Source of the DNA: Actinomycetes bacterium
GTDB lineage: Bacteria > Actinomycetota > JAICYB01
Assembly (NCBI GenBank): GCA_025934435.1
Contig: JAICYB010000011.1
Span: 1-64,000 of the forward strand
Length of the DNA stretch: 64,000 nucleotides
Direction: 5' to 3'
Part shown: positions 1-64,000 of the stretch, one piece after another
Layout of the letters: every line of letters begins with the position of its first letter
Position numbering within the stretch: position 1 is the first letter of the stretch
Made by a program: the position numbers and the translations under genes
Notes under the pieces: model-generated
Databases searched by the model: none
Seen by the model: the letters and a program-made list of their open reading frames with translations, nothing else
Told to the model about the DNA's origin: nothing

Positions 1-545
1 ACCGCGTCGCGAAAGCGCTCGGCATCAAACCGGCCGAAGTCACGGTGACGATCCTCGATCGTCCGCGCCACGAAGAGCTCGTCGCGTCCGTTCGTGAAGC
101 GGGTGCTCGCGTGTTCCTCATCACCGACGGTGACGTCGGTGGCTCGATCAACGCGGCACGTGAGGGGAGCGGCGTCCATCTGTTGCTCGGTATCGGCGGC
201 ACTCCCGAAGGCGTGATCTCCGCATGTGCCGTGAAGTGCCTCGGCGGATACATGCTCGCGCGTCTCTGGCCGCGGAACGATGACGAGCGCGCTCGCGCGA
301 AGGACGCCGGCTACGACCTCGACCGCATCCTGACGGGCGACGACCTCGCGGCGTCCGACAACGTGTTCTTCGCCGCGACCGGCGTGACGGACGGACGCTT
401 GCTCAAGGGTGTCTCCTACTCCCCCGGTAAGGCGTACACGCAATCGATGGTGATGCGTTCGCGGTCGGGAACCATCCGATACGTCGAATCCGAGCACACG
501 CTGGAGAAGCTGAACGTCGTCTCCGGCTCGCGTTACTCGACGTAG
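1..545 (+). CDS. glpX: Class II fructose-1,6-bisphosphatase, 3' part only
   Basis: This is the 3' end of a gene cut by the window edge; the first whole codon begins at base 3 and about 180 codons are visible before the TAG at 543-545. The enzyme hydrolyses fructose-1,6-bisphosphate to fructose-6-phosphate in gluconeogenesis, in the cytoplasm. The visible part has the GlpX-type segments LITDGDVGGSI, LLGIGGTPEGV and, near the end, RSRSGTIRYVESEH. Family members are about 320-340 residues, so roughly the last 55 percent is seen. The next gene begins 8 bp downstream on the same strand, so they may be cotranscribed. The family call is firm; activity cannot be judged without the N-terminus. Confidence 0.9.
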   Translation, partial: RVAKALGIKPAEVTVTILDRPRHEELVASVREAGARVFLITDGDVGGSINAAREGSGVHLLLGIGGTPEGVISACAVKCLGGYMLARLWPRNDDERARAKDAGYDLDRILTGDDLAASDNVFFAATGVTDGRLLKGVSYSPGKAYTQSMVMRSRSGTIRYVESEHTLEKLNVVSGSRYST

Positions 546-553
546 CGCGTCGC

Positions 554-1459
554 GTGGCGGGTGACGGATCCGGTCAGCACGCGACGATCTCCGCTCTCGC
601 CGCGAACGTCGGCATCGCCGCATCGAAGTTCGTCGCGTTCGCGTTCACCGGGTCCGCGTCGATGCTGGCCGAGGCGATCCATTCCGTCGCCGACACGTCG
701 AACCAAGCGCTGCTCTTGCTCGGCCGGCGGCAAGCGCGGCGCGAGCCGACCGAGCAGCATCCGTTCGGCTTCGGCCGGGAACGCTACTTCTGGTCGTTCA
801 TCGTCGCGTTCGTGCTGTTCACGATCGGCGGCGTGGCGTCCCTCATCGACGGCTACAGCAAGATCCGGACGCCGCACCACGTCTCGTCCCCCGTCTGGGC
901 GTTCGCCGTGCTCGGCGTGTCGATCGTGCTCGAGTCGCTGTCACTCCGCGTCGCGGTCCGCGAGGCGAACGAGATCCGGGAGGGCAGTTGGCGGTCGTAC
1001 ATCCGCGACGCGAAGGCGCCGGAGGTGGTCGTCCTCATCCTCGAAGACACCGGCGCGCTCGTCGGTCTCGTCTTCGCCCTGACCGGCGTCACGCTCGCGA
1101 CGGCCCTGCACAACGAGCGCTTCGACGCCATCGGCTCCGTCGCCATCGGCGTGCTGCTGTGCGTGATCGCCTTCGTCCTCGCCGTCGAGCTGCGGAGTCT
1201 GCTCATCGGCGAGGCGGCGACGCTCGCCAACCGCAGAACGATCGAGGCGGCGATCCGCGAGGCCCCCGAGCTCGAAGAGCTGATCTACGCCCGGACGCTG
1301 CACATCGGTCCCGACACGCTCGTCGTCGGCGCGAAGGTCCGCTTGCGCTCCGACCTCACATTCGATGGAGTCGTGAATGTGATCAACGCCATGGAGCAAC
1401 GGATCCGCGAACGCGTCCCCATCGCGCATTACGTCTACATCGAGCCCGACCGTGAGTGA
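554..1459 (+). CDS. Cation diffusion facilitator (CDF) efflux protein
   Basis: A 301-residue membrane protein, normal CDF length, expected to export divalent metals such as Zn2+, Fe2+ or Mn2+ against protons. The second helix carries the metal motif HSVAD (His43...Asp47). A later helix reads LEDTGALVG, where this CDF subgroup has acidic metal ligands. About six membrane segments lie between residues 10 and 215, followed by a soluble C-terminal domain typical of CDF dimers. The start is GTG with no clear Shine-Dalgarno; it lies 8 bp after glpX and the stop overlaps the next gene by 8 bp. The metal cannot be told from sequence alone. Confidence 0.88.
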   Translation: MAGDGSGQHATISALAANVGIAASKFVAFAFTGSASMLAEAIHSVADTSNQALLLLGRRQARREPTEQHPFGFGRERYFWSFIVAFVLFTIGGVASLIDGYSKIRTPHHVSSPVWAFAVLGVSIVLESLSLRVAVREANEIREGSWRSYIRDAKAPEVVVLILEDTGALVGLVFALTGVTLATALHNERFDAIGSVAIGVLLCVIAFVLAVELRSLLIGEAATLANRRTIEAAIREAPELEELIYARTLHIGPDTLVVGAKVRLRSDLTFDGVVNVINAMEQRIRERVPIAHYVYIEPDRE

Positions 1460-1685
1460 GTACGTCCGGAGCACGTACCTCGGTCAGTACACCGATGAGG
1501 TCGCGAACATGATCGCCGGCGAGCTCGAAGCGGCTCAGATCGCCTGGAGCTACAAGCAAGCCGGACGATTCACCAAGATCTTTTTCCTCGGTGAATGGGG
1601 GACGAGGCTCTTCGTCGACGCCGACCGGATCGACGAAGCGAAACGGATCGCCGAGCAAGTCGTCGAACGAACGGACCCCAAGTGA
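1452..1685 (+). CDS. Small protein, possibly DUF2007-like
   Basis: A 77-residue cytoplasmic protein of unknown function. It starts at GTG inside the last codons of the CDF gene (8 bp overlap) and its TGA overlaps the GTG of the next gene by 4 bp (GTGA), so it sits in a translationally coupled chain. The pattern of a short beta/alpha fold with a remark about crossing ...AQIAWSYKQAG... then ...FVDADRIDEAKRIAEQ resembles DUF2007 (putative signal transducing proteins), but this is by eye only. No cysteines, signal peptide or membrane segment are seen. The coding call rests on position between coupled genes and normal codon use. Confidence 0.6.
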   Translation: MSEYVRSTYLGQYTDEVANMIAGELEAAQIAWSYKQAGRFTKIFFLGEWGTRLFVDADRIDEAKRIAEQVVERTDPK

Positions 1686-3235
1686 GCCCGCAAGCGAAGC
1701 GCTTCCCACGAGGTTGCGTCGCCTCGCCGCACTACCTTGCGTCCGCGGCGGGGCTCGCCGCGCTCGCCGAAGGCGGCAATGCGCTCGATGCGGCGATCGC
1801 GACGAACCTGACCCTCGGCGTCGTTGCGTCCTACATGTGCGGTTACGGCGGCGACCTCTTCACGATCATCTACAAGGACGGAACCCTCTACGCCTACAAC
1901 GGTTCCGGACGCAGCTCCGCGAACGCGACGCTCGACGCCGCGCGGGCGGCGATCGGCAGCGACGTCATGCCGCCGCGCGGGCCGCACACCGTCACCGTTC
2001 CGGGCGCCGTCGAAGCCTGGTTCACCCTGCTCGACAGATTCGGTACGAGGTCGTTCGACCAACTCGCGCGGACGCCGATCCGTTACGCGCGCGACGGTTT
2101 TCCACTGACGAACTACGGACGGAACGCCGTCCGCGGATCGGCACCGATCTTCCAAAACGAGTGGGCCGCACAGTGGCGATCGATCTACGGAGGCGTCGAG
2201 GACGTCCTCGTCCAAAGCGAGCTCGCGCGCACGATCGAGTGGTTGTGTGAGGACGGGCCCGATGCGTATTACCGGGGCCCGATCGCCGAAGCGATCGCAT
2301 CGACGCTGCAGGCTTTCGGCGCGTTGATCGATCAAGACGATCTCGCGAACCACCACGGCGACTGGGTCGAACCGATCTCGTCCACCTACCGCGACCGGAC
2401 GATCTATGAGTTCCCGCCGAACTCGCAAGGATTCGCGGCTCTCGAAGCGCTGAACATCGTCGAGGGGCTCGAGCTCGGCGCCCCCGAGTCGGTCGACCGT
2501 CATCACGTGCTGATCGAGGCGATGAAGCTCGCGCTCGCCGACCGTGAGACGCACTGCACGGACGGCGAGCACATGAAGCTGCACGTTTCAGAACTCATCT
2601 CGAAGGAGTGGGCGGACGAGCGGCGGCGCGACGTCGATCTCCAACGTGCGTCGACGCCGGCTCCCGGGCGGGCCGCGGTCGGCGGAACGATCTACCTCTG
2701 CGCCGCCGACGACGACGGGATGCTCGTCTCGCTGATCCAGTCGAACTACGCCGGCTACGGATCGGGCGTGACCGTCCCGGGCTGGGGGATCAACCTCCAG
2801 AACCGCGGCGCGTTCTTCTCGCTCGATCCCGGCCACGTGAACGTCATCGCACCGTCCAAGCGGACGATGCACACGCTCATGCCGGCGATGGCATTCAAGG
2901 GTGACGATCCGTGGCTCGTCTTCGGATCGATGGGGGGCGATGGCCAAGCGCAGACGCACCTGCAGGTGTTCGACCGGATCATCGACGACGGACGCGACAT
3001 CCAGGACGCCATCACGGCGCCGCGGTGGGTCGTCTCACCGAACGATTGGTCGGTGACGCTCGAGTCACGTTTCCCCGCGGAGGTTCTGTCGGGTCTCGCC
3101 GCGCGGGGTCACGACGTCAGAGCGGTCGACTCCTACGACAACGGCATGGGCCACGCGCACGCCATCGAGTTGATCGACGGCGGGTACGCGTGCGCAACCG
3201 ATCCGCGGGCCGAAGGTGCAGCCGTCGGTCTCTGA
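1682..3235 (+). CDS. ggt: Gamma-glutamyltransferase family protein
   Basis: An Ntn-hydrolase of 517 residues from GTG 1682. The start is chosen because it overlaps the previous stop as GTGA and begins just before the conserved ...ASPHYLASAAGLAALAEGGNALDAA region; a longer frame reaching back to 1595 would overlap the upstream gene. Family members self-cleave before a threonine that becomes the nucleophile and transfer or hydrolyse gamma-glutamyl groups, for example of glutathione. The Thr is probably Thr336 in GGTIYLCAAD, aligned with TTHYSVVD of known enzymes; GSMGGDGQAQTHLQV near the end is also typical. No signal peptide is seen, so it may be cytoplasmic, unlike E. coli Ggt. It could also be a cephalosporin acylase-like member. 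Confidence 0.85.
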   Translation: MSPQAKRFPRGCVASPHYLASAAGLAALAEGGNALDAAIATNLTLGVVASYMCGYGGDLFTIIYKDGTLYAYNGSGRSSANATLDAARAAIGSDVMPPRGPHTVTVPGAVEAWFTLLDRFGTRSFDQLARTPIRYARDGFPLTNYGRNAVRGSAPIFQNEWAAQWRSIYGGVEDVLVQSELARTIEWLCEDGPDAYYRGPIAEAIASTLQAFGALIDQDDLANHHGDWVEPISSTYRDRTIYEFPPNSQGFAALEALNIVEGLELGAPESVDRHHVLIEAMKLALADRETHCTDGEHMKLHVSELISKEWADERRRDVDLQRASTPAPGRAAVGGTIYLCAADDDGMLVSLIQSNYAGYGSGVTVPGWGINLQNRGAFFSLDPGHVNVIAPSKRTMHTLMPAMAFKGDDPWLVFGSMGGDGQAQTHLQVFDRIIDDGRDIQDAITAPRWVVSPNDWSVTLESRFPAEVLSGLAARGHDVRAVDSYDNGMGHAHAIELIDGGYACATDPRAEGAAVGL

Positions 3236-4124
3236 GTCGAGTTCGCGGCATGCACCACCGGTTGCCGTCGAACTCGTCCTGATCTTCGCCGCGTCGATCT
3301 GGGGATTCACGTTCCCACTCGTGAAGACGGCCCTGCATCACATCGGACCGATCGAGTTCCTCGCGATCCGCTTCGTGATCGCGACCGTCGCCCTCGTGCT
3401 CATCTGGCCGAAGGCCGCGCTCGAAGCCCTTCGCACGGGACGCAAAGCCGGATTGCTTGCCGGCGGATTCCTCGGTCTCGGTCACATCCTGCAGACAACA
3501 GGCCTCGAACGGACGCTCTCGACGCACGCCGGATTCATCACCGGGTTGTACGTCGTATTCACGCCGCTCCTCGCGGCACTGTTCCTTCGCCGGCGCCCCG
3601 GGGGCGTCGTCGTGTTCGCCGTCGTCGTGACCGTTATCGGGATGGCGCTGATGAGCCTCAACTTCAGCGGCGGCGAGCTCGTCGTCAATCACGGTGACCT
3701 GCTCGTGCTCGGCTGCGCCGTCGCCTACGCGGGACAGATCATCGCGATCGCCCGTTACGCGCCCGAGATGGATCCGCGCGTGTTGCTGATCCAGCAGCTC
3801 GCGGTCACTGCGGTGATGCTCCTCGTGCTGATGCCGACGCAGCCCATAGTGGTTCCGTCCGGCGGCGCGGTGTGGAACGCGCTGCTCGCGTGCGCACTCG
3901 GCTCGAGCGCGTTCGGGATCGGCGTGCAGACGTGGGGACAACGGCTGATCTCTCCGACGCGGGCCGCCGTCATCTTCGCGAGCGAAGCGCCGTTCGCCGC
4001 GTTGTTCGCGCACTTCCTCGCGCACGAACGGCTCCCCGGACGGGCCTGGGCCGGCATCGCACTGATCGGCGTGTCGATCGTGGTCGTTGCCGTCCGGCGT
4101 CCCCCCGCGCCTCACGACGCGTAG
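3216..4124 (+). CDS. EamA/DMT-family transporter
   Basis: A 302-residue integral membrane protein with ten predicted helices arranged as two EamA repeats (about residues 17-145 and 155-290). EamA proteins of the drug/metabolite superfamily export metabolites, amino acids or toxic compounds; the substrate is unknown here. Typical stretches are ...IWGFTFPLVK early and ...SPTRAAVIFASEAPFAA in the second repeat. It starts at GTG 3216, overlapping the end of the gamma-glutamyltransferase gene by 20 bp, so it is probably cotranscribed; this suggests, but does not show, export linked to gamma-glutamyl compound turnover. Confidence 0.85.
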   Translation: MQPSVSESSSRHAPPVAVELVLIFAASIWGFTFPLVKTALHHIGPIEFLAIRFVIATVALVLIWPKAALEALRTGRKAGLLAGGFLGLGHILQTTGLERTLSTHAGFITGLYVVFTPLLAALFLRRRPGGVVVFAVVVTVIGMALMSLNFSGGELVVNHGDLLVLGCAVAYAGQIIAIARYAPEMDPRVLLIQQLAVTAVMLLVLMPTQPIVVPSGGAVWNALLACALGSSAFGIGVQTWGQRLISPTRAAVIFASEAPFAALFAHFLAHERLPGRAWAGIALIGVSIVVVAVRRPPAPHDA

Positions 4125-4138
4125 CCTGCTCGACCGGG

Positions 4139-4144
4139 TACCGT
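4139..4144 (+). promoter_or_regulatory. Probable -10 box of ccr (leaderless)
   Basis: TACCGT fits the actinobacterial -10 consensus TANNNT and ends exactly 7 nt before the ATG at 4152, so transcription should begin at or next to the start codon. There is no Shine-Dalgarno sequence before this ATG. Confidence 0.6.
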
Positions 4145-4151
4145 CATCGTC

Positions 4152-5393
4152 ATGACCAAAGACATCTACGACATCGGAGAAGCACCGCCGCTCGGGGAAG
4201 TCCCCGCGAAGATGTGGGCGCAGGTGATCCGTCCGGAGCGGTTCGGCGAACCGAAGGACGCGTTCAAGCCGGAACAGATCGACATCCCCGAAGTCGGGCC
4301 GGACGAAGCACTCGTGTGGGTCGCCGCGGCCGGGATCAACTACAACAACGTGTGGGCGGCGCGCGGCGTCCCGATCGATGTCTGCCAAGTGCACGGGAAG
4401 TTCGGTGAGCCGTCCGATTTCCACATCGGTGGTTCGGATGCGTCGGGCATCGTCTACAAGGTCGGCGACAACGTCACGAACGTGAAGGTCGGTGACCGCG
4501 TCGTCATCCACTGCGGCGAGTGGGACGTGCACGGCGTGCCCGCGGGGACAGACCCGATGTTCCACCCGAGCTACCGCATCTGGGGGTACGAGACGAACTG
4601 GGGCAGCTTCGCGCAGTTCACCAAGGTGCAGGCGCACCAGTGCATGCCGAAGCCGCCTCACCTGTCGTGGGAAGCAGCCGGTTGTTACGCCCTCGTCGGC
4701 TGCACGGCGTGGCGGATGCTCATGGGCTGGCCGCCGCACACGGTTCAAAGCGACGACGTCGTGTTGATCTGGGGCGGCTCCGGCGGACTCGGCTCGATGG
4801 CGACGCAGATCGTCCGCGAGCAAGGCGCCAAGCCCGTGACGGTCGTCTCGTCCGACAACCGCGGTGAGTTCACGAAGAAGCTCGGTGCCGTCGGCTACAT
4901 CAACCGCAAGGACTTCAACCACTGGGGCCGCATGCCCGACTGGACCGACGACGAGGCCTACGCCACGTGGGCCGCCGGTTGCCGAGCGTTCGGCAAAGCC
5001 TTCTGGGACGTCCTCGGCGAGCGCCGCGCACCGCGCATCGTTTTCGAGCACCCCGGACAGGACACCGTGCCGACGTCGATCTTCGTCGTGGACACAGGTG
5101 GGATGGTCGTCATCTGCGCCGGGACGACCGGTTACAACGCGGACGTCGATCTTCGCTACCTGTGGATGCGCCAGAAGCGCCTGCAGGGTTCGCACTTCGC
5201 GAACGACGACGACGCGTACGCATTCAACGAGCTCGTCGTCGACGGGAAGATCGATCCGTGCCTCGGCGACGTCTTCACGTTCGACGAGATCTGGAAGCCG
5301 CACCAGCTGATGTTCGAGAACAAGCACAACGAAGGGAACATGGCGGCGCTCGTCGGCGTGACGGAACGAGGACTGACCGATCTCGACGTTTGA
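4152..5393 (+). CDS. ccr: Crotonyl-CoA carboxylase/reductase
   Basis: A 413-residue medium-chain dehydrogenase/reductase that converts crotonyl-CoA, CO2 and NADPH to ethylmalonyl-CoA, the key step of the ethylmalonyl-CoA pathway and a source of extender units. It has the NADPH loop [11 protein letters not shown] (about 207-217) and Ccr-type signatures [24 protein letters not shown] and QGSHFAN. By motif position Glu147 and His348 match CO2-handling residues of characterised enzymes; the residue before the Glu is Tyr here. It seems to begin a transcription unit from a leaderless promoter, followed by two DUF402 genes. A 3-hydroxyacyl-CoA dehydrogenase gene elsewhere in the window (34909-35763) would fit upstream steps. 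Confidence 0.9.
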
Positions 5394-5421
5394 GCCCGGC
5401 GCCACCATCGTCCTCCGTGAC

Positions 5422-5937
5422 GTGTGGCCGGGCGGCACGTTGATGGAGGTGCCGGTGCGCGTCGTCCGCGATGACGAGGTGCTCATGTCGGAGCTCGTTC
5501 CCGGCACTCGCTATCTCTTACCGGATACCAACTCGGACTCCCACGAGATGTCGTGGTGGGACGAGATCGCGGAAGGGAGATGGCAACTCCGCGAGCGGAC
5601 GTGGGACACCCACATCCGGCGCGGGGTGTACCGGCCGGGCGATGCACACGCCGTCAGCGGATTCTGGACCGAGGACGGAGGATTCGTCACCTGGTACGTG
5701 GACTTCATCGAGCCGCTCCGGCGGACGAAGCACGGCTTCGACTTCCGCGATCTCGTCATCGACCTCGTCGTGGCGCCGGACCTGTCATGGCGCATGAAGG
5801 ACGAAGCGGAGTTCGAGCGGGTTGTCGAGCTCGGACTGATCTCGCGGCAGCACGCCGACGCCGTGCGCCGGGAAGTCGACGCCGTCATCGCCGATGTCGA
5901 GCGCGGTCCGTGGTGGCTCCAGTGGGTTGAATCTTGA
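5422..5937 (+). CDS. DUF402 (FomD-like) protein, first copy
   Basis: A 171-residue cytoplasmic protein. The DUF402 core is clear: W-Y-V-D-F-I-E-P, then FDFRDLVIDLVVAPD and WRMKDEAEFERVVELG. FomD, the best known member, hydrolyses CMP-linked phosphonates, and related proteins are nucleoside di- or triphosphatases; here the substrate is unknown. The first usable start is GTG 5422, 28 bp after ccr, but the same frame reads plausible coding sequence ([11 protein letters not shown]) back to a TGA at 5374-5376 with no ATG/GTG/TTG between, so the true N-terminus is uncertain. The stop overlaps the next gene. Confidence 0.78.
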   Translation: MWPGGTLMEVPVRVVRDDEVLMSELVPGTRYLLPDTNSDSHEMSWWDEIAEGRWQLRERTWDTHIRRGVYRPGDAHAVSGFWTEDGGFVTWYVDFIEPLRRTKHGFDFRDLVIDLVVAPDLSWRMKDEAEFERVVELGLISRQHADAVRREVDAVIADVERGPWWLQWVES

Positions 5938-6554
5938 ATGGCTTCCGGACTGCGGGCGACCAGGCCGCCATGCGTTACATCTGGTTCGGAAAGATCTCGC
6001 ACGCGCGCCCGGTGACGGTCGTCGCGGACAGCGATGAGCTCATCGCGACGTACCTCGCACCGGGCGCAGCCTGCAAAGCCTGCAATCCTCCCGGTCAGCG
6101 GGAGAAGTACAACGACGTGCTCCTCGCGCGGCAGTGGGATCTCATCGACACGGTATGGCAAGCCAATCGGGTATTGATGCTCGCGCCGAAAGACGAGTGG
6201 TATTCGATCTGGGGCTCTTGGCCGGACGGATCGAGCGGTGTGCCGTCCTTCTGGTACGTGAACCTCGAGGATCCGACGAGTCGATCGCCTGCGGGGTACG
6301 ACACGCGCGACCTCCAACTCGATGTGGTGATCGGGCCGGACGGTTCATGTGAGTGGAAGGACGAAGCCGACTTTGCTGAGATGTGCCGTCTCGGTCTGAT
6401 CACGGCGGAGGAGGCGCAGATCGTTCGCGAGGCGGGTGAGCGCGTCATGACAGCGACCCGCCGCGGTGAGACGTGGTGGCGCGAGTGGGAACATTGGGTC
6501 CCCGATCCGGATTGGGCGATCCCGGCGCTTCCCGACGGCTGGGACGCTCTCTAG
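5934..6554 (+). CDS. DUF402 (FomD-like) protein, second copy
   Basis: A 206-residue paralogue of the preceding gene, sharing the order FWYVNLEDP, YDTRDLQLDVVIGPD, WKDEADFAEMCRLGLI and a Trp-rich C-terminus (ETWWREWEHW). The acidic residues of the DxxxD and KDExxF blocks, the likely metal ligands in DUF402, are present in both copies. It begins at TTG 5934, overlapping the previous stop as TTGA; ATG 5970 (MRYIWFGK) is an alternative. A Cys pair, CKAC, at about residues 45-48 is absent from the first copy. It converges on, and overlaps by 4 bp, the reverse DUF35 gene. Probably a nucleotide or phosphonate-ester hydrolase, by family only. Confidence 0.78.
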   Translation: MNGFRTAGDQAAMRYIWFGKISHARPVTVVADSDELIATYLAPGAACKACNPPGQREKYNDVLLARQWDLIDTVWQANRVLMLAPKDEWYSIWGSWPDGSSGVPSFWYVNLEDPTSRSPAGYDTRDLQLDVVIGPDGSCEWKDEADFAEMCRLGLITAEEAQIVREAGERVMTATRRGETWWREWEHWVPDPDWAIPALPDGWDAL

Positions 6555-6949
6555 ACGGTCTTGAACCTGACGAGCGCGTTGCCTTCGCCGGTGTCGGCGA
6601 ACACCGCTTCGACGGACTGACCGCATTCGAGGTCGATCGTGTCCACGATGTTCGTCAGGATCCGGGGGCCTTCCTCGAGCTCGACGTACGCGAGCACGTA
6701 CGGCAGCGCGTCACGCCACGGGCCCCCGTTCCGGCGGACAACGGCGAAGCTGTAGATCGTTCCGCGTCCGGACGCTTCGAACCACGACACGTCCGAGCTC
6801 ATGCACTCCGGGCACGTCGTGCGCGGGTACCAGATGACCGTTCCGCAGTCGTTGCACTTCGGCAGCAGGATCTTGCCTTCGGCGGTCGCGTCCCAGAAGG
6901 GCTTCGCCTCGGGCGACACGGTCGGCGGGAAGACGGGCAGCTCAGGCAT
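6551..6949 (-). CDS. DUF35 OB-fold/zinc-ribbon acyl-CoA-binding protein
   Basis: A 132-residue partner protein of thiolase-like enzymes. The N-terminal rubredoxin-like zinc ribbon has Cys32-x-x-Cys35 and Cys46-x-x-Cys49, followed by an OB-fold (about residues 60-130) that in known complexes binds acyl-CoA. The gene overlaps the upstream thiolase-like gene by 8 bp, the usual arrangement for a heteromeric enzyme such as Ltp2 with the DUF35 part of ChsH2 in steroid side-chain breakdown, or for 3-hydroxy-3-methylglutaryl-CoA synthases of archaea. The role is therefore tied to its neighbour; it has no predicted activity alone. Confidence 0.87.
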   Translation of the reverse strand: MPELPVFPPTVSPEAKPFWDATAEGKILLPKCNDCGTVIWYPRTTCPECMSSDVSWFEASGRGTIYSFAVVRRNGGPWRDALPYVLAYVELEEGPRILTNIVDTIDLECGQSVEAVFADTGEGNALVRFKTV

Positions 6950-8129
6950 CGGGTTGTCCCAGGATCACGGTCCCGCTGCCGTGCCGCGCACCGATCGTGC
7001 CGCCGGTGCCGTGCGCCAGAGCGATCTGGCAGTCCGGAACCTGCACGGGCGCGTTGGCCTCGCCGCGGAGCTGACGGACGGCTTCGATGACTTTCGTCAT
7101 CCCGCCGCGATTGTTCGGATGGTTGTTGCAGAGGCCGCCGCCGTCGGTGTTGAACGGCAGAACGCCGTTCGGGGACTCGAGTGCTCCGTCCGACACGAAG
7201 GCACCGCCTTTGCCCTTCTCGCAGAAGCCGAGGTCTTCGATCTGGATGAGAACCGTGATCGTGAACGAGTCGTAGATCGACGCGTAGTCGATGTCGGACG
7301 GCGTCACGCCGGCTTCCTCGAACGCTTGCTTCCCCGAGATCACAGCGGCCGTGTATGTGAGGTCGATATGTCCGTTGTTCGTGTGCTTGACGCCCTCGCC
7401 GTGGCCGAGGATCTTCACGCTCTTGCGTTCGAGATCGCGAGCGACCTCGGGCGATACGACGATCACCGCTCCCCCACCGTCGGTGATGACGCACGAATCG
7501 AGCCGGTGCAACGGATCCGCCACCATCGGCGAGTGGAGAACGTCCTCGACGGTGACGACGTCGCGCAGAAGCGCGTGCGGATTGTGCGATGCGTGCTTCG
7601 ATGCGGCGACACGGATCCACGCGAGCTGCTCGCTCGTCGTGCCGAACTCGTACATGTGCCGCCGAGCAGCGAGCGCGTAGAAACCGAGCACGTTCGGACC
7701 GAACGGCCCTTCGAAGCTCACCTCCGGGGTGTCGCCCCAGCCTCGTCCGCGACCGCCGCCCCCACCGAGCACGCGCATCCCGGCGGCGCGCGGGGCGCCG
7801 GCGAGCGTGATCACCGCGACGCTGCACTTCCCGGCGGCGATGGCCTCGGCGGCGTGTCCGACGGCGACGACGTAGGACGAACCACCCGTCTCGGTGGAGT
7901 CGATGTGACGCAGCTTGCTGAAGCCGAGGTACTCGGCCATCGAGATCCCGCCGAACCCGGGCGCGTCGCCGGCGCAGAAGTAGCCGTCCACGTCGTCCAC
8001 GGAAAGACCGGCGTCCTGGAGCGCGCCGTACGCGACCTCAGCGTGGATCCGCGCGAGTGACTTTCCTTTGATCTCGCGATCGGGGTGTTCGTACGCACCC
8101 GCGATGAACGCTTTCCCGTTGATGGACAT
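6942..8129 (-). CDS. Thiolase-like protein lacking the active-site Cys (Ltp2-like)
   Basis: A 395-residue thiolase-fold protein of the lipid-transfer/acetyl-CoA acetyltransferase group. Thiolases carry a nucleophilic Cys in the region that here reads ETGGSSYVVAVGHAA (about residues 80-94); there is no Cys at that place, only Gly/Ser. The C-terminal region has SIYDSFTITVLIQIED and a Gly/Asn-rich loop (GGGLCNNHPNNRGG) instead of the usual GHPxGxSG. Loss of the Cys together with a DUF35 gene is the pattern of Ltp2-type aldolases, which cleave beta-hydroxyacyl-CoA C-C bonds. A carbon-carbon lyase acting on an acyl-CoA is thus more likely than a true thiolase, by inference. Confidence 0.82.
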   Translation of the reverse strand: MSINGKAFIAGAYEHPDREIKGKSLARIHAEVAYGALQDAGLSVDDVDGYFCAGDAPGFGGISMAEYLGFSKLRHIDSTETGGSSYVVAVGHAAEAIAAGKCSVAVITLAGAPRAAGMRVLGGGGGRGRGWGDTPEVSFEGPFGPNVLGFYALAARRHMYEFGTTSEQLAWIRVAASKHASHNPHALLRDVVTVEDVLHSPMVADPLHRLDSCVITDGGGAVIVVSPEVARDLERKSVKILGHGEGVKHTNNGHIDLTYTAAVISGKQAFEEAGVTPSDIDYASIYDSFTITVLIQIEDLGFCEKGKGGAFVSDGALESPNGVLPFNTDGGGLCNNHPNNRGGMTKVIEAVRQLRGEANAPVQVPDCQIALAHGTGGTIGARHGSGTVILGQPDA

Positions 8130-8136
8130 GCGGCCC

Positions 8137-8145
8137 GTAGACTAC
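8137..8145. promoter_or_regulatory. Palindromic shared -10 region for divergent genes
   Basis: GTAGACTAC is a perfect palindrome around the central A. Read forward it contains TAGACT (8138-8143), 8 nt before GTG 8152; read in reverse it contains TAGTCT (8144-8139), 9 nt before the thiolase-like ATG at 8129. Both fit the TANNNT consensus, so one site could start two leaderless or near-leaderless transcripts in opposite directions. Confidence 0.55.
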
Positions 8146-8151
8146 GCGACC

Positions 8152-9330
8152 GTGACGCAAGCTCTCCACGGCATCCGTGTGATCGATTGCGCGACGGTCG
8201 TCGCGGGACCTCGTATCGGGATGTACCTCGGCGACATGGGGGCCGACGTCATCAAGGTCGAGCATCCGGTCCGCGGCGACGACACGCGCCATTTCGGCAA
8301 CGAGCGTGACGGCGTGTCGTTCTACTGGAAGCTTGTTTCGCGCAACAAGCGCTGCGTCACATTGGATCTTTCGAAGGGTGCCGATGTCGCGCGCAAGCTC
8401 TTCTCGACGGCGGACGTCGTGATCGAGAATTTCCGTCCCGGCACGTTCGAACGCTGGGGACTCGCGCCGGACACGCTCCTGCAGGACAACCCACGACTGA
8501 TCGTCGTGCGCGTGACCGGCTTCGGGCAGACGGGTCCGTATTCGAAACGACCGGGCTTCGCCACGCTCGCCGAGGCGATGTCCGGGCTCGCGTCGATCAC
8601 CGGCGAAGTTGGCGGCGAACCGATCCTGCCGCCTGTCGCGCTCGCCGACGAGGTCACCGGCATCGTCGGAACATGGGCGACGCTCGCCGCGCTGTACTGG
8701 CGCGACGCGAAGGGCGGCACGGGGCAGGTCATCGATCTCTCGCTCTACGAGTCGCTCATCCAGCTGCTCGGCCCCCTGCCGATGGCGTGGGACCAATCGG
8801 GGTACTTGCAACCGCGCATGGGCTCACGCATCCCGTACTCGATGCCCCGCAACGCCTACCTCTGTCGCGACGGCAAATGGGTCGCGCTTTCGGCGTCCGC
8901 GCAATCGGTCGCGATGCGTGTGTTCGACGCGATCGGCCGCCCCGACCTCAAGGACGACCCCCGCTTCACGACGATGGTCTCGCGCATCTCGCACGCGGAT
9001 GACCTCGACGATCTGATCGGCACATGGATGTCGAACCACGATCGGGACGACGCCCTCGAGATCTTCGAGCGTCACGACGCCGCGCTCGCCCCGATCTACG
9101 ACGTCTCGGAGTTCATGGACGACCGTCACGTGCGTGAACGCGGTTCCATCGCGACGGTTGAGGACGACGAGTGGGGTCCCGTCCGTATGCAAGGGGTGCA
9201 TCCGCGGTTCTCGCAGACCCCCGGCGAGATCAAGTGGACGGGGCCCTCAGCGCGTGGAGCGCACAACGACGAGGTCTACACCGAGCTCGGATTCGATCCG
9301 GATGAGCTCCGCGAGCGAGGTGCGATCTGA
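8152..9330 (+). CDS. CaiB/BaiF-type class III CoA-transferase
   Basis: A 392-residue enzyme of the formyl-CoA transferase family, which moves CoA between carboxylic acids. Family blocks are RVIDCATVVAGPRIGMYLGDMGADVIKVE near the start, NKRCVTLDLSKGADVARKL, ENFRPGTFERWGL and LIVVRVTGFGQTGPY. The Asp nucleophile of the family is not at its expected place: the sequence reads RPGFATLAEAMSGL, a variant I have seen in family members but whose catalysis I cannot assert. GTG 8152 is chosen because a TAGACT box lies 8 nt before it; ATG 8128 in the same frame would overlap the opposite gene. Its acyl-CoA neighbours suggest CoA activation of an organic acid. Confidence 0.85.
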   Translation: MTQALHGIRVIDCATVVAGPRIGMYLGDMGADVIKVEHPVRGDDTRHFGNERDGVSFYWKLVSRNKRCVTLDLSKGADVARKLFSTADVVIENFRPGTFERWGLAPDTLLQDNPRLIVVRVTGFGQTGPYSKRPGFATLAEAMSGLASITGEVGGEPILPPVALADEVTGIVGTWATLAALYWRDAKGGTGQVIDLSLYESLIQLLGPLPMAWDQSGYLQPRMGSRIPYSMPRNAYLCRDGKWVALSASAQSVAMRVFDAIGRPDLKDDPRFTTMVSRISHADDLDDLIGTWMSNHDRDDALEIFERHDAALAPIYDVSEFMDDRHVRERGSIATVEDDEWGPVRMQGVHPRFSQTPGEIKWTGPSARGAHNDEVYTELGFDPDELRERGAI

Positions 9331-9359
9331 CGCGCTGGGCGACGTTCGTCGGAGCGCTC

Positions 9360-10082
9360 GTGATCCTCGGTCTGTCGATCTCCTTGCTGGTCGTCCGCTC
9401 CGGCGAAGACGAGGTGCTCGAGCGGGCGGCGACGGCCTTCAAGACGCAGACGTCGTACCGGACGCAGATCAGCATCGTCACGAAGACGCCGGCGCCGTTC
9501 GGTCTCCAGATGACCGGCGCCGTCGATCAACGAACGAAGGTCGCGGAGTTCCAGATGCACTTCACCTACCCGGGGACGGCGCGAACCGTGACGTGTGGAC
9601 TGGTCTCCACTGCCGACGCCGTCTACATCCCGGTCAAGGCGAAGAACCGTCCGAAGTTCGGAGGCAAGCAGTGGGTCCGGTCGCCCGTCGCCGGCCTGCT
9701 TCCCATCCAAGGCTTCGGCACGAGAGGCTTCGACCCGAAAACCTTCGCGGATATCCACGACGTCCACCGGTCCGGAACGGGTGTCGTACGCGGCGTTACG
9801 ACGACGACGTATGACGGGACGCTCCATATCGACCGGACGAAGCTCCGCCAGGACGCGTCGTCGGTTCCGAGCGAAACCCCGGTGAAGCTCTGGGTGTCCT
9901 CCGACAACCTCATCCGTCGCCTCGAAGAGTCCGTCGTGACGAAGCAGAACAACCTCACGGTCACGACGAGGTCGACGTTCGATTACTTCGACTTCGGGGT
10001 TCCCGTTCACCTCGTCGCGCCGGCTCCGTCGCAGGTGGATCACGGCGACGCGCAGGCCGCGATCCTCGCCTGTCTCAGCTGA
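9360..10082 (+). CDS. Membrane-anchored lipoprotein-like protein (LppX/LprG-like fold?)
   Basis: A protein of about 240 residues with an N-terminal hydrophobic segment and an outside domain. The composition (two-residue repeats of exposed beta strands, FKTQTSYRTQISIVTKTPAP, WVSSDNLIRRLEESVV) recalls the LppX/LprAFG lipid-binding family of actinobacteria, but no lipobox Cys is seen, so it would be anchored by its N-terminal helix. GTG 9360 gives a very short hydrophobic start; reading the frame from CTG 9327, which overlaps the previous stop as CTGA, adds TRWATFVGALV and makes a more normal signal-anchor. The function is unknown. Confidence 0.65.
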   Translation: MILGLSISLLVVRSGEDEVLERAATAFKTQTSYRTQISIVTKTPAPFGLQMTGAVDQRTKVAEFQMHFTYPGTARTVTCGLVSTADAVYIPVKAKNRPKFGGKQWVRSPVAGLLPIQGFGTRGFDPKTFADIHDVHRSGTGVVRGVTTTTYDGTLHIDRTKLRQDASSVPSETPVKLWVSSDNLIRRLEESVVTKQNNLTVTTRSTFDYFDFGVPVHLVAPAPSQVDHGDAQAAILACLS

Positions 10083-10677
10083 GTAACGCGTCGAGCTCGG
10101 CGAGCGAGTCGATCCGGTGCGTCGCGCGCGCGGCCTCCGGACGTGCGGCGTGGACGAATCCCCACGGTCCGCGACGGATGAACACACCGACCATCCCGGC
10201 TGCCACGGCGGGAAGCACATCGTTGTCGAGACGGTCGCCGACGTATGCCGTCTCGCTTGCCGCGAAACCACCTTCGGCGATCACGCGCTCGAAGAATGCC
10301 GGTGACGGCTTCTCGACACCCCACGACGCGGACGAACCCACGACGTCGACCGGGAGATCGAGCGAGCGGAGGATGTCCTCGATCTGCTTCGACGTGTTGC
10401 CGACGAGACCGAGGCGGAGACCGCGACCGCGCAGCGTCCGGAGACACGGCAGCGCATCGGGATACAGATGCTCTTCGCCGAACCCGTCCCAGCTTTCGTC
10501 GCGCTGCACGTCGAAGATGTCGAAGATCTGTTGGTGGTCTTCACCGCGCTCGATGAGTGCACCGAACACGGCGAAGAAGGTGAAGCGCGGTATGCCGAAG
10601 TGGTCGGCCCAGTGCGTCCACAGGACGGTTTCGTCGACGATGGTCTCGCCGACGTCGAAGAAGACGGCGCGGATCAC
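10075..10677 (-). CDS. HAD-superfamily hydrolase
   Basis: A 200-residue haloacid dehalogenase-type phosphatase. Motif I is FFDVGETIVDE (nucleophile Asp8), motif II GLVGNTSK, motif III Lys in EKPSPAFFERV, and motif IV YVGDRLDNDVL. A cap of about 80 residues (WADHFGIPRF...SWDGFGEEHLYPD) separates motifs I and II. The second motif I acid is Gly, which occurs in many HAD hydrolases of this branch. It starts at GTG 10677 overlapping the GrpB-family stop as GTGA, so the two are translated as a pair. Its end overlaps the forward gene before it by 8 bp. The substrate is not predictable. Confidence 0.85.
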   Translation of the reverse strand: MIRAVFFDVGETIVDETVLWTHWADHFGIPRFTFFAVFGALIERGEDHQQIFDIFDVQRDESWDGFGEEHLYPDALPCLRTLRGRGLRLGLVGNTSKQIEDILRSLDLPVDVVGSSASWGVEKPSPAFFERVIAEGGFAASETAYVGDRLDNDVLPAVAAGMVGVFIRRGPWGFVHAARPEAARATHRIDSLAELDALLS

Positions 10678-11234
10678 GGCGTCCACCCCGTGTCCTCGGC
10701 CCAGCGTTCCGAAGCGAGCATGAGGACGTCCGTCGCCGCGTCTTTCACGTAGCCGTACGTCGCGGAGTCGTCCGGGTACTGCTCGGCAAGCCGAGACTTC
10801 ATCTCGAACCACGCGCGTGCGGCGTGATCGTTCGCCCGCAGGTAATCCCTGAAGAGCAGCGCGTACCGCTGATTAGCACGGCCGCGTTCACGGACATGCA
10901 CGTTGCACAGTCGTTCGTCGCCGGGCGGAGAGAACAAGAGCTTCGCCCACTGGGCGGCATCGCCGCTCCAGGCCGGCGGCTCGTGATCTGTCTCCCACGG
11001 CTGCTTCGCGAAACCGATCGAATGGAACGCCGTCGTGATGTCGTCACGGCGGGCGAGCGAGGCGACCGTTACCTGGATGTCGATGCAATCCTTGGCGCCG
11101 AGACCAGGCACCGACGTCGATCCGATGTGATCGATGCGTACGGCGAGGTCACCGAGGGCACCGGCGAGCGTCGTCCGGAGCGCTTCGAAGTCTTGCGGCC
11201 ACTCCGGGTCGTACGGCTCGAGGCGAACCTTCAT
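10674..11234 (-). CDS. GrpB/UPF0157 family protein
   Basis: A 186-residue protein of the GrpB family, which has a nucleotidyltransferase-like fold. The family signature is RIDHIGSTSVPGLGAKDCIDIQV at residues 33-55, followed by NVHVRERGRANQRYALLFRDYLR. Members are sometimes fused to dephospho-CoA kinase, and their reaction is not established to my knowledge. It is the first gene of a pair with the HAD hydrolase. The start ATG 11234 is 28 bp from the divergent ATG of the acetyltransferase gene, so the two promoters must share this short space. Confidence 0.85.
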   Translation of the reverse strand: MKVRLEPYDPEWPQDFEALRTTLAGALGDLAVRIDHIGSTSVPGLGAKDCIDIQVTVASLARRDDITTAFHSIGFAKQPWETDHEPPAWSGDAAQWAKLLFSPPGDERLCNVHVRERGRANQRYALLFRDYLRANDHAARAWFEMKSRLAEQYPDDSATYGYVKDAATDVLMLASERWAEDTGWTP

Positions 11235-11243
11235 CGGTCAGCG

Positions 11244-11253
11244 GTTGTATCAC
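11244..11253. promoter_or_regulatory. Possible face-to-face -10 pair
   Basis: Forward TATCAC (11248-11253) ends 9 nt before ATG 11263, and the reverse-strand TACAAC (11249-11244) ends 9 nt before ATG 11234. They overlap by two bases. Both miss the final T of TANNNT, so this is weaker than the sites at 8137 and 16614. Confidence 0.3.
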
Positions 11254-11262
11254 ACTGTCCGC

Positions 11263-11742
11263 ATGCCAACCGTCGAGGTTCGCGACTTCGGCCCGGACGA
11301 TCGCAGCTGGGCGTACGACTTCCTCTTCCCGAAAGGCACTCCGTCGCGCATCGCCTCCAAGGGTGTGCTCCACGACCCGCTCGCGCTTCCGGGATTCGTC
11401 GCGTGGCTCGACGACGAACCCGTCGGCCTCGTCACCTACCGGCCGAAGGAGTGGGAGATCCTCACCCTCGACAGCGTCCGAAACAACACGGGTGCGGGCA
11501 CGGCGCTGATCGATGCCGTGAAGGATGTCGCGCGCGAGGCCGGCGCGAAACAGGTCTGGCTGATCACGACGAACGACAACACGCACGCGTTCCGTTTCTA
11601 TCAACGGCGAGGCTTCGTCGTGCGAGAGGTTCGTCCCGGCGCCGTCGATCGTGAACGGGAGACGATCAAGCCCGAGATCTCGCGAACCGGGAACGACGGC
11701 ATCGCGATCCGCGACGAGATCGAACTCGTTATCGACCTGTGA
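11263..11742 (+). CDS. GNAT-family N-acetyltransferase
   Basis: A 159-residue acyl-CoA-dependent acyltransferase. The acetyl-CoA binding loop is RNNTGAGTALIDAV (about residues 74-87), with the usual strand LDSVRN before it and FRFYQRRGFVVRE after it, the alpha4-beta7 segment of the fold. ATG 11263 is the first start that gives the normal GNAT N-terminus (MPTVEVRDFGPDD). The 3' end overlaps the convergent citrate synthase gene by 14 bp. The acceptor substrate is unknown. Confidence 0.87.
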   Translation: MPTVEVRDFGPDDRSWAYDFLFPKGTPSRIASKGVLHDPLALPGFVAWLDDEPVGLVTYRPKEWEILTLDSVRNNTGAGTALIDAVKDVAREAGAKQVWLITTNDNTHAFRFYQRRGFVVREVRPGAVDRERETIKPEISRTGNDGIAIRDEIELVIDL

Positions 11743-12865
11743 CGTAGCGCGCCGACGGACGGAAGATGCGGTTGTCGGCGATCTGCTCGAGCAGGTTCGC
11801 CGTCCAGCCGGCCATGCGGGCGACGGGGAACGTGCAAGCGAAGAGCTCCTCGGGCACACCGGCGTAATCGAGCACCACGCCGGCGTAGAGCTCGATGTTC
11901 GCTTCGCGGTGCTTGTCCGCCTTGCGGTCGTTGAGCAGCTGCACGCCGACGCGTTCGACTTCGAGCGCCAGCGCGACGCGCGGGTCGTTGATCGACCGCG
12001 CGAGCTCACGCAGCACCGTGTTTCGCGGATCAAGCGTGCGGTACACGGCATGGCCGAACCCCATCAGGCGCTCGCCGCGGTCGAGCCGGTCCTTCATCCA
12101 GCGCTCGACGCTCGACGCATCACCGATCGCCGCGAGCATGCTCGGCACGCGGTCGATCGCGCCGCCGTGCAGCGGACCGGACAGCGCGCCGATCGCACCC
12201 GACAGCGCAGCACCGACATCGGCACCGGACGAAGCGATCACCCGCTCGGCGAACGTCGAGTTACAGAACCCGTGATCGGCGGCGAGGATGAGATACGTCT
12301 CGAGTGCATGTACCTGCTCCCGCGACGGGACGACGCCGTTCACCATGTACAGATAGTTCGCCGCGAAGCCGAGGTCTTGCCTCGGCTCGACGATCGCAAG
12401 GCCGCGCGCGAGACGGAACAGCGCGGCGGTCAGCACCGGCGTCAACGCGGCGAGGCGTTCGATCTGTTGACGCGTTGTCGTTTCGTCCTGTTCCGTCCAC
12501 GGGCGGCAGCCGATCGCGACGCCGGCCGCGGACACCGCGGAGCGCAGGACGTCGATCGAACCCGCCGGTCCGAGCGCGGCGAGCGACGGGAGCGCGGCGC
12601 GGAGCACCGGCGGCATGCGCATCGCGTCGAAGACGGCCGCGCGGAAGGCTTCACGATCTTCGGCCGACGGCAGCGCGCCGTTCAGCAAGAGGAACCATGC
12701 GTCCTCGAAGCTCCCGGTGCGGACGAAGCTCGTCGGATCTGTTCCCCGGTAGTGGTAGAAGCCGGCGGTCCCGTCGACGTCGGATACCGACGTGGTCGAC
12801 ACGGCGACTCCTTCGAGCCCGCGCGGCGCGACGGGCAGCTCGGTGCCAAGGCTCGTAACGGTCAT
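11729..12865 (-). CDS. Citrate synthase / 2-methylcitrate synthase family enzyme
   Basis: A 378-residue citrate synthase of the short bacterial type, condensing oxaloacetate with acetyl-CoA or propionyl-CoA. Both catalytic histidines are present, in ALSGPLHGGA and MGFGHAVYR, as is the segment NIELYAGVVLDYAG that holds the catalytic acid region. The N-terminal GVAVSTTSVSDVDGTAGFYHYRG block is usual. A good Shine-Dalgarno (GAGGAG) lies before ATG 12865. The opposite gene, starting 71 bp away, is a frameshifted HTH-citrate-synthase regulator, and a large palindrome lies between them. Citrate or methylcitrate synthase cannot be told apart here. Confidence 0.88.
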   Translation of the reverse strand: MTVTSLGTELPVAPRGLEGVAVSTTSVSDVDGTAGFYHYRGTDPTSFVRTGSFEDAWFLLLNGALPSAEDREAFRAAVFDAMRMPPVLRAALPSLAALGPAGSIDVLRSAVSAAGVAIGCRPWTEQDETTTRQQIERLAALTPVLTAALFRLARGLAIVEPRQDLGFAANYLYMVNGVVPSREQVHALETYLILAADHGFCNSTFAERVIASSGADVGAALSGAIGALSGPLHGGAIDRVPSMLAAIGDASSVERWMKDRLDRGERLMGFGHAVYRTLDPRNTVLRELARSINDPRVALALEVERVGVQLLNDRKADKHREANIELYAGVVLDYAGVPEELFACTFPVARMAGWTANLLEQIADNRIFRPSARYVTGR

Positions 12866-12915
12866 CTGCGCTCTCCTCTCTCGTCACCCGCAGCTTGCGC
12901 CGGACCTCGGCTAGA

Positions 12916-12941
12916 GTCAATATTGAATAATCAACATTGAC
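12916..12941. promoter_or_regulatory. 26-bp inverted repeat, likely operator
   Basis: Arms GTCAATATTGA (12916-12926) and TCAACATTGAC (12931-12941) are reverse complements with one mismatch, separated by ATAA. The AT-rich site lies in an otherwise GC-rich gap between two divergent genes and covers the TTG start at 12937. An operator for the HTH protein encoded to its right is the simplest reading. Confidence 0.6.
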
Positions 12942-14012
12942 TGACTCCACGCGATCCTTGACGGCGGCCCAGGCCGCGGCCCGGCTCGGCGTGAAGCCCG
13001 CGACGCTGTACGCCTACGTGAGCCGGGGGCTGATCCTCCGCCACGTCGCGGAAGACGGTCGGACGAGCCTCTTCGACCCGGCCGATCTCGCGAAGCTCGA
13101 GCGCCGGTCGTCGCGGAGGCGAGGCCGCCCGGCCGACGTGATCGTCGCGTCCGACCTCACGCTCGTCGACATCGAGGCCGGCCGTGTGTTCTACCGCGGC
13201 CTCGATCCGGTGGACGCTTGCCGCACCCGGCGCTTCGAAGAGATCGCCGGGTGGCTCTGGACGGGCAACTTCGACGGCACCGGCGTCTGGCGCTCGCCAC
13301 CCGGCGCCGAGCTGCCGGAGGCACCTCCGCTCGAGCGCGTGCGTTTGTGCGCCGCACGTTTCGCGACAAGGTCGTCGCCCGTCGTGGCCGCCGGTGAACT
13401 GATGTCGAGCCTCGTCGACGCACTTCCGGGGCGGGGTACGCGAGGGACGTTCGCCGAACGACTCTGGACGAAGCTCGGTGGTTCGTCCGGCGACGCGAAG
13501 TTGCTCGACACCGCGCTCTCGCTCACCGCCGACCATGGACTCACCTACTCGTCACTGATCGCGCGCGTCGCGGCCGCCGCAGGCGCGGACATCGCATATT
13601 GCGTCACGGCCGCGATGTCGGCAGCGATCGCTCCGTCCCGCTTCGCATCGATCGAGGCAGCACTCGAACGGGACGAAGCCGTCGAGGATGAACCGGCCCC
13701 TATCGCCGTGGCGATCCGCGCGGTGCCGCCATAATCGCGATGCTCGGAGACGACCACGTCCGATCGCTCGTCGGCGCCGCGCCGAGCGCCGCCGTCGCGC
13801 AAACGGCGCTCGCGTGGTCGTGCGGGATGCGTCCGGGATCGGGCGAAGTCATCTCACTCCTGTCGCGCGTCGCGGGATGGATCGCGCACGTGCTCGAGGA
13901 GTACCGGCGTCCGACGCCGTTCCGTCCGCGGCTCGCCTACACCGGTCCGGCTCCTCGTGCGACGCCGGTCAAAGCGCTCGACGCCGTCCAGGGCTATCTG
14001 GCACGGGAGTGA
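12937..14012 (+). pseudogene. HTH-citrate synthase-like regulator with a frameshift and no catalytic His
   Basis: The N-terminal 55 residues form a MerR-like helix-turn-helix (LTAAQAAARLGVKPATLYAY) and the rest is a citrate synthase-like domain, as in a known actinobacterial family. The first frame ends at TAA 13732-13734. The missing continuation lies in another frame open from 13692: YRRGDPRGAAIIAML matches the family's LYxxGDPRAxxLL block, and ...SRVAGWIAHVLEEYRR is the usual C-terminus to 14012. A one-base loss near the CCCC at 13697-13700 would explain it. Both catalytic His blocks (PLHGGA, GFGH) are absent even when joined. It may be a decaying gene, a non-enzymatic regulator, a -1 slippage product or an assembly error. 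Confidence 0.7.
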
Positions 14013-14023
14013 CGTAACAGCGA

Positions 14024-14029
14024 TACTGT
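14024..14029 (+). promoter_or_regulatory. Probable -10 box of the LLM gene (leaderless)
   Basis: TACTGT fits TANNNT and ends 7 nt before ATG 14037. No Shine-Dalgarno is present upstream of this ATG. Confidence 0.6.
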
Positions 14030-14036
14030 CGCGATC

Positions 14037-15194
14037 ATGAGATTCGGAATCTTTCTCGCACCGTTCCACCCGGTCACGCAGGACCCGAACATCGCGCTGC
14101 ACCGCGACCTCGAGCTGATCCGCTGGCTCGACGAACTCGGTTACGAGGAGGCGTGGATCGGCGAGCACCACTCGGCCGGCTACGAGATCATCGCGTCACC
14201 TGAGGTCTTCATCGCGACCGCCGCGCAACAGACGAAGCACATCCGTCTCGGCACGGGTGTTTCGTCCCTCCCCTATCACCACCCGCTGATCCTCGCCGAC
14301 CGCATGGTCCTGCTCGACCACCTCACCCGCGGCCGGACGATGCTCGGCGTCGGTCCGGGAGCACTCCCGTCGGACGCGTACATGATGGGCATCGACCCGA
14401 TGGATCAGCGTCGCCGCATGGAAGAAAGCCTCGAAGCGATGCTGCAGCTCTTCCACGGTGAGACGGTCACGATGGAGACCGACTGGTTCACGCTGAACGA
14501 CGCGCGTCTCCAACTGCTTCCGTACACGCAGCCGTGCTTCGAAATCTGCGTCGCGGCGATGATCTCGCCGTCCGGCCCCCGCCTTGCCGGCAAGCACGGA
14601 CTCGGACTTCTCTCCATCGGCGCCACGCAGACCGAAGGCTTCAACGTCATGGACAACACGTGGCAGATCATGGAAGAGCGCTGCGCGGAGTTCGGTCAGA
14701 ACGTCGCCCGCGATCAATGGCGCCTCGTGGGACCGATGCACATCGCCCCCACGCGTGAGCAAGCGCGCGAAGAAGCGGCGTTCGGTCTCGCGGAATGGGT
14801 CGACTACTTCGTGCGCGTCGCGGCGCTGCCGATCGTTCCCGAAGGTCTCGACGAATCGAAGCTCGTCGACGCGATCGTCGACAGCGGCATCGGCGTGATC
14901 GGAACGCCGGACGATGCCATCGCGCAGATCGAGCGTCTCGAAAAGCAGTCCGGTGGGTTCGGGACCTACCTCTTCATGGGGAACGACTGGGCCGACCGCG
15001 CCGCGACGATGCGGAGCTACGAATTGTTCGCGCGATTCGTCCGCCCGCACTTCAACTCGAGCAACAGACCGACGACGACCTCACGTGACTACGTGGCCGG
15101 ACGGCGCTCCGAGCAACTCGGCCGCGTCGGCGAGGCGATCATGAAGTCGTTCTCGGACCACGCCGCCGAGAAGGAAGCCAAGCAGAAGAGCTAG
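14037..15194 (+). CDS. Luciferase-like (LLM) flavin-dependent monooxygenase
   Basis: A 385-residue TIM-barrel oxidoreductase that uses reduced FMN or F420. The N-terminus MRFGIFLAPFHP, the segment WLDELGYEEAWIGEHHSAGYE and RLGTGVSSLPYHHPLILADRMVLLDHLTRGR are hallmarks of the bacterial luciferase superfamily. The closest resemblance by memory is to limonene monooxygenase-like and alkane-sulfonate-like proteins, so an O2-dependent monooxygenase using FMNH2 is likelier than an F420 dehydrogenase, but the cofactor is not settled. A Lys/Glu-rich tail ends the protein. It has its own leaderless promoter and no partner flavin reductase next door. Confidence 0.88.
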   Translation: MRFGIFLAPFHPVTQDPNIALHRDLELIRWLDELGYEEAWIGEHHSAGYEIIASPEVFIATAAQQTKHIRLGTGVSSLPYHHPLILADRMVLLDHLTRGRTMLGVGPGALPSDAYMMGIDPMDQRRRMEESLEAMLQLFHGETVTMETDWFTLNDARLQLLPYTQPCFEICVAAMISPSGPRLAGKHGLGLLSIGATQTEGFNVMDNTWQIMEERCAEFGQNVARDQWRLVGPMHIAPTREQAREEAAFGLAEWVDYFVRVAALPIVPEGLDESKLVDAIVDSGIGVIGTPDDAIAQIERLEKQSGGFGTYLFMGNDWADRAATMRSYELFARFVRPHFNSSNRPTTTSRDYVAGRRSEQLGRVGEAIMKSFSDHAAEKEAKQKS

Positions 15195-15222
15195 AGGGCT
15201 TCCGAAGCGGCGGGATGGCGGT

Positions 15223-15249
15223 CAACCTTTTGGGACGACCCACCGTTTC
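15223..15249 (+). promoter_or_regulatory. Candidate ECF-sigma promoter of the sigma gene
   Basis: A -35-like CAACCTTTT (15223-15231) is followed, 16 nt after CAACC, by CGTTTC (15244-15249). An AAC-containing -35 and CGT-containing -10 at 16-17 nt is the general form of ECF promoters. The start GTG 15256 lies 6 nt after this -10, so autoregulated leaderless expression is possible. Confidence 0.4.
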
Positions 15250-15255
15250 CTATCC

Positions 15256-16389
15256 GTGAGACTGGAAAGCGATGACGCCGGCGAACTCCTCCGGCTCGCG
15301 CAGGCGATAGCCGGACGGCTCGTCGGGACCTCCGACGTCGCCGACGTGGCGCAGGAAGCGGTCGCGCGGGCCGCACAGCGCTGGCCCGAGATCCACGACT
15401 ACGCCAAGAACTGGATCGTTCGCGTCACGACGAATCTCGCGCTCGACCGTCTTCGCGCACAGGGCCGGACCGTTGTCGCGGTCATCGACGACGAGGCCGC
15501 GACGCCGGATGACACCGAACTTCGGATCGACGTCGCACGGGCTCTGACGCGGCTCCCCGTCCGGCAGCGACAGGTCATCACGCTCCGGTATCTCGCCGAC
15601 CTCACCGAAGCGGACGTCGCCCGCGAGCTCGGGTGTTCCGTCGGCGCGGTGAAGCGTCATGTCTTCCGAGCGAAGCAAGCACTCCGGACCGGATTGGCAG
15701 ATCTCGCACCGCCCCAAGCGAAGGAGGAGAAGGTGACAACACAGGGTTGGAAGGAACTCGGATTCATGGCCGCCACGGAGCCGGCGGAAGGTTGGGAGAC
15801 GCGACCGTGGGACCACTGGTTCATGGAGGGGCCCGACGGCGCGTGGGACCGCGTCGCGGTTTCGACGGACGGAACTCCCGTCCTCGACGCCGACGGCGAC
15901 GAAGTGATGTCCGGACCAGGGTTCGAGCACGCCGTCGTGAAGGTGCTGCCGGGAACGGACCTCGACGCGCCTCGTCCGGCCCCGTCGTTCGATCATCTCG
16001 ACGCCGAAGCGGCTGCCGTCGTTTCCTCGGCCGTCGACGAAGCGGCAAGGTGGGGTCATCCGTGGGTCGGCGACGAACACCTCGCGGTTACGCTCCTCGC
16101 CGGCACGGACGATGCCCACGCGCTCGACCGCGCGATCGCGGCTTTCTATGAAGGACCGTGGGCCGACCGGCGACTCGAGATCGTCGGCGAACGCCGCCGC
16201 GGCGGTGACTTCGTCCGCCAACCGGACGCGGCGTACTCGTGGACCGACTCCGTCGCGCAGACGATCGCCGCCGGCACCGATCTCCGCTCGCTACGCCGGG
16301 CGTTGCTCGCGAAGGAGCACTCGCTCCCGCTCATCCTTCTCGAGCAGAGCGGCTTCGATGCGACGCATCTGACTCAGGCGAATCTGTAA
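15256..16389 (+). CDS. ECF sigma factor fused to a Clp_N-like domain
   Basis: A 377-residue protein with two parts. Residues 1-155 are an ECF (SigE-type) sigma factor: region 2 around DVAQEAVARAAQRWPEIHDYAKNW and region 4 LPVRQRQVITLRYLADLTEADVARELGCSVGAVKRHVFRAK. After a linker, residues about 247-290 (DEAARWGHPWVGDEHLAVTLL) match the repeat of the ClpA/ClpC N-terminal domain, and residues 330-370 look like a second, weaker half-repeat. Clp_N domains bind adaptors or damaged/arginine-phosphorylated proteins, so this may be a built-in sensor. A Shine-Dalgarno AAGGAGG at 15721-15727 precedes an in-frame GTG 15733, from which the C-terminal part could be made alone. The end overlaps the convergent small gene. 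Confidence 0.75.
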   Translation: MRLESDDAGELLRLAQAIAGRLVGTSDVADVAQEAVARAAQRWPEIHDYAKNWIVRVTTNLALDRLRAQGRTVVAVIDDEAATPDDTELRIDVARALTRLPVRQRQVITLRYLADLTEADVARELGCSVGAVKRHVFRAKQALRTGLADLAPPQAKEEKVTTQGWKELGFMAATEPAEGWETRPWDHWFMEGPDGAWDRVAVSTDGTPVLDADGDEVMSGPGFEHAVVKVLPGTDLDAPRPAPSFDHLDAEAAAVVSSAVDEAARWGHPWVGDEHLAVTLLAGTDDAHALDRAIAAFYEGPWADRRLEIVGERRRGGDFVRQPDAAYSWTDSVAQTIAAGTDLRSLRRALLAKEHSLPLILLEQSGFDATHLTQANL

Positions 16390-16607
16390 CGGTCGATCCC
16401 CTCGCGCACCGCGGCCGTCCAGCAGTTCGCATGCCAATGGCGGTGCGAATCGTCCTCGTCGGTCCGCCACGCGACGACGTGCTGCGTGCGCCGCGGAACG
16501 GTGCGGTGACAACGCGGGCACGTGTAATCCGGGCCCCCGCCGGCGGTGAGGTAGCGCTGCGCGACCCATCCGTCGGGAGCCGGCATCGGGGTCGTGGTCG
16601 GGGACAC
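16374..16607 (-). CDS. Small Cys/His (zinc-finger-like) actinobacterial protein
   Basis: A 77-residue protein with Cys30-x-x-Cys33 (YTCPRCHR) and His57-Trp-His59...Cys62 (RHWHANCW). The pattern, with VPHVVAW-like sequence between (TQHVVAWRTD), is that of a small conserved actinobacterial family often labelled ATP/GTP-binding protein without support; zinc binding is the better guess. The GTG start at 16607 is chosen because TACGCT lies 6 nt upstream in leaderless position and because residues before it belong to an antisense frame. It overlaps the end of the ECF sigma gene by 16 bp. Confidence 0.72.
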   Translation of the reverse strand: MSPTTTPMPAPDGWVAQRYLTAGGGPDYTCPRCHRTVPRRTQHVVAWRTDEDDSHRHWHANCWTAAVREGIDRYRFA

Positions 16608-16613
16608 GACCGA

Positions 16614-16623
16614 AGCGTAGTCT
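16614..16623. promoter_or_regulatory. Overlapping divergent -10 boxes
   Basis: AGCGTAGTCT contains TAGTCT forward (16618-16623), 6 nt before GTG 16630, and TACGCT in reverse (16619-16614), 6 nt before the reverse GTG 16607. The boxes share the central TA. Both are exact TANNNT matches with identical spacing, making a strong case for a bidirectional leaderless promoter. Confidence 0.65.
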
Positions 16624-16629
16624 CGTTTT

Positions 16630-16980
16630 GTGGCGCCCGAGCTCAATCCCGGCAAGATCGTGAAGGACCTGCAAGAGCGCGCGGACTTCGTCCTGAACGC
16701 GGACAAACACCTCGCTGAGGTCGTCCGTCTCCTCAAGAACACGAACGAAACGCTCGAGAATCTGAACAAGGTCGTCGGACGACTCATCGGGATGCTCGAC
16801 GAAGTCGAACGGCGCGCCGGTCCGATCACGAACGTCCTACTTCGTATGGATCGCCTCGAGGAAGCGGCGCTCAACATCGAACGCGCGACCCTCGGTGTCG
16901 AATCGGCGATGCTCGCGCTCCCCCGCGCGCTCCGTTCGCGCATCCAGGCCCGGACGAAACCGCAGACCGAACAGTCCTAG
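16630..16980 (+). CDS. Small coiled-coil protein
   Basis: A 116-residue, mostly helical protein with heptad-like Leu/Ile spacing (VVRLLKNTNETLENLNKVVGRLIGMLDEVE and LLRMDRLEEAALNIERATLG) and no signal peptide or clear membrane helix. Its tail is basic (RSRIQARTKPQ). I do not recognise a named family with certainty; it resembles small actinobacterial coiled-coil proteins and polyhydroxyalkanoate granule or phasin-like helical proteins in general form only. GTG 16630 follows a TAGTCT box by 6 nt. It faces the reverse respiratory operon. Confidence 0.65.
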   Translation: MAPELNPGKIVKDLQERADFVLNADKHLAEVVRLLKNTNETLENLNKVVGRLIGMLDEVERRAGPITNVLLRMDRLEEAALNIERATLGVESAMLALPRALRSRIQARTKPQTEQS

Positions 16981-17030
16981 ATCGCTCGTTGCGCCGATCG
17001 GCCATCGGGGATCCAGCGAGACCGTGACCT

Positions 17031-17045
17031 CCGGTGGATCACCGG
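17031..17045. other. Short perfect hairpin between convergent genes
   Basis: CCGGTG-GAT-CACCGG forms a six-base-pair stem with a three-base loop in the gap between the coiled-coil gene and the end of qcrB. No T-run follows on either strand, so it is a weak terminator candidate at best. Confidence 0.3.
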
Positions 17046-17058
17046 CGCAGCATATGCG

Positions 17059-18399
17059 TCAGTCGCCTTCCGTCACGGCCTCCAGCGGAAGTTCCGTGAA
17101 GCGGCGTGGGTCGTCCCGTTGCAAAGCCCTCATCACGCGATGGACGAACAACCCGACGAGCGGCGGCACACCGAGCACGAGACCACGGAACGTCCACGTG
17201 ATGTTTCCGACGGGAACGTTGAACGACTTCGCGAGGATGTCGTTCGATGCCGCGAGGAACAACATCACGTAGAACGAGAGCGTCGCGGCTCCGAGCGCCG
17301 TACGCACCGGACGATCCCGTGCGTCGTCCAGGAGGTGATGCGGCCCGTAATCACCACTGACCTTCGCCTCGATGAACGGCCACGCGTACAGCAGCATGAA
17401 CGTCACGCCCGGCAGCAGCACGGCCGGGAAGAACACGTTCGGTATGACCCACCCGAAGATATGCGGCTCGAAGTTCGGGAAGATGCGCAGCGCGCCTTCG
17501 AGCCAGCCCATGAACCAGTCCGGCTGGGCCGGTGACGTCACCTGCGATGGGTTGTACGGACCGTAGAGCCACACGGGATTGATCTGGATCAGACCGCCGA
17601 GTGCCGTGCAAACCGCGAATACGCCGAAGAACAGTCCGATGGAGTTGAAGGCGTAGGTCGGCCAGAGGCGCGGCCCGACGACGTTGTCCTCCCGTTTGCC
17701 CGGCCCCCGGAACTGGGTGTGCTTCTGCCGCCAGATGATCGCGAGGTGAGCGCCGATCATCGCCGCGAGCGCCGCAGGGACGATCATCACGTGCAGGACG
17801 AACAACCTCGAGACGATGCTCGTCGACGGGTAGTCGCCACCGAAGATCAGGAACGCGAGCCACGTGCCGACGATCGGCACGGAGAGCAGGACGGAATACA
17901 TGATCCGGACGCCGGTTCCCGAGAGCAGATCGTCCGGCAATGAGTAGCCGCTGAAGCCGTTGAAGATGCCGAGGAGCAGCATCGTCACGCCGATCATCCA
18001 ATTGATCTCGCGTGGACGACGGAACGCACCCGTGAAGTAGATCCGGCAGAGATGGACGACCATCGCCGCGATGAAGACGAGCGCCGCCCAGTGGTGCGTT
18101 TGCCGCATGACGAGTCCCGCACGCACCTGGAAGCTCAGGTTCACGACCGAGTTGTACGCGTCAGAGACCTTGACGCCGTGCAGCGGCGCGTACGTCCCGT
18201 GATAGATGTGCTGCGTCAGGCTCGGCGTGAAGAAGAAGGTGAGGAAGGTTCCGGTGAGAACGAGAACGACGAACGAATAGAGCGCGATCTCGCCGAGAAG
18301 GAACGCCCAATGGTCGGGGAAGATCTTGTTGAGAGACTCTTCGACGAACCGCGACGTACCGAGCCGGTCGTCGATCCAGCGCGCGAGCTTCCTAAGCAT
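17059..18399 (-). CDS. qcrB: Cytochrome b of menaquinol:cytochrome c reductase
   Basis: A 446-residue integral membrane cytochrome b, shorter than the roughly 540 residues of mycobacterial QcrB. It oxidises menaquinol and carries two haems between helices. Typical features are the His-rich MRQTHHWAALVFIAAMVVHLCRIYFTGAFRRPREINW, GIFNGFSGYSLPDDLLSGTG and, in the C-terminal half, PAQPDWFMGWLEGALRIFP. It is the last gene of the respiratory operon and overlaps qcrA by 8 bp. It supplies electrons to the caa3 oxidase encoded upstream, possibly in a supercomplex as in other actinobacteria. Confidence 0.93.
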   Translation of the reverse strand: MLRKLARWIDDRLGTSRFVEESLNKIFPDHWAFLLGEIALYSFVVLVLTGTFLTFFFTPSLTQHIYHGTYAPLHGVKVSDAYNSVVNLSFQVRAGLVMRQTHHWAALVFIAAMVVHLCRIYFTGAFRRPREINWMIGVTMLLLGIFNGFSGYSLPDDLLSGTGVRIMYSVLLSVPIVGTWLAFLIFGGDYPSTSIVSRLFVLHVMIVPAALAAMIGAHLAIIWRQKHTQFRGPGKREDNVVGPRLWPTYAFNSIGLFFGVFAVCTALGGLIQINPVWLYGPYNPSQVTSPAQPDWFMGWLEGALRIFPNFEPHIFGWVIPNVFFPAVLLPGVTFMLLYAWPFIEAKVSGDYGPHHLLDDARDRPVRTALGAATLSFYVMLFLAASNDILAKSFNVPVGNITWTFRGLVLGVPPLVGLFVHRVMRALQRDDPRRFTELPLEAVTEGD

Positions 18400-19231
18400 G
18401 GTCGATGCTCCAGAAGCTCGGACCGATCGGCTCGTGGAAATCGCTTCGCGCGACGAGGTACCCGCCGGTGTCGACCCGGATCGGGAGCTGCGGAAGCGCC
18501 CGGTTCGCGGGCCCGGCGATCGGCTTCGCCGCCTTCAGCACATCGAACACCGATTGGTGACATGGACAGAACAGCCGGTGCGATTCCTCGTTGTAGAGCC
18601 CGACCGGACAGCCGGCGTGCGTACAGACCTTCGAGAACGCGATGATGCCGTCGGGCGACCAGTCCTCACGCCCGGGGAGCGGCTTCACGATCTGTTGCGG
18701 GAGCCGGACGAGGATCGTCTGGGAGTCCATCGCATCGGTGTGCCCTTCGGGGAACACCGTGAGGAGCGTTCCTTCGATCACGTCCGCGGCTTTGATCGGC
18801 CGGCCGTCCTCGGTGACGAGACGGCGTCCCGTCCGCCACGACGTGACGGACAGCGAACGCCCCGGTCGCGTTCCGAGCGAACGCACGGGAAATACGGCGG
18901 CCGCACCAAGCGCGGCCACCGCGAGTCCGAGCATCCGCACGAGGAAATAGCGGCGTCCGACGACATCCGCCCCGGCTTCGAACGACTCTTCGGCCTCGGT
19001 CTCGGCAACGGGCTTCGCCATCCGTTCTTCGCGCGACTGCTCGAACGGTCCTTTGGGCAAGAAGTTGTGCGCCCACCCGACGAGCGCCACGGCGATACCG
19101 CCGAGTGCGACGAACAGCAGCAGGCCCTCGAGCTGCGTCTGTCCACCGAGCGCGTAGACGATCGTGAGTCCGATCGAAGCGAAGATGCTCAAGGTCAGCG
19201 CGCAGCCGATACGTCCCGAAGGTGGTCTCAT
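18392..19231 (-). CDS. qcrA: Rieske iron-sulfur protein of the bc complex
   Basis: A 279-residue Rieske protein with three N-terminal membrane helices (about 8-28, 36-56, 96-116), the actinobacterial arrangement, and an outer 2Fe-2S domain. The cluster motifs are Cys203-Thr-His205 with Cys208, and Cys222-Pro-Cys224-His225. It passes electrons from menaquinol bound at QcrB to the cytochrome c of QcrC. ATG 19231 overlaps the qcrC stop as ATGA; a longer upstream frame is out-of-frame shadow of qcrC. The short region between helix 2 and 3 is Glu-rich (ETEAEESFEAGAD). Confidence 0.93.
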   Translation of the reverse strand: MRPPSGRIGCALTLSIFASIGLTIVYALGGQTQLEGLLLFVALGGIAVALVGWAHNFLPKGPFEQSREERMAKPVAETEAEESFEAGADVVGRRYFLVRMLGLAVAALGAAAVFPVRSLGTRPGRSLSVTSWRTGRRLVTEDGRPIKAADVIEGTLLTVFPEGHTDAMDSQTILVRLPQQIVKPLPGREDWSPDGIIAFSKVCTHAGCPVGLYNEESHRLFCPCHQSVFDVLKAAKPIAGPANRALPQLPIRVDTGGYLVARSDFHEPIGPSFWSIDHA

Positions 19232-20004
19232 CGCTCCCGGGTCCCTATCCATCGACAGAAGAACAGAAGCAGCACGAGTCCACCCCACGCCACCGCGCCT
19301 TCGGCCACCGGGCCGACGCGCGAGATGGACGCACCCCCACGATCGAGCGGGTGCTGGATGTAACTCACGTAGGACGCGATCGCGTCGACGTCGCCGTTCG
19401 ACAGCGACCGCGCGTCGTAGCTCGGCATGGCTCCCGGTCCGGTCCGGATCGCTTCCGCAACCTCGAGCGGTGTGGCGCGCGTGAGCGCCGGCGCGGCGAT
19501 GCTCGAGATCCGTCCTTTCACTTCCGTCTTGCCCGGGACGAGCGCGCCCCCGATCCCGGTGCTCGAGTGGCAGGCCGCGCAATTCGATTGGTAGAGCGCG
19601 AGCCCCTTCGGACGGAGCGCCGCGCTCGTGCGGACCTTCGGAACGGCCGGTCCCTTCGCGCCGATCGATGCGACGTAGTTGTCGACGGCCTCGATCTGCT
19701 TCGCGGAATACGCCGCGGGACGATGCAGCATCTGCTCGTGCGGATCGGAGAGCGGCATCCGTCCCGTGCGCAGCATGAAATCGACGTCCGCTTTGCCGGT
19801 GCTCCCGCGAAGCGCGGGCGCGTTGTCGGTGCCTTGACCTTTCGGACCGTGACACCACGCGCAGTCGCGCTGGAAGATCTGCTCTCCGGTTGCGTTCGGC
19901 GGGGGCGACGGCAGGCCGGGACGGTACTGCGGCGGACCCGTCCGGTACAGACCGCAGCTCGCGCAGAGTGCGAGCGCCGCCGTCGCGAAGAGCACGAGCT
20001 TCAC
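19228..20004 (-). CDS. qcrC: Di-haem cytochrome c of the bc complex
   Basis: A 258-residue QcrC with two haem c sites, Cys48-x-x-Cys51-His52 (CAWCH) and Cys142-x-x-Cys145-His146 (CAACH), and a C-terminal membrane helix (VAWGGLVLLLFFC). In actinobacteria this subunit passes electrons straight to the oxidase, replacing soluble cytochrome c. The N-terminus looks like a lipoprotein signal with a lipobox ending at Cys17 (LALCASC), so it may be anchored at both ends. GTG 20004 overlaps the ctaG stop as GTGA. Confidence 0.92.
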   Translation of the reverse strand: MKLVLFATAALALCASCGLYRTGPPQYRPGLPSPPPNATGEQIFQRDCAWCHGPKGQGTDNAPALRGSTGKADVDFMLRTGRMPLSDPHEQMLHRPAAYSAKQIEAVDNYVASIGAKGPAVPKVRTSAALRPKGLALYQSNCAACHSSTGIGGALVPGKTEVKGRISSIAAPALTRATPLEVAEAIRTGPGAMPSYDARSLSNGDVDAIASYVSYIQHPLDRGGASISRVGPVAEGAVAWGGLVLLLFFCRWIGTRER

Positions 20005-20798
20005 GGCTGCCCCGCGATCCGGACGGACGGACGAACCTCGTTTCGCATGTCGAGCAACCGGAACCAACGAAGGAAGAGCAGCGCGATCGCCGTGGCCGAG
20101 ATCAGCGCCATCGGTGCCCACATCAGCGCACCGGCGAGCTCCTGATCGGAGAGCGCGCCGACATGCGAGCCGTAGACCGGATACACCAGGTGCGGCGCGA
20201 ACGTGAGGATCATCGCGAGCCAGACGCCCGGCAGCATCGTCGCGAAGACGAGTGCGAGCGCTGCCGGGTACGACACGCGGCGGCGCGTGCTCGCACCGAT
20301 CACCGTTCCCCAGAACAGCAAACCGATCGCGAGGAACGTCGTGTGTTCGAGCGCATGCACGGGAGACGAACGGATCGCTTCCTGGTACGCACCCGGGAGA
20401 TGCCAGCTCCAGAGCGCGGCGGTGTAGACCCCGCCGACCACAGCGGGGTGCCCGCCGACGCGGAGGACGAAGCTCGCCGGGCCTCGCGACTCGAGCCGAC
20501 GGACGCGTCGTCGCGCGCCGAGCGACATCGACATGAGGAACGCGAGAGTGGGTCGTCCATACACAAGGAGTGGCGGCGCAACCGTCAGCAGGATCATGTG
20601 CTGCGCCATGTGCGCGGAGAATCTCGTGGTTGCAGCCCCTTCGAAGTAGCGCGAGAGCGCGACACATACCGCGAGGAGCCCGGCGAAGAACGACACGCGC
20701 CGGCGCATCGGGATCGCATCGCGCCGGACGATGCGCACGCCTCGCACGTAGAAGAACGCCACGACAGCGGCGATCGCGACGACGGACGGATCGATCAT
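20001..20798 (-). CDS. ctaG: CtaG-family cytochrome oxidase assembly protein
   Basis: A 265-residue membrane protein with about seven helices, of the caa3-type CtaG family that helps insert copper or assemble the oxidase. Marks are SAHMAQHMILLTVAPPLLVYGRP in helices 2-3 and SSPVHALEHTTFLAIGLLFWGTVIG. It starts at ATG 20798, overlapping the previous stop as ATGA, and sits between oxidase subunit genes and the bc complex genes, as expected for an assembly factor. It is not the cytochrome oxidase Cox11 type, which shares the CtaG name in some organisms. Confidence 0.87.
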   Translation of the reverse strand: MIDPSVVAIAAVVAFFYVRGVRIVRRDAIPMRRRVSFFAGLLAVCVALSRYFEGAATTRFSAHMAQHMILLTVAPPLLVYGRPTLAFLMSMSLGARRRVRRLESRGPASFVLRVGGHPAVVGGVYTAALWSWHLPGAYQEAIRSSPVHALEHTTFLAIGLLFWGTVIGASTRRRVSYPAALALVFATMLPGVWLAMILTFAPHLVYPVYGSHVGALSDQELAGALMWAPMALISATAIALLFLRWFRLLDMRNEVRPSVRIAGQP

Positions 20799-21202
20799 GG
20801 CGTCGGGACGCATCGCCGCAGCATCACGGCCGGGACGAAGCCCATCAGGATCGGCAGCAGGAACACGATCGAGTTGACGATGCCGACGAACGCCATGAAT
20901 CCGGCGCGCTTGCCCGTCGTGGGGTCGCTCGCGCGGTAGCGCTGGAAGAGTCGGAGAGATAGGGCAAGCGCCGCCAGTACGACGACGACGAAGAAGCCGT
21001 TCGTCATCACGATCCAGGCCGTCGTCGGCAGGTGCCAGATGACGCCCGGCGTCTGGAATCCGCGCGTGCACGAGAGCCACTCGTCGGTCAGGTAGTCCGC
21101 TGTGAATTGGATCGACCAGCCGATCGGTCCGGCCAGTACGCAGAACCACAAAGGACCGGTTCCGACCGATCCGCGCTCGGTGATCCGGGTCTCTGTCTGC
21201 AT
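20795..21202 (-). CDS. Small membrane protein of the oxidase operon, unknown
   Basis: A 135-residue protein with about three or four membrane helices (WFCVLAGPIGWSIQFTADYL; IVMTNGFFVVVVLAALALSL; GFMAFVGIVNSIVFLLPIL). I cannot place it in a named family. Gene order suggests an accessory subunit or assembly helper of the oxidase; actinobacterial CtaF is similar in size (about four helices) but I see no shared motif. It is coupled at both ends, TGATG with coxC and ATGA with ctaG. Cys44 and Cys131 are its two Cys residues. Confidence 0.72.
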   Translation of the reverse strand: MQTETRITERGSVGTGPLWFCVLAGPIGWSIQFTADYLTDEWLSCTRGFQTPGVIWHLPTTAWIVMTNGFFVVVVLAALALSLRLFQRYRASDPTTGKRAGFMAFVGIVNSIVFLLPILMGFVPAVMLRRCVPTP

Positions 21203-21825
21203 CAGAAATGTGGCGAGAGGTAGATCGTCCCGAAGACGAAGATCCAGACGACGTCGACGAAGTGCCAGTACAAGGTGAAGTTCTGCACGCTCACATGCCG
21301 CTCCGGCGTGAACGCCCCCTTCCACAAGCGCACCTGTATCCAGAGGCTCATGAGGAGACCGACGAAGACGTGCAGGCCGTGGAGCCCGGTGAGCGAGAAG
21401 AAGAGCGAGCCGTACACATCCGTGCGCGGCGTGAAGAGCTTCAGTGTGTCCGGATACTCCTTCACGAGTTGGATCAACAGGAACGTCGCTCCCATCAACC
21501 ACCCGAGCAAGAACGCGAACCGCGCGCGGATCATGTGTCCCTTACGGACGGCGTGCTCGCCGAGATGCACGGGCACCGACGACAGCAGCAGGATCGGCGT
21601 CATCACCGAGACCGTCGACAGCGTCGGCTTCGCGATGCCGTCCGGCGGCCACACGACACCACCCCGGAACCGCAGATAGAAGTACGACGCGATCAAGAGG
21701 CCGAAGAGCGTCGCCTCGGTGCAGATCAGCAGGACCATCCCCCACCACGAGAACGAGCGGGAGCCGGTGGCGAAGTCGGGAAGCGACTCGCCGGGAACGC
21801 CGGTGTCGAGGGTGCCGATCGTCAT
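21202..21825 (-). CDS. ctaE: Cytochrome c oxidase subunit III
   Basis: A 207-residue subunit III with about five helices. Characteristic stretches are SWWGMVLLICTEATLFGLLIASYFYLRF, SLTGLHGLHVFVGLLMSLW and YWHFVDVVWIFVFGTIYL. The subunit has no redox centre and protects proton uptake in the oxidase core. ATG 21825 overlaps the subunit I stop as ATGA; a longer start at 21858 would lie inside subunit I. It is the third gene of the cox part of the operon. Confidence 0.92.
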   Translation of the reverse strand: MTIGTLDTGVPGESLPDFATGSRSFSWWGMVLLICTEATLFGLLIASYFYLRFRGGVVWPPDGIAKPTLSTVSVMTPILLLSSVPVHLGEHAVRKGHMIRARFAFLLGWLMGATFLLIQLVKEYPDTLKLFTPRTDVYGSLFFSLTGLHGLHVFVGLLMSLWIQVRLWKGAFTPERHVSVQNFTLYWHFVDVVWIFVFGTIYLSPHF

Positions 21826-23705
21826 GTCTCTTGCGTTTGTCCGCGCGGCCACAACCAACCGACGACCGACGCTGCCGCGAAGAGTCCGCCGACGCCGACG
21901 ACGACGAGGAAGCCGCTCAGCAGTCCGAAGAAGAAGACGAGAAGAGACATCGACAGCGCGAAGGGATAGCCGGATTCGTGCGGCATATGGATCAACGCTT
22001 GCGGACGCGCGTCGAGCAGGCTCGTCGAGAGCGTGACGTGTGCATCGTCCAGCGCCCGGCCCCCGGCCTCGATCGGCTGATCACCGCCGCGTAGCTCCGG
22101 CTGGTCCCAGACGGGATGCCGGCTGCGGATCGTCGGTATGTGCTCGAAGTTGTAGTGCGGAGGCGGTGACGTCGTCCCCCACTCGAGCGTCTCGCCACCG
22201 AAGGGATCGTTTCCGGCGAGCTCGCCGTGCTTCGCGCTCCACCACCAATTGATCAGCGTGATGAGCGCACCGACGGAGAAGATGAACACGCCGATGGTCT
22301 CGATCATGTTCCAGACGTCCCATCCGAGACCGGGCTGATAGGTGTACACGCGGCGCGGCTCACCCATGAGTCCGGTGATGTGCATCGGGAAGAAACCGAC
22401 GTTGAACCCGACGAACATGATCCAGAAGCTGACCTTGCCCCAGAACTCGTTCAGGACGCGGCCCGTCATCTTCGGCCCCCAGTAGTAGATGCCGGCGAAG
22501 ATCGGGAACATCGCGCCGCCGGCCATCACGTAGTGGAAATGCGCGACGACGAAGTACGAGTCGGTCGTCGCTTGATCGAACGGGATCGCGGCGAACATCA
22601 CGCCGGACAAACCACCGATGACGAAGATCAGGATGAAACCGAGGATGAAGAGCATCGGCGTCTTGCGGATGATCCGTCCGCTGAAGATCGTCGCGATCCA
22701 CGCCAGCACCACGATCCCCGACGGGATCGTGATCACGAAACTCGTGATGGAGATCATCGAGAGCGATATCGCCGGAAGACCGACCGAGAACATGTGGTGC
22801 ACCCACACGCCGAAACCGAGGAGCGCGACGGCCATCTCCCCGAGGACGACCCACGCGTAGCCGATCATCGCGCGGCGCGCGAACGTCGGGATCACCGAAG
22901 CGGTGATGCCGAGGGCGGGCAGGATGATGATGTAGACGACCGGGTGCCCGAAGATCCAGAACAGGTGCTGCCACAGGATCGGATCGCCACCCTTTCCGAT
23001 ATCGAAGAAGTGGAAGCCGAGCCGCCGCTCGAGCTCGAGCATCAACGCGGCCAGCGTGAGCGCCGGGAACGCGAACACGGAGCTGATGGCCATCGCGAGC
23101 TCGCCCCAGCAGAAAAGCGGGATCCGGTTGATGCTCATCCCGGGCGCGCGCATCTTCGCGATGGTCACGATGAAATTGATGGCGCCCGCAGTGGACGAGA
23201 TCGAGATGAAGATCACCCCGAGCGTGTAGAAGTCGGTGTTGACCCCGGGAGTGAAGTGCGCGTTCGACAGCGGGACGTAGCTGAACCAGCCGGCGTCGGG
23301 GGCGCGTCCGACGATGAACGCCGACGACATGAAGATGCCGGCCATCAGGAAGATCCAGTAGCCGAACGCGTTCAGACGCGGGAACGCCATGTCCCGCGCG
23401 CCGACCTGCAACGGGACGACGAAGTTCCCGAAGCCGGACAGCGCCGGTATGACGAACAAGAAGATCATCGTCAGCGCATGCATCGTGAAGATCTGGTCGT
23501 ACAGCTCCGGATTGAGGAAGTGCAGGTTCGCGTGCGAGAGCTGGAGGCGGATGAGCGACGCTTCGAGACCGCCCACGACGAAGAAGAAGATGGCCGTGTA
23601 GAGGTAGCGCTTGCCGATGCGCTTGTGGTCGACGGTTCCGATGAAGTCCGCGAGCCCCGGCTTCTCGGCCCACAGCTCCTCGAGACGCTCGGCGACGTCG
23701 ACCAT
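21822..23705 (-). CDS. ctaD: Cytochrome c oxidase subunit I
   Basis: A 627-residue haem-copper oxidase subunit I. The low-spin haem His is in FTMHALTM, the CuB ligands are His254 in FGHPVVY and the HH pair in VWVHHMFSVG, and the haem a3 and a ligands in VVAHFHYVMAGG. The cross-linked Tyr is Tyr258. The position that is Glu in A1-type oxidases (HPEVY) is Val256, and the A2-type YS pair is absent too. The D-channel entry Asp is kept in GARDMAFPRLN. After the usual core the protein runs on for about 80 residues and ends with two extra helices (about 575-620), perhaps a fused subunit IV. It overlaps coxB as TGATG. Confidence 0.93.
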   Translation of the reverse strand: MVDVAERLEELWAEKPGLADFIGTVDHKRIGKRYLYTAIFFFVVGGLEASLIRLQLSHANLHFLNPELYDQIFTMHALTMIFLFVIPALSGFGNFVVPLQVGARDMAFPRLNAFGYWIFLMAGIFMSSAFIVGRAPDAGWFSYVPLSNAHFTPGVNTDFYTLGVIFISISSTAGAINFIVTIAKMRAPGMSINRIPLFCWGELAMAISSVFAFPALTLAALMLELERRLGFHFFDIGKGGDPILWQHLFWIFGHPVVYIIILPALGITASVIPTFARRAMIGYAWVVLGEMAVALLGFGVWVHHMFSVGLPAISLSMISITSFVITIPSGIVVLAWIATIFSGRIIRKTPMLFILGFILIFVIGGLSGVMFAAIPFDQATTDSYFVVAHFHYVMAGGAMFPIFAGIYYWGPKMTGRVLNEFWGKVSFWIMFVGFNVGFFPMHITGLMGEPRRVYTYQPGLGWDVWNMIETIGVFIFSVGALITLINWWWSAKHGELAGNDPFGGETLEWGTTSPPPHYNFEHIPTIRSRHPVWDQPELRGGDQPIEAGGRALDDAHVTLSTSLLDARPQALIHMPHESGYPFALSMSLLVFFFGLLSGFLVVVGVGGLFAAASVVGWLWPRGQTQET

Positions 23706-24697
23706 CAGTGCAGTCCCTCGAGGAAGGCGACGACGGCGTCGATGTCGGTCTGACTGAGCGGCGCGGACGGCATCAACGCGCCCTGCTTCTCGGCTTGGGG
23801 ATCGCGGATCCAGTCGCTCAGATCACCGGGATCGTTCTGGAGTGTTCCGGCGGCGATCGTCCGACGTCCGGCAAGGTGCGTGAGATCGGGACCGACGGTG
23901 GCGTCCGCCGGCGTCCCACGGATCGCGTGGCATTGCGCGCACGTCGTCGACAGGAAGATCTGCTCGCCGCGCTTCGCGATCGCGGACGTCGGTTGCATGA
24001 GCGGACGGGCTTCGTTCCGCTCCCAGGTCCGGAACGCGCCCGGCCGGTCCGCGATGACGTAGAAGATCATGTGCGCGTGCTGGAACCCGCAGAACTCCGC
24101 GCACTGTCCGCGATAGCGTCCGGGCGACGCCGCTTCGATCCACATCGAATTGCGCTTGCCGGGGATGAGGTCGGTCTTCGGCCCGAGTTGCGGCACCCAG
24201 AAGCTGTGGATCACGTCGACCGTGTCGAGGACGATCCGCACGCGTTGACCGGTCGGGATATGGATCTCGTTCGCGGTCTGCGCGCCGTTCGGGTAACGCG
24301 CTTGCCACCACCAGTCGTGGCCCGTCACGTGCACGGACAAAGCCGACTTCGGTGTGGAGGCGGCGTCCGCGCGAAGTACACGAAGGGAAAGCACGAAGAC
24401 GAAGACGAGGATCGGTCCGGTGATCGCGACACCGACGATCGCGATGAACGGCCCTCCCCACGACGCCTCCGGCAGTGGTTCGTCCGGCGACAGATGCCTG
24501 GAGCGGATAAGTCCTCCGGCGATCATCACGCAGACGAGGAGGAAGACGGCGCAGGCGAGCACGAGCATCAACCACCAGAGCGAAACGATCCCGTGTTCGG
24601 CCGGACCGCGGGCGTCGATCACCGACGGCGTCTGGCGTGTGCACGCGGAGGCGACAACGAGAAGCGTCGCCGCGGGCAAGGCACGTCGAGCGGTCAA
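23705..24697 (-). CDS. ctaC: Cytochrome c oxidase subunit II with cytochrome c domain (caa3 type)
   Basis: A 330-residue subunit II. The signal ends in a lipobox (VVASAC, Cys19), two helices follow (about 39-62 and 85-108), then the CuA domain with His164, Cys199, Glu201, Cys203, His207 and Met210 (GQCAEFCGFQHAHM). A fused cytochrome c carries CAQCH at 253-257 and makes this a caa3-type enzyme. It takes electrons from QcrC or a cytochrome c and passes them to subunit I. The start is TTG 24697; an AGGAGG lies about 30 nt upstream, too far to serve it directly, so the start is somewhat uncertain. It is the first oxidase gene; the MFS gene ends 95 bp upstream. Confidence 0.92.
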   Translation of the reverse strand: MTARRALPAATLLVVASACTRQTPSVIDARGPAEHGIVSLWWLMLVLACAVFLLVCVMIAGGLIRSRHLSPDEPLPEASWGGPFIAIVGVAITGPILVFVFVLSLRVLRADAASTPKSALSVHVTGHDWWWQARYPNGAQTANEIHIPTGQRVRIVLDTVDVIHSFWVPQLGPKTDLIPGKRNSMWIEAASPGRYRGQCAEFCGFQHAHMIFYVIADRPGAFRTWERNEARPLMQPTSAIAKRGEQIFLSTTCAQCHAIRGTPADATVGPDLTHLAGRRTIAAGTLQNDPGDLSDWIRDPQAEKQGALMPSAPLSQTDIDAVVAFLEGLH

Positions 24698-24792
24698 CGG
24701 CGGACGTCGAACGTCGGCAACGGACCTCCTGGGCAGCCGGGACGGGCGAGCCGTAACAGCGATACCCGATTGCCTGAAGACGAAACCGGCGG

Positions 24793-26127
24793 TCAGTCTT
24801 CCTCTGAAGCGACGACCTCCAGCAGGTCCGGCGAAACGGACGCGGCGTCCTCCCTATAGGACGAGACTGCGAAAAGGAGCACCCCGCCGGCGAGGGCCAG
24901 CAGCGGGACGAACATCAGCATCGTCACCTGAAGACCTTTGTGTCCCCCGCCGGCGATGCGGTCGGCGGCGATCCCGAAGATCAGCGGCCCGAGGGCGTCG
25001 CCGATCGTGCGCACGACGACGCGCAGGCTCTCGGCTCGTCCACGCAGGTCGGGCTCGATCACGTTCACGCGGACGGCGTCGAGCGGCGGGTTCGGGACGG
25101 CGAGCGCGAAGGCACCGACGAGGAAGAACGGCACGGCCGGTCCGAGCGAACGCATCGAGGCACCGATACCGATCATGACGGCGGCGAACACGTACGCCGA
25201 CGCCGCGATGACGATGCGCGACGACGGATGTCCCGCGGCAGACAGCGCATCGCCGCCGCGACCCCCGACGACGAAACCGGCGAGCGACGCGAGCCCGACG
25301 GCAACGATGAGAGCGAGTGACTTTGTCGGATCGAGGCCGAACCTCGCTGCGAAGTACACGACACCGAACACACGCAAGATCCCGAAGAATGCAAGGCCGA
25401 GGCTGGACGAAACGATCACGACGACGTTCGTCCGCACGCGAAGTGTCGCCGCGTACGGACGCCACGAGAAGGAGCGCGGCATCGGCGGGCGACTGTCGTC
25501 GTCCATCGCACCGCGTTTCGGCTCGGGCAACTTGCGTACGCACGCGGCAACGATCAGCCCCAGCACCGACAGCGCCGCGAAGGCCCAACGCCAGGAGTAC
25601 TCGGCCGCGATCCAGCCGGCGATGACGAAGCCGAGCCCCGCGCCGACGACCTCGCCGGCATTGAGGATCGTGAATCGCCGGCCGCGCTCGGCCGGAGGGA
25701 ACAGATCGCCCGTCAGCGACGAGATCGCCGGGAGCGCAACGGCCGCGAGGATCCCGAGCGCCACGTGCGCGGCAAGGAGTGCGTTGAAGGACCACGAGAA
25801 TGCGGCGAGCAACAGGAGGCCGCTCCACGCCACGAGGGAGATGACGAGGAGTCTCGTCCGCGCGAAGCGGTCGACCAACCAACCGAGCGGCAGGGTCGTC
25901 AGCAGCGTCGCGAGGCCGAAGGCGGCTGCGAGCTCACCGAGCTGCGCGTTGCTGATGTGCAGGGTGTGCTTGAGCGACGGCGCAACCGCCCCGATCGCAG
26001 CGCGATCGGCATGATCGGCGGAGAGTACGGCCGCCAACACGAGGATGGTGACCGTTGATCTCGGAAGTGCCCGCAGTCTTTGCACAACGCCCGCGCCCGG
26101 TGCGTCAGAGGAAGAAGCCGGCGGCAA
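24793..26127 (-). CDS. MFS transporter (spinster-like)
   Basis: A 444-residue major facilitator with 12 predicted helices. The segment ILVLAAVLSADHADRAAIGAVAPSLK and PLGWLVDRFARTRLLVISL (motif A, between helices 2 and 3) are typical, and the second half repeats the pattern. The Asp/His pair in helix 1 (SADHADR) could handle protons. Start ATG 26127 overlaps the DUF3618 gene by 23 bp; GTG 26085 (VVQRLRALPR) is an alternative that lies after that gene's stop. A cytoplasmic acidic tail (SPDLLEVVASEED) ends the protein. Substrate unknown. Confidence 0.87.
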   Translation of the reverse strand: MPPASSSDAPGAGVVQRLRALPRSTVTILVLAAVLSADHADRAAIGAVAPSLKHTLHISNAQLGELAAAFGLATLLTTLPLGWLVDRFARTRLLVISLVAWSGLLLLAAFSWSFNALLAAHVALGILAAVALPAISSLTGDLFPPAERGRRFTILNAGEVVGAGLGFVIAGWIAAEYSWRWAFAALSVLGLIVAACVRKLPEPKRGAMDDDSRPPMPRSFSWRPYAATLRVRTNVVVIVSSSLGLAFFGILRVFGVVYFAARFGLDPTKSLALIVAVGLASLAGFVVGGRGGDALSAAGHPSSRIVIAASAYVFAAVMIGIGASMRSLGPAVPFFLVGAFALAVPNPPLDAVRVNVIEPDLRGRAESLRVVVRTIGDALGPLIFGIAADRIAGGGHKGLQVTMLMFVPLLALAGGVLLFAVSSYREDAASVSPDLLEVVASEED

Positions 26128-26341
26128 AGCCCAGTGCGGCGGCGGCGATCGCCGCGACGACCGGACGCCGCCGGACGAACGTCGTCACCGGACCGTAGAC
26201 CTTTCGTGCCGTTTCGATCTTCTGCTCGACCGCCGCCTTCGGCTGCGCGACGATGCGCTCGGATAGTTCCTCGACGTCGCGCTTGAGGTCCTCGGCCTTC
26301 TGATCGACGATCTCGCGCAGCGCGTCGGGGTCCGGACTCAT
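26105..26341 (-). CDS. DUF3618 small membrane protein
   Basis: A 78-residue protein with an N-terminal charged helical part (DQKAEDLKRDVEELSERI) and one C-terminal membrane helix (PVVAAIAAAALGFAAGFFL). This is the layout of DUF3618, common in actinobacteria beside Holin-X genes; the function is unknown. It overlaps the Holin-X gene by 4 bp (ATGA) and the MFS gene by up to 23 bp, so all are likely one operon. Confidence 0.75.
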   Translation of the reverse strand: MSPDPDALREIVDQKAEDLKRDVEELSERIVAQPKAAVEQKIETARKVYGPVTTFVRRRPVVAAIAAAALGFAAGFFL

Positions 26342-26718
26342 GACAGCTTCTCCGGGATGTCGTGCGTGAGCGTTTCACGCGTGCGCGGCAGGCCGCGCAC
26401 CTTGCCGAAGTTCGCCAGCGCGCCGAGTCCGAACAGACCGCCGATGACGACGAGCGCACCGCCGACGATGGCGAACCCGACGGCGTTCCCGAAGTGCGAT
26501 GCGAGCGCCCACGCCGCGGCGAAGACCAGCACGATGGCGCCGATCGCGGCCGGGAGAAGGCAGAGGGCCATGAGGACGGTTCCCTTGGCGGCGTCCTTCA
26601 CCTCTTCTTGAAGTTCCGCACGCGCGAGCGCGACCTCGGCGCGCACGAGTTCGCCCAGATCGCCGGTGGTTCGTCCGACGAGGTCTTTGATGCTTGCTTC
26701 AGTGCGTCGTGTAGCCAT
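26338..26718 (-). CDS. Holin-X (phage holin family, PF07332-like) membrane protein
   Basis: A 126-residue protein of the actinobacterial Holin-X family: a conserved amphipathic start (SIKDLVGRTTGDLGELVRAEVALARAELQEEVKDAAKG) and two long helices (MALCLLPAAIGAIVLVFAAAWAL and GFAIVGGALVVIGGLFGLGAL). Despite the name it is a cell-envelope gene and there is no prophage here. ATG 26718 overlaps the stop of the 41-residue gene before it (TGATG). It probably works with the DUF3618 protein at the membrane. Confidence 0.8.
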   Translation of the reverse strand: MATRRTEASIKDLVGRTTGDLGELVRAEVALARAELQEEVKDAAKGTVLMALCLLPAAIGAIVLVFAAAWALASHFGNAVGFAIVGGALVVIGGLFGLGALANFGKVRGLPRTRETLTHDIPEKLS

Positions 26719-26843
26719 CAAGCCCGCCGAACCTTCTTCGTGATGCGTCCGGCGACGAGGCCGGCAGCGGCTGCCGCCAGCACGGTGAGAAACGGTCGCG
26801 GACGCGTCGTCATCTGTCCGTTGTTGTTCGAGTTGTTTCGCAC
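26718..26843 (-). CDS. 41-residue single-helix membrane protein
   Basis: A short gene from GTG 26843 to TGA 26720-26718: an Asn-rich start (RNNSNNNGQ), one hydrophobic helix (FLTVLAAAAAGLVAGRI) and a basic end (TKKVRRA). It resembles the C-terminal helix plus basic tail of DUF3618 proteins. Support is the exact TGATG coupling to the Holin-X gene and a TAAGAA box (26858-26853) 9 nt before the start. It is shorter than most gene finders keep. Confidence 0.55.
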   Translation of the reverse strand: MRNNSNNNGQMTTRPRPFLTVLAAAAAGLVAGRITKKVRRA

Positions 26844-26923
26844 GGCGACCGTTTCTTACCCGTCTCGTCCGGTTACTAAAAGGACGGAGCCGTTCACGCC
26901 TGCAACGAAGGAGGCGACCTCAC

Positions 26924-28729
26924 ATGGGTCAGCATGTTTCCGATTTCATCCTCGAACGACTGAGCAAATGGGGCATTCATCGCGTCTACGGTTATCCCGG
27001 CGACGGCATCAACGGGTTCCTCGGCGCGTTCGATCGCGCGAATGGCGATCCCGACTTCATACAGACGCGACACGAAGAGATGGCCGCGTTCATGGCGGGC
27101 GCGCACGCGAAGTTCACGGATGAGATCGGTTGCTGCATCGCGACGTCCGGTCCGGGGGCGATCCATCTGCTGAACGGTCTGTACGACGCAAAGATGGATC
27201 ACGCACCGGTGCTTGCGATCGTCGGACAGCAGAAGCGTATGTCGCTCGGCACCCAGTACCAGCAAGAGGTCGACCTCAACACGCTCTTCAAGGACGTCTC
27301 GTGCTCCATCAGCACATGCATGGAACCGGCGCAAGCGCGGCAGCTGATCGACATCGGGATCCGGTCGGCCCTGTCCGAACGCGGCGTCGCAACGATCATC
27401 ATCCCGGAGGACGTTCAAGAATCCCCCGCCGTCGAGTCACCGCCACGCATGCACGGCGCCGTGTTCACGGGTATCGGCTGGTCGGCGCCGCGCGTGCTCC
27501 CGGAAGAAGCGGATCTGAAGCGCGCCGCCGAGATCCTGAACGCCGGAACGAAGGTCGCGATGCTCATCGGGCAAGGCGCCGCCGGTGCTGCCGACGAAGT
27601 CATCGAGGCCGCCGAACTTCTCGGTGCGGGCGTCGCGAAAGCGCTTCTCGGTAAGGACGCCATCCCCGACGACCTTCCATTCGTCACCGGACCGATCGGG
27701 TTGCTCGGATCGACGGCGTCCTACGCGTTGATGAAGGACTGCGACACCTTGTTCATGGTCGGGACGAACTTCCCCTACTCGGAGTGGCTTCCGAAGGAAG
27801 GTCAGGCGAAGGCCGTTCAGATCGACATCTCCGGCTCCCGTATCGGTTCGCGCTACCCGATGGACGTCCATCTGATCGGCGACAGCAAGCACACGCTGCA
27901 AGCACTCCTTCCGATGCTCAAGCGCAAGACCGACCGGTCATGGCGCGAGCAGATGGAGAAGGAGATCGAGGAGTGGTGGCGTGTCGTCCACGACCGCGCG
28001 ATGATCGATGGCGATCCGCTCAACCCGCAGCGCGTCGCCTTCGAGCTGAACACGCGCCTTCCCGACGACGTCATCCTGTGCGCGGACAGTGGTTCGTCCA
28101 CGAACTGGTTCGCGCGACAGCTGAAGCTCCGCAAGGGGATGCGCGCGTCGCTCTCCGGCAACCTCGCGACGATGGGCGTCGGGACGCCGTACGCCATCGG
28201 TGCGAAGTTCGCTCACCCGAACCGTCCGGTGATCGCCTTCGTCGGCGACGGCGCGTACCAGATGAACGGCATGAACGAGCTCATCACCGTGAAGCGCTAC
28301 TGGGAACGCTGGACGAACCCGACGCTGATCTTCTGTGTGTTCAACAACGAAGACCTCAACCAGGTGACGTGGGAGCAGCGCGTCCTGAGCGGCGATCCCA
28401 AGTTCCCGGGCACGCAGTGGATCCCGAACTTCCCGTACCACCGCTACGCGGAACTCTGCGGATTCAAGGGCATCTACTGCGACTCGCCCGATCACATCGG
28501 CGCCGCGTGGGACGAAGCGCTTGCCGCGAAGACGCCCTGCGTCCTCGAGGTGAAGGTCGACAGCGAGATCCCGCCGATGGCGCCGCACGTGACGAAGGCG
28601 CTCGCGGAGAAGTCGATCGAAGCGATGGCCGCCGGCGACCCGCAGGCCTTCGGCGTGATGGAGAAATCCATCAAAGAGAAGCTCGTCGAGTTCAAGGAAT
28701 CCATCCCGGGACTGCACCGCGACGACTGA
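26924..28729 (+). CDS. ThDP-dependent enzyme, pyruvate oxidase/acetolactate synthase family
   Basis: A 601-residue thiamine diphosphate enzyme. The activating Glu is in RHEEMAAFMAG (about residue 51), the ThDP/Mg motif is VGDGAYQMNGMNELITVKRYW...NNEDLN (about 444-475), and the middle domain resembles the FAD-binding one of PoxB (LLGSTASYALMKDCDTLFMVG). The closest family is quinone-dependent pyruvate dehydrogenase/oxidase, though acetolactate or sulfoacetaldehyde-type reactions cannot be excluded. A strong Shine-Dalgarno (AAGGAGG) precedes ATG 26924. It heads a three-gene operon with an enolase-superfamily enzyme and an FAD/Fe-S oxidoreductase. Confidence 0.88.
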   Translation: MGQHVSDFILERLSKWGIHRVYGYPGDGINGFLGAFDRANGDPDFIQTRHEEMAAFMAGAHAKFTDEIGCCIATSGPGAIHLLNGLYDAKMDHAPVLAIVGQQKRMSLGTQYQQEVDLNTLFKDVSCSISTCMEPAQARQLIDIGIRSALSERGVATIIIPEDVQESPAVESPPRMHGAVFTGIGWSAPRVLPEEADLKRAAEILNAGTKVAMLIGQGAAGAADEVIEAAELLGAGVAKALLGKDAIPDDLPFVTGPIGLLGSTASYALMKDCDTLFMVGTNFPYSEWLPKEGQAKAVQIDISGSRIGSRYPMDVHLIGDSKHTLQALLPMLKRKTDRSWREQMEKEIEEWWRVVHDRAMIDGDPLNPQRVAFELNTRLPDDVILCADSGSSTNWFARQLKLRKGMRASLSGNLATMGVGTPYAIGAKFAHPNRPVIAFVGDGAYQMNGMNELITVKRYWERWTNPTLIFCVFNNEDLNQVTWEQRVLSGDPKFPGTQWIPNFPYHRYAELCGFKGIYCDSPDHIGAAWDEALAAKTPCVLEVKVDSEIPPMAPHVTKALAEKSIEAMAAGDPQAFGVMEKSIKEKLVEFKESIPGLHRDD

Positions 28730-29787
28730 TGGAACTCTCGGTCGGCGCATACACGGTCCCGACGGACGCTCCTGAATCCGACGGGACGTTCCACTGGGAC
28801 TCGACGACGATGGTCGTCGTCGAGATCGCCTCGGGGCTCGGCTACACGTACGCCGACGCGTCGGTCGCGAAGCTGATCGAGAGCAAGCTCGCGCCGATCG
28901 TCGCCGAGGCGAACGTGATGGACATCCCGGCGACGTTCGAGTCGATGTGCCGTGCCGTCCGGAACGAAGGGCTGCGCGGTTCCTCGATGCTGGCCATCTC
29001 GGCCGTCGACATCGCGCTGTGGGATCTCAAGGCCAAGACCCTCGGCGTCCCGGTCCTCGATCTGCTCGGAGCGGCGAGCGACCGCGTCGACGTCTACGGC
29101 AGCGGCGGGTTCACGAGCTACTCGCTCGAGCGCATCGCCGAGCAGCTCGGCGAGTGGGCCGAGCAAGGTATGCGGCACGTGAAGATGAAGGTCGCCCGCG
29201 ATCCGTCGCAGGACGCCCCGCGGCTCGACGCGGCTCGTAAGGCGATCGGTGACGACGTCGACCTCTTCGTCGACGCGAACGGCGCCTTCCAACCGAAGGT
29301 CGCGCTCGAGTGGGCGCAGCGTTACCGGGCCGAGTGGAACGTGTCCTGGTTCGAAGAGCCCGTCGTCGCCGACGACCTCGACGGACTGCGTCTGGTACGC
29401 GAGCACGCGCCGCGCGGTCTCGAGATCGCGGGAGGCGAATACGGCTTCGTCCCCGACGACTTCATGCGGCTCATCCCGGTGCTCGACTGCCTGCAAGCGG
29501 ACGTGACACGTTGCGGCGGATTCACCGGGATGCTCCGCGTCGGCGCGCTTTGCGCCACACACGCCCGGGATCTGTCGGGCCACTGCGCACCCGCGGTGAC
29601 GGCCCACGCGCTTGCTGCGATCCCGGCGACACGCCACCTCGAGTACTTCCACGATCACGTCCGGATCGAGCGCCTGTTCTTCGACGGCCTCCCCGAGCTG
29701 CAGGACGGAGCACTCGTCATCGATCGGTCGCGTCCGGGGCTCGGTCTCGTGTTCAAACGACAAGATGCGGAGCGATATCGGACATGA
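28729..29787 (+). CDS. Enolase-superfamily enzyme (mandelate racemase-like)
   Basis: A 352-residue sugar-acid dehydratase or racemase. It has a KxK pair (Lys152-Met-Lys154), metal ligands Asp182 (VDANGAF), Glu209 or 210 (WFEEPV) and Glu237 (AGGEYG), and an Asp258/His285 dyad (QADVTRCGG; SGHCAPAV), which places it in the mandelate racemase subgroup rather than MenC. Such enzymes act on aldonic or aldaric acids, removing water or epimerising. It starts at ATG 28729 overlapping the previous stop as TGATG, and ends overlapping the next gene as ATGA. A sugar-acid pathway is inferred from this neighbourhood. Confidence 0.88.
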   Translation: MELSVGAYTVPTDAPESDGTFHWDSTTMVVVEIASGLGYTYADASVAKLIESKLAPIVAEANVMDIPATFESMCRAVRNEGLRGSSMLAISAVDIALWDLKAKTLGVPVLDLLGAASDRVDVYGSGGFTSYSLERIAEQLGEWAEQGMRHVKMKVARDPSQDAPRLDAARKAIGDDVDLFVDANGAFQPKVALEWAQRYRAEWNVSWFEEPVVADDLDGLRLVREHAPRGLEIAGGEYGFVPDDFMRLIPVLDCLQADVTRCGGFTGMLRVGALCATHARDLSGHCAPAVTAHALAAIPATRHLEYFHDHVRIERLFFDGLPELQDGALVIDRSRPGLGLVFKRQDAERYRT

Positions 29788-32700
29788 AGGTGCTCCATCG
29801 GAAGGTCACGATCCCCGCGAAGGCCGGCGGTCCGGAATACGACACCGGGATGCGCGGCTCGCAAGAGCTCGACGTCACTTCGCTCGAGCGCGATCTCAAG
29901 AAACACGTCGACGGCGAAGTGCGTTTCGATTCCATGTCCCGCGCGCTCTACGCGACGGACGCATCGAACTTCCGGCAGCCGCCGATCGGCGTCGTCATCC
30001 CCCGCACGTGCGACGCGGTCGTCGCGACACACGAGGTCTGCCGCGATCACCAAGCGCCGATCGTCCCCCGCGGGACCGGTACGAGCCTCTCCGGCGAGAC
30101 CGTCAACCGCGCCGTCGTCCTCGACATATCGAAGTACCTGACGTTCATCGGCGACCCCGATCTCGGGCAGCGGACGGTGCTCGTCGAGCCCGGCGCGGTC
30201 AACGAGCATGTGAACCAGCACACGGGCAAGTGGAACCTGATCTTCGGCCCCGATCCATCGACGCACTCCTACTGCACGATCGGCGGAAACCTCGGCAACG
30301 ATTCGTGCGGAACGCACTCCGTGCAGTCCGCGTTCTACGGTCCGGGCGCACGGACGTCGGACAACGTCCACTCGCTCGAGATCGTCACCTACGACGGACT
30401 GCGGATGTGGGTCGGCGAAACGAGCGAGGACGAGTTCGCAAAGATCATGTCCGAAGGCGGACGTCGCGCCGAGATCTACCGCCAGCTCCGCGAACTGCGC
30501 GACCGCTACGCCGATCTCATCCGCACGAGGTTCCCGAACATCCCCCGTCGCGTGTCCGGCTACAACCTCGACGAGCTGCTTCCGGAGAACGGATTCAACG
30601 TCGCGCGCGCGCTCGTTGGCACCGAAGGCACCTGCGCGACGTTCCTCCGCGCGAACCTGCTTCTCACGCCGGCGATGCTCGAACGCGCGCTCGTTGTCAT
30701 CGCCTACGAAGACGTCTTCCAAGCAGGCGACCACGTGCCGCAGATCCTCGAGCATCGTCCGATCGGACTCGAAGGCATGGATCGCACGCTCTTCGACTAC
30801 GAGATGCACATGCGCGTCAAGCCCGAAGGCATCAGCGAGCTCCCGCTCAACGGCTCCGGCTGGTTGCTCGTCGAGTTCGGCGCGGACACGAAGAAAGAAG
30901 CCGACGCGCAGGCCGACGCGATGATCGCGGACCTCATCAAGCACGGCGTTCACAAGGACCACATCAATCGGTTCGACGACCCTCATCAGGAACACCTCCT
31001 CTGGAAGGTGCGGGAAGGCGGCCTGGCCGCCGAGTCGTTCCCGCCGGACGGCAAGGATCACTGGCCGGGATGGGAAGACTCCGCGGTTCCGCCGGACAAG
31101 GTCGGCCCGTATCTCCGGGACCTCAAGCGTCTGTTCGAGAAGTACGGACTCGAGGGCGCGCTCTACGGACACTTCGGCCAGGGATGCATCCACTCGTCGA
31201 TCTCGTTCGACCTGCGGACGGCCGAAGGGATCAAGAACTACCGAGCGTTCATCGAGGAAGCGGCGGACGTCGTCGTCTCCTACGGCGGATCGCTCTCCGG
31301 TGAGCACGGCGACGGGCAGCAACGCGCCGAGCTCCTCCCGAAGATGTTCGGCGAAGAGCTCGTGCAGGCCTTCCGCGAGTTCAAGCGCATCTGGGACCCG
31401 GACTGGAAGATGAACCCGGGTAAGGTCGTCGACGCCTACCGGCTCGACGAGAACCTGAAACTCGGTGCGGACTATCACCCGTGGCGACCGAGCGTCGAGT
31501 TCGCCTACACCGAAGATCACAACGATTTCGCACACGCCACGACGCGCTGCGTCGGCGTCGGACGATGCCGGATGACGAGATCGGATCAGGTGATGTGCCC
31601 GAGCTTCCAAGCGCTGCACGAAGAGGCACACACCACCCGAGGTCGCGCACGTCTGCTCTTCGAGATGCTCGAGGGCGACATCATCACCGACCGCTGGCAG
31701 AGCAGCGAGGTGAAGGAGTCACTCGATCTCTGCCTGTCCTGCAAAGGTTGTTCGAACGACTGTCCGGTCGGCGTCGACATCCCGACGCTGAAAGCCGAGT
31801 TCCTCCACCACCACTTCAAGCGGAAGATCCGCCCGCGTTACGCGTACGCACTCGGCTTCATCGACAAGGCCGCGCACCTCGCGTCGAAGATGCCGGCCAT
31901 CGCGAACTTCGTAGGTCGGACGCCCGGACTGAAGCACGCCCTGCGTTTCGCCGGAGGCGTTTCGCAGGACCGCGCCGTACCGACGTTCGCGGACGTCTCA
32001 CTCCAGGAGTGGTTCGCCGCGCGCCCGGAACGCAATCTGAGCGGACCGAAGGTCGTCCTTTGGCCGGACACGTTCAACAACTACTTCGAGTCGCGCATCG
32101 GGATGGCGTGTGTCGAGGCCCTCGAGGCGGCGGGTTACCACGTCACGATGCCGAAAGGACATATCTGCTGCGGACGACCGCTGTACGACTACGGCTTCCT
32201 GCACACAGCGCGCCGCTACCTCGAACGGGCGATCGACGTCCTCCGCGACGAGATCCGCGACGGCGTGCCGGTGATCGGCATGGAACCGTCCTGCCTCGCC
32301 GTATTCCGGAGCGAGCTCCGCAAGCTGATGCCGACGGACGAGGACGCGATGCGCCTCGCGAACGCCGCCGTGCATTTCAGCGAGTTCTTCGAGCGCGAGA
32401 ACATCGAGCTCGGCAAGCTCGAAGGTGACGCCGTGCTGTGGGGACATTGTCACCACAAGGCCACCGGCGGAACGAGCTACGAGCACAAGCTCCTCGAACG
32501 CATGGGGCTGAACGTGAAGGAAGCGAAGGGCGGATGTTGCGGCCTCGCGGGCTCGTGGGGCTTCGAAGCCGATCACCACGACCTGTCCCTGCGCATCGGC
32601 GAGGAAGGGCTCTTCCCTGCCGTTCGCGAAGCGTCACCGTCGACGCTCATCGTTGCCGACGGCTTCTCGTGCCGGACGCAGCTCGAAGGCTCGGATACCG

Positions 32701-32858
32701 AGCGGCACGGGATGCACATCGCGGAAGTGATGCAGCTCGCGCGCGACGGTGAGCAGCGGAAGGCAGCGTCGGCGACGAAACGCCGGTTCGCGCTTCCACT
32801 GGCTGCCGGGGGTGCTGCGCTCGGCGCTATCGCCGTCGCGAAGTGGAAGAAGCGTTAG
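29784..32858 (+). CDS. FAD/4Fe-4S oxidoreductase, D-lactate/glycolate dehydrogenase-like fusion
   Basis: A 1024-residue protein joining an FAD-linked oxidase (PCMH motif PIVPRGTGTSLSGETV at about 92-107; a C-terminal FAD_lact domain to about 560) to an iron-sulfur half. The latter has a first Cys set (GRCRMTR...VMCPS, about 588-604), a ferredoxin motif CLSCKGCSNDCPVGVD (about 649-664), and two CCG-type motifs (HICCGRPLYD, about 792; KGGCCGLAGSWG, about 913). Such fusions oxidise 2-hydroxy acids such as D-2-hydroxyglutarate or glycolate and feed quinone. It ends in a membrane-like helix (FALPLAAGGAALGAIAVA) and a basic tail, unusual for this family and suggesting a membrane anchor. Confidence 0.88.
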   Translation: MKVLHRKVTIPAKAGGPEYDTGMRGSQELDVTSLERDLKKHVDGEVRFDSMSRALYATDASNFRQPPIGVVIPRTCDAVVATHEVCRDHQAPIVPRGTGTSLSGETVNRAVVLDISKYLTFIGDPDLGQRTVLVEPGAVNEHVNQHTGKWNLIFGPDPSTHSYCTIGGNLGNDSCGTHSVQSAFYGPGARTSDNVHSLEIVTYDGLRMWVGETSEDEFAKIMSEGGRRAEIYRQLRELRDRYADLIRTRFPNIPRRVSGYNLDELLPENGFNVARALVGTEGTCATFLRANLLLTPAMLERALVVIAYEDVFQAGDHVPQILEHRPIGLEGMDRTLFDYEMHMRVKPEGISELPLNGSGWLLVEFGADTKKEADAQADAMIADLIKHGVHKDHINRFDDPHQEHLLWKVREGGLAAESFPPDGKDHWPGWEDSAVPPDKVGPYLRDLKRLFEKYGLEGALYGHFGQGCIHSSISFDLRTAEGIKNYRAFIEEAADVVVSYGGSLSGEHGDGQQRAELLPKMFGEELVQAFREFKRIWDPDWKMNPGKVVDAYRLDENLKLGADYHPWRPSVEFAYTEDHNDFAHATTRCVGVGRCRMTRSDQVMCPSFQALHEEAHTTRGRARLLFEMLEGDIITDRWQSSEVKESLDLCLSCKGCSNDCPVGVDIPTLKAEFLHHHFKRKIRPRYAYALGFIDKAAHLASKMPAIANFVGRTPGLKHALRFAGGVSQDRAVPTFADVSLQEWFAARPERNLSGPKVVLWPDTFNNYFESRIGMACVEALEAAGYHVTMPKGHICCGRPLYDYGFLHTARRYLERAIDVLRDEIRDGVPVIGMEPSCLAVFRSELRKLMPTDEDAMRLANAAVHFSEFFERENIELGKLEGDAVLWGHCHHKATGGTSYEHKLLERMGLNVKEAKGGCCGLAGSWGFEADHHDLSLRIGEEGLFPAVREASPSTLIVADGFSCRTQLEGSDTERHGMHIAEVMQLARDGEQRKAASATKRRFALPLAAGGAALGAIAVAKWKKR

Positions 32859-33085
32859 GGGACGTCGTCCCGCTTCACGCGTCCACGCACCCACGGCATG
32901 AATTCAGCGGGTTCGTGCGTCTTGTGCTCGGCGACGAAGTCGTCCGACAGCTTGCGGATCTCCTCGTCGTCGAGTCCGAGAGCGCGCAGCTCATCGCGGT
33001 GCTCATTCGCAAGAAGTCGCGCCGCCTCGATCTCGGGCAGGCGCGGCACCTTGAAGCCATCGGCCTGACGTGCGGGTTCGGTCAT
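32855..33085 (-). CDS. Small hypothetical protein
   Basis: A 76-residue soluble, charged protein (RLPEIEAARLLANEHRDELRALGLDDEEIRKLSDDFVAEH) whose middle looks like a short helical domain; Trp in EFMPWVRGRVKR ends it. I do not recognise the family. ATG 33085 is chosen because TATCAA lies 6 nt upstream, a leaderless arrangement, and because sequence before it is antisense to the CPBP gene promoter. It overlaps the end of the FAD/Fe-S gene by 4 bp. Confidence 0.6.
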   Translation of the reverse strand: MTEPARQADGFKVPRLPEIEAARLLANEHRDELRALGLDDEEIRKLSDDFVAEHKTHEPAEFMPWVRGRVKRDDVP

Positions 33086-33182
33086 AGGCCGTTGATACCC
33101 GGGCGCGCGGGTTGTCTCACGTTCGCCCCCCGGGAGCCGATACTTTGGGTACGGGGTAGGCGAGGTAAGGGAGACGGGGCGC

Positions 33183-34880
33183 GTGCCGAAGTGCCGCTGC
33201 GGGATGCACGTTCCCGACTCCATGCCGACGTGCCTGAACTGCGGCCGCGCCGTAAGCGCGGGTGCCGCTTCGACCTCCGAACGCCGCTCCGTCCCGAGAC
33301 GGCCGAGCACACCGAACATCAAGATCGCGCCGGACGAAGCGCCGCCGCCCGAACCGCATCAGCGACGCGTCGTGACGCGCAGCGGTGTGAAGGCCGCCGC
33401 CGTGGACGACGGGGAAGGTCCGGCCCGAAACGCCCTTGAGGCCCCGCTCGCACCACGAGCGGTCCAACGCGTGGTCGCACCCCCGCAGCTCGACGGCTTG
33501 TCGTGTTCTGTCTGCGGACGACGACCCGCGGTGACGATCAAGCTCCGCCGTCATCTCGGGTTGATCCTCGTGATGCGGATGGCGCGGCTCGAGGGAGCGT
33601 TCTGTCGCGAGCACGGAGAAGCGGTCGCGTCCGAATACCTCCGCCGGACGCTCGTCGAAGGCTGGTGGGGGATCCTCAGCTTCTTCGTCAACTGGTACGC
33701 GTTGTACATCGACATCGTCGCGCTCCGCGAGGTGCGTCGACTCGCGCCTGCCGCCGGCGAACGATCCGAGCTCCCGCCCGACACCCTTCCGGACGAGATA
33801 CGAACCGTCGCCACAGAAACAGCGGAAGGCCGGACGGAGCGCCGCCGCGTCGTCGGGCTCGCCGTGACCGCGATCGCGTTCAGCGCGTTCGCGATGTTCG
33901 TCCCGCAGATGGCGCACCTCGATTCGTCCGGGACGATGACGCGGCGACTCGCCGTCGACCTCGCGATCACAGTGTTCCTCTACGCCACCGTCGGCGTCCT
34001 GATCGCCGTGCGGAGCGCGCGGATCAACGTGACGCCGCGGCTCGTCGACGGAGGGAGTGCACTCACGGGCGTGTTGATGGGGCTGCTCGTCGGGGGCGGG
34101 ACCGGATTCGTCCTCGCGGAGATCGTTTCGCTCATCTCGGGCGGCGTAACGTCCGATCCGCGGATCATGCTCGTCGTCAGCGAAGGGAACGCGGTTCAGA
34201 TCCTCGCCGTCGTGTTCGTCGGCATCCTCGCGGCGCCGGTGATCGAGGAGTTCTTGTTCCGCGGCCTCCTCGTCGAATCACTTCGGACGAAAGGCCGCAC
34301 GTCGGCGATCATCGGCGGTGCCGTCGCCTTCTCGTTCTGGCACGTGAACCCGTCCGCCCTTCGTTACTACGTCCTCGTCGGGTTCTTGCTCGGGTACATG
34401 TACTGGCGCTTCGGCCTCGCGGGCTCGGTCGCCACGCACTTCGCGTTCAACGGCATGCTGACCCTCTTCGCGTTCCTCGCCGTCGGATCCACTTCGGTGT
34501 TCACGGCTACGTCCGGCGTGTCGGCCACGGTTCCCGGCGGATGGAGACGCGTGCACACAGCCGAACTCGCGTCGTTCGACATCGCGGTGCAGTCGCCGGG
34601 AGGCGCCGGATTGCTCGTCGAGCACGTCGACGCGCCCGTGGCCTTGCCTTCGCCGACCGCGTCGCAGGCGCCGCCGGACGCAACCAACGTGCGCGTCGGG
34701 AGCCTCAACGGCTCCCCCGCGCTCCGCTACGACACGACGAAGGACGGCCACGCCGCCGAAGTCGTCCTCGTCACGCGAGGACACCGCGGTTACACGATCG
34801 TGCTCGTCCCGGAACAGAGCACGAAAGCATCGGCACAGTTCGAGCGGATGCTCCAGACGATCGTGCTGCCCGCGACGTGA
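33183..34880 (+). CDS. CPBP-family membrane protease with zinc ribbons and outer domain
   Basis: A 565-residue protein. It begins with a zinc ribbon (Cys4-x-Cys6, Cys17-x-x-Cys20), followed by a second Cys/His cluster (CSVCGRR at 108-114; CREHG at 141-145). About eight helices then form a CPBP (Abi) protease-like core with Glu355-Glu356-x-x-x-Arg360, His387 (FSFWHVNPS) and His419/Asn423, the residues of Rce1-type glutamate proteases. After the last helix (to about 445) comes an exported domain of about 120 residues resembling a hydrolysis-resistance or lipoprotein domain. A GGGAG sequence lies before GTG 33183. The role may be protein processing at the membrane or export-linked defence; unknown. 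Confidence 0.8.
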   Translation: MPKCRCGMHVPDSMPTCLNCGRAVSAGAASTSERRSVPRRPSTPNIKIAPDEAPPPEPHQRRVVTRSGVKAAAVDDGEGPARNALEAPLAPRAVQRVVAPPQLDGLSCSVCGRRPAVTIKLRRHLGLILVMRMARLEGAFCREHGEAVASEYLRRTLVEGWWGILSFFVNWYALYIDIVALREVRRLAPAAGERSELPPDTLPDEIRTVATETAEGRTERRRVVGLAVTAIAFSAFAMFVPQMAHLDSSGTMTRRLAVDLAITVFLYATVGVLIAVRSARINVTPRLVDGGSALTGVLMGLLVGGGTGFVLAEIVSLISGGVTSDPRIMLVVSEGNAVQILAVVFVGILAAPVIEEFLFRGLLVESLRTKGRTSAIIGGAVAFSFWHVNPSALRYYVLVGFLLGYMYWRFGLAGSVATHFAFNGMLTLFAFLAVGSTSVFTATSGVSATVPGGWRRVHTAELASFDIAVQSPGGAGLLVEHVDAPVALPSPTASQAPPDATNVRVGSLNGSPALRYDTTKDGHAAEVVLVTRGHRGYTIVLVPEQSTKASAQFERMLQTIVLPAT

Positions 34881-34908
34881 TCTACGGAACCAGCGTTACG
34901 CCGCTGAA

Positions 34909-35763
34909 CTACTTCGAGTAGTCGTAGAAGCCGCGTCCGGTCTTCCGGCCGAGCAGTCCGGCGGCCACCATCTGCTTGAGCAGCGGCGCTGGCGCGAGGA
35001 ACGGATCGCGGAACTCCTTGTACAGCGATTCGACGATCTCGAGCGACACGTCGTTGCCGACGAGGTCGAGCAGCTGCAGCGGACCCATCGGGTGACCGCA
35101 GCCGTTCATCATCGCGGCGTCGATGTCCTCGCGCGACGCGTAACCCGCTTCGAGCATCCGCGCCGCGTGATTCAGGTACGGGAAGAGCAGCGCGTTCACG
35201 ATGAAACCCGCGCGGTCGCGCGCGACGACCGGAACCTTGCCGAGCTGCTCGCAGAGCTTCCGCGCGCCTTCGACGAGATCCTCGTCGGTCAGCAGCGTCG
35301 GCACGATCTCCACGAGCTTCATGACGGGGGCCGGGTTGAAGAAGTGGAGTCCGATCACCTTCGTCGGACGCTGCGTCGCCATCGCGATCTCCGTGATCGA
35401 CAGGGACGACGTCGTGGACGTCAGGATCGTGTTGTCCGGGCAGACGTCCTCGAGCTCCCGGAACGTCGCGAGCTTCAGATCGAGCTCCTCGGCCAGGCAC
35501 TCGATGACGAGGTCGGCCTGCGCGAGGTCGCCGAGATGGCCGGTCGCGGTGAGGTTGCCGAGGGTTGCGTCCTTCTCTTCGGCGGTCGCGCGTCCCTTGT
35601 CGACGGCGCGCTCGAGCGACTTCGCGATCTTGTCGACGGACGCTGCGGCGCGGTCGGCGTTCCGTCCGCGGATGATCGTCTTGATGCCGGCCTTCGCCGT
35701 GACCTCGGCGATACCGGTCGCCATCTGACCGGTGCCGACGATTCCGATGGTGTTGACGTCCAT
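34909..35763 (-). CDS. 3-hydroxyacyl-CoA (3-hydroxybutyryl-CoA) dehydrogenase
   Basis: A 284-residue NAD(P)-dependent dehydrogenase of the short (single-function) 3-hydroxybutyryl-CoA type. The Rossmann loop is GIVGTGQMATGIAEV, the catalytic His/Glu pair is in GLHFFNPAPVMKLVEIVP, and KTGRGFYDYSK ends it. It interconverts acetoacetyl-CoA and 3-hydroxybutyryl-CoA and related substrates, feeding crotonyl-CoA formation for Ccr. ATG 35763 is preceded by GGAG. It lies 47 bp after a TetR gene on the same strand and is probably controlled by it. Confidence 0.9.
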   Translation of the reverse strand: MDVNTIGIVGTGQMATGIAEVTAKAGIKTIIRGRNADRAAASVDKIAKSLERAVDKGRATAEEKDATLGNLTATGHLGDLAQADLVIECLAEELDLKLATFRELEDVCPDNTILTSTTSSLSITEIAMATQRPTKVIGLHFFNPAPVMKLVEIVPTLLTDEDLVEGARKLCEQLGKVPVVARDRAGFIVNALLFPYLNHAARMLEAGYASREDIDAAMMNGCGHPMGPLQLLDLVGNDVSLEIVESLYKEFRDPFLAPAPLLKQMVAAGLLGRKTGRGFYDYSK

Positions 35764-35810
35764 ACCTTGGCTCCTATTGAGGGGGATGCACCAGGGTGAC
35801 AGCCGGGGCG

Positions 35811-36449
35811 TTATTCGGCCAAACGGAGGGCGTCGCCCCACAGGGTCGTCAGGAGCGCAGCCGTCTCGTCCACCGAGGGCTTCGTCGCCGGCGGATCGAA
35901 CACATAGGTGAGGTAGCAGTAACGGTCGACCATCGCCGTGAGCGCTCGTGCCGTCGCGGCGACGTCCAGATCCTCCCGGAGGAGGCCGGCTTCGATGCCG
36001 TCGCGGAGCGAGGCTTCGAGGGCACCCGTGAACATGCGCGTCGTCTCGCGCCGGAGGTCGGCCATGTCCGGCTGGACGTGCGTCACCTCTTCCCAGACGG
36101 CCTGGAACGGAGCGGTTCGCGTATACGTACGGACGAAAACCGCGATCGCCCGCTCGAGTCCCGCGCGGCCGCGTCTCGGATCCCAGCGGCGATCGACCTT
36201 GAAGACGTCGACGACGGACGTCCGGACAAGCGTCGTGATGATGTCCGAGCGGTCGCGGAAGTACTGGTAGAAGGTGCCGAGCGCGACGCCCGCGCGTTCG
36301 GCGATCTGCCCGACGGTCGTGTCGAGGTATCCCTGCTCGCCGAACAGCTCGGCGGCGGCCGCGAGGAGGGTGTCCCGGGTGCGGAGCGCCCGGGGGCCTG
36401 CGGGAAGCTCGCGGTTGCCTTCGCGGCGAACCGGTTCGGCGCCTGTCAC
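35811..36449 (-). CDS. TetR-family regulator
   Basis: A 212-residue regulator with an N-terminal helix-turn-helix: TRDTLLAAAAELFGEQGYLDTTVGQIAERAGVALGTFYQYFRDRSDI is the TetR DNA-binding domain (residues about 24-70). The C-terminal part is a helical ligand domain, likely sensing an acyl-CoA or fatty acid given the neighbours. A perfect AGGAGG precedes GTG 36449. Between it and the forward transporter operon lies a GTAT-N7-ATAC dyad overlapping a promoter-like sequence, a candidate operator. It is transcribed away from the transporter and towards the dehydrogenase. Confidence 0.88.
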   Translation of the reverse strand: MTGAEPVRREGNRELPAGPRALRTRDTLLAAAAELFGEQGYLDTTVGQIAERAGVALGTFYQYFRDRSDIITTLVRTSVVDVFKVDRRWDPRRGRAGLERAIAVFVRTYTRTAPFQAVWEEVTHVQPDMADLRRETTRMFTGALEASLRDGIEAGLLREDLDVAATARALTAMVDRYCYLTYVFDPPATKPSVDETAALLTTLWGDALRLAE

Positions 36450-36465
36450 GTTTCCCTCCTGTGCG

Positions 36466-36480
36466 GTATAAACATGATAC
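36466..36480. promoter_or_regulatory. Candidate TetR operator
   Basis: GTAT (36466-36469) and ATAC (36477-36480) form a dyad around AAACATG. It overlaps TATAAA (36467-36472), 18 nt downstream of CTGTCA (36443-36448), a possible forward promoter for the ABC operon. Confidence 0.35.
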
Positions 36481-36514
36481 GAGTGTCAGGTTCGGCTCGG
36501 GGAAGGGCAACTCA

Positions 36515-37963
36515 TTGCGCAAGCTGACGCCGTACCTGTTCTCAGCGGCCCTCGCGCTCGTGCTCGTCGCGACCGCGGCCCTCACGGGGACGAAGCCACC
36601 GACGCGCGTCGTGCATGCGGCGACGGCCGGCACGACCGCGGTCGCTCTTGGTGGTTCGTCCGGCGGACAGGTCGCTTCGACCTCCGGCTCGCAGGCCCTC
36701 GGCGGCACGCGGACGATCGCCGGCTCGTCCCGGACGGTCTCCGGCCCGCATCCGATCTACGACCCCGGCGTCACGGATAACTCGATCCTCGTCGGCGGGT
36801 CGACGTTCACGTCGGGACCAGCGGCCGTCTACGGCGAGCAGATCGCCGTCGGCTTCCAGGCCGGCGTGAACTACGTCAACGACCACGGCGGGATCAACGG
36901 CCGCAAGCTGGTTGCGAAGATCTACGACGACGCCGGCGATCCGGTGAAGCAGCTCGCGAACACGAAGCGGCTCGTCGAGGTCGACAAGGTGTTCGCGCTG
37001 ACGATGTCGTACGCACCGATCACCGGTCAGTACGTGCTGCAGAAGAAGGTCCCCGTCTTCCACCTCGGTCAGTTCAACGAAGAGTTCACCAACCCTTGGT
37101 GGTTCTCGGTCGGCGGCGCACAGCGGACGTCGTCGTTCGCGACGGCCGACTTCGCAACCAACTATCTGCACGCCAAGTCGGCGGCGATCTTCTATCTCGA
37201 CGTCGGCGCCGCGAACTACTCGCGGGCCTACGCGAACGAAGTGAAGTCGGACTGGGAGCGCTGGGGAGTCAAGGTGCCGGTCATGGTTCCCTTCGCCGCC
37301 GACCAGGCATCGTGCAGCGACGCGATCTCGCAAGCGAAGAGCGCGGGCGTCGATTTCATCGACTTCGAGATCGACGCATCCAAGGTCATCAACTGCGGCG
37401 TCAACGCACAGCTGAACGGTTACAAGCCGCCGAAGGGCTGGGGCGGCTACCTGATCGGCGTTCCGGTGATCCACGAAGCGCTCGGCGACTTCTCCGAAGG
37501 CATGTACGCATTCGACGCGTTCGGGGACCTCTACAACATGCCGGAGTACCGCCAGGAGGTTCAGAAGGTGTCGTCCAAGACGGAGTGGTACTCGTCGGTG
37601 ACGGCGTCGTACTTCCTCGCGGCACTGCTGATGCGGGACGGGATCGCGAAGCTCGGCAATGACATCACGCGCGAACGATTGCGCGAGGTGCTCAACACGT
37701 TCACGGATTGGCGTCCGGCCGAGCTCGCGCATGCGAGCGACTTCCCCACCTGGACGTGGCGCCCGGATTGCCACCTCGCGCTCCACGGCGGTTACGCCAT
37801 CCAGATCCAGAAGGATCCGAGCGGTGACCTGAAGTGGACGCAGATCACGCCGCAAGTGCCGGCCGTCGCGCTCCCGCCGGGGGCGAGTGCGCCGTCCGAC
37901 TTCAGCCACTGCACGAGCGTGTTCGCGCACGGCTCCGTGTTCGGGAGATACGCGAAGCGATGA
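36515..37963 (+). CDS. Branched-chain amino acid-type substrate-binding protein
   Basis: A 482-residue exported solute-binding protein of the Leu/Ile/Val (Peripla_BP_6) type. A TTG start at 36515 with a GGGGAAGGG ribosome site is chosen over the upstream ATG; it gives a normal signal peptide (RKLTPYLFSAALALVLVATAAL). Mature features are DNSILVGGSTFTSGPAAVYGEQ, GINGRKLVAKIYDDAGDP and QKKVPVFHLGQF, the two lobe boundaries of this family. Such proteins bind amino acids, short peptides, amides or aromatic acids. The stop overlaps the next gene as ATGA. Unlike the classical branch no lipobox Cys is seen. Confidence 0.88.
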   Translation: MRKLTPYLFSAALALVLVATAALTGTKPPTRVVHAATAGTTAVALGGSSGGQVASTSGSQALGGTRTIAGSSRTVSGPHPIYDPGVTDNSILVGGSTFTSGPAAVYGEQIAVGFQAGVNYVNDHGGINGRKLVAKIYDDAGDPVKQLANTKRLVEVDKVFALTMSYAPITGQYVLQKKVPVFHLGQFNEEFTNPWWFSVGGAQRTSSFATADFATNYLHAKSAAIFYLDVGAANYSRAYANEVKSDWERWGVKVPVMVPFAADQASCSDAISQAKSAGVDFIDFEIDASKVINCGVNAQLNGYKPPKGWGGYLIGVPVIHEALGDFSEGMYAFDAFGDLYNMPEYRQEVQKVSSKTEWYSSVTASYFLAALLMRDGIAKLGNDITRERLREVLNTFTDWRPAELAHASDFPTWTWRPDCHLALHGGYAIQIQKDPSGDLKWTQITPQVPAVALPPGASAPSDFSHCTSVFAHGSVFGRYAKR

Positions 37964-38991
37964 CCGCGACGCAAGCTCCGCGCAGCCGGTTCGCGCCTCG
38001 TGTGCAGCCGCGGATGGAGTACCTGTCGTCGCAAGCGTTCGTGCGGTCCGTCATCGAGATCTCGTCCGCCGCGACGATCTCCGGGTATGCGGTCTCGCGG
38101 GTGACCGCGCACCGACTCGATCCGACCGCGACGATGGTCGTCCTGATCGGTGCCGCGGCGATCAACACGCTGCTGGTTTCGCTCTACGCGTTCTTCGTCG
38201 CTTTGTCCGACACGGTCGACGGTCTCGTCACGAAGGACGGCACCGAGAAACCGTCGCCGGACGCCGACGTCTTGTCCGCCGGACGACTCTGGGGACGCGT
38301 CCTCGGATCTGGTGTCGTCGGCGGCGCCTGGGGTGCCGGCCTCACGTTCCTCGCGCTCGCCGCGCTGAATCGCCGCGAGTCGCACTTCCTCGGCCTCTTC
38401 GTCGGCGTATTCATCGCGGCCGGTGTCGCGTCGATCACCGCGGGCCTCGCGGCAACGGCGCTCGGCGTGCGCTTCGGGCTGGACGTACCGAAAGCGGCGG
38501 CGGTTCGTCCCTCGAGGCGGCGCGCGTGGCGCGACCTCGCGCTCCCCTTCTCCGCTCTGTTCGCGCTCGTGACGGGGGCGTTCACCGTCCTGCTGTTCCA
38601 CGACTATCACGTCGGCGCCGCGTTCTCGAGACACGTCCTCACAGAGAAAGAAGTGCTCGCCGACCTCCCGATCCAGATCATTATCGCCGTCGCCGTCGCG
38701 AACTTCGCGCTCGGCCGCGCCGGACGAGCCGAGTCGAAGCTCGGCCTCGTGTCGCTCGAAGACCCTGAGCGGCAACCGACGACGGCGGTGTTCGGGATCC
38801 AAGCGCTCGTGGCCGTCGTCTTGGTCCTGCTCTTCGTCGGCGGCGCGCTCGTGCGCTTCCTGCTGCCGGCATATCCGACGCTCGTCCAGACCGTTATCGC
38901 CCGCAGTGCTGTCGTGTTCTTCGCCGCGCTGTTCGCCGGCGGCATCGCGTACACGCGCGGTGCCCTCAACGCGAAGGTCGTGAAGCGATGA
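37960..38991 (+). CDS. Unrecognised multi-helix membrane protein in the Liv operon
   Basis: A 343-residue protein with about eight predicted helices (for example SVIEISSAATISGYAVSRV, MVVLIGAAAINTLLVSLYAF, AWGAGLTFLALAAL, LFVGVFIAAGVASITAGLAATAL, LPFSALFALVTGAFTVLLF, PIQIIIAVAVANFAL, ALVAVVLVLLFVGGALV, VIARSAVVFFAALFAGGIAY). There is no ATPase, permease or known transporter motif. It is coupled by ATGA to the binding protein before it and to the secreted protein after it, so it belongs to the transporter. The function could be a partner of the permease or an envelope assembly protein. Confidence 0.7.
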   Translation: MTATQAPRSRFAPRVQPRMEYLSSQAFVRSVIEISSAATISGYAVSRVTAHRLDPTATMVVLIGAAAINTLLVSLYAFFVALSDTVDGLVTKDGTEKPSPDADVLSAGRLWGRVLGSGVVGGAWGAGLTFLALAALNRRESHFLGLFVGVFIAAGVASITAGLAATALGVRFGLDVPKAAAVRPSRRRAWRDLALPFSALFALVTGAFTVLLFHDYHVGAAFSRHVLTEKEVLADLPIQIIIAVAVANFALGRAGRAESKLGLVSLEDPERQPTTAVFGIQALVAVVLVLLFVGGALVRFLLPAYPTLVQTVIARSAVVFFAALFAGGIAYTRGALNAKVVKR

Positions 38992-40409
38992 AGCGCTGGC
39001 TTTCGATCGGCGGTGTGTGCGTCGTCCTGCTCGCGTTCGTCCTTCCGTTCGACGCTCGCGCGACGACGGCGCTCGACATCGACGGCGAGACGGAAGCGTT
39101 CGCGGTTCGTGTCGAGTACGACCTTCCGCTCCCCGGAAGCATCGGGACGGAGCCACATGTCGTCGGTGAGATCCGGCGCACGTTCGGAGAGAACGCGAAA
39201 GGTCTCGCGGGCGCTCCGACGGACTTCACCGCGATCACCGGGGGCGCGGTCTACGACCCATGGTCGACGGTGAACGGCAACGACGGGCCACTCGCGGTGA
39301 GCGGCAACAGCACCGGCATCAAGGATCCGATCGATCCCCACAACGGCCTGCCGACGGCGGAGTGCTTCTACCCCGGACAGCCCGCCACCACGGTCTCGTG
39401 GCCTCGCGACCTCCGTGCCGACACGAAGCCGATCCCGCCGACGTCGTACGCGAACGCACAGTGCGGCGCCGGTCCGACGACGCAACTGACCGCCTGGTCG
39501 GCCTCCGACGACGTGCCGGGTTCGCCGACGGGAGCGCTCGGTTCCGTGCTGCACACCGGCGCGCTCGACGCGACGTCATTGCTGCAACCGGAGCACGGAG
39601 TCGTCACGTCGACGGCGCGCGCGTCGGCGCACGAGGTGTCCGTGCTCGGCGGTGCGGTCCGTATCGGTGGCGTCGAAGCCGAAGGCACCTCGACGGCGCA
39701 GGGTCCGGGCGGAGCCGACGGAACGAACAGTCACGTCGCGCTTTCGGACATCTCGGCCGGCGGACAGGTCTTCTCCGTCGCCGACGACGCGATCACCGTT
39801 GCCGGGAACACGTTCCCGATCGATTCGTCCGCGGGCCAAGCGTTCCTGAACAACGTGAACGCGGGCCTCGACGCGACCGGATGCAAGCTCTCGGTACTCG
39901 GCCCGGCGAACCCTTATCCGCAGGGGTTCCTCTTGTCGCGCAAGCCGCCGCAGATCGGCGTCGCGAAGGACGGCACCTTCGCCGCGTCGATGCACGGCGG
40001 GATGCTGATCCTCTGCGACCTTCCGCAAGACGTCACGACACCGACGACATTCACGCCGCAACGCGTGCAGATCCTTGTCGGGTTCGTGTACTCGATGGCT
40101 CGCGCGACGAAGGGCGACGCCGGCTTCGGCACCGGAGACTTCCTCGCCGGCGCCGGGAGCATCAACACTCCGTCGAAGACCGTCGACGTCCCGGGACCGT
40201 CCGCGGCGCCGGCACCGGTCGTCGCCGCGAAGACCGACACGAACAACGTGCCGCAAACGCAAGCGCTTCCCGCGTCCGCCGGCAGGACGATCCGCTACCG
40301 GCCGCTCGCGCGATCGACGCGGATCATCTTCATCGTCTTCGGCATCTTGCTCTTGATCGTCGCGACCAACGTCGCATCGCGCAGATTGAAAGAGCTCGTC
40401 GGATCGTGA
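38988..40409 (+). CDS. Unrecognised exported, C-terminally anchored protein in the Liv operon
   Basis: A 473-residue protein with a signal peptide (RWLSIGGVCVVLLAFVLPFDARA), a long outside region rich in Gly, Thr and Pro with beta-like repeats, and one C-terminal membrane helix (IIFIVFGILLLIVATNVAS) followed by a basic tail. About four Cys are spread through the outer part (for example TAECFYP, NAQCGAG, GCKLSVLG). I find no known domain. It is tied by ATGA to the multi-helix protein before it and by GTGA to the permease after it, so it may act with the substrate-binding protein at the membrane surface. Confidence 0.7.
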   Translation: MKRWLSIGGVCVVLLAFVLPFDARATTALDIDGETEAFAVRVEYDLPLPGSIGTEPHVVGEIRRTFGENAKGLAGAPTDFTAITGGAVYDPWSTVNGNDGPLAVSGNSTGIKDPIDPHNGLPTAECFYPGQPATTVSWPRDLRADTKPIPPTSYANAQCGAGPTTQLTAWSASDDVPGSPTGALGSVLHTGALDATSLLQPEHGVVTSTARASAHEVSVLGGAVRIGGVEAEGTSTAQGPGGADGTNSHVALSDISAGGQVFSVADDAITVAGNTFPIDSSAGQAFLNNVNAGLDATGCKLSVLGPANPYPQGFLLSRKPPQIGVAKDGTFAASMHGGMLILCDLPQDVTTPTTFTPQRVQILVGFVYSMARATKGDAGFGTGDFLAGAGSINTPSKTVDVPGPSAAPAPVVAAKTDTNNVPQTQALPASAGRTIRYRPLARSTRIIFIVFGILLLIVATNVASRRLKELVGS

Positions 40410-42481
40410 CCGAGTTCCTCGCGACGCTCCCCGGCGGCCTCGTCACCGGCGCGGTGTACGCGCTGCTCGCGATGGGACTCGTCTTCATCTACAAAGCGAC
40501 GCGCGTCCCGAACTTCGCGTACGGCGCGCTCGCCGCGCTCGTCGCCTTCTTCCACTACAGCCTCGTGAACGGACGACACGTCGGGATCCACCTGAACGTC
40601 CTGTTCGTCCATGCGGGATTCGACGCGACGATCCGGCTCCCGTTCTGGGGTGCGATGCCCGTATCGCTCGCGTTCGCGGCCGTCGTCGGATACGTGATCG
40701 AGCGATTCGTGATGCGTCCGTTCGCGCGGGCTCCGATGGTGACGAACATCATCGTGACGCTGGCACTTTCCGCGCTCTTCGGCGGCCTCGCGCAGCAATG
40801 GTTCGGAGCGAACGACCTGATCGTCCCGAACCGGCAGGCCATCTTCCCGCGGACGTCCGCCTTGTCGATCGGCGGCGCGAAGATGTCGTGGGAGCAGCTC
40901 GGCGTGATCGGCCTCGTCCTCGCGTTCGCCGGCGCGCTGTACTTCTTCTTCCGCTTCACCGAGACGGGTCTTGCGTTGCGAGCGGTCGCGACGGACCGCG
41001 ACGTCGCCTCACTGCAGGGCGTTTCGGTGCGGCGCGTCTCGCAGGTCGCGTGGATCGCCGGCTCGATGGCCGCCGGCGTCGCCGGGATCATGCTCGCGTC
41101 ACTCATCGTTTCGTCCAACCCGAGCTTGCTCGTGCTGCTCTCGATCTGGGGCTTCGCCGCGGCGATCGTCGGCGGGATGATCTCGTTTCCGATCGCCGTG
41201 GGGGCCGGATTCGGGATCGGGCTGTGCGTCGAGACCTTGCGTCACTACGTCTCGAAGGGTGACGCGACGAAGCTCGTCGGCACGCCCGAGCTCGTCGTGC
41301 TCGGCGCGGTCATCGTGCTGCTCGCTTCGCGTCCGTCGTGGATCTTCAAAGGCATACGCGAAGAGCAGGACTCCGGCGTCGTGTCGCGCGCATCCGGCGT
41401 CGACCTCGCGATCGGCCGGTGGATCGACCCCGTCGAGGCGTACCGGCTCGTTCGCGCCGCGACAGGACAGATACTTCCGCCTCGGTTGTGGACGGCGATC
41501 AAGCGCACCGTGCCCTGGCTCCTCGTCGCGCTCGCGCTCGCGTTCCCGCTCTTCCCGCTGCCGGAGTTCTGGACGTTCCCGCTCAATCTCACCCTGATCT
41601 TCCTGCTCGTCGGTCTGTCGTTCGTCGTCGTCGTCGGCTGGCTCGGACAGATCTCACTCGCGACGGGCGTGTTCGTCGCGATCGGTGGCGCGGGCGCGTA
41701 CATCGGCGCGAACTTCCTGCATCTGCCGTTCCCGCTGCCGATCGTCACCGGGATCTTGTTGTCGATCCCGGTCTCTGTGCTCATCGGTCTTCCGGCGCTT
41801 CGCCTGCGCGGGCTGCATCTCGCGATCGCGACGCTGCTCTACGGACTCGTCGTCGAACGCGCGCTGCTCCCCCGCTTCACGGCGGCGTCCGTGTTCCACC
41901 GGCCGTCGTTCCTGCTCTCCGACCGCGCGCTCTATTACGTGTTCCTCGTCTGCACGGCGCTCGCCTTCGCCTTCGCGTGGCGGTTGTCGAAGACCCGGAT
42001 GGGACGCGCCTTCCGCGCGATCCGAGATTCGGAAACGGTGGCGAGCGCATACGGCATCCAGCCCGTTCGGACGAAGCTCACGGGATTCGCTGTGTCCGGC
42101 GCGATCGGCGCGCTCGGCGGCGCGCTGCTGATCTACCAGCTCGGCTCGTTCCAAGCGCAGTACGGCACGAGCGGGTTCTCGATCGTCTGGTTGTTGAACG
42201 CCGTCGTCGGCGGTATCACGTCGATCGCCGGACCGGTCATCGCCGCCGTCGTTTTCGGACTGCTCCCCGTCGTCAGCCAAGGCGCGGTGCAAGCTGCCCA
42301 CATCTCCTTCTGGCCGCTCATCGCCGCCGCGGTGCTGACGATCGTGATCATGGCGATCAACCCCGAAGGTCTCGCGTCGTTCGCGCGTTTCCTCCGTACG
42401 CGTGTGAGCGCGCACGACGTCGAGGACGAGCAGGACCTCGAGGCGATCGAAGAGGCGTCGAAGGAGCTCGCGCGCGTATGA
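40406..42481 (+). CDS. Fused LivH-LivM permease
   Basis: A 691-residue permease that joins in one chain the LivH-type (residues about 1-320) and LivM-type (about 370-660) halves usually made as two proteins. LivH features are LLAMGLVFIYKATRVPNFAYGALAAL and FAAAIVGGMISFPIAVGAGFGIG; LivM features are GLSFVVVVGWLGQISLATGVFVAIGGAGAYI and SKTRMGRAFRAIRDSETVASAYGIQ (the coupling helix). It has about 16-18 helices and a Glu/Asp-rich cytoplasmic tail. GTG 40406 overlaps the previous stop as GTGA. It works with the two ATPases that follow. Confidence 0.88.
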   Translation: MTEFLATLPGGLVTGAVYALLAMGLVFIYKATRVPNFAYGALAALVAFFHYSLVNGRHVGIHLNVLFVHAGFDATIRLPFWGAMPVSLAFAAVVGYVIERFVMRPFARAPMVTNIIVTLALSALFGGLAQQWFGANDLIVPNRQAIFPRTSALSIGGAKMSWEQLGVIGLVLAFAGALYFFFRFTETGLALRAVATDRDVASLQGVSVRRVSQVAWIAGSMAAGVAGIMLASLIVSSNPSLLVLLSIWGFAAAIVGGMISFPIAVGAGFGIGLCVETLRHYVSKGDATKLVGTPELVVLGAVIVLLASRPSWIFKGIREEQDSGVVSRASGVDLAIGRWIDPVEAYRLVRAATGQILPPRLWTAIKRTVPWLLVALALAFPLFPLPEFWTFPLNLTLIFLLVGLSFVVVVGWLGQISLATGVFVAIGGAGAYIGANFLHLPFPLPIVTGILLSIPVSVLIGLPALRLRGLHLAIATLLYGLVVERALLPRFTAASVFHRPSFLLSDRALYYVFLVCTALAFAFAWRLSKTRMGRAFRAIRDSETVASAYGIQPVRTKLTGFAVSGAIGALGGALLIYQLGSFQAQYGTSGFSIVWLLNAVVGGITSIAGPVIAAVVFGLLPVVSQGAVQAAHISFWPLIAAAVLTIVIMAINPEGLASFARFLRTRVSAHDVEDEQDLEAIEEASKELARV

Positions 42482-43248
42482 CGACGATCCTTCACGTCGA
42501 CGGGGTCAAGCTCGCCTTCGGCGGGGTGAAAGCACTCGACGGCGTGACCTTCGACGTTCCGGCAGGCGAGATCGTCGGCCTCATCGGACCGAACGGCGCG
42601 GGCAAGACGACGCTCTTCGACTGCATCTCGGGCTACCAACGTCCCGACGAGGGGTCGATCACCTACGACGGCAACGTCGAGCTCGTCGGCCTCCCGCCGC
42701 ACGAGCGCGTCACGCACGGCATCGGCCGTCTCTTCCAGCAGGCGCGCATGTTCCCGTCCGTGTCGATACGCGACGTCTTGAAGACGGTGCAGCACCGCCG
42801 CATGAAAGCCGGACTGTTCCGTTCGGTGCTCGGTCTTGCCCGCGCCGAAGAGCGTGAGGTCACCGCGCGGGCGGACGAAGCCCTCGAGCTCGTCGGCCTC
42901 ACCGCCCACGCCGACAAACCCGCGATGGAGCTTTCGACGGGGATGCTCCGCCTCTGCGAGCTCGCGGCGATCGTGGCGGTTCGTCCGCGCCTGCTGCTGC
43001 TCGACGAACCCTCGTCGGGGATCGCGCAGAAGGAGACGGAAGCGTTGCTGCCGCTGCTGAAGCGGCTACGCGATCACCTCGACGCGACGGTGCTCGTGAT
43101 CGAGCACGACATGCCGCTCGTGATGGGTCTCGCCGACCGCATCGTCGCGATGGCGCAAGGCAAGGTGCTCACGGAAGGAACGCCCGCCGTCGTGCAACGT
43201 CACCCGGACGTGCTTGCGTCCTACCTCGGAACGAGAGCCGCGCGATGA
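42478..43248 (+). CDS. livG: LivG-type ABC ATPase
   Basis: A 256-residue ATPase of the branched-chain amino acid transporter family. Walker A is GPNGAGKTT (about 37-45), Walker B LLLLDEP, and the switch His is in VIEHDMPLV. The signature is unusual, LSTGMLRLCE rather than the typical LSYGxQR of LivG. It also has the LivG insert RLFQQARMFPSVSIRDV. ATG 42478 overlaps the permease stop as ATGA, and its own stop overlaps livF as ATGA, so the two ATPases are made together. Confidence 0.9.
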   Translation: MTTILHVDGVKLAFGGVKALDGVTFDVPAGEIVGLIGPNGAGKTTLFDCISGYQRPDEGSITYDGNVELVGLPPHERVTHGIGRLFQQARMFPSVSIRDVLKTVQHRRMKAGLFRSVLGLARAEEREVTARADEALELVGLTAHADKPAMELSTGMLRLCELAAIVAVRPRLLLLDEPSSGIAQKETEALLPLLKRLRDHLDATVLVIEHDMPLVMGLADRIVAMAQGKVLTEGTPAVVQRHPDVLASYLGTRAAR

Positions 43249-43967
43249 CGCTGCTTCGTTCGGAGGGGATCGACGTCCACTACGGACGCGTCCAGGTGCT
43301 CTACGACGTCTCGATCGAGGTCAACGAAGGCGAGTTCGTGGCCCTGCTCGGCACGAACGGCGCCGGCAAGTCGACGTGGCTGAAAGCGGTCTCGAACCTC
43401 GTCACTCCGAGCGCGGGGAAGGTGTTCTTCGATGGACGGGAGATCACCGCGCTCCCCCCGGACGAGATCGTCGCGCGCGGTCTCGGCCATGTCCCGTCCG
43501 GACGGGGCACGCTTCCCGACCTCACGATCGACGAGAACCTGCGCCTCGGCGGACATCTGCTCCGCAACGAGAAGGCGAAGCGCCGCGAGGCGATCGACGA
43601 GATCTACGCGACGTTCCCGTGGATGAAGGACCGCCGGACGCAGCTCGCCGGGACGCTCTCGGGAGGCGAGCAGCAGATGCTCGGCATCGGACGCGCACTC
43701 GTGAATCGTCCGAAGCTCTTGATGATCGACGAGTTGTCGCTCGGCCTCGCACCGATCGTCGTCGAAGAGATCTACGAGCAGATCGCGAAGCTGAATGCGA
43801 ACGGCTTGACGATCCTCATCGTGGAGCAGAACGCGACGCTCGCGATGGAAGTCGTCGAGCGTGTGCTGTTCATGGAGAAGGGCCGCGTGCAGTTCTCCGG
43901 CCGAGGCCGCGATCTGCTCGCGCGCAAAGACCTGCTGCGAAGCGTCTTCCTCGGCGCGAAGCGCTAA
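43245..43967 (+). CDS. livF: LivF-type ABC ATPase
   Basis: A 240-residue ATPase. Walker A GTNGAGKST (about 36-44), signature TLSGGEQQMLGIGRALV, Walker B LLMIDELSLGLAP, and switch region LIVEQNATLAMEVVERV are canonical LivF. It pairs with LivG below the fused permease. The stop codon overlaps, by three bases on the opposite strand, the stop of the histidine kinase gene, leaving no room for a terminator. Confidence 0.92.
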   Translation: MTLLRSEGIDVHYGRVQVLYDVSIEVNEGEFVALLGTNGAGKSTWLKAVSNLVTPSAGKVFFDGREITALPPDEIVARGLGHVPSGRGTLPDLTIDENLRLGGHLLRNEKAKRREAIDEIYATFPWMKDRRTQLAGTLSGGEQQMLGIGRALVNRPKLLMIDELSLGLAPIVVEEIYEQIAKLNANGLTILIVEQNATLAMEVVERVLFMEKGRVQFSGRGRDLLARKDLLRSVFLGAKR

Positions 43968-45334
43968 GCCGCGTCGACGGTTTCGCGTTCCGGTTTGGGC
44001 GTCGACGCGTTCGGCAGCCACACGTGGAAGCTCGCGCCGCCTCCGGCGCGGTCGTCGACCCACACGTTTCCGCCGTGCACCTGCGCGAGGCGGTAGACGA
44101 GCGAGAGACCGATCCCGGTCCCGGGGACGTGCCCGCGCGTGTCCTTGACGAACGGCTCGAACAACGAGTCCCTGATCTCCGGAAGGACCCCGGGTCCGGA
44201 GTCTTCTACGACGAGCTCGACGCCGTCGTCGCGTTCGATCGTCCGCACCCAGATCGCGGTTCCGGGCGGCGTGTGCTTCACCGCGTTCGCGACCAGGTTC
44301 TCGACGATGCGCTCGATCTGAGCGCCATCGACGTTCGCGATGACGTTGTCGCCGTCGATCGAGAGCGGGTGATCGCGCATGTCGATCTGCGACGTCGTGC
44401 TGCCGATCAGCGCAGACAGATCCGTCGGACGCCGCCGGGCTTCGATGATCCCCCGGCTGAGCCGGTCGAGGTCCAACAGATCGTCGAGTAGCGAACCCAG
44501 TCGTTTCGTGTTGGCAGTGAGGCGTCCGACCATGTCCTCGTAGCGGCCGTCACCCGGCGTCAGCAAGCCGCCCTCGAGGAGTGACGCAACCCCGGCGATC
44601 GTCGTGAGCGGCGTACGAAGCTCGTGGGAGACCGCTTGAAGGAAGGTTGTCTTCGAGGCGTCGAGCGCGCGGAGCTCGTCGGCGATGCGCTGCTCGTGCT
44701 CGAACGCGTCACGGATCGCGCGTTCGGCCTCTTTCGATTCCGTGACGTCCTGACACGTTCCTTGCAAGCCGATGAACGACCCGCCGCCGTCGCTGACCGG
44801 CTCACCGTGCGCATGCATCCATCGCACCTCACCGGACGGAAGGACGATGCGGTAATCGTCGTCGTACGGCTCGAGCGTCTCGTAGCTGCGCGCGAGCTTC
44901 TCATGCACGGCGTCGAAATCGTCGGGATGGATGAGGTCGCGATAGCCCTGCGCCGGAGCGAAGGGCGCCGGCTCCATACCGTGTATGCGGAACAGCTCGT
45001 CGCTCCAGACGTTCGTGTGTGTCTGGGCGTCCCAGCGGAACGATCCGATGCGCGCCATGCGCTGCGATTCGTCCAGGAGGACGGTCCGCTCGCGGAGTCG
45101 CCGTTCGAATCCGTCGCGCAGGTCTTCGAGCTTCTGCTCGGCGCTGATGCGCCGGATGACGAGGACGAGGTACGCGATACCGGCGACCGCGGTGATATTC
45201 AGGACGCGCATGATCAGCGGTCTCTTCGTCAGCGCCGACTCAACGACAAGGAAGGTCGCAAGGAATACGATCCCCGCGAACCACACCGGCCGAAATGCGG
45301 CGCGGTGACGGCGAAGGATATCCGCGCCACGCAC
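43964..45334 (-). CDS. PAS-containing sensor histidine kinase
   Basis: A 456-residue kinase with two N-terminal helices (about 15-33 and 40-58), a PAS domain (about 85-200: RIGSFRWDAQTHTNVWSDELF, GTCQDVTESKEAE), a HisKA dimer with the phosphorylated His in AVSHELRTPLTTIAGV, and a HATPase domain with ENLVANAVKHTPPG (N box), DSGPGV (G1) and GTGIGLSLVYRLAQVHGG (G2). It lacks an adjacent response regulator. The GTG start 45334 has no obvious ribosome site. It converges on livF and lies 30 bp from the racemase gene, which reads in the same direction. Confidence 0.87.
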   Translation of the reverse strand: MRGADILRRHRAAFRPVWFAGIVFLATFLVVESALTKRPLIMRVLNITAVAGIAYLVLVIRRISAEQKLEDLRDGFERRLRERTVLLDESQRMARIGSFRWDAQTHTNVWSDELFRIHGMEPAPFAPAQGYRDLIHPDDFDAVHEKLARSYETLEPYDDDYRIVLPSGEVRWMHAHGEPVSDGGGSFIGLQGTCQDVTESKEAERAIRDAFEHEQRIADELRALDASKTTFLQAVSHELRTPLTTIAGVASLLEGGLLTPGDGRYEDMVGRLTANTKRLGSLLDDLLDLDRLSRGIIEARRRPTDLSALIGSTTSQIDMRDHPLSIDGDNVIANVDGAQIERIVENLVANAVKHTPPGTAIWVRTIERDDGVELVVEDSGPGVLPEIRDSLFEPFVKDTRGHVPGTGIGLSLVYRLAQVHGGNVWVDDRAGGGASFHVWLPNASTPKPERETVDAA

Positions 45335-45364
45335 GAAACTGAATCGGACGAACCACCTGCGGCT

Positions 45365-46468
45365 TTAGCCCCGGACGGCCTCGCGGGTCGTGGTGAGCTC
45401 GTCGAGGATCTCCGGTACGGGCGAAACGCCGATCCCGGGCCCCGTCGGGACGCGGAGCGTTCCCTCTTCGAGGACGAACGGCGGTGTGACGTCCTGCGCG
45501 AAGTACCGCTCCGAGGCGGACGTATCACCGGGGAGCCGGAAGTTCGGCAGCGCGGCCAGAGCCACGTTCGCCGCGCGCCCGATCCCGGACTCGAGCATCC
45601 CACCGCACCAGACGGGGATGCCGCTCGCCTCGCACACGTCGTGCACGCGCCGCGCCTCGAGGTAGCCGCCGACGCGTCCCGGCTTGATGTTCACGATCGA
45701 GCACGCGCCGATCGCGATCGCTTTGGCCGCCGCGTGCGCCGACACGATCGATTCGTCCAGACAGATCGGCGTCTTGACGATCTTCACGAGCTCGGCGTGA
45801 TCGCGCACGCGCTCTTCCCCGAGCGGCTGCTCGATGAGCAACAGATCGAAGGGATCGAGCTTCGCGAGATGACGCGCGTCCGACAGTTCGTACGCCTGGT
45901 TCGCGTCGACCTGGAGCAGGATGTCGGGGTTCGCTTCCCGGACGGCTTTGACGGCTTCGACGTCCCATCCGGGCTCGATCTTGAGCTTGATGCGGACGTA
46001 TCCCTGCGCGAGGTACCCGGCGACCTGATCGAGAAGCTCGGGTATCGATCCCGGTATCCCGACGGACACGCCGCAGTCGACGCGATCGCGCACCGCACCG
46101 AGGTGTTCGGCGAACGACTCACCGCGCGCACGCAGCTCCGCATCGAGGAGCGCCGTCTCGACGGCGGCTTTCGCCATGCGATGTCCGCGGACGAGCGTCC
46201 ACAGCGACGCGAGCGATGCGCTCGTCACATCATCGCGAGCGAACACCGGCGGCAACAGGAAACGCTTGATCACGTCTTGAGCGCCGTCCACGTATTCGGA
46301 CGAATAACCGGGGTTGTCCATCGCGACGCACTCGCCCCAGCCCTCCGCGTCCGGCGTGACCACGTGCACGAGCAGGATGTCGCGCACCGACTCGGAGCCG
46401 AAGGATGTGCGGAACGCGCCCTTCAGCGGCATGCGGATCCGGATCAGTTCGACGTTGTCGAGTTTCAT
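45365..46468 (-). CDS. MenC/NSAR-type enolase-superfamily enzyme (N-succinylamino acid racemase-like)
   Basis: A 367-residue member of the o-succinylbenzoate synthase/N-succinylamino acid racemase group. It has the KxK pair Lys161-Leu-Lys163 (VRIKLKIEPGWD), metal ligands Asp188 (VDANQAY), Glu213 (IEQPL) and Asp238-Glu239 (CLDESI), and the second catalytic Lys262 (NIKPGRVGG). The context lacks other men genes but has a GNAT gene, so racemisation of N-succinyl (or N-acyl) amino acids is likelier than menaquinone synthesis. ATG 46468 overlaps the PucR stop as ATGA. Confidence 0.88.
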   Translation of the reverse strand: MKLDNVELIRIRMPLKGAFRTSFGSESVRDILLVHVVTPDAEGWGECVAMDNPGYSSEYVDGAQDVIKRFLLPPVFARDDVTSASLASLWTLVRGHRMAKAAVETALLDAELRARGESFAEHLGAVRDRVDCGVSVGIPGSIPELLDQVAGYLAQGYVRIKLKIEPGWDVEAVKAVREANPDILLQVDANQAYELSDARHLAKLDPFDLLLIEQPLGEERVRDHAELVKIVKTPICLDESIVSAHAAAKAIAIGACSIVNIKPGRVGGYLEARRVHDVCEASGIPVWCGGMLESGIGRAANVALAALPNFRLPGDTSASERYFAQDVTPPFVLEEGTLRVPTGPGIGVSPVPEILDELTTTREAVRG

Positions 46469-48084
46469 TCGCTTCCTCTCAGATGAAGGTCCATCTCCGC
46501 GAGCAGACGCTCTTCGGGGTCGTGCAGGTTGATACGGGAGATCTCGACGAGACGGCGGAGCCGGTACCGGAATGTGTTCGCATGCACGTTCGCGGCTTTC
46601 GCCGCGCGCGGGATGTCGCCGAATGCATCGAGGAACGCTTTCAGCGTTGCGACGTACGACGTGCCGTGCTCGGCGTCGTGCGCCGTCAGGTCGGCGACGG
46701 CACGGGAACGAAGGTGTGGCCGCTCCGAGACGAAGTCACGCAGTTCGGTGAGGACGACCCGCTCGTGGGCAGACTCGTAATCGCAGACGTCGACCTTCGT
46801 CGCTTCGCTCGCGAGGGCGCGCAGCACCTGATCCGCTTCCGTGCGCGCGCGGGGGACGTCGCGCAGATGACGCACCACCGACCCGATCCCCGCCCGCAGC
46901 CGGACGCCGAGGCTCTCGCGCGCCCGCGCCACGATGTCGCGAGCAAGCGGCAGAAGCCGGTCGGGCACGGGACTCGGCAGCAGGACGTACATGGTGCGTC
47001 CGATCGGAACGATAGCCGTGCGCTGGCGGAACGCTTCGCCGTACAGCGCCACGAGGTCGAGGACGCGTTCGCGGTGGAGCGCACCTTCGATCTCGTCGGA
47101 CGAAACGAGCTCGAACGCCAGGACGGCGAATGTCTCGTCCGGACGAACCGCCAGCCCATATGCGGCGGCGTCGATCGAGGTCGAGCGGTCGAACAAGGCG
47201 CGGAGCAGATCGCCGCGCGTTGAGCGCTCGAGCGAACCGGACGCGCGATGCCGGATGAGATGGAGGGCGGCGATACGCGCGGCTTCCCGGAGGGCTTCGT
47301 CCGCATCGACGGAGAGCGGCGTCGCGCCTTCGGCGACCCAGATCGATCCGAGGATCGTGTCCCCGGCGCGGACCGCGACGGCGACGCGCGGCTGGAGGTT
47401 CTCGTCCTCATACCGGACGATCTCTCCCGCCCACAGACGGCGGAACACACCGGCGTCCTCGAGTCGCCGCAACCACTCCGGCGGCACGCGGCGACCGAGG
47501 ATGGTCTCGCGACGCGGCTCGTCGATCGTGTGCCCTTCGGCCGTCGAGTACGCGAGGACGCGCGACTGCCGGTCTTCGATCGTCACCGCTCCGCCGGCCA
47601 TCGCGGCGACGGCATTCGCGAGCGCGAAGAGATCCCCGAGCGGGATGGTCGCTTTGTCCTGTTCGTCGTCGGGCGCGCTCGGGCGTTGCTGGATCGCCGT
47701 CCGGACGAGCGAATGCGCTTGACTCCACGTCATCGCTTGGGGAAGCGCGAGCACCGCGATACCCGCGCGCTGGGCGGCGTCCCGCAATGCACTCGATGCT
47801 TCGGCGTCGAGCTTCAACATCACAGCGGCCGCGTTCGCGGTGCCGGCGCGTGCGAGAAGTTCCGGTGCCTTGTCCGTCGCGGCATCGATCCCGACACCGA
47901 GCACGATCGCCCCCGACTCGATCACCGGCGGTGCGGCGGGGTCGTGGATCAGCGGCTGCCCGACATCGATATCGAGACCACGCGGCGCCACGACGAGATC
48001 GATGACGGCAAGGCTCGCGAGGACGTCGCCGAGACGGAGTGCGCGGTTACCGGTATCCGCGGGGTTAGAGGTCCGCGTGGGCAT
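46465..48084 (-). CDS. PucR/CdaR-type transcriptional regulator
   Basis: A 539-residue regulator with a PucR N-terminal domain (DVLASLAVIDLVVAPRGLDID), a middle GAF-like part (VTIEDRQSRVLAYST and GSIWVAEG), a GGDEF-like cross-over domain (GEAFRQRTAIVPIGRTMYVLLPS) and the C-terminal HTH (DAFGDIPRAAKAANVHANTFRYRLRRLVEISRI). This family controls purine, D-amino acid and similar catabolism genes. It lies between a GNAT and the racemase gene in one tight unit, so it probably regulates that unit. It overlaps the GNAT gene by 20 bp and the racemase gene by 4 bp. Confidence 0.88.
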   Translation of the reverse strand: MPTRTSNPADTGNRALRLGDVLASLAVIDLVVAPRGLDIDVGQPLIHDPAAPPVIESGAIVLGVGIDAATDKAPELLARAGTANAAAVMLKLDAEASSALRDAAQRAGIAVLALPQAMTWSQAHSLVRTAIQQRPSAPDDEQDKATIPLGDLFALANAVAAMAGGAVTIEDRQSRVLAYSTAEGHTIDEPRRETILGRRVPPEWLRRLEDAGVFRRLWAGEIVRYEDENLQPRVAVAVRAGDTILGSIWVAEGATPLSVDADEALREAARIAALHLIRHRASGSLERSTRGDLLRALFDRSTSIDAAAYGLAVRPDETFAVLAFELVSSDEIEGALHRERVLDLVALYGEAFRQRTAIVPIGRTMYVLLPSPVPDRLLPLARDIVARARESLGVRLRAGIGSVVRHLRDVPRARTEADQVLRALASEATKVDVCDYESAHERVVLTELRDFVSERPHLRSRAVADLTAHDAEHGTSYVATLKAFLDAFGDIPRAAKAANVHANTFRYRLRRLVEISRINLHDPEERLLAEMDLHLRGSE

Positions 48085-48937
48085 CGTGATCGAGGACGTA
48101 CAACCCGGACCGCGTGAATCCCGAAACGGTGTAGCCGTCGTTCATGTACGCGCCGAGCGTTTCGCGAAGCGCGTGTCGCCAGCGGAGCGCGCGCGGGGGA
48201 TCCGTCCTGCGCAGTGCGACGACATCTTTCGGCGTCGAGCAGAGAACCGTCGGCGCATCGACGGAACGCACCTGCGGTTCGCCGTCACCGTTCTCGCTCA
48301 GCGCGAGGGCCGATCCGTTGCTCTCGGGCTCGGCGAGTGCTCCGTCCGCTGCGCGAAGCGAACGTTCGTCACCGAGATCCCACACGATCAGCACGCGGTC
48401 GCTTTCGTCGCCCGCGTTGATGCCGTCGGTCATCTCGCCGTAGAAGTTCTCGTAGTAATGCCCGGCGGACGCACCGAGCTTCTGCAAGTTGAAGAACGCG
48501 TTGCGTCCGACGAGCGGGTCGAAGGTCCACGTCACTTTCCGGATGCCGGCCGCGAGCGACCACGCGCGCTGATGCTGCTTCAGCGCGAAGCCGATGCTCC
48601 CGCCTTGACTGCGCGCCGACAACCCGAGGATGTGCGAGTGGAGATACGGCCCCCAGTCGTCCTGTCCAAGGAAGCCGACCACCGCACCGACCATGTCGCC
48701 GCCCCGAAACGCGGCTGCGGCGTAGTTGCCCGCGTGGACGAGCGCTCGCAGCACTCCGACGGGCAAGATCGCGCTCTCGGGATCCGTCCCCCAGATCTCG
48801 TCGAACAGCGCGCTGACCCGGCGGATCCCGGCGGGGTCGTCGATCGAGACGATATCGGCCCCGGCGCGGTCGGCGGCGGCGAGCGCCTGTTCGCCGGCGC
48901 GGGCGACGACTTCGGCTGCGTCGAGCGTGCGCATCAT
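48065..48937 (-). CDS. GNAT-family acyltransferase (COG3375-like)
   Basis: About 290 residues of the GNAT superfamily, of the type often found next to MenC/NSAR-family genes. The core includes YAAAAFRGGDMVGAVVGFLGQ, HSHILGLSARSQGGSIGFALKQHQR (acyl-CoA binding) and WTFDPLVGRNAFFNLQKLGASAG, the C-terminal half of the fold. In known D-amino acid pathways such an enzyme succinylates the amino group before racemisation. The start is uncertain: Met 48937 is taken; the frame is open to GTG 49012 with an in-frame ATG 48979. It is the first gene of the GNAT-PucR-racemase unit. Confidence 0.82.
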   Translation of the reverse strand: MMRTLDAAEVVARAGEQALAAADRAGADIVSIDDPAGIRRVSALFDEIWGTDPESAILPVGVLRALVHAGNYAAAAFRGGDMVGAVVGFLGQDDWGPYLHSHILGLSARSQGGSIGFALKQHQRAWSLAAGIRKVTWTFDPLVGRNAFFNLQKLGASAGHYYENFYGEMTDGINAGDESDRVLIVWDLGDERSLRAADGALAEPESNGSALALSENGDGEPQVRSVDAPTVLCSTPKDVVALRRTDPPRALRWRHALRETLGAYMNDGYTVSGFTRSGLYVLDHDAHADL

Positions 48938-49057
48938 CTGAAGCGTCCCATCCGGGAGGGTGACCGACCTACGTAGCATGCACCAAACGCGCGGGTCGCG
49001 GTTCGTGCACACCGACCAACATCACGCCCACGACCTGCGATAAGAGAAGGGGGCGCT

Positions 49058-52000
49058 ATGGGAAGGCCTCTCGACTACTCCGACCTGTTCGACCTCCGCG
49101 AGGCCTCCGACCCGCGGATATCGCCCGACGGGACGCGCATCGCCTTCGTCGTGTCGAGGGCGGACGAAGCCGCGGACGCGAACCGTTCCGAGATCTGGTC
49201 GGTCGCGACGGCCGGCGGTGATCCGTCCCGGCTGACCTACGGGAACAACGACGTCGCGCCGAGATGGTCGCCGGACGGATCGCAGCTCGCGTTCGTCCGC
49301 GACGGGCAGCTCTGGCTCCTGCCCGCGGGCGGCGGCGAGGCGCGGAAGCTCACCGATATGCCACTCGGCGCCGGCGCCGCCGAGTGGTCACCCGACGGCG
49401 AACGCATCGCGATCGGCGCGCCGGTGAATCTCAGCGGCGAGACGAAGGACGGTGCACCGCTCGTCGTGCGAACCGGCGCATACAAGGGCGACGGCGCCGG
49501 TTACTTCGGCGAGCGTCGTCAGCAACTCTTCATCGTCGATCCGCAGACCGGCGAAGCGAAGCACGTCGTCGCGGGCGATGTGAACGTCGGATCGAAGTCG
49601 TGGTCGCCGGACGGAACGAAGATCGCGTACATCGTGTCCACGCCGAACATGGATCTCGATCCGCGCGGACAGCTGCACATCTTCGACACCAAGACGGGAC
49701 GGAGCACCCGTCTCGCCGCCGACTGGGAAGGCTCCTTCGCCGTCGTCGTATGGGCCGAGGGTTACCTGCTCTGCGTCGGGTCTCCACACCCCGGCCCGTG
49801 CCACGCGCGTCTGTACGCCGTTCCCGAAACGGGAGGCGGCGTGAGCGAACTGACTCGCGACTTCGATCGCAACATCATGCCCGGGGGCCCGGCGTATCCC
49901 GGCGCATTCCCGCAGATCGCCGGCGACAAGCTGATCTTCTGCGCACGCGACCGCGGTTGCACGCACGCCTACGAGGTGCACGACTGGAACGTCACGAAGA
50001 TCGTCGGAGGCGACGACCGCGTCGTGGTCGGCCTTACTTCCGCGAAAGACACGCTCGCGTACGTGCTTTCGACGCCGGACTCGCCCGGCGACGTGTATGT
50101 GTCGTCCATCGATGGATCGAACGAACGACGTCTGACCGAACTCAACAAAGACCTCATCGACCAGATCGACTTCCACGAGCAGACGTCCCGCGTCTTCACG
50201 GCGCCGGACGGTCTCGAGATCCACGGGTGGGTGATCAGAGGTGACGGTCACGGACCGCAACCGCTCCTTGTCGACATCCACGGCGGACCGCACAACGCAT
50301 GGAACGGCTCCTTCGACACGATCCACCTCTATCACGAGGTGCTCGCGTCGCACGGCTGGACGATCCTGAAGCTCAACCCGCGCGGGTCCGACGGCTACGG
50401 CGAATCCTTCTACACGGCCGTCGTCGGCAAGTGGGGCGTCGTCGACGAGGACGATTTCCATTCGGCGATCGACACGCTCGTCGCCGAAGGGACCGCCGAC
50501 CCGCGTCGCGTGGGCGTATGCGGCTACAGCTACGGCGGGCACATGACCAACTGGCTCACGGCGCGAAGCGACCGTTTCGCGGCGGCGATGTCCGGTGGAT
50601 GCGTGTCGAACCAAGCGAGCATGTACGGCACGTCCGACCTCGGGTGGTACCTCGGCCTCTACGAGATCGGCGGCGAGCTGCACCAGGACCGCGACCGCTT
50701 CGCGGAGCTGTCACCGATCTCCTACGTCGAGAACGTCAAGACGCCGACGCTCATCCTTCACGGCGAGAACGACCTGCGTTGTCCCGTCGGCCAAGCCGAA
50801 GAGTGGTTCGTCGCGCTCCGCCGTCTCGGCGTCACGACGGAATTCGTGCGTTACCCGGGCGGAAGCCACCTGTTCATCCTCCTCGGCCGCCCGTCACATC
50901 GCATCGACTACAACCGCCGCATCGAGGACTGGATGGTCCGCTACACGCGCGAAGGGATCCGTCCGAAGCGACGCCTCGACACAGCGCGGCTCCAAGCGCG
51001 GCTCACCGAGCTCGCCCTGAAACATCAGGTTCCCGGTGCGACGGTCGGGGTGCTGCACGACGGCGAGATCTTCGAAGCCGCCGCGGGTGTCACGAGTCTC
51101 GAAACGAGCGTGCGCGTGACGACGGACACCGTCTTCCAGATCGGCTCGATGACGAAGCCGTGGACGGCGACCGTCATCATGCAACTCGTCGACGAAGGAA
51201 AGATCGACATCGACGCACCCGTCCGCACCTATCTCCCGGACTTCAAGGTCGCCGACCCCGAGGTCACGGAGAAGGTCACGCTTCGTCATCTGCTCTCGCA
51301 CACGAGCGGGATCGACGGCGATCACTTCAAGGACTTCGGACGAGGCGACGATTGCCTCGAGAAGTATGTCGACGCGTGCGACACGCTCGGGCAGACGCAC
51401 CCGCTCGGCGCGACGATGTCGTATTGCAACACGGGCTTCTCGATCGCCGGACGGATCATCGAAGTGCTCGACGGCAAGGTGTGGGATCAGTCGATGCGCG
51501 ACCGGATATTCACGCCGCTCAACCTGACGCACACGTCGACGCTCCCGGAAGAAGCGATCATGCGCCGCGCCGCCGTCGGCCACGTGAAACCGACCCCCGA
51601 CTCCGACTGGCGACCGGCCCCCGTTTGGGTGCTGCCGCGCGTTGCCGGACCGATGGGCCTCATCAATTCGACGGTGCGCGACGTGCTCACCTACGCGCAG
51701 GTACATATGGACGGCGGGCGCGATCTGCTCTCGAAGCGATCCGTCGAAGCGATGCAGGAGCCGCAGGTCGACATCCCCGATCCCCACTCGCTCGGCTCCC
51801 ACTGGGGCGTCGGCTGGATCCTCTTCGATTGGCCGCGGCGAAGCGAAGCGGAGCCGGATGGTCGTACGAAGCTCTACGGACACGACGGCAACACCATCGG
51901 GCAGTCCGCGTTCCTGCGCATCGCACCGGACGCGGATCTCGCGATCACGCTCCTGACGAACGGCGGCAACGCGGGCGCGCTGTACCGCGAACTGTTCCGC

Positions 52001-52357
52001 GAGCTGTTCGCCGAGCTCGCCGACATCGAGGTGCCGATGTTGCCCCAGCGTCCGCAGACGCCGCTCGAGATGGACCTCGTGCCCTACGCGGGCACCTATG
52101 AGCGTCTCGGGATCACGCTCACGCTCGACGCGGAAGACACGCGTCTTGCCGGCACCGTCCGGCAGACCGGTGAGCTCGCGAAGGTGCTCGACACACCGGA
52201 ACGGAAGATCTCCCTCGTGCCCGTCGACGCCGAGACGTTCTTGATGTTCGACGCCGAGGAGAACGGCCCGGGTTCGCCCGCGGTCTTCTACGACTTCGAC
52301 GACGGCTCGCCGCGATACCTGCACATGGGCGCCCGGACGCACCCACGCAAGTCGTGA
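49058..52357 (+). CDS. Fusion of an S9 prolyl oligopeptidase and a class C beta-lactamase-fold hydrolase
   Basis: A 1099-residue protein with two enzymes. Residues about 1-640 are an S9 peptidase: TolB-like beta-propeller repeats (RWSPDGSQLAFVR, EWSPDGERIAIG, SWSPDGTKIAYI) and a catalytic domain with Ser491 (GYSYGG), Asp572 (GENDLRC) and His604 (GGSHLF). From about 640 a beta-lactamase/D-aminopeptidase domain follows with Ser697-x-x-Lys700 (GSMTK), Tyr789-x-Asn791 (SYCNTG) and His942-x-Gly944 (GHDG), and a C-terminal beta-barrel (about 1000-1099). No signal peptide is seen. A strong GAAGGGGG site precedes ATG 49058. The fused pair points to stepwise attack on peptides, probably with D-residues. 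The stop overlaps the next gene as GTGA. Confidence 0.86.
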   Translation: MGRPLDYSDLFDLREASDPRISPDGTRIAFVVSRADEAADANRSEIWSVATAGGDPSRLTYGNNDVAPRWSPDGSQLAFVRDGQLWLLPAGGGEARKLTDMPLGAGAAEWSPDGERIAIGAPVNLSGETKDGAPLVVRTGAYKGDGAGYFGERRQQLFIVDPQTGEAKHVVAGDVNVGSKSWSPDGTKIAYIVSTPNMDLDPRGQLHIFDTKTGRSTRLAADWEGSFAVVVWAEGYLLCVGSPHPGPCHARLYAVPETGGGVSELTRDFDRNIMPGGPAYPGAFPQIAGDKLIFCARDRGCTHAYEVHDWNVTKIVGGDDRVVVGLTSAKDTLAYVLSTPDSPGDVYVSSIDGSNERRLTELNKDLIDQIDFHEQTSRVFTAPDGLEIHGWVIRGDGHGPQPLLVDIHGGPHNAWNGSFDTIHLYHEVLASHGWTILKLNPRGSDGYGESFYTAVVGKWGVVDEDDFHSAIDTLVAEGTADPRRVGVCGYSYGGHMTNWLTARSDRFAAAMSGGCVSNQASMYGTSDLGWYLGLYEIGGELHQDRDRFAELSPISYVENVKTPTLILHGENDLRCPVGQAEEWFVALRRLGVTTEFVRYPGGSHLFILLGRPSHRIDYNRRIEDWMVRYTREGIRPKRRLDTARLQARLTELALKHQVPGATVGVLHDGEIFEAAAGVTSLETSVRVTTDTVFQIGSMTKPWTATVIMQLVDEGKIDIDAPVRTYLPDFKVADPEVTEKVTLRHLLSHTSGIDGDHFKDFGRGDDCLEKYVDACDTLGQTHPLGATMSYCNTGFSIAGRIIEVLDGKVWDQSMRDRIFTPLNLTHTSTLPEEAIMRRAAVGHVKPTPDSDWRPAPVWVLPRVAGPMGLINSTVRDVLTYAQVHMDGGRDLLSKRSVEAMQEPQVDIPDPHSLGSHWGVGWILFDWPRRSEAEPDGRTKLYGHDGNTIGQSAFLRIAPDADLAITLLTNGGNAGALYRELFRELFAELADIEVPMLPQRPQTPLEMDLVPYAGTYERLGITLTLDAEDTRLAGTVRQTGELAKVLDTPERKISLVPVDAETFLMFDAEENGPGSPAVFYDFDDGSPRYLHMGARTHPRKS

Positions 52358-53748
52358 GCGCGCTCCAGGACTGGCTCACCGAGCACGCAACGGCGCTCGA
52401 GGTTCCGGGCGTGGCGGCCGCGGTACTACAAGACGGCGAAGCAACCTTCGCGTACCACGGCGTCACGAATATCGAGAATCCGCTCCCCGTCGACGAGCAC
52501 ACGATCTTCCAGTACGGCTCGACCCACAAGACCTTCACGGCAACCGCGGTGATGCGACTCGTCGACCAAGGCAAGGTCGCGCTCGACGACCTCGTCCGCA
52601 AATACATCCCGACGTTCAAGACGAAGGATCCGACGGTCGCCGAACGCATCACCGTCCTCCAGCTCATGAACCACACGGCCGGCTGGACGGGCGACGCGCC
52701 CGAAGACGTCGGCGACGGCGACGACGCACGCGAGCGTTTCGTCGAGAAGGTCGCGGGATTCGAGCAAGTCAGTCCGCTCGGTTCGACGGTTTCGTACAAC
52801 AACGCAGCGGTCAACGTCGCCGGACGGATCATCGAGGTCGTGACGGGCAAGGTCTACGAGGTCGCGATGCGCGAGCTCATCCACGACCCGCTCGGTCTCA
52901 ACAACTCGTGGTTCTTCCCGAACGACGTCATGACACGCCGCTTCGCGACCGGTCACAGCCAGAAACCGGACGGGACGATCTCCGTCGCTCGTCCGTGGGC
53001 GCTCGCTCGCGCCGGCGCGCCCGCCGGCGGGTTCGGCGTCTCCGCGAACGCGGGCGATCAGGTCATCTGGGCCCGGTTCCATCTCGGTGACGGCACCGCG
53101 CCCGACGGAACACGCTTGCTCTCGAAGGAGCTCCTCGATCTCATGAAACAACCGACGGTCGAGATGAAAGGGAGCGCGCTCGGCGACTACGTCGGCATCA
53201 GCTGGCTGATGCGCGATCTGGACAACGGCATGCGCGTCGTCGGGCACGGCGGCACGACGATCGGCCAGCACTCCGAATTCACGACGGTCCCCGAGCGGAA
53301 CTTCGCGATCGTCTCGCTCACCAACTCCGGGCCGAACGGTGCGCAGCTGAACGACGAGCTCCAGAAGTGGTCGTTCTCCGAGTTCCTCGGCGTCACGGAG
53401 GCCGACCCCGAGCCCGTCGCTCTCGGTGACGCGGCACTCGCGGAGTACGCGGGCACGTACGAGGTCATGCACGCGTGGGTGCAGCTGACCGCGAAGGACG
53501 GCGGACTCCTCATCAACGTCGAGATCAAACCCGAGGCGAAAGAGCTGCTGCGCTCCGAGGGCGCGGACGTTGATCAGGAGCAACCGGCGATCCCCATCGG
53601 TCTGCTCGACAGCGAGGGAGATCGCTACGTCGTGAGCGGCGGTCCGGCGAAGGGCATGAAGGGGTACTTCGTGCGCGACGAGTCGGGACGGATCGCCGGC
53701 GTGCACGTCAGCGGACGCCTCGCGACGCGGGCCAAACAACCCGTTTGA
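52354..53748 (+). CDS. Beta-lactamase-fold serine hydrolase
   Basis: A 464-residue class C beta-lactamase/D-aminopeptidase family member (EstB/PBP4 type). Catalytic residues are Ser56-Thr-His-Lys59, Tyr148-x-Asn150 (SYNN) and the GHGGTTIG block near residue 290. A beta-rich domain (about 355-460, VALGDAALAEYAGTYEV...) follows, as in the C-terminal part of the fusion upstream. It may be a D-aminopeptidase, a DD-peptidase or an esterase. No signal peptide is present. Start GTG 52354 overlaps the fusion stop as GTGA and its end overlaps the next start as TTGA. Confidence 0.86.
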   Translation: MSALQDWLTEHATALEVPGVAAAVLQDGEATFAYHGVTNIENPLPVDEHTIFQYGSTHKTFTATAVMRLVDQGKVALDDLVRKYIPTFKTKDPTVAERITVLQLMNHTAGWTGDAPEDVGDGDDARERFVEKVAGFEQVSPLGSTVSYNNAAVNVAGRIIEVVTGKVYEVAMRELIHDPLGLNNSWFFPNDVMTRRFATGHSQKPDGTISVARPWALARAGAPAGGFGVSANAGDQVIWARFHLGDGTAPDGTRLLSKELLDLMKQPTVEMKGSALGDYVGISWLMRDLDNGMRVVGHGGTTIGQHSEFTTVPERNFAIVSLTNSGPNGAQLNDELQKWSFSEFLGVTEADPEPVALGDAALAEYAGTYEVMHAWVQLTAKDGGLLINVEIKPEAKELLRSEGADVDQEQPAIPIGLLDSEGDRYVVSGGPAKGMKGYFVRDESGRIAGVHVSGRLATRAKQPV

Positions 53749-54797
53749 TCGTCGTCGACACCTGCGGGCCCGAGGGTCCCGCGGTCTACACGCCCGAGAT
53801 CCTCGACGCGCTCGCGCTTTGCGTCACGACCGGCGAAGCGCTCGAAACGATCACGACGATGACGCACGACCTCCTGCTGGCCGGCGAACTGCCCGAGTTC
53901 TGGCGCGAGTGGGAGCGCAGCGGCGTGGATGTGTCCTGCCTGACGATCGGGATCGGCTGGGGCGACGATCCGTTCAGCTACGAAGCGGCGACGGCCGACA
54001 TCGCGCGGTACGGCCGGCTCTTCGATGCCGGATACATGACGCACGTGAGGAAGCCGTCGGACGTCGAGGCGCCCGGTCTGATCCTCTGCTTCCAGAACAC
54101 GACGCACTTCGGTGACAGTCTCCTCCGGCTCGAAGAGTTCGCGGAAGCCGGGATCAAGGTCATGCAGCTCACGTACAACACCCGCAACCTCGTCGGCGAC
54201 GGGTGTATGGAACGCGAACCCGGGGGCCTCACGGACTTCGGCGTGAAGGTCGTGAAGAAGATGAACGAGCTCGGCGTCGTCGTCGACCTCTCGCACGTGT
54301 CCGAACGCACGTCGTTCGACGCCATCGCGGTTTCGGACGAACCCGTCGCGATCACGCATGCGATGGCGAAGTCGGTGTACGGCCACGACCGCGCGAAAAC
54401 CGACGGGATGATCAAAGCCGTCGGAGCGGACGGCTACGTCGGCGTCGTCGCCGTCCCCTTCTTCCTCACCGACGGACAACCGGCGACGCTCGAACACTGG
54501 CTTCGCCACGTCGACCACATCGTCGATCTCGTCGGGACGAACCACACCGGGATCGGGACCGATTGGAGTCCCGAGTTCGCGCCGAAGCTCGTCGAGCTGC
54601 AGAACGCGGAGATCGACTCCCTCGGCTTCCGCGAAGAGCACGCCGTCGATTTCGGCGCGAAGATCGAAGGGATCGACGCGTGGGCCGATTGGCCGAAGCT
54701 CCTCGACGCGCTACGCGGGCACGGCTACAGCGAACGCGAAGTCGAAGACCTCGCCGGGGGGAGCTTCCTTCGTTACTTCGACAAGATCGCCGGTTAG
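53745..54797 (+). CDS. M19 membrane dipeptidase homologue with an incomplete zinc site
   Basis: A 350-residue TIM-barrel protein of the renal/membrane dipeptidase family (M19), which hydrolyses dipeptides, often with D-residues. His184 (DLSHVS) and His205 (ITHA), the ligands of the second half, and the late Asp (GIGTDWS) are present. But the first HxD motif is replaced by VVDTCGPE, and the bridging Glu is Gln117 (LCFQNTTHFG). The enzyme may use one metal or be inactive. TTG 53745 overlaps the previous stop as TTGA. Its TAG overlaps the convergent gene by 4 bp. The family call is firm; activity is doubtful. Confidence 0.85.
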   Translation: MIVVDTCGPEGPAVYTPEILDALALCVTTGEALETITTMTHDLLLAGELPEFWREWERSGVDVSCLTIGIGWGDDPFSYEAATADIARYGRLFDAGYMTHVRKPSDVEAPGLILCFQNTTHFGDSLLRLEEFAEAGIKVMQLTYNTRNLVGDGCMEREPGGLTDFGVKVVKKMNELGVVVDLSHVSERTSFDAIAVSDEPVAITHAMAKSVYGHDRAKTDGMIKAVGADGYVGVVAVPFFLTDGQPATLEHWLRHVDHIVDLVGTNHTGIGTDWSPEFAPKLVELQNAEIDSLGFREEHAVDFGAKIEGIDAWADWPKLLDALRGHGYSEREVEDLAGGSFLRYFDKIAG

Positions 54798-55321
54798 GGG
54801 TTGAAATCCTCCGGCAAACGGATCCGGTCCGTCGAGAACGTGAACCGTCCGGCCTTCGAGGTGCAGCGGACCTTACCGCGGAGCGTCGACCGGTGGATGA
54901 ACCGCTGCGGCCGGCTCAGATCGAACGTGAATATATCGGTGTCCACAGGGTTGATCGAGCCGAACGACTTGGATACCCAGCGTCGAGCTTTGAAGTTCCA
55001 CACCGATAGCCGCAAGTTGCACGGAGCGCTCACGTGGCCGTTCCACTGATCGGTGAGGTCGATGACGTTTTGCTCCGCGTTGTTGACCACGAAGGTGTAG
55101 ACGACCGCACTCACGCCGTTCCGCCGCTTCGACGAGACGTCGTAGGTGATGCCGTCCTGTTGATTCACGGCCGTCACGGCCTCAGCCTCGGTCTGCGAGG
55201 TCGACCCGCGGGCGAGATGCACCGAGGTCGGATGTAAGAGCGTCGTGCCGAACGCTTCCGCCGGACGGACGCCCAGGCCCATCGAGGCAACCGCGATGAG
55301 AACGACGATCGTTGCCCGCAC
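54794..55321 (-). CDS. Exported protein, unknown
   Basis: A 175-residue protein with a clear signal peptide (RATIVVLIAVASMGLGVRPAEA, cleavage after about residue 22). The mature part is beta-rich with two Cys (about 130 residues apart to CNLRLSVWN and RCTSKAG) that may form a disulfide. No known domain. GTG 55321 has a perfect TACGCT box 6 nt upstream, so it is leaderless. It is followed on the same strand by the M19 gene on the opposite strand, overlapping it by 4 bp at the 3' end. Confidence 0.7.
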   Translation of the reverse strand: MRATIVVLIAVASMGLGVRPAEAFGTTLLHPTSVHLARGSTSQTEAEAVTAVNQQDGITYDVSSKRRNGVSAVVYTFVVNNAEQNVIDLTDQWNGHVSAPCNLRLSVWNFKARRWVSKSFGSINPVDTDIFTFDLSRPQRFIHRSTLRGKVRCTSKAGRFTFSTDRIRLPEDFNP

Positions 55322-55327
55322 ATCATC

Positions 55328-55333
55328 AGCGTA
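55328..55333 (-). promoter_or_regulatory. Probable -10 box of the exported protein gene (leaderless)
   Basis: Reverse-strand TACGCT ends 6 nt before GTG 55321. It is an exact TANNNT match and the same hexamer and spacing as at 16614-16619. Confidence 0.6.
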
Positions 55334-55385
55334 CCGCGACGTTCAAGCCGAGCTTCATCCGTGGGGAACCGCGATGCTTCACGGT

Positions 55386-56276
55386 TCAGTGGCGGCAGTG
55401 CCGGACGCTCCCGGGCGGATCACAGTTGTCCGGCTCGTTGCGCACGACCTTCGAACGACGAAGCGTTACGGAGCCGGCAGCGGCCTCGACGCCACCCCCG
55501 CTGATCCCCGCCGTGTTCTGCTTGACGGACGAATCCTTGAGTTGCGTCGTCCCGCCGAGGTTCTGGATCCCGCCGCCGAAGTGGCCGGCGAAGTTGTGGC
55601 GGACGATCGATCGAACGAGCTTCGTCACCGCGCCGAATTGCGTATTGATGCCCCCGCCATCATCGGGAGCGGAATTGAATTCGACGACGGTCCGACGGAG
55701 AGACAACGTCCCGGAATTGAGAACGCCGCCGCCACCATCAGATGTCGTTTCGTTCGCATCGAGTTCGCTCGACACGATCGTGGCGACGCCGGAGGCATCG
55801 ACCTCGACGGCACCGCCGTCCCGCGCCAGGTTGTCCTGCATCACGACATGTTTCGCGACGAGAGTCCCCGTCGCCTCCACGCGAACCGCTCCGCCTTCGC
55901 CGCTCGAACTGCCGTTCTCGAGGGTGACGCGCGACAGGTGAAGGATGCCTGCCGGGTTCACAGTGAAGATCCTGAATGCGGCCGCGCTGAGAGAGCGCTT
56001 GAGGATCGTCGTCCTGCCACCGACGATCGTGATGTTCCCCGTGATGGGCGGGAACGCTTCCGTCGACGTCGAGGGGGTGATCACCGTGTAGAAGCAGTTC
56101 GAAGCGAGCTCGATCGTCCCGCTTCCGGCCGTGTTCGCATTCGTGATCGCCGTCTGGAGGTCGGTCACCGAACAGCCCACCTTCACGCCGCCCGCGGCCG
56201 ACGAAGGTGTCGCGACGGCGACGGCGCCGACAACAGTGAGGCCGGCGGCGGCAACAACTAACCTCAGACGCCGCAT
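55386..56276 (-). CDS. Secreted right-handed beta-helix protein, copy 1
   Basis: A protein of about 296 residues with signal peptide (RRLRLVVAAAGLTVVGAVAVA) and then imperfect repeats of about 20-25 residues rich in Gly, Asn and Val (FRIFTVNPAGILHLSRVTLENGSSSGEGGAV; DGGAVEVDASGVATIVSSELDANETTSDGGGG). This is the pattern of parallel beta-helix, polymorphic outer-surface or pectate lyase-like proteins. The C-terminus NCDPPGSVRHCRH is shared with the next copy. Cys pairs at both ends of the mature part may hold the helix. ATG 56276 lies 8 nt from the preceding stop. Adhesion or surface function is only a guess. Confidence 0.75.
   Translation of the reverse strand: MRRLRLVVAAAGLTVVGAVAVATPSSAAGGVKVGCSVTDLQTAITNANTAGSGTIELASNCFYTVITPSTSTEAFPPITGNITIVGGRTTILKRSLSAAAFRIFTVNPAGILHLSRVTLENGSSSGEGGAVRVEATGTLVAKHVVMQDNLARDGGAVEVDASGVATIVSSELDANETTSDGGGGVLNSGTLSLRRTVVEFNSAPDDGGGINTQFGAVTKLVRSIVRHNFAGHFGGGIQNLGGTTQLKDSSVKQNTAGISGGGVEAAAGSVTLRRSKVVRNEPDNCDPPGSVRHCRH
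56098..56160. repeat. 63-bp perfect direct repeat, copy A
   Basis: Identical base for base to 56999-57061, 901 bp away in the same orientation. It lies in the beta-helix genes and encodes a segment reading LQTAITNANTAGSGTIELAS. Such identity between otherwise diverged copies suggests recent gene conversion or strong constraint. Confidence 0.85.
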
Positions 56277-56283
56277 CACCGCA

Positions 56284-57150
56284 TCAATGGTGACAGCGAC
56301 GGATCGTTCCGGTAGGGGCGTAACAGTTGTTCGGGGAGTTATGCACGACCCTCGAGCCACGAAGCGTTACGGAGGTGGCGCTGCCGCTCGCGATCCCTCC
56401 TCCGTTGGTTCCGGTGTTCCGGGTGATGGACGAATCGACGACTTTCAACGTGCCCAGGTTCGCGATGCCGCCCCCGGGGCCACCGCTGCGGTTGTAGCGC
56501 ACATTCGACCGCACCAGCGTCGTCCTACCGCTGGGCTGGGTGTTGATGCCGCCGCCGTTGATCGGGCCCGAGTTCGACTCGACCACGGTGTGTCGCAAGA
56601 CGAGTGTCCCGAAACTTATCACCGCTCCGCCGCCGACAGCGTTCGACTCGTTCGCGTTGAGGTGACTCGACCTCAGCGTGGCAACCCCCATGGCATCGAC
56701 GTCGAGCCCACCACCGTTGGCGGCCTGGTTGTCCGCGATCACGAGCTGCTTTCCCACCAGCTGACCCATCGCCAGCACGCGGATGCCACCACCCGGACCC
56801 GTCGTGCTGCCGTTTTCGACCGTCAGGTGCGAAAGGTGCAGAACGCCTCCAGCGTTCACGGCCAAGATCCGGAACGCGCTCGACGCCGCAAGCGAACGCC
56901 GGAGGACCGTCCCCTTACGACCGATGACGGCGACATGGCCCGTGATCGGCGGAAACGCCTCGGTCACCGTCGAGGGGGACAGAACCGAATAGACGCAATT
57001 CGAAGCGAGCTCGATCGTCCCGCTTCCGGCCGTGTTCGCATTCGTGATCGCCGTCTGGAGGGCGGTCACGGAGCAACCGACCCTGACGCCGCCGGACGCG
57101 GACGCTCCGGACGCGGTGAGGACGGAGGATAACGCCACGGCGGCCACCAA
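56284..57150 (-). CDS. Secreted right-handed beta-helix protein, copy 2
   Basis: A 288-residue paralogue of the downstream beta-helix gene, with the same layout: signal peptide (VAAVALSSVLTASGASA), an identical early block, repeated GGGxxx turns (GGGIRVLAMG, GGGLDVDAMG, GGGINTQPSG, GGGIANLGTL) and a C-terminus NCYAPTGTIRRCHH. GTG 57150 is taken; the frame is open upstream through TTG 57153 and an alternative start there is possible. It and copy 1 are 7 bp apart on the same strand. The two arose by tandem duplication and kept a 63-bp identical stretch. Confidence 0.75.
   Translation of the reverse strand: MVAAVALSSVLTASGASASGGVRVGCSVTALQTAITNANTAGSGTIELASNCVYSVLSPSTVTEAFPPITGHVAVIGRKGTVLRRSLAASSAFRILAVNAGGVLHLSHLTVENGSTTGPGGGIRVLAMGQLVGKQLVIADNQAANGGGLDVDAMGVATLRSSHLNANESNAVGGGAVISFGTLVLRHTVVESNSGPINGGGINTQPSGRTTLVRSNVRYNRSGGPGGGIANLGTLKVVDSSITRNTGTNGGGIASGSATSVTLRGSRVVHNSPNNCYAPTGTIRRCHH
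56999..57061. repeat. 63-bp perfect direct repeat, copy B
   Basis: Partner of 56098-56160. Flanking sequence diverges quickly on both sides, so the exact identity is local. Confidence 0.85.
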
Positions 57151-57226
57151 GCTGAGAAGTGTCCGATGCGGGCCGCTTCGGAATGAGTGGATAGTCGCAG
57201 TATGACCCGGTTATGGGTCTCGTGCG

Positions 57227-58039
57227 TCAGAAGGCGTAGAACTGCCGCCAGGCCGTCAGCCAGTCCGGGCCCGTCGACACGATCTTCCTGGGTTCGACGA
57301 CTTCGATCCCGGGACGGTAGCGGTAGGACGCCGCGTTCTCCGTCGTCGCGAACTCGACCGTGATCTCGCACGGTTTGCCGGGGTCGTAGGGCTTCACCGC
57401 GTTGAAGTTCGCGAGCGCTGCCATCGCACCGTCCTCGATCATCTTCCGTGCTTTCACCGGATGGATGTTCCGCGCGCTCTGACGACCGAAGCTGCGTTTC
57501 ACGGCAACTGTTGTGAGTCCGTCACCGAGCAGTTCCTTCGTCTCGCGGCAGACGGCTTCGTCCCCAGTGACGAGCACGATCGGACAGCCCCAGTGACCGC
57601 AGAGCGCGGCGTTGATGCCCGTCTCGCCGACGAGCGTGCCGTTGAACCACAGGTTGTACCACTGCGTTCCGCTGACGGTGTGGCAGAGGCCGCCGTCGGC
57701 GGTCCCCGCCATCGCGTGCATAGCGACGCACAGCGCGGCGTCGCATCCTTGCTCGAGGATCTCGGTGTACTCCGTCCATGAATGTTGGACGACCCACTCG
57801 CAGTCGGGATCGAGGCGCTCGGGGATCAGGGAATTGAACGTCCAACCTTTGCCGGCGCCGTGGCAATCCATGACGACGATCTCGGTCGCGCCGGCGCGCT
57901 TCGCGCCGCGTACCGCCGCGTTGATCTCTTCGGTGTAGAGAACGCGTCCTTCTTCGTAGAGGCGCTCGCCGCCCGTCACCTGCTCCCACTTGACGATGCC
58001 GGAGACGCCCTCCATGTCGGAGATGATGAAGACGCGCAC
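57227..58039 (-). CDS. dppA: D-aminopeptidase DppA (M55)
   Basis: A 270-residue zinc aminopeptidase of the DppA family, which releases N-terminal D-amino acids, for example from D-Ala-D-Ala or D-Ala-containing peptides. Metal and catalytic residues match Bacillus subtilis DppA: Asp8 and Glu10 (ISDMEGVSG), His60 (MDCHG), His108 (AMHAMAG) and Glu139 (LVGETGINA). GTG 58039 has a TAGTCT box 6 nt upstream, inside the stop region of the previous gene, so it has its own leaderless promoter. It fits the D-peptide theme of the block. Confidence 0.92.
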   Translation of the reverse strand: MRVFIISDMEGVSGIVKWEQVTGGERLYEEGRVLYTEEINAAVRGAKRAGATEIVVMDCHGAGKGWTFNSLIPERLDPDCEWVVQHSWTEYTEILEQGCDAALCVAMHAMAGTADGGLCHTVSGTQWYNLWFNGTLVGETGINAALCGHWGCPIVLVTGDEAVCRETKELLGDGLTTVAVKRSFGRQSARNIHPVKARKMIEDGAMAALANFNAVKPYDPGKPCEITVEFATTENAASYRYRPGIEVVEPRKIVSTGPDWLTAWRQFYAF

Positions 58040-58045
58040 GGCGTA

Positions 58046-58051
58046 AGACTA
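58046..58051 (-). promoter_or_regulatory. Probable -10 box of dppA (leaderless)
   Basis: Reverse-strand TAGTCT (58051-58046) is an exact TANNNT match ending 6 nt before GTG 58039. It overlaps the stop codon of the upstream beta-lactamase-fold gene. Confidence 0.6.
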
Positions 58052-59404
58052 CTTAACGCGTTTCGCGAGGCGTCCTACGAAGATGTAATCCGGACGACCG
58101 GCGCGGTCGAATCCCTGGAAGTTCAGGAGCCCCGCGACTTTTCCTTCGCCGTTGACGATCGCGAAACGTTCCTTATCGAGCGGCGTGAGCGGGAAGACCT
58201 GCGGTGGCGACGGTTCCTCTCCGGCGAGACTCGCGGCCTTCATCGTGGCCTTGAGCTTGTTCTCCTCGAGCACCTCGACGTCGACGGTCACATTGAGGCG
58301 TTCGTACGTACCCGCGTACTTCCGGAGATCGATGTCGACGGGCTTCTTCGGCACTTCCGGGAGTTCCGGACGATCGAGCTTGAACCGCTCCTTGAAGATC
58401 TCGCGCGACAGCGGATCCGCGAGCATCGGACCGGTGTCCGCGTTCGTCAGGATGCACACCGCCGCACGCAGCTCGGGGACGACCCACAGGAACGACAGCT
58501 GACCGATCGTCCCGCCGTTGTGCGAGATGACCTTCTTCCCCTTCCAATCCTCGATCAGCCAGCCGAGCCCCATAGCGCCCGTTTCGCTCATCGACAGCTT
58601 CACCTGCGGGGTCTGCATGAGCTTCGCGGACGCCGGGGTGAGGATCTGCGCGCCGTTCGCTGCCTGTCCGTCGTTCATATGGATCGCGCCGAAAGCAACC
58701 ACGTCGCGCGCGGACGCCATCTGCGTCGCACCGGCCGGCGCCGTCGATCGCGGCAACGCCCACGGCCGGCCGATGACGGCCTTCTTCTCGCCGGGCTTGT
58801 GGACGTGGCCGGCGGACGCGCGGAACAAGATCGCGTCACCGGGAAGCGTCGCGTGCTCGTTCAATCCGGCGGGTTGGTAGATCTTCTTGCGGATCGCTTC
58901 GTCCCAATTCATGCCGGTGAGAACTTCCACGAGTCGTCCGGCGACGACGAACGCCGCGTTCGAGTACGACCAGAACTTCCCGATCGGATGCGAGAGTCCG
59001 ATCCGGCGAAGCGAGCTCACGTAGCGCTCGACGGCGTCGTCGCCGAGTCCGAAGTCCTTGAAGTAGTCGCCCTCGATCCCGCTCGTGTGGGTCACGAGCT
59101 GGCGAACCTTGATCTTCTCGGCCCCCGGATCCTTGAGCTTGAACTTGGGGAGATAGGTGACGACGGGCTTGTCGAGGTCGACGAGGCCGTCGTCGACGAG
59201 CTGCATGAGGAGGGTCGTCGTGTAGACCTTCGTGATCGAGCCGATCTGGAAGATCGAATCCGGCGTCACCGCGACCTTCGTGTTCCGGTTGAGGACCCCG
59301 GTGACGGCCGTTTCGACGCCGTCGTCCGTGAGGATCGCCACCGACACCCCGGGCACGTCGAACTGCTTCGCAAGCTCCTTGAGCCGTCCCGTCAGGTCGT
59401 TCAT
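58049..59404 (-). CDS. Beta-lactamase-fold serine hydrolase
   Basis: A 451-residue hydrolase of the same family as the two at 49058-53748. Catalytic residues are Ser56-Ile-Thr-Lys59, Tyr-Ser-Asn (FWSYSNAAF) and a HNGGTIG block; a C-terminal beta domain (DIDLRKYAGTYERLNVTV...) ends it. The start ATG 59404 is chosen because an AAGGAGG sequence lies just before it; an ATG 48 nt further upstream is unsupported. D-aminopeptidase, DD-peptidase or esterase activity are all possible. Being the third such gene here, it strengthens the peptide-hydrolysis theme. Confidence 0.87.
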   Translation of the reverse strand: MNDLTGRLKELAKQFDVPGVSVAILTDDGVETAVTGVLNRNTKVAVTPDSIFQIGSITKVYTTTLLMQLVDDGLVDLDKPVVTYLPKFKLKDPGAEKIKVRQLVTHTSGIEGDYFKDFGLGDDAVERYVSSLRRIGLSHPIGKFWSYSNAAFVVAGRLVEVLTGMNWDEAIRKKIYQPAGLNEHATLPGDAILFRASAGHVHKPGEKKAVIGRPWALPRSTAPAGATQMASARDVVAFGAIHMNDGQAANGAQILTPASAKLMQTPQVKLSMSETGAMGLGWLIEDWKGKKVISHNGGTIGQLSFLWVVPELRAAVCILTNADTGPMLADPLSREIFKERFKLDRPELPEVPKKPVDIDLRKYAGTYERLNVTVDVEVLEENKLKATMKAASLAGEEPSPPQVFPLTPLDKERFAIVNGEGKVAGLLNFQGFDRAGRPDYIFVGRLAKRVK

Positions 59405-59507
59405 CTCCGCCTCCTTGTGGACAGAATCTGACATCCGCCGCCGGACCTCCAATCGTCAGAACCCACCACGGCGAGCAGGCTCGTTCGTCGCCCGGTACAA
59501 AGGGACG

Positions 59508-60065
59508 GTGCGAAGCCGCTGGTTGAATGTTCAGATCTTGGGCCGGGCGCGATTGACTCCGATCGTCTTGGCCATCGCGATACTCACGACCTCCTGCGGG
59601 CTGTTCCGTCCGAGCGAGCTGAACTTCCGCACCGACTCGCGCCTCGAGTTCACGGCGCCGCCGGCTCGGACGCTCGTGCGGACGCCCCTCCATGTCGCGT
59701 GGCAGATCCACGACTTCCAGATCGTCCCGCCGCACTCGGCCCCACCCACGAAGGGCGCCGGCTACTTCGCGATCTTCGTCGACCGCAGCCCGATCAAACC
59801 GGCCCGCACGATGCGGGACGTCGCGAGCCGCGACGAAACGTGTCTCGCTCGTCCCGGCTGCCCGGACGAGGTGTACCTCGAACAGCGACAGATCTTCACG
59901 ACGACGAACGAGGACCTCACGATCCCGCAGATCCCGTCCATCCCCGGTGACAGCGAGAAGATCCAGCAGCACACGGTGACCGTCGTGCTGATGGATACGT
60001 CCGGACATCGCATCGGCGAGAGCGGCTGGGAGCTCGACCTCCGCATGCGGAAGGTGGGCTTATGA
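59508..60065 (+). CDS. Predicted lipoprotein of the second transporter locus
   Basis: A 185-residue protein with a basic N-region, hydrophobic segment (PIVLAIAILTTSC) and a Cys that may be a lipobox (TTSC, weak). The mature part reads LNFRTDSRLEFTAPPARTLVRTPLHVAWQ and later GYFAIFVDRSPIKP, a beta-sandwich-like unknown domain, with a Cys pair (CLARPGC). It is too short to be the usual binding protein. GTG 59508 follows TACAAA (59496-59501) by 6 nt; earlier in-frame sequence is antisense to the hydrolase gene. It overlaps the fusion gene by 4 bp (ATGA). Confidence 0.65.
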   Translation: MRSRWLNVQILGRARLTPIVLAIAILTTSCGLFRPSELNFRTDSRLEFTAPPARTLVRTPLHVAWQIHDFQIVPPHSAPPTKGAGYFAIFVDRSPIKPARTMRDVASRDETCLARPGCPDEVYLEQRQIFTTTNEDLTIPQIPSIPGDSEKIQQHTVTVVLMDTSGHRIGESGWELDLRMRKVGL

Positions 60066-62311
60066 GCAAGCGGAAGCCCACGCCGAAGCGCAAGCCGCCC
60101 GCGCGCAAGAAGGTCGCCACGAAGGTCGCCGCGAAGATCGAAGGCCTCGCGGCCGTCGACGACATCGAGCAGACCAGGAACGCGCTGCGGGACGAAGCAC
60201 GCCGGAAGCTCGGCGTCATGGGAGACGAGAACACGTCGAGCTTCCGCGAGATCGTCCGGCGCTACAACCTGTCCTACTACCCGCTGATCGCGCTCGGACT
60301 GCTGTCGACGTCGGACACGTTCCAGTCGTACGCCTTCACCGTGCTCACGCCGGAGATCAGCCGCACGATCGGGATCAGCGTGGCGGCCATCGCCGCAGCG
60401 CGCGCATTGCAAGGACTCGCGATCGCCGTCGCTCCCCTGCCGGTCGCCGCGCTCACCCAGAATCGCGCACGCCGCGCGCTGCTCTGCATCGTCACGGGGT
60501 TCATCTGGAGCACCATCACCTTGTTCACGGGGTTCGTCACTTCGCTCGTCGGCTTGATCGCGATCCTCTCACTCGACGGGTTGACGTCGGGAAGCGTGCT
60601 CGCGCTGCATGCGCCCCTGATCATGGATTCGTATCACCCCGAATCGCGCGTCCGCGCCCTGTCGACCTACGCATCGTTCGATCGCATCGGCCTCGTCCTC
60701 TCACCGCTGCTCGTCGGCGTGCTCGCATCGGTTCTGGGATTCACCTGGCGCGGCGTTTTCATCTGCCTCGGTGGCGTCTCGCTGGCGATGACGGCGATCT
60801 CGATCCGCTTGCGCGACCCGGGATTCGGGAAGTGGGACACCGAGCAACTACGAGCGAGCGTCCACGAAGCGCACGGCGAGAGCGGCGAGCTCGCCGAGGA
60901 AGATGTGACGCTCAACTTCTGGGAAACGTGCCGCCGGATGCTTCTCATCCCGACGAACCGACGGTGCCTCGCGGGATTCGCCGTGTTCGGGATGCTGTCG
61001 GTGCCGCTCGGGACGTTCATCTCGTTCTTCTTGGACCAGCGCTGGAATCTCGGACCCGGCCAGCGCGGCGCGTTCTTCGCCTTCTACGCGTTCTGCGGGG
61101 TCGTCGCGCTCCTCGTCTACGGGAACCGGGGCGAGAAGCAGTTCCGCGCAGCACCCGGCCGCGTTCTTCGCGCAGCCGGTTACATGCTCGCGATCGTCAT
61201 CACCTTCATCGCCCTCGGCGGCGTGATGCCGATCTTCGGCCTCATGCTCGCCTGCTTCGGGATCGGCGGCGCCGGCGTCGCCGTGCTCACGCCGCTCCTC
61301 GGCATCGCGATCCTTTCGATCATCCCGGCAAACATGCGGCCGCACGCACAGGCGCTCGTCGCGATCTTCAGCGCGGTGGGCGCGGTCGCCGGAGCGATCC
61401 TGCTCGGCGGGATCCAGAATCAGTACGGCATCGGCGGCGCGATGGTTTCCGTGGCGATCCCCGGCGTGCTCGGCGCGCTGATCATCGCGAGCGCCGGGAA
61501 GCTCGTCCAAGGCGATCTCGATCGCATGATCGACGAGGTCCTCGAAGGTGAAGAGATACGGCGCCTGCGCGCGTCGGGCGGACATCTCCCGATGCTCGCC
61601 GCGCGTGGCATCGACTTCTCGTACGGCCAGCTGCAGGTGCTCTTCGATGTCGACTTCTCCGTCGACGACGGCGAGATGGTCGCACTGCTCGGGGTGAACG
61701 GCGCCGGCAAGTCGACATTGCTGAAGGTCATCTCGGGCATCGGACTCCCCTTCCACGGCAGCGTCCGTTTCCGCGGGCAGGAGATCACCTACCTCGACGC
61801 GGAGCGCCGCCTCCGCCTCGGGATCACGCAGATCCCCGGGGGACGCGCCGTCTTCGGACCGATGACGGTCGTCGAGAACCTGCGAAGCTTCGGCTACACG
61901 ATCGCCGGCAGCAGGCGCGCGGTGGACGAAGCGCTCGACAAGGCCTTCGACGCGTTCCCGCGTCTCGACGAGCGCCGTAACTCTCTCGCCGCGACGCTGT
62001 CCGGCGGCGAACAGCAGATGCTCGGCTTGTCCAAAGCGTTGATGCTGCAACCGCGCCTGCTGCTGATCGACGAGCTCTCGCTGGGCCTCGCTCCGGTGAT
62101 CGTGCAGCAACTGCTCGAGATGGTCCGACGCATCAACGACGAGGGCACCGCCGTCGTGCTCGTCGAGCAGTCCGTGAACATCGCGCTCAACCTCGTCGAG
62201 CACGCGTATTTCATGGAAAAGGGTGAGATCCGCTTCGACGGGAAGGCGCGTGATCTCTTGCGCCGCGACGACCTGCTGCGAGCCGTGTTCCTGCAAGGAA
62301 CGCGGCCATGA
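60062..62311 (+). CDS. MFS transporter fused to a LivF-type ABC ATPase
   Basis: A 749-residue protein with three parts. A Lys-rich start (residues 1-28), then 12 helices of a major facilitator (about 72-480; a GAP between helices 6 and 7 includes the acidic stretch HGESGELAEEDV), and, from about 508, an ABC ATPase of LivF type: Walker A GVNGAGKST (544-552), signature LSGGEQQMLG (646 onward), Walker B LLLIDELSLGLAP (666 onward), VLVEQSVNIALNLVEHAYFMEKG. Such an MFS and ABC ATPase fusion is odd, since MFS carriers use ion gradients, not ATP. The ATPase probably serves the fused permease that follows (ATGA overlap). It replaces a separate LivF here. Confidence 0.85.
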   Translation: MSKRKPTPKRKPPARKKVATKVAAKIEGLAAVDDIEQTRNALRDEARRKLGVMGDENTSSFREIVRRYNLSYYPLIALGLLSTSDTFQSYAFTVLTPEISRTIGISVAAIAAARALQGLAIAVAPLPVAALTQNRARRALLCIVTGFIWSTITLFTGFVTSLVGLIAILSLDGLTSGSVLALHAPLIMDSYHPESRVRALSTYASFDRIGLVLSPLLVGVLASVLGFTWRGVFICLGGVSLAMTAISIRLRDPGFGKWDTEQLRASVHEAHGESGELAEEDVTLNFWETCRRMLLIPTNRRCLAGFAVFGMLSVPLGTFISFFLDQRWNLGPGQRGAFFAFYAFCGVVALLVYGNRGEKQFRAAPGRVLRAAGYMLAIVITFIALGGVMPIFGLMLACFGIGGAGVAVLTPLLGIAILSIIPANMRPHAQALVAIFSAVGAVAGAILLGGIQNQYGIGGAMVSVAIPGVLGALIIASAGKLVQGDLDRMIDEVLEGEEIRRLRASGGHLPMLAARGIDFSYGQLQVLFDVDFSVDDGEMVALLGVNGAGKSTLLKVISGIGLPFHGSVRFRGQEITYLDAERRLRLGITQIPGGRAVFGPMTVVENLRSFGYTIAGSRRAVDEALDKAFDAFPRLDERRNSLAATLSGGEQQMLGLSKALMLQPRLLLIDELSLGLAPVIVQQLLEMVRRINDEGTAVVLVEQSVNIALNLVEHAYFMEKGEIRFDGKARDLLRRDDLLRAVFLQGTRP

Positions 62312-64000
62312 TGAACCGGCGCACGATCCTGACCGTCGCGGCGGCGATCGCGGGCGTCGTCATCGCGAAAGTCGTGCTGTTGCAGCTCGACGCACATCAC
62401 GTCGTGCAAGCGTCGACGCCGTTCCCCGTGATCCTGCTCGGAACGATCATCGGTCTGACCTACGGTCTTCTCGCCGTCGGTCTCGTCCTCATCTACCGGA
62501 CGAACCGCATCATCAACTTCGCGCACGGACAGATCGGCGCGTTCGCCGCGGCGTTCTTCGGTCTCGCTGCCGTGCAGTGGCACGTTCCGTACTGGGTCGC
62601 GTTCCCGTTCGCGCTCGCCGTCGGCGGTGCCGTCGGATCGGCCTCCGAAGCCGGGGTCGTCCGCCGTCTGCGGAACGCGCCGCGACTCATGAGCGTCGTC
62701 GCGACCCTCGGCGTCGGGCAGTTCCTCGTGATCTTCGCGACGGTCATCAACTCGACCGCCGGCGCCGGCCAGCTCTATCCGCAGCCGTCCTTCCTGCCTG
62801 TGTTCAACGTCGGTGCGCTGCGCGTCACACAGGCCTACTCGGGGATGCTTTTCCTGTCACCGGTCTTCGTGCTCGCGATCGCGTTGTTCATGAAACGCAG
62901 CCGCTACGGACTCGCGATCCGCGCTGCGGCAGCGAACCCCGAAGCGGCACGCATGAGCGGCATCTTCGCGAGCCGCATGTCGTCGCTCGCCTGGGCGATC
63001 GCCGGCGCATTGTCCGCGTTCACCGCGATCCTCACGGCTCCGACGCAAGGATTCGCCACGGCGGACACGTTCGGTCCCGCTCTCTTGCTCCGCGCGCTGA
63101 CCGCGGCCGCGATCGCCCGCATGAACTCACTGCCGGCCGCGATGCTCGGCGGCGTCGGGCTCGGGATCGTCGAACAGATCCTGCTGTGGAACTACCCTCG
63201 CTCGGGACTCGTCGAAGTGACGCTCTTCGTCATCATCTTGGGCGTCCTGCTTCTGCAGCAACAGCGCGCGGGACGCGAAGAGGAGCGCGGCAGCTGGGCG
63301 GCGGTCCAAGCCGTTCGCGCGATCCCGCAGAAGATCGCCGATCTGCCGGCGGTACGTTTCCTGACGCCGGTGCTGGGCGTCGGTTTCCTCGCGGTGATCG
63401 CGCTCCTGCCGCTCGTGATGACGAACAGCCTCTCCGTGTCGATCACCGGCATCATCGGGTTCTCGATCGTCGGTTTGTCGATCGGCGTCCTCACGGGGCT
63501 CGGCGGACAACTCACGCTCGGGCAGTTCGCCGTGGCCGCGATCGGTGCGGTCGTTTCCTACCAGGTCTCGAGTCACACGGGCAGCTTCCCGCTCGCGTTG
63601 CTGATCGCCGGTGTGGTCGCGGGGTGCGTCTCCGTGGTCATCGGACTGCCGGCACTCCGCGTGCGAGGACTGATGCTGACGGTCACGACGCTCGGCTTCG
63701 CGCTCGCGACGCCGGCGTGGCTCCTCGCGCAACCGTGGATGCTCGGCGACGGACGCAACCCCGGGCAGCCGGTGTTCTTCGGTCACGCGCTCGCCACCGG
63801 CCACAGCTACTACTACTTCGCGCTCACGATCTTCGTGATCGCGCTGGCCATCGCGTGGAACATCCGACGCAGCGGCTTCGGACGCTTGCTCGTCGCCATC
63901 CGCGACAACGAGGACAGCGCGCGCGCGTTCACCGTCCGCGCGAGCCTCGTGAAGTTGCAGGGCTATCTCATCGCCGGATTCATCGCCGGCATCGGCGGCG
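62308..64000 (+). CDS. Fused LivH-LivM permease, 5' part (cut by window end)
   Basis: At least 564 codons of a permease that resembles the one at 40406-42481. The LivH half includes YGLLAVGLVLIYRTNRIINFAHGQIGAFAAAFFG; the LivM half begins near 63370 with TGIIGFSIVGLSIGVLTGLGGQLTLGQFAVAAIG and reaches IRRSGFGRLLVAIRDNEDSARAFTV (coupling helix). ATG 62308 overlaps the fusion stop as ATGA, with a second ATG right after. No LivG or binding protein for this locus is in the window; they may follow. Confidence 0.86.
   Translation, partial: MMNRRTILTVAAAIAGVVIAKVVLLQLDAHHVVQASTPFPVILLGTIIGLTYGLLAVGLVLIYRTNRIINFAHGQIGAFAAAFFGLAAVQWHVPYWVAFPFALAVGGAVGSASEAGVVRRLRNAPRLMSVVATLGVGQFLVIFATVINSTAGAGQLYPQPSFLPVFNVGALRVTQAYSGMLFLSPVFVLAIALFMKRSRYGLAIRAAAANPEAARMSGIFASRMSSLAWAIAGALSAFTAILTAPTQGFATADTFGPALLLRALTAAAIARMNSLPAAMLGGVGLGIVEQILLWNYPRSGLVEVTLFVIILGVLLLQQQRAGREEERGSWAAVQAVRAIPQKIADLPAVRFLTPVLGVGFLAVIALLPLVMTNSLSVSITGIIGFSIVGLSIGVLTGLGGQLTLGQFAVAAIGAVVSYQVSSHTGSFPLALLIAGVVAGCVSVVIGLPALRVRGLMLTVTTLGFALATPAWLLAQPWMLGDGRNPGQPVFFGHALATGHSYYYFALTIFVIALAIAWNIRRSGFGRLLVAIRDNEDSARAFTVRASLVKLQGYLIAGFIAGIGG

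Follow-up and report, generated by a model that had tools for sequence, protein, structure and literature searches.

One gene of the window (the whole 64-kb stretch of DNA analysed here) encodes an ECF sigma factor joined in frame to a soluble module with a double Clp_N domain, and this module occupies the slot that a membrane partner holds in related sigma loci. The reading that we prefer, and to which we give slightly less than an even chance, is that a soluble Clp_N module took the place of the membrane partner of an ECF sigma factor, was then fused to that factor and acts as its on-board cytosolic sensor or inhibitor. The gene and its parts are as follows.

15256–16389, forward strand: sigma–Clp_N fusion gene, 377 amino acids, GTG start, TAA stop
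15286–15471, forward strand: sigma-70 region 2 (residues 11–72), PF04542, E = 1.5e-8
15529–15684, forward strand: sigma-70 region 4/4_2 (residues 92–143), PF08281, E = 2.3e-17
15733–15975, forward strand: N-terminal part of the module (residues 160–240) with PWDH, DGTP and GPGF motifs, conserved with the stand-alone homologue of genome G002, no Pfam match
15985–16170, forward strand: Clp_N repeat 1 (about residues 244–305), containing GHPWVGDEHL
16228–16386, forward strand: Clp_N repeat 2 (about residues 325–377), degenerate, with a shortened GxEH loop

Inspection of the open reading frame places the GTG at 15256 as the first start past the preceding in-frame stop. The protein begins with a SigE-like ECF sigma factor (residues 1–150), and the soluble module of 218 residues follows in the same frame. 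The first-pass annotation had described residues 1–155 as a normal ECF sigma factor, in agreement with the two domain matches: regions 2 and 4 alone are present with a short linker between them, and PF04542, PF08281 and TIGR02937 all score above their cut-offs. The SigE family TIGR02983 is the best NCBIfam match, yet its score of 99.8 bits falls short of the cut-off (141.55), hence the name SigE-like. The upstream neighbour is a luciferase-like monooxygenase and the downstream neighbour an ORF of 116 amino acids without Pfam match, which confirms the earlier observation that no anti-sigma gene adjoins the sigma factor. The intergenic gap in front of the gene contains one further feature.

15223–15247, forward strand: candidate ECF-type promoter CAACC-N16-CGTT, ending 8 nt 5' of the GTG start

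This site could conceivably be an autoregulatory promoter. Sites of its type number 10 in the window against 4.9 expected, and the one further point in its favor is the placement in a gap of 61 nt. Given that the promoter would end 8 nt before the GTG, a leaderless start of the fusion gene is possible. The whole genome holds 14 sites against 5 in a reversed control, and the motif is thus too weak for naming a regulon. Four of the 14 genome-wide TCAACC-N15-17-CGTT sites are located on this single 70-kb contig (2790–2814, 9137–9161, 15222–15247 and 42357–42381), a clustering that may be due to chance; at least one of the four falls within a gene.

Comparison with related sigma loci provides the context for the extension. 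The closest sigma relatives (40–48% identity) are ordinary ECF factors without a Clp_N extension. In 28 of 35 related loci, the ten closest examined all among them, the gene that follows the sigma factor encodes a protein with a membrane segment, usually located towards the N-terminus. The overlap between partner gene and sigma stop codon measures 4 or 8 nt in 21 of the 35. Judged by position and topology, these membrane partners are probably anti-sigma factors. A membrane segment was also sought in the extension by Kyte–Doolittle hydropathy, and none was found: the best value is 0.68, compared with 1.66 to 2.81 in the partners of those 28 relatives.

The assignment of the module to Clp_N depends on the model used. 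The C-terminal part had been described as Clp_N-like with a weaker second half, and a search with the Pfam model did not recover it, as PF02861 gives no match to the fusion protein and its C-terminal part is without any Pfam match. In contrast, a Clp_N profile made from ClpC genes of Actinomycetota scores the region at 2.7e-10, and the two-sequence module profile aligns with a double-Clp_N profile across both repeats (hhalign probability 97.9%, E = 3.2e-13). A phmmer comparison with solved structures (177,635 sequences) matches residues 247–285 to the N-domains of ClpC (3pxg, E = 3.7e-4; 2y1q, E = 5.8e-4). These three results bear out the description, second half included: residues 244–377 form a full double Clp_N domain, in which repeat 1 is good and carries the GxEHL motif, and repeat 2 is degenerate and ambiguous in its alignment. 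Single-sequence AlphaFold prediction of the whole protein gave a pLDDT of 41.5, too low for use. An alignment-based model of the module, folded from an alignment that left out its G002 homologue, reached 51.6 (about 70–83 in repeat 1). All 50 of the Foldseek matches listed for this model are Clp N-domains, at an E-value of only 4e-3 and with Clp_N proteins in the input alignment. The analysis thus adds to the first-pass annotation the conserved stretch of residues 160–240, the presence of repeat 2 in degenerate form, and an AGGAGG with a GTG at the domain junction.

The search of related genomes revealed a sole close relative of the module, a stand-alone gene of 249 amino acids without sigma domain in G002, which belongs to the family of the window genome and to another genus. 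The two share 39% identity over residues 164–343, with conservation strongest in PWDH, GPGF and GHPWVGxEHL, and the homologue passes the Pfam Clp_N gathering score (27.8 vs 20.7 bits). Its neighbors, by reading of the ORFs, are a putative HerA-like ATPase gene and a putative OsmC-like gene, so its genomic context differs from that of the fusion gene. Among about 160 of the 396 Actinomycetota genomes, the two-sequence profile mainly matches ClpC proteins, and does so where their Clp_N lies, at the N-terminus. No second sigma–Clp_N fusion was found in these 396 genomes, which are a fraction of the phylum; the list of sigma factors sharing the extension, which the earlier annotation had hoped for, comes down to this one. 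The fusion is seen in a single genome, so conservation cannot be invoked in favor of the fusion itself. Viral contigs, plasmids and phages yielded no relative of the module, and profile patterns run over genome contigs gave no confirmed candidate. A DNA pattern for HPWxGxEHL found 31 stretches in genome contigs, 11 of them genuine Clp_N and none joined to a sigma factor. Extensions of ECF factors known so far include SnoaL, TPR and WD40 domains as well as membrane anti-sigma parts. In the literature covered here, no ECF factor with a Clp_N extension came up, and the main ECF classification might hold an unlisted Clp_N group.

Occurrence in a single species, a degenerate second repeat and the loss of known ligand contacts are features that would also suit an extension without sensory role, either a scaffold or oligomerisation domain or the decaying passenger of a recent fusion. 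We consider this unlikely, as the coding signal of the module is intact and its likeness to the stand-alone gene of another genus peaks in the three motifs named above.

The junction between the sigma part and the module has the sequence AAGGAGGAGAAGGTGACA and two features of interest.

15722–15727, forward strand: AGGAGG, Shine–Dalgarno-like, 5 nt 5' of an in-frame GTG
15733–15736, forward strand: GTGA at the junction; a +1-frame TGA overlaps the in-frame GTG, which is codon 160

In the alignment, the internal GTG coincides exactly with the start of the stand-alone G002 homologue. AGGAGG occurs only 12 times on the forward strand of the window, and the KEEK codons would yield it regardless. 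The junction looks as one would expect of an overlapping sigma/partner pair joined by a one-base frame change, and a sequence error could therefore mimic a fusion. In that case, sigma factor and module would be encoded by two genes that overlap at the GTGA, hidden by internal initiation or by a one-base indel from sequencing or assembly, and their products would still be a functional pair. Besides the AGGAGG, the GTG and the overlapping TGA, this reading draws on the overlap of exactly 4 nt between sigma gene and partner in 14 of the 35 related loci, and on a frame change close by. The latter concerns a MerR-HTH and citrate synthase-like gene (12937–14009, forward strand) that is divided between two frames, 12937–13731 and 13740–14009; the central part of its citrate synthase domain is missing, and it adjoins an intact divergent citrate synthase (11732–12865, reverse strand). 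With a whole middle segment missing as well, the MerR–citrate synthase pair appears decayed and not misread. The frame of the fusion gene is open across its junction, GC3 and codon-position GC are even on both sides, and there is no long homopolymer, all of which makes an apparent fusion quite improbable. The module alone may also be made from the internal start at codon 160.

Mycobacterial ClpC2 (PMC10030653) and the widespread HTH/Clp_N pairs set a precedent for a regulatory role of Clp_N on a transcription protein, as the first-pass annotation proposed. In a sample of Clp_N ORFs assembled by Clp_N similarity (some by the HPW motif) and not by HTH, a specific small HTH is upstream or fused in 22 of 53 non-ClpC ORFs, compared with none of 25 ClpC loci. 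Thirteen of these HTHs are separate genes directly upstream (about 75 aa) and nine are fused. When a profile is built solely from the separate HTHs, it recovers each of the nine fused HTHs (E = 1.7e-12 to 1.8e-6), so the two forms are homologous. Units of two genes, one for a 75-aa HTH and one for a double Clp_N protein, are common across Actinomycetota, Streptomyces species included, and are found in the following loci.

HTH plus double Clp_N units: L065, L067, L083, L085, L091, L094, L096, L098, L111, L130, L131, L132 and L148

The mycobacterial fused HTH–Clp_N protein is ClpC2, with 202 bits to PDB 8b9o and an N-terminal part that matches 8ada. ClpC2 (Rv2667) binds cyclomarin A, represses its own promoter as long as this ligand is absent, shows about twofold heat induction and slows casein degradation (PMC10030653). 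Its residues at about 60–82 (L070:2072–2827, forward strand) resemble an HTH homologous to the separate 75-aa HTH proteins. DNA binding by ClpC2 has been assigned to the Clp_N part, and the published N-domain crystal covers residues 4–72 (PMC10030653), stopping before the likely recognition helix. The family of the window genome also has such genes: G001 carries one HTH/Clp_N pair and, directly downstream of groEL (926–2572), a gene for a 349-aa fusion of HTH and Clp_N with a pair of ClpX-type zinc fingers (L147:2737–3783, forward strand). None of the other 395 genomes searched showed such an architecture, and the protein is a candidate regulator of protein quality control. Clp_N is found as well behind a ribbon-helix-helix-like N-terminus (L063:520–1233, forward strand; L072:1603–2283, reverse strand) and behind an excisionase/MerR-like HTH (L081:1812–3029, forward strand). 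Derivation of the sigma part from the small HTH of these pairs was considered and rejected, region 4 being only distantly similar to that HTH.

Under the preferred reading of a replaced membrane partner, a putative anti-sigma protein with a single membrane pass, encoded by an overlapping downstream gene, would have been swapped for a soluble Clp_N module, and this module would afterwards have been fused in frame to the sigma factor. The module would contact the sigma part and keep it from RNA polymerase. Once a ligand of the ClpC type, be it unfolded protein, adaptor or ClpC-targeting peptide, engaged the Clp_N pocket, the sigma factor would be freed, a release that we propose by analogy with ClpC2. 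Inhibition, the type of ligand and the direction of control are what we infer for the fusion protein, and it might conceivably sense protein damage or couple to the Clp protease, as the first-pass annotation had suggested. Control of ECF factors by C-terminal extensions is established for the SnoaL and TPR types (PMC8999054). Of the cyclomarin contacts of ClpC1, the F2 position is kept in the module, and F80 and E89 are not. With these residues lost, the ligand is not simply cyclomarin-like, and given the added degeneracy of repeat 2, the module may have lost the ability to bind a ClpC ligand. Binding of phospho-arginine, also raised earlier, is not supported and we reject it as unlikely: of the Glu sites of the phospho-arginine type, the second is degenerate, and the arginine kinase McsB (PF00217) was not found in the window genome (G000, 94% complete) or its two relatives G001 and G002, with a positive result in the Parageobacillus control (G396).

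Recognition of the extension by ClpC or its adaptors could alternatively set the half-life of the sigma factor, with no sensing of a ligand. Clp proteolysis does control other ECF factors (AntA by ClpXP, and as proposed for ECF115; PMC8999054), Clp_N domains are bound by ClpC adaptors, and the genome encodes ClpC. Clp_N, however, is the receptor side of ClpC and not a known degradation tag, and no adaptor gene lies next to the fusion gene; such a turnover handle is in our view decidedly unlikely.

Should the sigma factor be controlled by the module, a receptor for protease substrates would be linked to promoter choice in a single protein, and gene expression may be coupled to whatever the Clp_N domain senses in the cell. 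We tentatively propose, as somewhat less than an even prospect, a one-protein stress switch in which the Clp_N receptor sets ECF activity and transcription follows the ligands of the ClpC protease, within a broad class of actinobacterial Clp_N regulators. The HTH/Clp_N pairs give ClpC2 a wider context, and since they are common in Actinomycetota, Clp_N may be a general cytosolic sensor for transcription, also for antibiotics that target ClpC.

Among known systems, ClpC2 resembles the fusion in having a double Clp_N on a transcription regulator, and ligand binding to its Clp_N alters transcription (PMC10030653). In ClpC2, a repressor, the N-terminal domain is a small HTH; the fusion carries a complete ECF sigma factor instead, together with the stretch of residues 160–240, and lacks the full set of contacts F2, F80 and E89 (ClpC1 numbering). 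ECF41 (SigJ), with its SnoaL-like extension, is likewise an ECF factor without anti-sigma gene that has a C-terminal regulatory domain (PMC8999054), but that domain is unrelated to the Clp_N module. The TPR extension of ECF42 is C-terminal too and is thought to act by protein binding (PMC8999054); its repeats belong to a different family from Clp_N. In ECF52 and ECF53 (SCO4117), the sigma factor is joined to an apparent former separate partner, a membrane anti-sigma part; those extensions cross the membrane and the Clp_N extension is soluble. The N-terminal domain of ClpC and ClpA (PF02861) shares the two Clp_N repeats with the fusion, which differs in having no AAA+ modules, a degenerate second repeat and an attached sigma factor.

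Follow-up and report, generated by a model that had tools for sequence, protein, structure and literature searches.

A Liv-type ABC importer operon with a putative accessory module of two membrane proteins in an actinobacterium

Branched-chain amino acid importers of the Liv (HAAT) type are the closest described relatives of the system encoded in the window, by which we mean the whole 64,000-nucleotide stretch analysed here (contig JAICYB010000011.1 of an Actinomycetes bacterium). The likeness extends to a Peripla_BP_6 substrate-binding protein (SBP), LivH and LivM permease domains, the ATPases LivG and LivF and the order of the operon; the differences are that LivH and LivM are fused, that the SBP has no lipobox and that two extra membrane proteins, P0001 and P0002, are encoded between SBP and permease. 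P0002 resembles the choice-of-anchor P proteins (NCBIfam NF040603) in being exported and beta-rich with a C-terminal anchor. Many canonical members of that family, however, have two tandem domains and are encoded away from Liv genes, whereas P0002, which scores 27 bits there and 56.5 bits with a subfamily found beside Liv genes, ends in a transmembrane (TM) helix and has no LPxTG motif. The counterpart of P0001 in related operons is TM2, a small unnamed protein. Both hold the membrane-partner slot by a P0002-type protein and both are predicted to be N-in/C-in with short outer loops, but P0001 has 343 residues and 8 helices, no cysteine and no sequence similarity to TM2.

Our leaning, held at slightly better than even confidence, is that the Liv (HAAT)-type ABC importer encoded in the window carries an accessory module missing from most characterised Liv systems, and that P0002 is its dedicated extracytoplasmic subunit. 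The module is undescribed in Pfam, NCBIfam and the literature searched; searches for the family name or for an accessory module of Liv transporters returned nothing relevant.

The operon in the window

Table 1. Genes of the Liv-type operon in the window
Feature	Coordinates	Strand	Basis or remark
SBP, Peripla_BP_6, one N-terminal hydrophobic helix, no lipobox cysteine	36461..37963	+	Pfam 1.2e-38, lipobox analysis
P0001, integral membrane protein, 343 aa, 7-8 TM, orphan	37960..38991	+	fills slot held elsewhere by TM2
P0002, 473 aa, exported, beta-rich, single C-terminal TM	38988..40409	+	NF040603 at cut-off and out-of-sample profile
Fused LivH-LivM permease, 691 aa, BPD_transp_2	40406..42481	+	Pfam/NCBIfam
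LivG ATPase	42478..43248	+	Pfam ABC_tran 1.5e-30, BCA_ABC_TP_C 4.2e-08
LivF ATPase	43245..43967	+	Pfam ABC_tran 1.1e-28

The original prediction, made from the DNA sequence by itself, placed two membrane proteins inside a Liv-type ABC operon, tied in by 4-bp overlaps on each side, and both the coordinates and junctions of the two open reading frames and the Pfam and NCBIfam assignments of their neighbours bear this out (Table 1). Starts and stops overlap by 4 bp at every junction from the SBP to LivF: the SBP stop (37961-37963) with the P0001 ATG (37960), the P0001 stop (38989-38991) with the P0002 ATG (38988), the P0002 stop (40407-40409) with the LivHM GTG (40406), the LivHM end (42481) with the LivG start (42478), and the LivG end (43248) with the LivF start (43245). 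The SBP has an alternative start at TTG 36515. Guanine plus cytosine by codon position (0.69/0.50/0.86 in P0001, 0.64/0.55/0.85 in P0002) is of the coding type and resembles that of the Liv genes. Measured against the criteria for Liv/HAAT systems, the operon has an SBP, two BPD_transp_2 permease domains and two ATPases.

Elsewhere in the window, a 565-aa membrane protein encoded on the forward strand (33183-34880) reads as CAAX-protease (CPBP)-like with a zinc-ribbon-like N-terminal stretch; a histidine kinase gene, recognised from its sequence only, lies downstream of the operon on the opposite strand; and a further LivHM-type match stands at the window end (62440-64185). Liv-type importers are strongly expanded in the source genome, whose 3.3 Mb assembly holds 24 matches to the window LivHM permease, and in some uncultured actinobacteria. 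Three paralogous operons with a P0002-type gene occur in this same genome (L035, L151, L152).

P0002 and its relatives beside Liv genes

P0002 was described in the original prediction as exported and C-terminally anchored, in agreement with its predicted topology: an N-terminal signal helix, a long extracytoplasmic part, a TM helix at residues 446-464 and a short basic tail. The accompanying claim that neither protein belongs to a known family holds for P0001, which remained unmatched, but needs amending for P0002, which reaches the NF040603 cut-off of 27 exactly (27.0 bits, residues 149-263). This match is partial, covering profile positions 17-121 of 185 and not the full domain. A profile of the Liv-adjacent subfamily from which the window protein had been left out aligns with residues 2-467 of P0002 (56.5 bits, E 3e-15) and still gives 42 bits when signal peptide and TM helix are removed; none of 1000 shuffled copies of P0002 was reported by it. 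A scan of the genome contigs with P0002 alone as query gave no match. The ectodomain model (mean pLDDT 56) is confident at about residues 190-310 only, where it forms an antiparallel sheet with a helix; a fold search returned no Foldseek hit at E <= 0.001, and the weak matches, the best with a VIA-align Z of 4.5, were to beta-barrels and others. By these profile matches and its predicted anchor, P0002 is a member of a Liv-adjacent, choice-of-anchor-P-like subfamily of exported, C-terminally anchored, beta-rich proteins.

Across the phylum sample, NF040603 matches were found in 51 of 396 genomes. We took 20 of the weak, partial matches together with their surroundings: a Liv operon adjoins 14 of the 20, and the protein ends in a TM helix wherever its C-terminus is available. 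Several of the six sampled matches with no adjoining Liv operon have LPRTG-type ends (L036, L041, L050), and L047 has LPHTG. As a control we took the 30 best canonical choice-of-anchor P matches and looked for a Liv gene within 1.5 kb. None of these 30 had one, and their scores against the Liv-type profile did not exceed 36 bits. The Liv-type subfamily is in this way set apart from canonical choice-of-anchor P proteins by its profile and its predicted mode of anchoring. Homologues found mainly outside transporter operons would have refuted the original prediction; P0002-type proteins instead turn up repeatedly in the Liv operons of numerous actinobacterial families. Fusion of LivH to LivM is frequent in these operons and dispensable, LivH being separate in L037, L042 and L045. 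In L052, where the P0002-type gene (7916-10438) adjoins a Liv operon with a fused LivHM-LivG, the P0002-type domain follows a long repeat-rich N-terminal part that is beta-propeller-like by eye.

It is conceivable that P0002 is a general envelope protein of the choice-of-anchor P kind, co-transcribed with Liv genes by chance and making no functional contact with the importer. Its NF040603 match at the cut-off would fit such an explanation, as would the canonical family being found widely among actinobacteria, several of its members ending in an LPxTG-type signal. We nevertheless consider it unlikely: the Liv-type subfamily has its own profile and mode of anchoring and recurs beside Liv genes in many families while the 30 best canonical matches lie away from them, and it co-diverges with the permease. 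Divergence tracks that of LivHM with rho 0.73 for the P0002-type protein, 0.76 for TM2 and 0.68 for the SBP, values that are not corrected for shared ancestry.

TM2, P0001 and the anchoring of the binding protein

The partner that usually accompanies P0002-type proteins is TM2, which has two helices around the motif GWxGAxxT....EQIPYLISGG, often followed by a C-terminal H..C..C..C pattern, and which is covered by no Pfam or NCBIfam family. It is encoded directly after the P0002-type gene in seven of the first loci and is absent from the window operon. A TM2 bait search of GTDB contigs, made without regard to Liv genes, found 27 loci, all in Actinomycetota: 25 of the 27 are in Liv operons, the other two being contig ends, and in 23 of these 25 a P0002-type gene stands next to TM2. 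The hosts are Frankiales and Acidimicrobiia MAGs, Actinophytocola, Actinomadura atramentaria, Streptomyces jeddahensis and Haloechinothrix halophila. In the phylum sample TM2 is present in 43 of 396 genomes, and 29 of the 30 best matches lie in Liv operons, the remaining one at a contig end. Liv operons also exist that have TM2 with no detectable P0002-type gene (L068, L070, L175, L200-L203) or a P0002-type gene with no TM2 (L039, L048, L053), so neither protein is strictly required.

The architecture varies around this theme. In five genomes of one family (L188-L189, L191-L193) TM2 adjoins an exported, C-terminally anchored protein of 414-464 aa that belongs to another sequence family (this is clear for L188, L189, L192 and L193), together with SBP-LivH-LivM and, on contigs that extend far enough, LivG-LivF; the same architecture here has another ectodomain. 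Two P0002-type operons have as partner a small zinc-ribbon-like one-TM protein with a CxxC...CxxC pattern, and not TM2 (L152:12973-13287, L046:3206-3463). TM2 is split over two adjacent genes in L073, L077, L078 and L080, one encoding the EQxPYLxSGG hairpin and the other the H..C..C..C tail.

The charge distribution of TM2, with K+R per protein of 4.4 in the N-terminal part, 0.5 in the outer loop and 3.7 in the C-terminal part, predicts an N-in/C-in protein. This arrangement, the often conserved H..C..C..C end and the short cytosolic tail of the membrane-spanning P0002 would suit a module for sensing and not transport, in which P0002, with P0001 or TM2, reports the state of substrate or SBP to the cytoplasm, TM2 doing so through its cytosolic H-C-C-C motif. 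Against this, Pfam and NCBIfam find no kinase, anti-sigma or regulator domain in P0002, TM2 or P0001, the tails are short, and no regulator is a constant operon member in the maps read; sensing as the main role appears improbable to us.

Among SBPs assigned to a TM2, 52 of 54 have a lipobox and 48 of 54 start with CGx[R/K], a motif found in one of 21 SBPs with no TM2 (Fisher 5e-12, in a post hoc comparison of related operons that are not independent). The single exception, L054, is on a contig that ends just past its P0002-type gene. In P0002-type operons with TM2 the SBP is a lipoprotein in 33 of 33 cases, and in those with no TM2 five of seven SBPs have no lipobox cysteine (window, L048, L052, L053, L152). 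That SBPs of TM2 operons are lipoproteins with a CGx[R/K] N-terminus suggests a possible role for TM2 in handling or organising the SBP's lipidated end.

P0001, predicted originally to have eight helices, shows seven strong hydrophobic segments, and a single-sequence model of low confidence (mean pLDDT 52) has eight long membrane helices; the positive-inside pattern fits the N-in/C-in orientation. No relative was found in 396 genomes of the phylum, where the only match spanned 66 residues and contained a stop, in 198 genomes from a different class, where the best match had E 0.012 across 43 residues, or in plasmids, viral contigs and the PDB. Kinship with TM2 was ruled out (hhalign probability 0.2%, -6.1 bits), as was an internal duplication, the halves failing to align. 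The idea that both proteins always occur together beside fused LivHM permeases found no support: no relative of P0001 could be detected, and the place of partner usually goes to an unrelated small two-TM protein. Liv operons in two related genomes (L157, L159), with an extra multi-TM protein and a two-TM 464-aa protein, were rejected as instances of the same module; these two proteins, encoded after a fused LivGF, read as an ABC-2-type permease and a GldG-like protein.

Since P0001 has no homologue, it is gene order that speaks for its role. There is a lesser but appreciable chance that P0001 stands outside the module, as a lineage-specific membrane protein that was inserted between the SBP and P0002 genes and might, for instance, be a separate transporter; its lack of homologues in the genomes, plasmids and viral contigs searched and of similarity to TM2 is what such an insertion might look like. 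Its 4-bp overlaps on both sides and its coding-type composition argue for integration in the operon, and the slot between SBP and permease that it occupies is also the position of TM2 in L043, L074, L078 and L180. The idea of an accessory module is therefore supported for P0002, whose relatives recur in Liv operons where the best canonical choice-of-anchor P matches do not; the idea of P0001 as a fixed partner is not supported.

Proposed function and substrate

In the reading that we favour, of an importer with a dedicated extracytoplasmic subunit, P0002 would lie beside LivHM and may dock or retain the SBP or present a poorly soluble substrate. TM2, in the operons that have it, would probably deal with the lipidated end of the SBP. 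In the window the SBP has no lipobox, and so no lipid anchor, and TM2 is absent; here P0001 may take the place of TM2, most likely as a scaffold in the membrane that serves both SBP and P0002. It is tempting to extend this to a wider proposal, which we offer tentatively and regard as rather doubtful, that many actinobacterial Liv importers are obligate multi-subunit machines, in which a membrane-anchored, extracytoplasmic co-receptor of the P0002 type is joined by a membrane partner matched to the anchoring of the SBP (TM2 for lipidated CGx[R/K] proteins, different proteins, P0001 among them, where there is no lipid anchor).

Genes near the operons of relatives encode acyl-CoA dehydrogenases, AMP-dependent ligases, SDRs and enoyl-CoA hydratases, and also an aldehyde dehydrogenase, a P450 and a ChsH2-type OB-fold protein. 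In the window, the divergent gene upstream reads from its sequence as a 3-hydroxyacyl-CoA dehydrogenase and adjoins a TetR-type regulator. These neighbours point to CoA-dependent catabolism of organic or lipid-derived acids. The substrate is on this basis probably such an acid, although catabolic neighbours are not proof, and once imported it would be degraded as a CoA ester.

TM2 operons have cultured hosts in Streptomyces jeddahensis, Actinomadura atramentaria and Haloechinothrix halophila. If many Liv importers carry extra subunits, the textbook set of SBP, LivH, LivM, LivG and LivF would be incomplete for them. Moreover, substrate assignments made by analogy with branched-chain amino acid importers would be doubtful for these operons, because they sit among catabolic genes of the acyl-CoA type.

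Follow-up and report, generated by a model that had tools for sequence, protein, structure and literature searches.

An MFS domain and a LivF-type ABC ATPase are joined on one chain in a protein that is real and conserved in many actinobacteria. ABC importers are ATP-driven and MFS carriers are ion-driven, so that the two are textbook opposites; here both transporter types share a single polypeptide. The example analyzed lies in a window of 64,000 nucleotides, the whole stretch of DNA under study (contig JAICYB010000011.1 of an Actinomycetes bacterium). The system appears to be a HAAT-type (LivFGHM) ABC importer whose LivF ATPase bears an extra 12-helix MFS domain, and the reading favored on the basis of the sequence comparisons, with a probability of roughly 45%, is that this domain senses substrate or docks partners and would thereby tune the importer. 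One branch has lost ion-coupling residues from its MFS half, which is still strongly constrained, and this offers a direct test of other functions of the MFS fold. With the fusion, the plan of a HAAT importer gains a lipoprotein and an accessory domain in the membrane. Automatic annotation will wrongly name the fusion proteins MFS transporters or LivF.

The preliminary description of this DNA placed an MFS domain and a LivF ATPase on one 749-residue chain, and the reading frame, Pfam, NCBIfam and AlphaFold2 all agree with it: a linker helix connects the 12-helix MFS domain to a complete LivF-type ABC ATPase (Table 1). Pfam matches MFS_1 at residues 83-380 (85.7 bits, cut-off 33.4) and ABC_tran at residues 528-671 (91.5 bits), and the best NCBIfam model is LivF at 193 bits, under the LivF equivalog cut-off of 441. 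The AlphaFold2 model, built on an alignment of 42 homologues (mean pLDDT 89.1, pTM 0.83), has an N-terminal helix, twelve long helices within residues 73-480, a helix at 482-504 and the ATPase fold from residue 512. By sequence, the nearest solved relative of the MFS domain is the D-galactonate transporter DgoT (6e9n, E 5e-11). The closest solved fold to the ATPase domain is 1ji0 (TM 0.90 over target); a fold search with the whole fusion model returned almost only ATPases. The linker helix carries a DLDRMIDE pattern that is kept across clade A, the clade of the window's protein; D485 of the linker was rejected as a fusion-specific residue because unfused MFS proteins have it too.

The ATPase had been called a canonical LivF, which holds for its Walker A (G544-T552), signature (S647-G649) and Walker B (D670-E671), all intact and conserved to invariant among the 42 homologues, but not for the residue after the catalytic Glu; this is Leu, giving DEL in place of the usual DEP, a mark of the fusion's LivF lineage. 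Two further features noted at the outset are present but of narrower meaning: the Lys-rich N-terminal tail is particular to the window's genome, the part shared with homologues being limited to a short charged helix that precedes TM1, and the acidic insert between helices 6 and 7 is the variable middle (residues 263-284) of the central cytoplasmic loop, the loop's least conserved part.

Table 1. Positions of the fusion gene, its domains and the associated genes (window numbering unless contig or locus is given)
Feature	Position	Strand	Basis or remark
Ordinary HAAT operon without MFS: binding-protein-like gene, LivH-LivM chain, LivG, LivF with DEL	36242-43967	+	
N-succinylamino-acid racemase / o-succinylbenzoate synthase relative	45365..46468	-	phmmer E 4.6e-160 to 1sja
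S9 prolyl oligopeptidase + S12 beta-lactamase-like domain, one 1099-residue chain	49058-52357	+	
M55 D-aminopeptidase, possible pathway partner	57227..58039	-	Pfam Peptidase_M55, E 8.3e-76
S12 beta-lactamase-like serine hydrolase, possible pathway partner	58049..59452	-	Pfam Beta-lactamase, E 9.3e-61
Small lipoprotein, about 180 aa	59523..60065	+	Lipobox TTSC, conserved pattern, AlphaFold2 beta-sandwich
MFS-LivF fusion protein, 749 aa	60062..62311	+	Single open frame without internal stop
12-helix MFS domain (residues 73-480)	60278..61501	+	Pfam MFS_1, AlphaFold2 helices
Linker helix, TM12 to LivF (residues 481-508)	61502..61585	+	AlphaFold2 helix 482-504
LivF-type ABC ATPase domain, DEL ending Walker B (residues 509-746)	61586..62299	+	Pfam, NCBIfam, motifs, fold
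LivH-LivM-LivG one-chain permease/ATPase, 965 aa	62308..64000, on to contig 65205	+	Pfam, LivH/LivM/LivG profiles
Two binding-protein genes, head-on to LivHMG	contig 65202-66677 and 66776-68386, beyond the window	-	Profile match
LivH-LivM-LivF-LivG, whole HAAT core in one 1253-residue frame, window's genome	L046:8268-12026	-	MFS-free

The lipoprotein, fusion and permease genes are coupled through four-base overlaps, the lipoprotein stop overlapping the fusion ATG (ATGA at 60062) and the fusion stop overlapping the ATG of the following gene at 62308. The expectation that this following gene would be a LivHM permease was right as to the permease domains (BPD_transp_2, 145.6 bits, two stretches) but incomplete, since the gene encodes LivH, LivM and LivG as one 965-residue chain whose C-terminal part, past the window end, is the LivG ATPase. 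LivG and binding-protein genes, which had been looked for past base 64000, are both there, LivG ending by contig position 65205 and two binding-protein genes coming next. The latter (L039:11203-14387, - strand) are arranged in tandem and have no Pfam match of their own; the profile that finds them also finds a Kribbella gene that matches Peripla_BP_6 (E 6.9e-10). The locus thus holds all the parts by which a HAAT importer is recognized, i.e. a LivF-type ATPase, the LivH/LivM permease, LivG and a binding-protein partner. An ordinary, MFS-free HAAT operon lies 16 kb from the fusion in the same window. The small lipoprotein, whose TTG start codon is a guess, is predicted to be a beta-sandwich (AlphaFold2 pLDDT 90); it has no Pfam match, and a fold search gave no PDB match with E < 0.001. 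Its gene stands directly upstream of the fusion in 31 of 35 clade A loci vs 0 of 21 loci of clade B.

A search for the domain order found it in Kribbella, Actinomadura, Actinocrispum and Amycolatopsis, beside Liv genes. Among the window's genome and its relatives, a protein search found full-length fusions in 7 of 61 genomes, with up to seven per genome. A pattern search of 84,980 species genomes recovered fusions at 70-73% identity in the cultured Kribbella pittospori, Kribbella capetownensis, Actinomadura rubrisoli and Actinocrispum wychmicini and one at 43% identity in Amycolatopsis jejuensis, together with many actinobacterial MAGs and one MAG labelled Chloroflexi. A profile of the MFS part alone (from alignment A2; cut E 1e-30 or better) matches 17 of 397 genomes of the phylum (31 hits) and, in one large class, 22 of 297 (36 hits). 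Outside its phylum the fusion almost never occurs; in that of the Chloroflexi MAG it occurs in 1 of 301 genomes, which is that MAG itself. Within Kribbella it is found in 2 of 38 genomes, a patchiness that suggests gain and loss, and a search of plasmids gave a single partial match, in Embleya.

In the loci that were fetched LivF is on the same chain as the MFS domain and Liv permease or LivG genes lie alongside, and fused genes with enough flank adjoin LivH, LivM or LivG genes. The unfused exceptions are L100 (seen whole as L124) and L166, with a third case, G628, having a frame of 434 aa only. Unfused members of the fusion's MFS type are very rare, so that the possibility raised in the preliminary description, that homologues of this order are always two separate proteins, did not hold. 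An assembly error or chance read-through of two neighboring genes, conceivable in an assembly of 133 contigs, can be set aside almost entirely, as the same order recurs in single-contig genomes (among them G017, G031, G374, G487 and G544) and in cultured isolates, mostly at 52-74% identity, and every fused chain examined has a DEL-type LivF. The unfused MFS protein at L124:8647-11700 (- strand) is close to clade B and lies near frames for an AfsR-like regulator and a P-type ATPase; it is either ancestor-like or a released copy. At L080:6410-9439 (+ strand) the MFS match of a fusion is in two stretches, and the adjoining frame has odd, weak LivF/LivG matches.

The fused systems come in two main layouts. 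In clade A, MFS-LivF is accompanied by LivH-LivM-LivG, and a smaller third group of fusions has the same layout; in clade B, LivH-LivM is accompanied by MFS-LivF-LivG, mostly as one chain. LivG is nearly always covalently joined in fusion systems, either to LivHM or to LivF. The same LivF lineage also contains complete MFS-free importers, with layouts LivHM plus LivF-LivG (L144), LivG-LivF plus LivHM (L145, L146) and the single LivH-LivM-LivF-LivG chain of 1253 residues (L046), so that the MFS domain is an addition to a lineage able to work without it. All fused LivF examined have DEL at the end of Walker B; among the 33 unfused LivF in the tree 26 have DEP and six have DEL, and most of these six sit near the fused ones. 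Chance or many independent fusions were rejected, since the LivF tree needs 3 changes of the fused label vs 27.4 in shuffles. The well-supported branches of the LivF tree are compatible with a single origin, and a quick MFS tree, in which the outgroup branches are long, puts three generic MFS proteins between two large groups of fused proteins. It appears from these trees that the fusion arose once or twice.

Over 26 clade A loci the mean pairwise identity is 48% for the MFS domain, 53% for LivM, 60% for LivH and 74% for LivF. A constraint so close to that of LivM marks the MFS domain as a working part and not a decaying tether. Pairwise identities of MFS and LivM are correlated in clade A (r = 0.88), as shared descent alone would also make them. 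Outside LivF, conservation peaks at the two ends of loop 6-7, the central cytoplasmic loop (0.81 and 0.82), compared with 0.54-0.73 for the helices; cytoplasmic loop 10-11 scores 0.76. In MFS proteins, motif A contributes to inner-side gating; proton coupling involves motif B and the acid in TM1. The motif A Asp of loop 2-3 (position 133) is Asp in 23/23 clade B proteins, 6/6 of the third group and 3/3 unfused MFS proteins vs 0/34 in clade A, where it is Gln in 30/34, including the window's protein. The motif B Arg of TM4 (position 169) is kept by 22/23 clade B proteins, and 33/34 clade A proteins have Leu, Met, Gly, Val or Thr there (Leu169 in the window's protein). TM1 residue 88 is Asp in 23/23 of clade B vs Gln in 26/34 of clade A. 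The window's protein has the 12-helix fold and keeps R138 as a remnant of motif A, but motif A Asp and motif B Arg are absent. Clade A has in addition its own conserved intramembrane Asp172 and His183 in TM4. The premise that the MFS part is ion-driven is therefore weakened for clade A, in which these three residues have been replaced by conserved neutral ones. Clade B and the third group keep the canonical motifs. To judge from these residues, the clade A domain no longer looks like a canonical proton-driven carrier.

How such a system might work can be proposed along the lines of other HAAT importers: ATP hydrolysis by LivF and LivG would power transport through LivH-LivM, presumably in the direction of uptake. 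The MFS domain would be an accessory membrane module next to the permease, kept in place by the linker helix. In clade A, where the canonical charge network is missing, it may be a pseudo-carrier that tunes the importer through substrate sensing or docking. Against this reading, the conserved Asp172 and His183 of clade A could serve a different ion coupling, and because clade B and the third group keep canonical motifs, a role common to all fusions must fit working carriers too.

Possible, though somewhat doubtful, is that the MFS domain functions as an ion-driven carrier of the importer's own substrate or a related compound, providing a low-affinity, export or counter-flow route tethered to the high-affinity ATP-driven importer. 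All twelve helices are kept under strong constraint, the motif A Asp, motif B Arg and TM1 acids persist in clade B and the third group, and clade A offers the TM4 pair; however, the neutral replacements in clade A affect three residues typical of proton-driven MFS proteins, and a carrier of this type is very rarely found unfused. It seems unlikely that the domain merely anchors LivF in the membrane or acts as an assembly scaffold bringing it to the permease. The conserved linker helix and the covalent tethering of LivG as well would suit such a role, but twelve helices far exceed the needs of an anchor, related importers fuse LivF to LivG or LivM without any MFS domain, and the MFS helices are constrained nearly as much as LivM.

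The preliminary description had weighed a second uptake route or regulator against a hybrid system. An MFS domain that is gated or driven by the LivF/LivG ATPases, or that hands substrate to LivHM, i.e. a hybrid primary/secondary transporter with an ATP-run MFS fold, is improbable, and slightly more so in the strict form in which ATP hydrolysis gates or drives the MFS domain and substrate passes through it. The physical joining to an ATPase, the conserved cytoplasmic face and the loss of ion-coupling residues from an otherwise strongly constrained domain would all fit a true hybrid. However, the LivH-LivM pathway is present as well, and the sole published claim found of an ABC ATPase powering an MFS protein, that for Mef(A)/Msr(D), has a simpler reading. 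Since MFS-free importers occur in the same lineage, an accessory or regulatory role appears likelier than an obligate hybrid.

Clues to the substrate come from linked genes. A relative of the Amycolatopsis N-acylamino-acid racemase lies about 14 kb from the fusion and is a probable pathway partner of the importer. Each of the 8 genomes checked has one copy of it, which shares a contig with a fusion; this 8/8 overstates the linkage because several of the genomes were picked for a racemase already seen there. Within the fetched flanks it is found at 10/35 clade A loci vs 0/21 clade B loci (p = 0.009). The gene was rejected as a menaquinone MenC, since no MenD passes the cut-off in the window's genome and three other genomes have a separate MenD locus with adjoining MenC (over the cut-off in two). 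Nearer to the fusion are an M55 D-aminopeptidase and an S12 serine hydrolase; an M19 dipeptidase and the S9-S12 chain of Table 1 are also near. S12 relatives lie near several other clade A loci, and their enrichment was dropped as not significant (p = 0.24 at the strict cut-off). At several loci racemase or D-peptidases are not near the fusion. Gene linkage points to a D-amino acid or a D-amino-acid-containing peptide as the probable substrate. The window also contains two neighboring, similar secreted repeat proteins (VGCSVT.LQTAITNANTAGSGTIELASNC) at 55386-56360 and 56284-57150 (- strand).

No description of an MFS-LivF fusion was found in the open-access literature, and as far as that search reached the fusion is undescribed and the earlier statement that no biochemical role is described for it is borne out. 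Several known systems resemble it in part. UhpC is an MFS-type sensor. Rgt2 and Snf3 are MFS-type sensors as well (PMC10876965). In these proteins a carrier-derived 12-helix domain senses instead of transporting, a resemblance that would extend to the fusion's MFS domain only; unlike the fusion they signal to a kinase or via a cytoplasmic tail. No sensor of the UhpC or Snf3/Rgt2 type is known to share a chain with an importer ATPase. Mef(A)/Msr(D) shares with the fusion an MFS protein and an ABC-type ATPase proposed to act together, the former being powered by the latter (PMC6079230); the simpler reading follows from MsrD being an ABC-F translation factor (PMC10314930). Unlike the fusion, Mef(A) and Msr(D) are separate proteins with no LivHM-type permease. 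The LplT-Aas system, an MFS lysophospholipid flippase coupled to an acyltransferase and in some bacteria a single chain, is a precedent for the coupling of an MFS protein to a cytoplasmic enzyme, and the LplT central loop has been exchanged for that of LacY to test partner-enzyme binding (PMC11416262); its partner is an acyltransferase, unlike an ABC ATPase with its own permease.

With MFS_1 carriers such as DgoT (6e9n) the fusion shares the 12-helix fold, the cytoplasmic central loop and the motif A remnant R138; unlike them it is joined to an ABC ATPase and, in clade A, is without the motif A Asp, motif B Arg and TM1 Asp. With the HAAT importers (LivFGHMJ, UrtABCDE; TC 3.A.1.4) it shares LivF, LivG, LivH and LivM with intact ATPase motifs and adjoining Peripla_BP_6-type binding proteins. 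Unlike those importers, its LivF carries a 12-helix MFS domain and ends Walker B in DEL and not DEP, its LivH, LivM and LivG form one chain, and a lipoprotein belongs to the operon.
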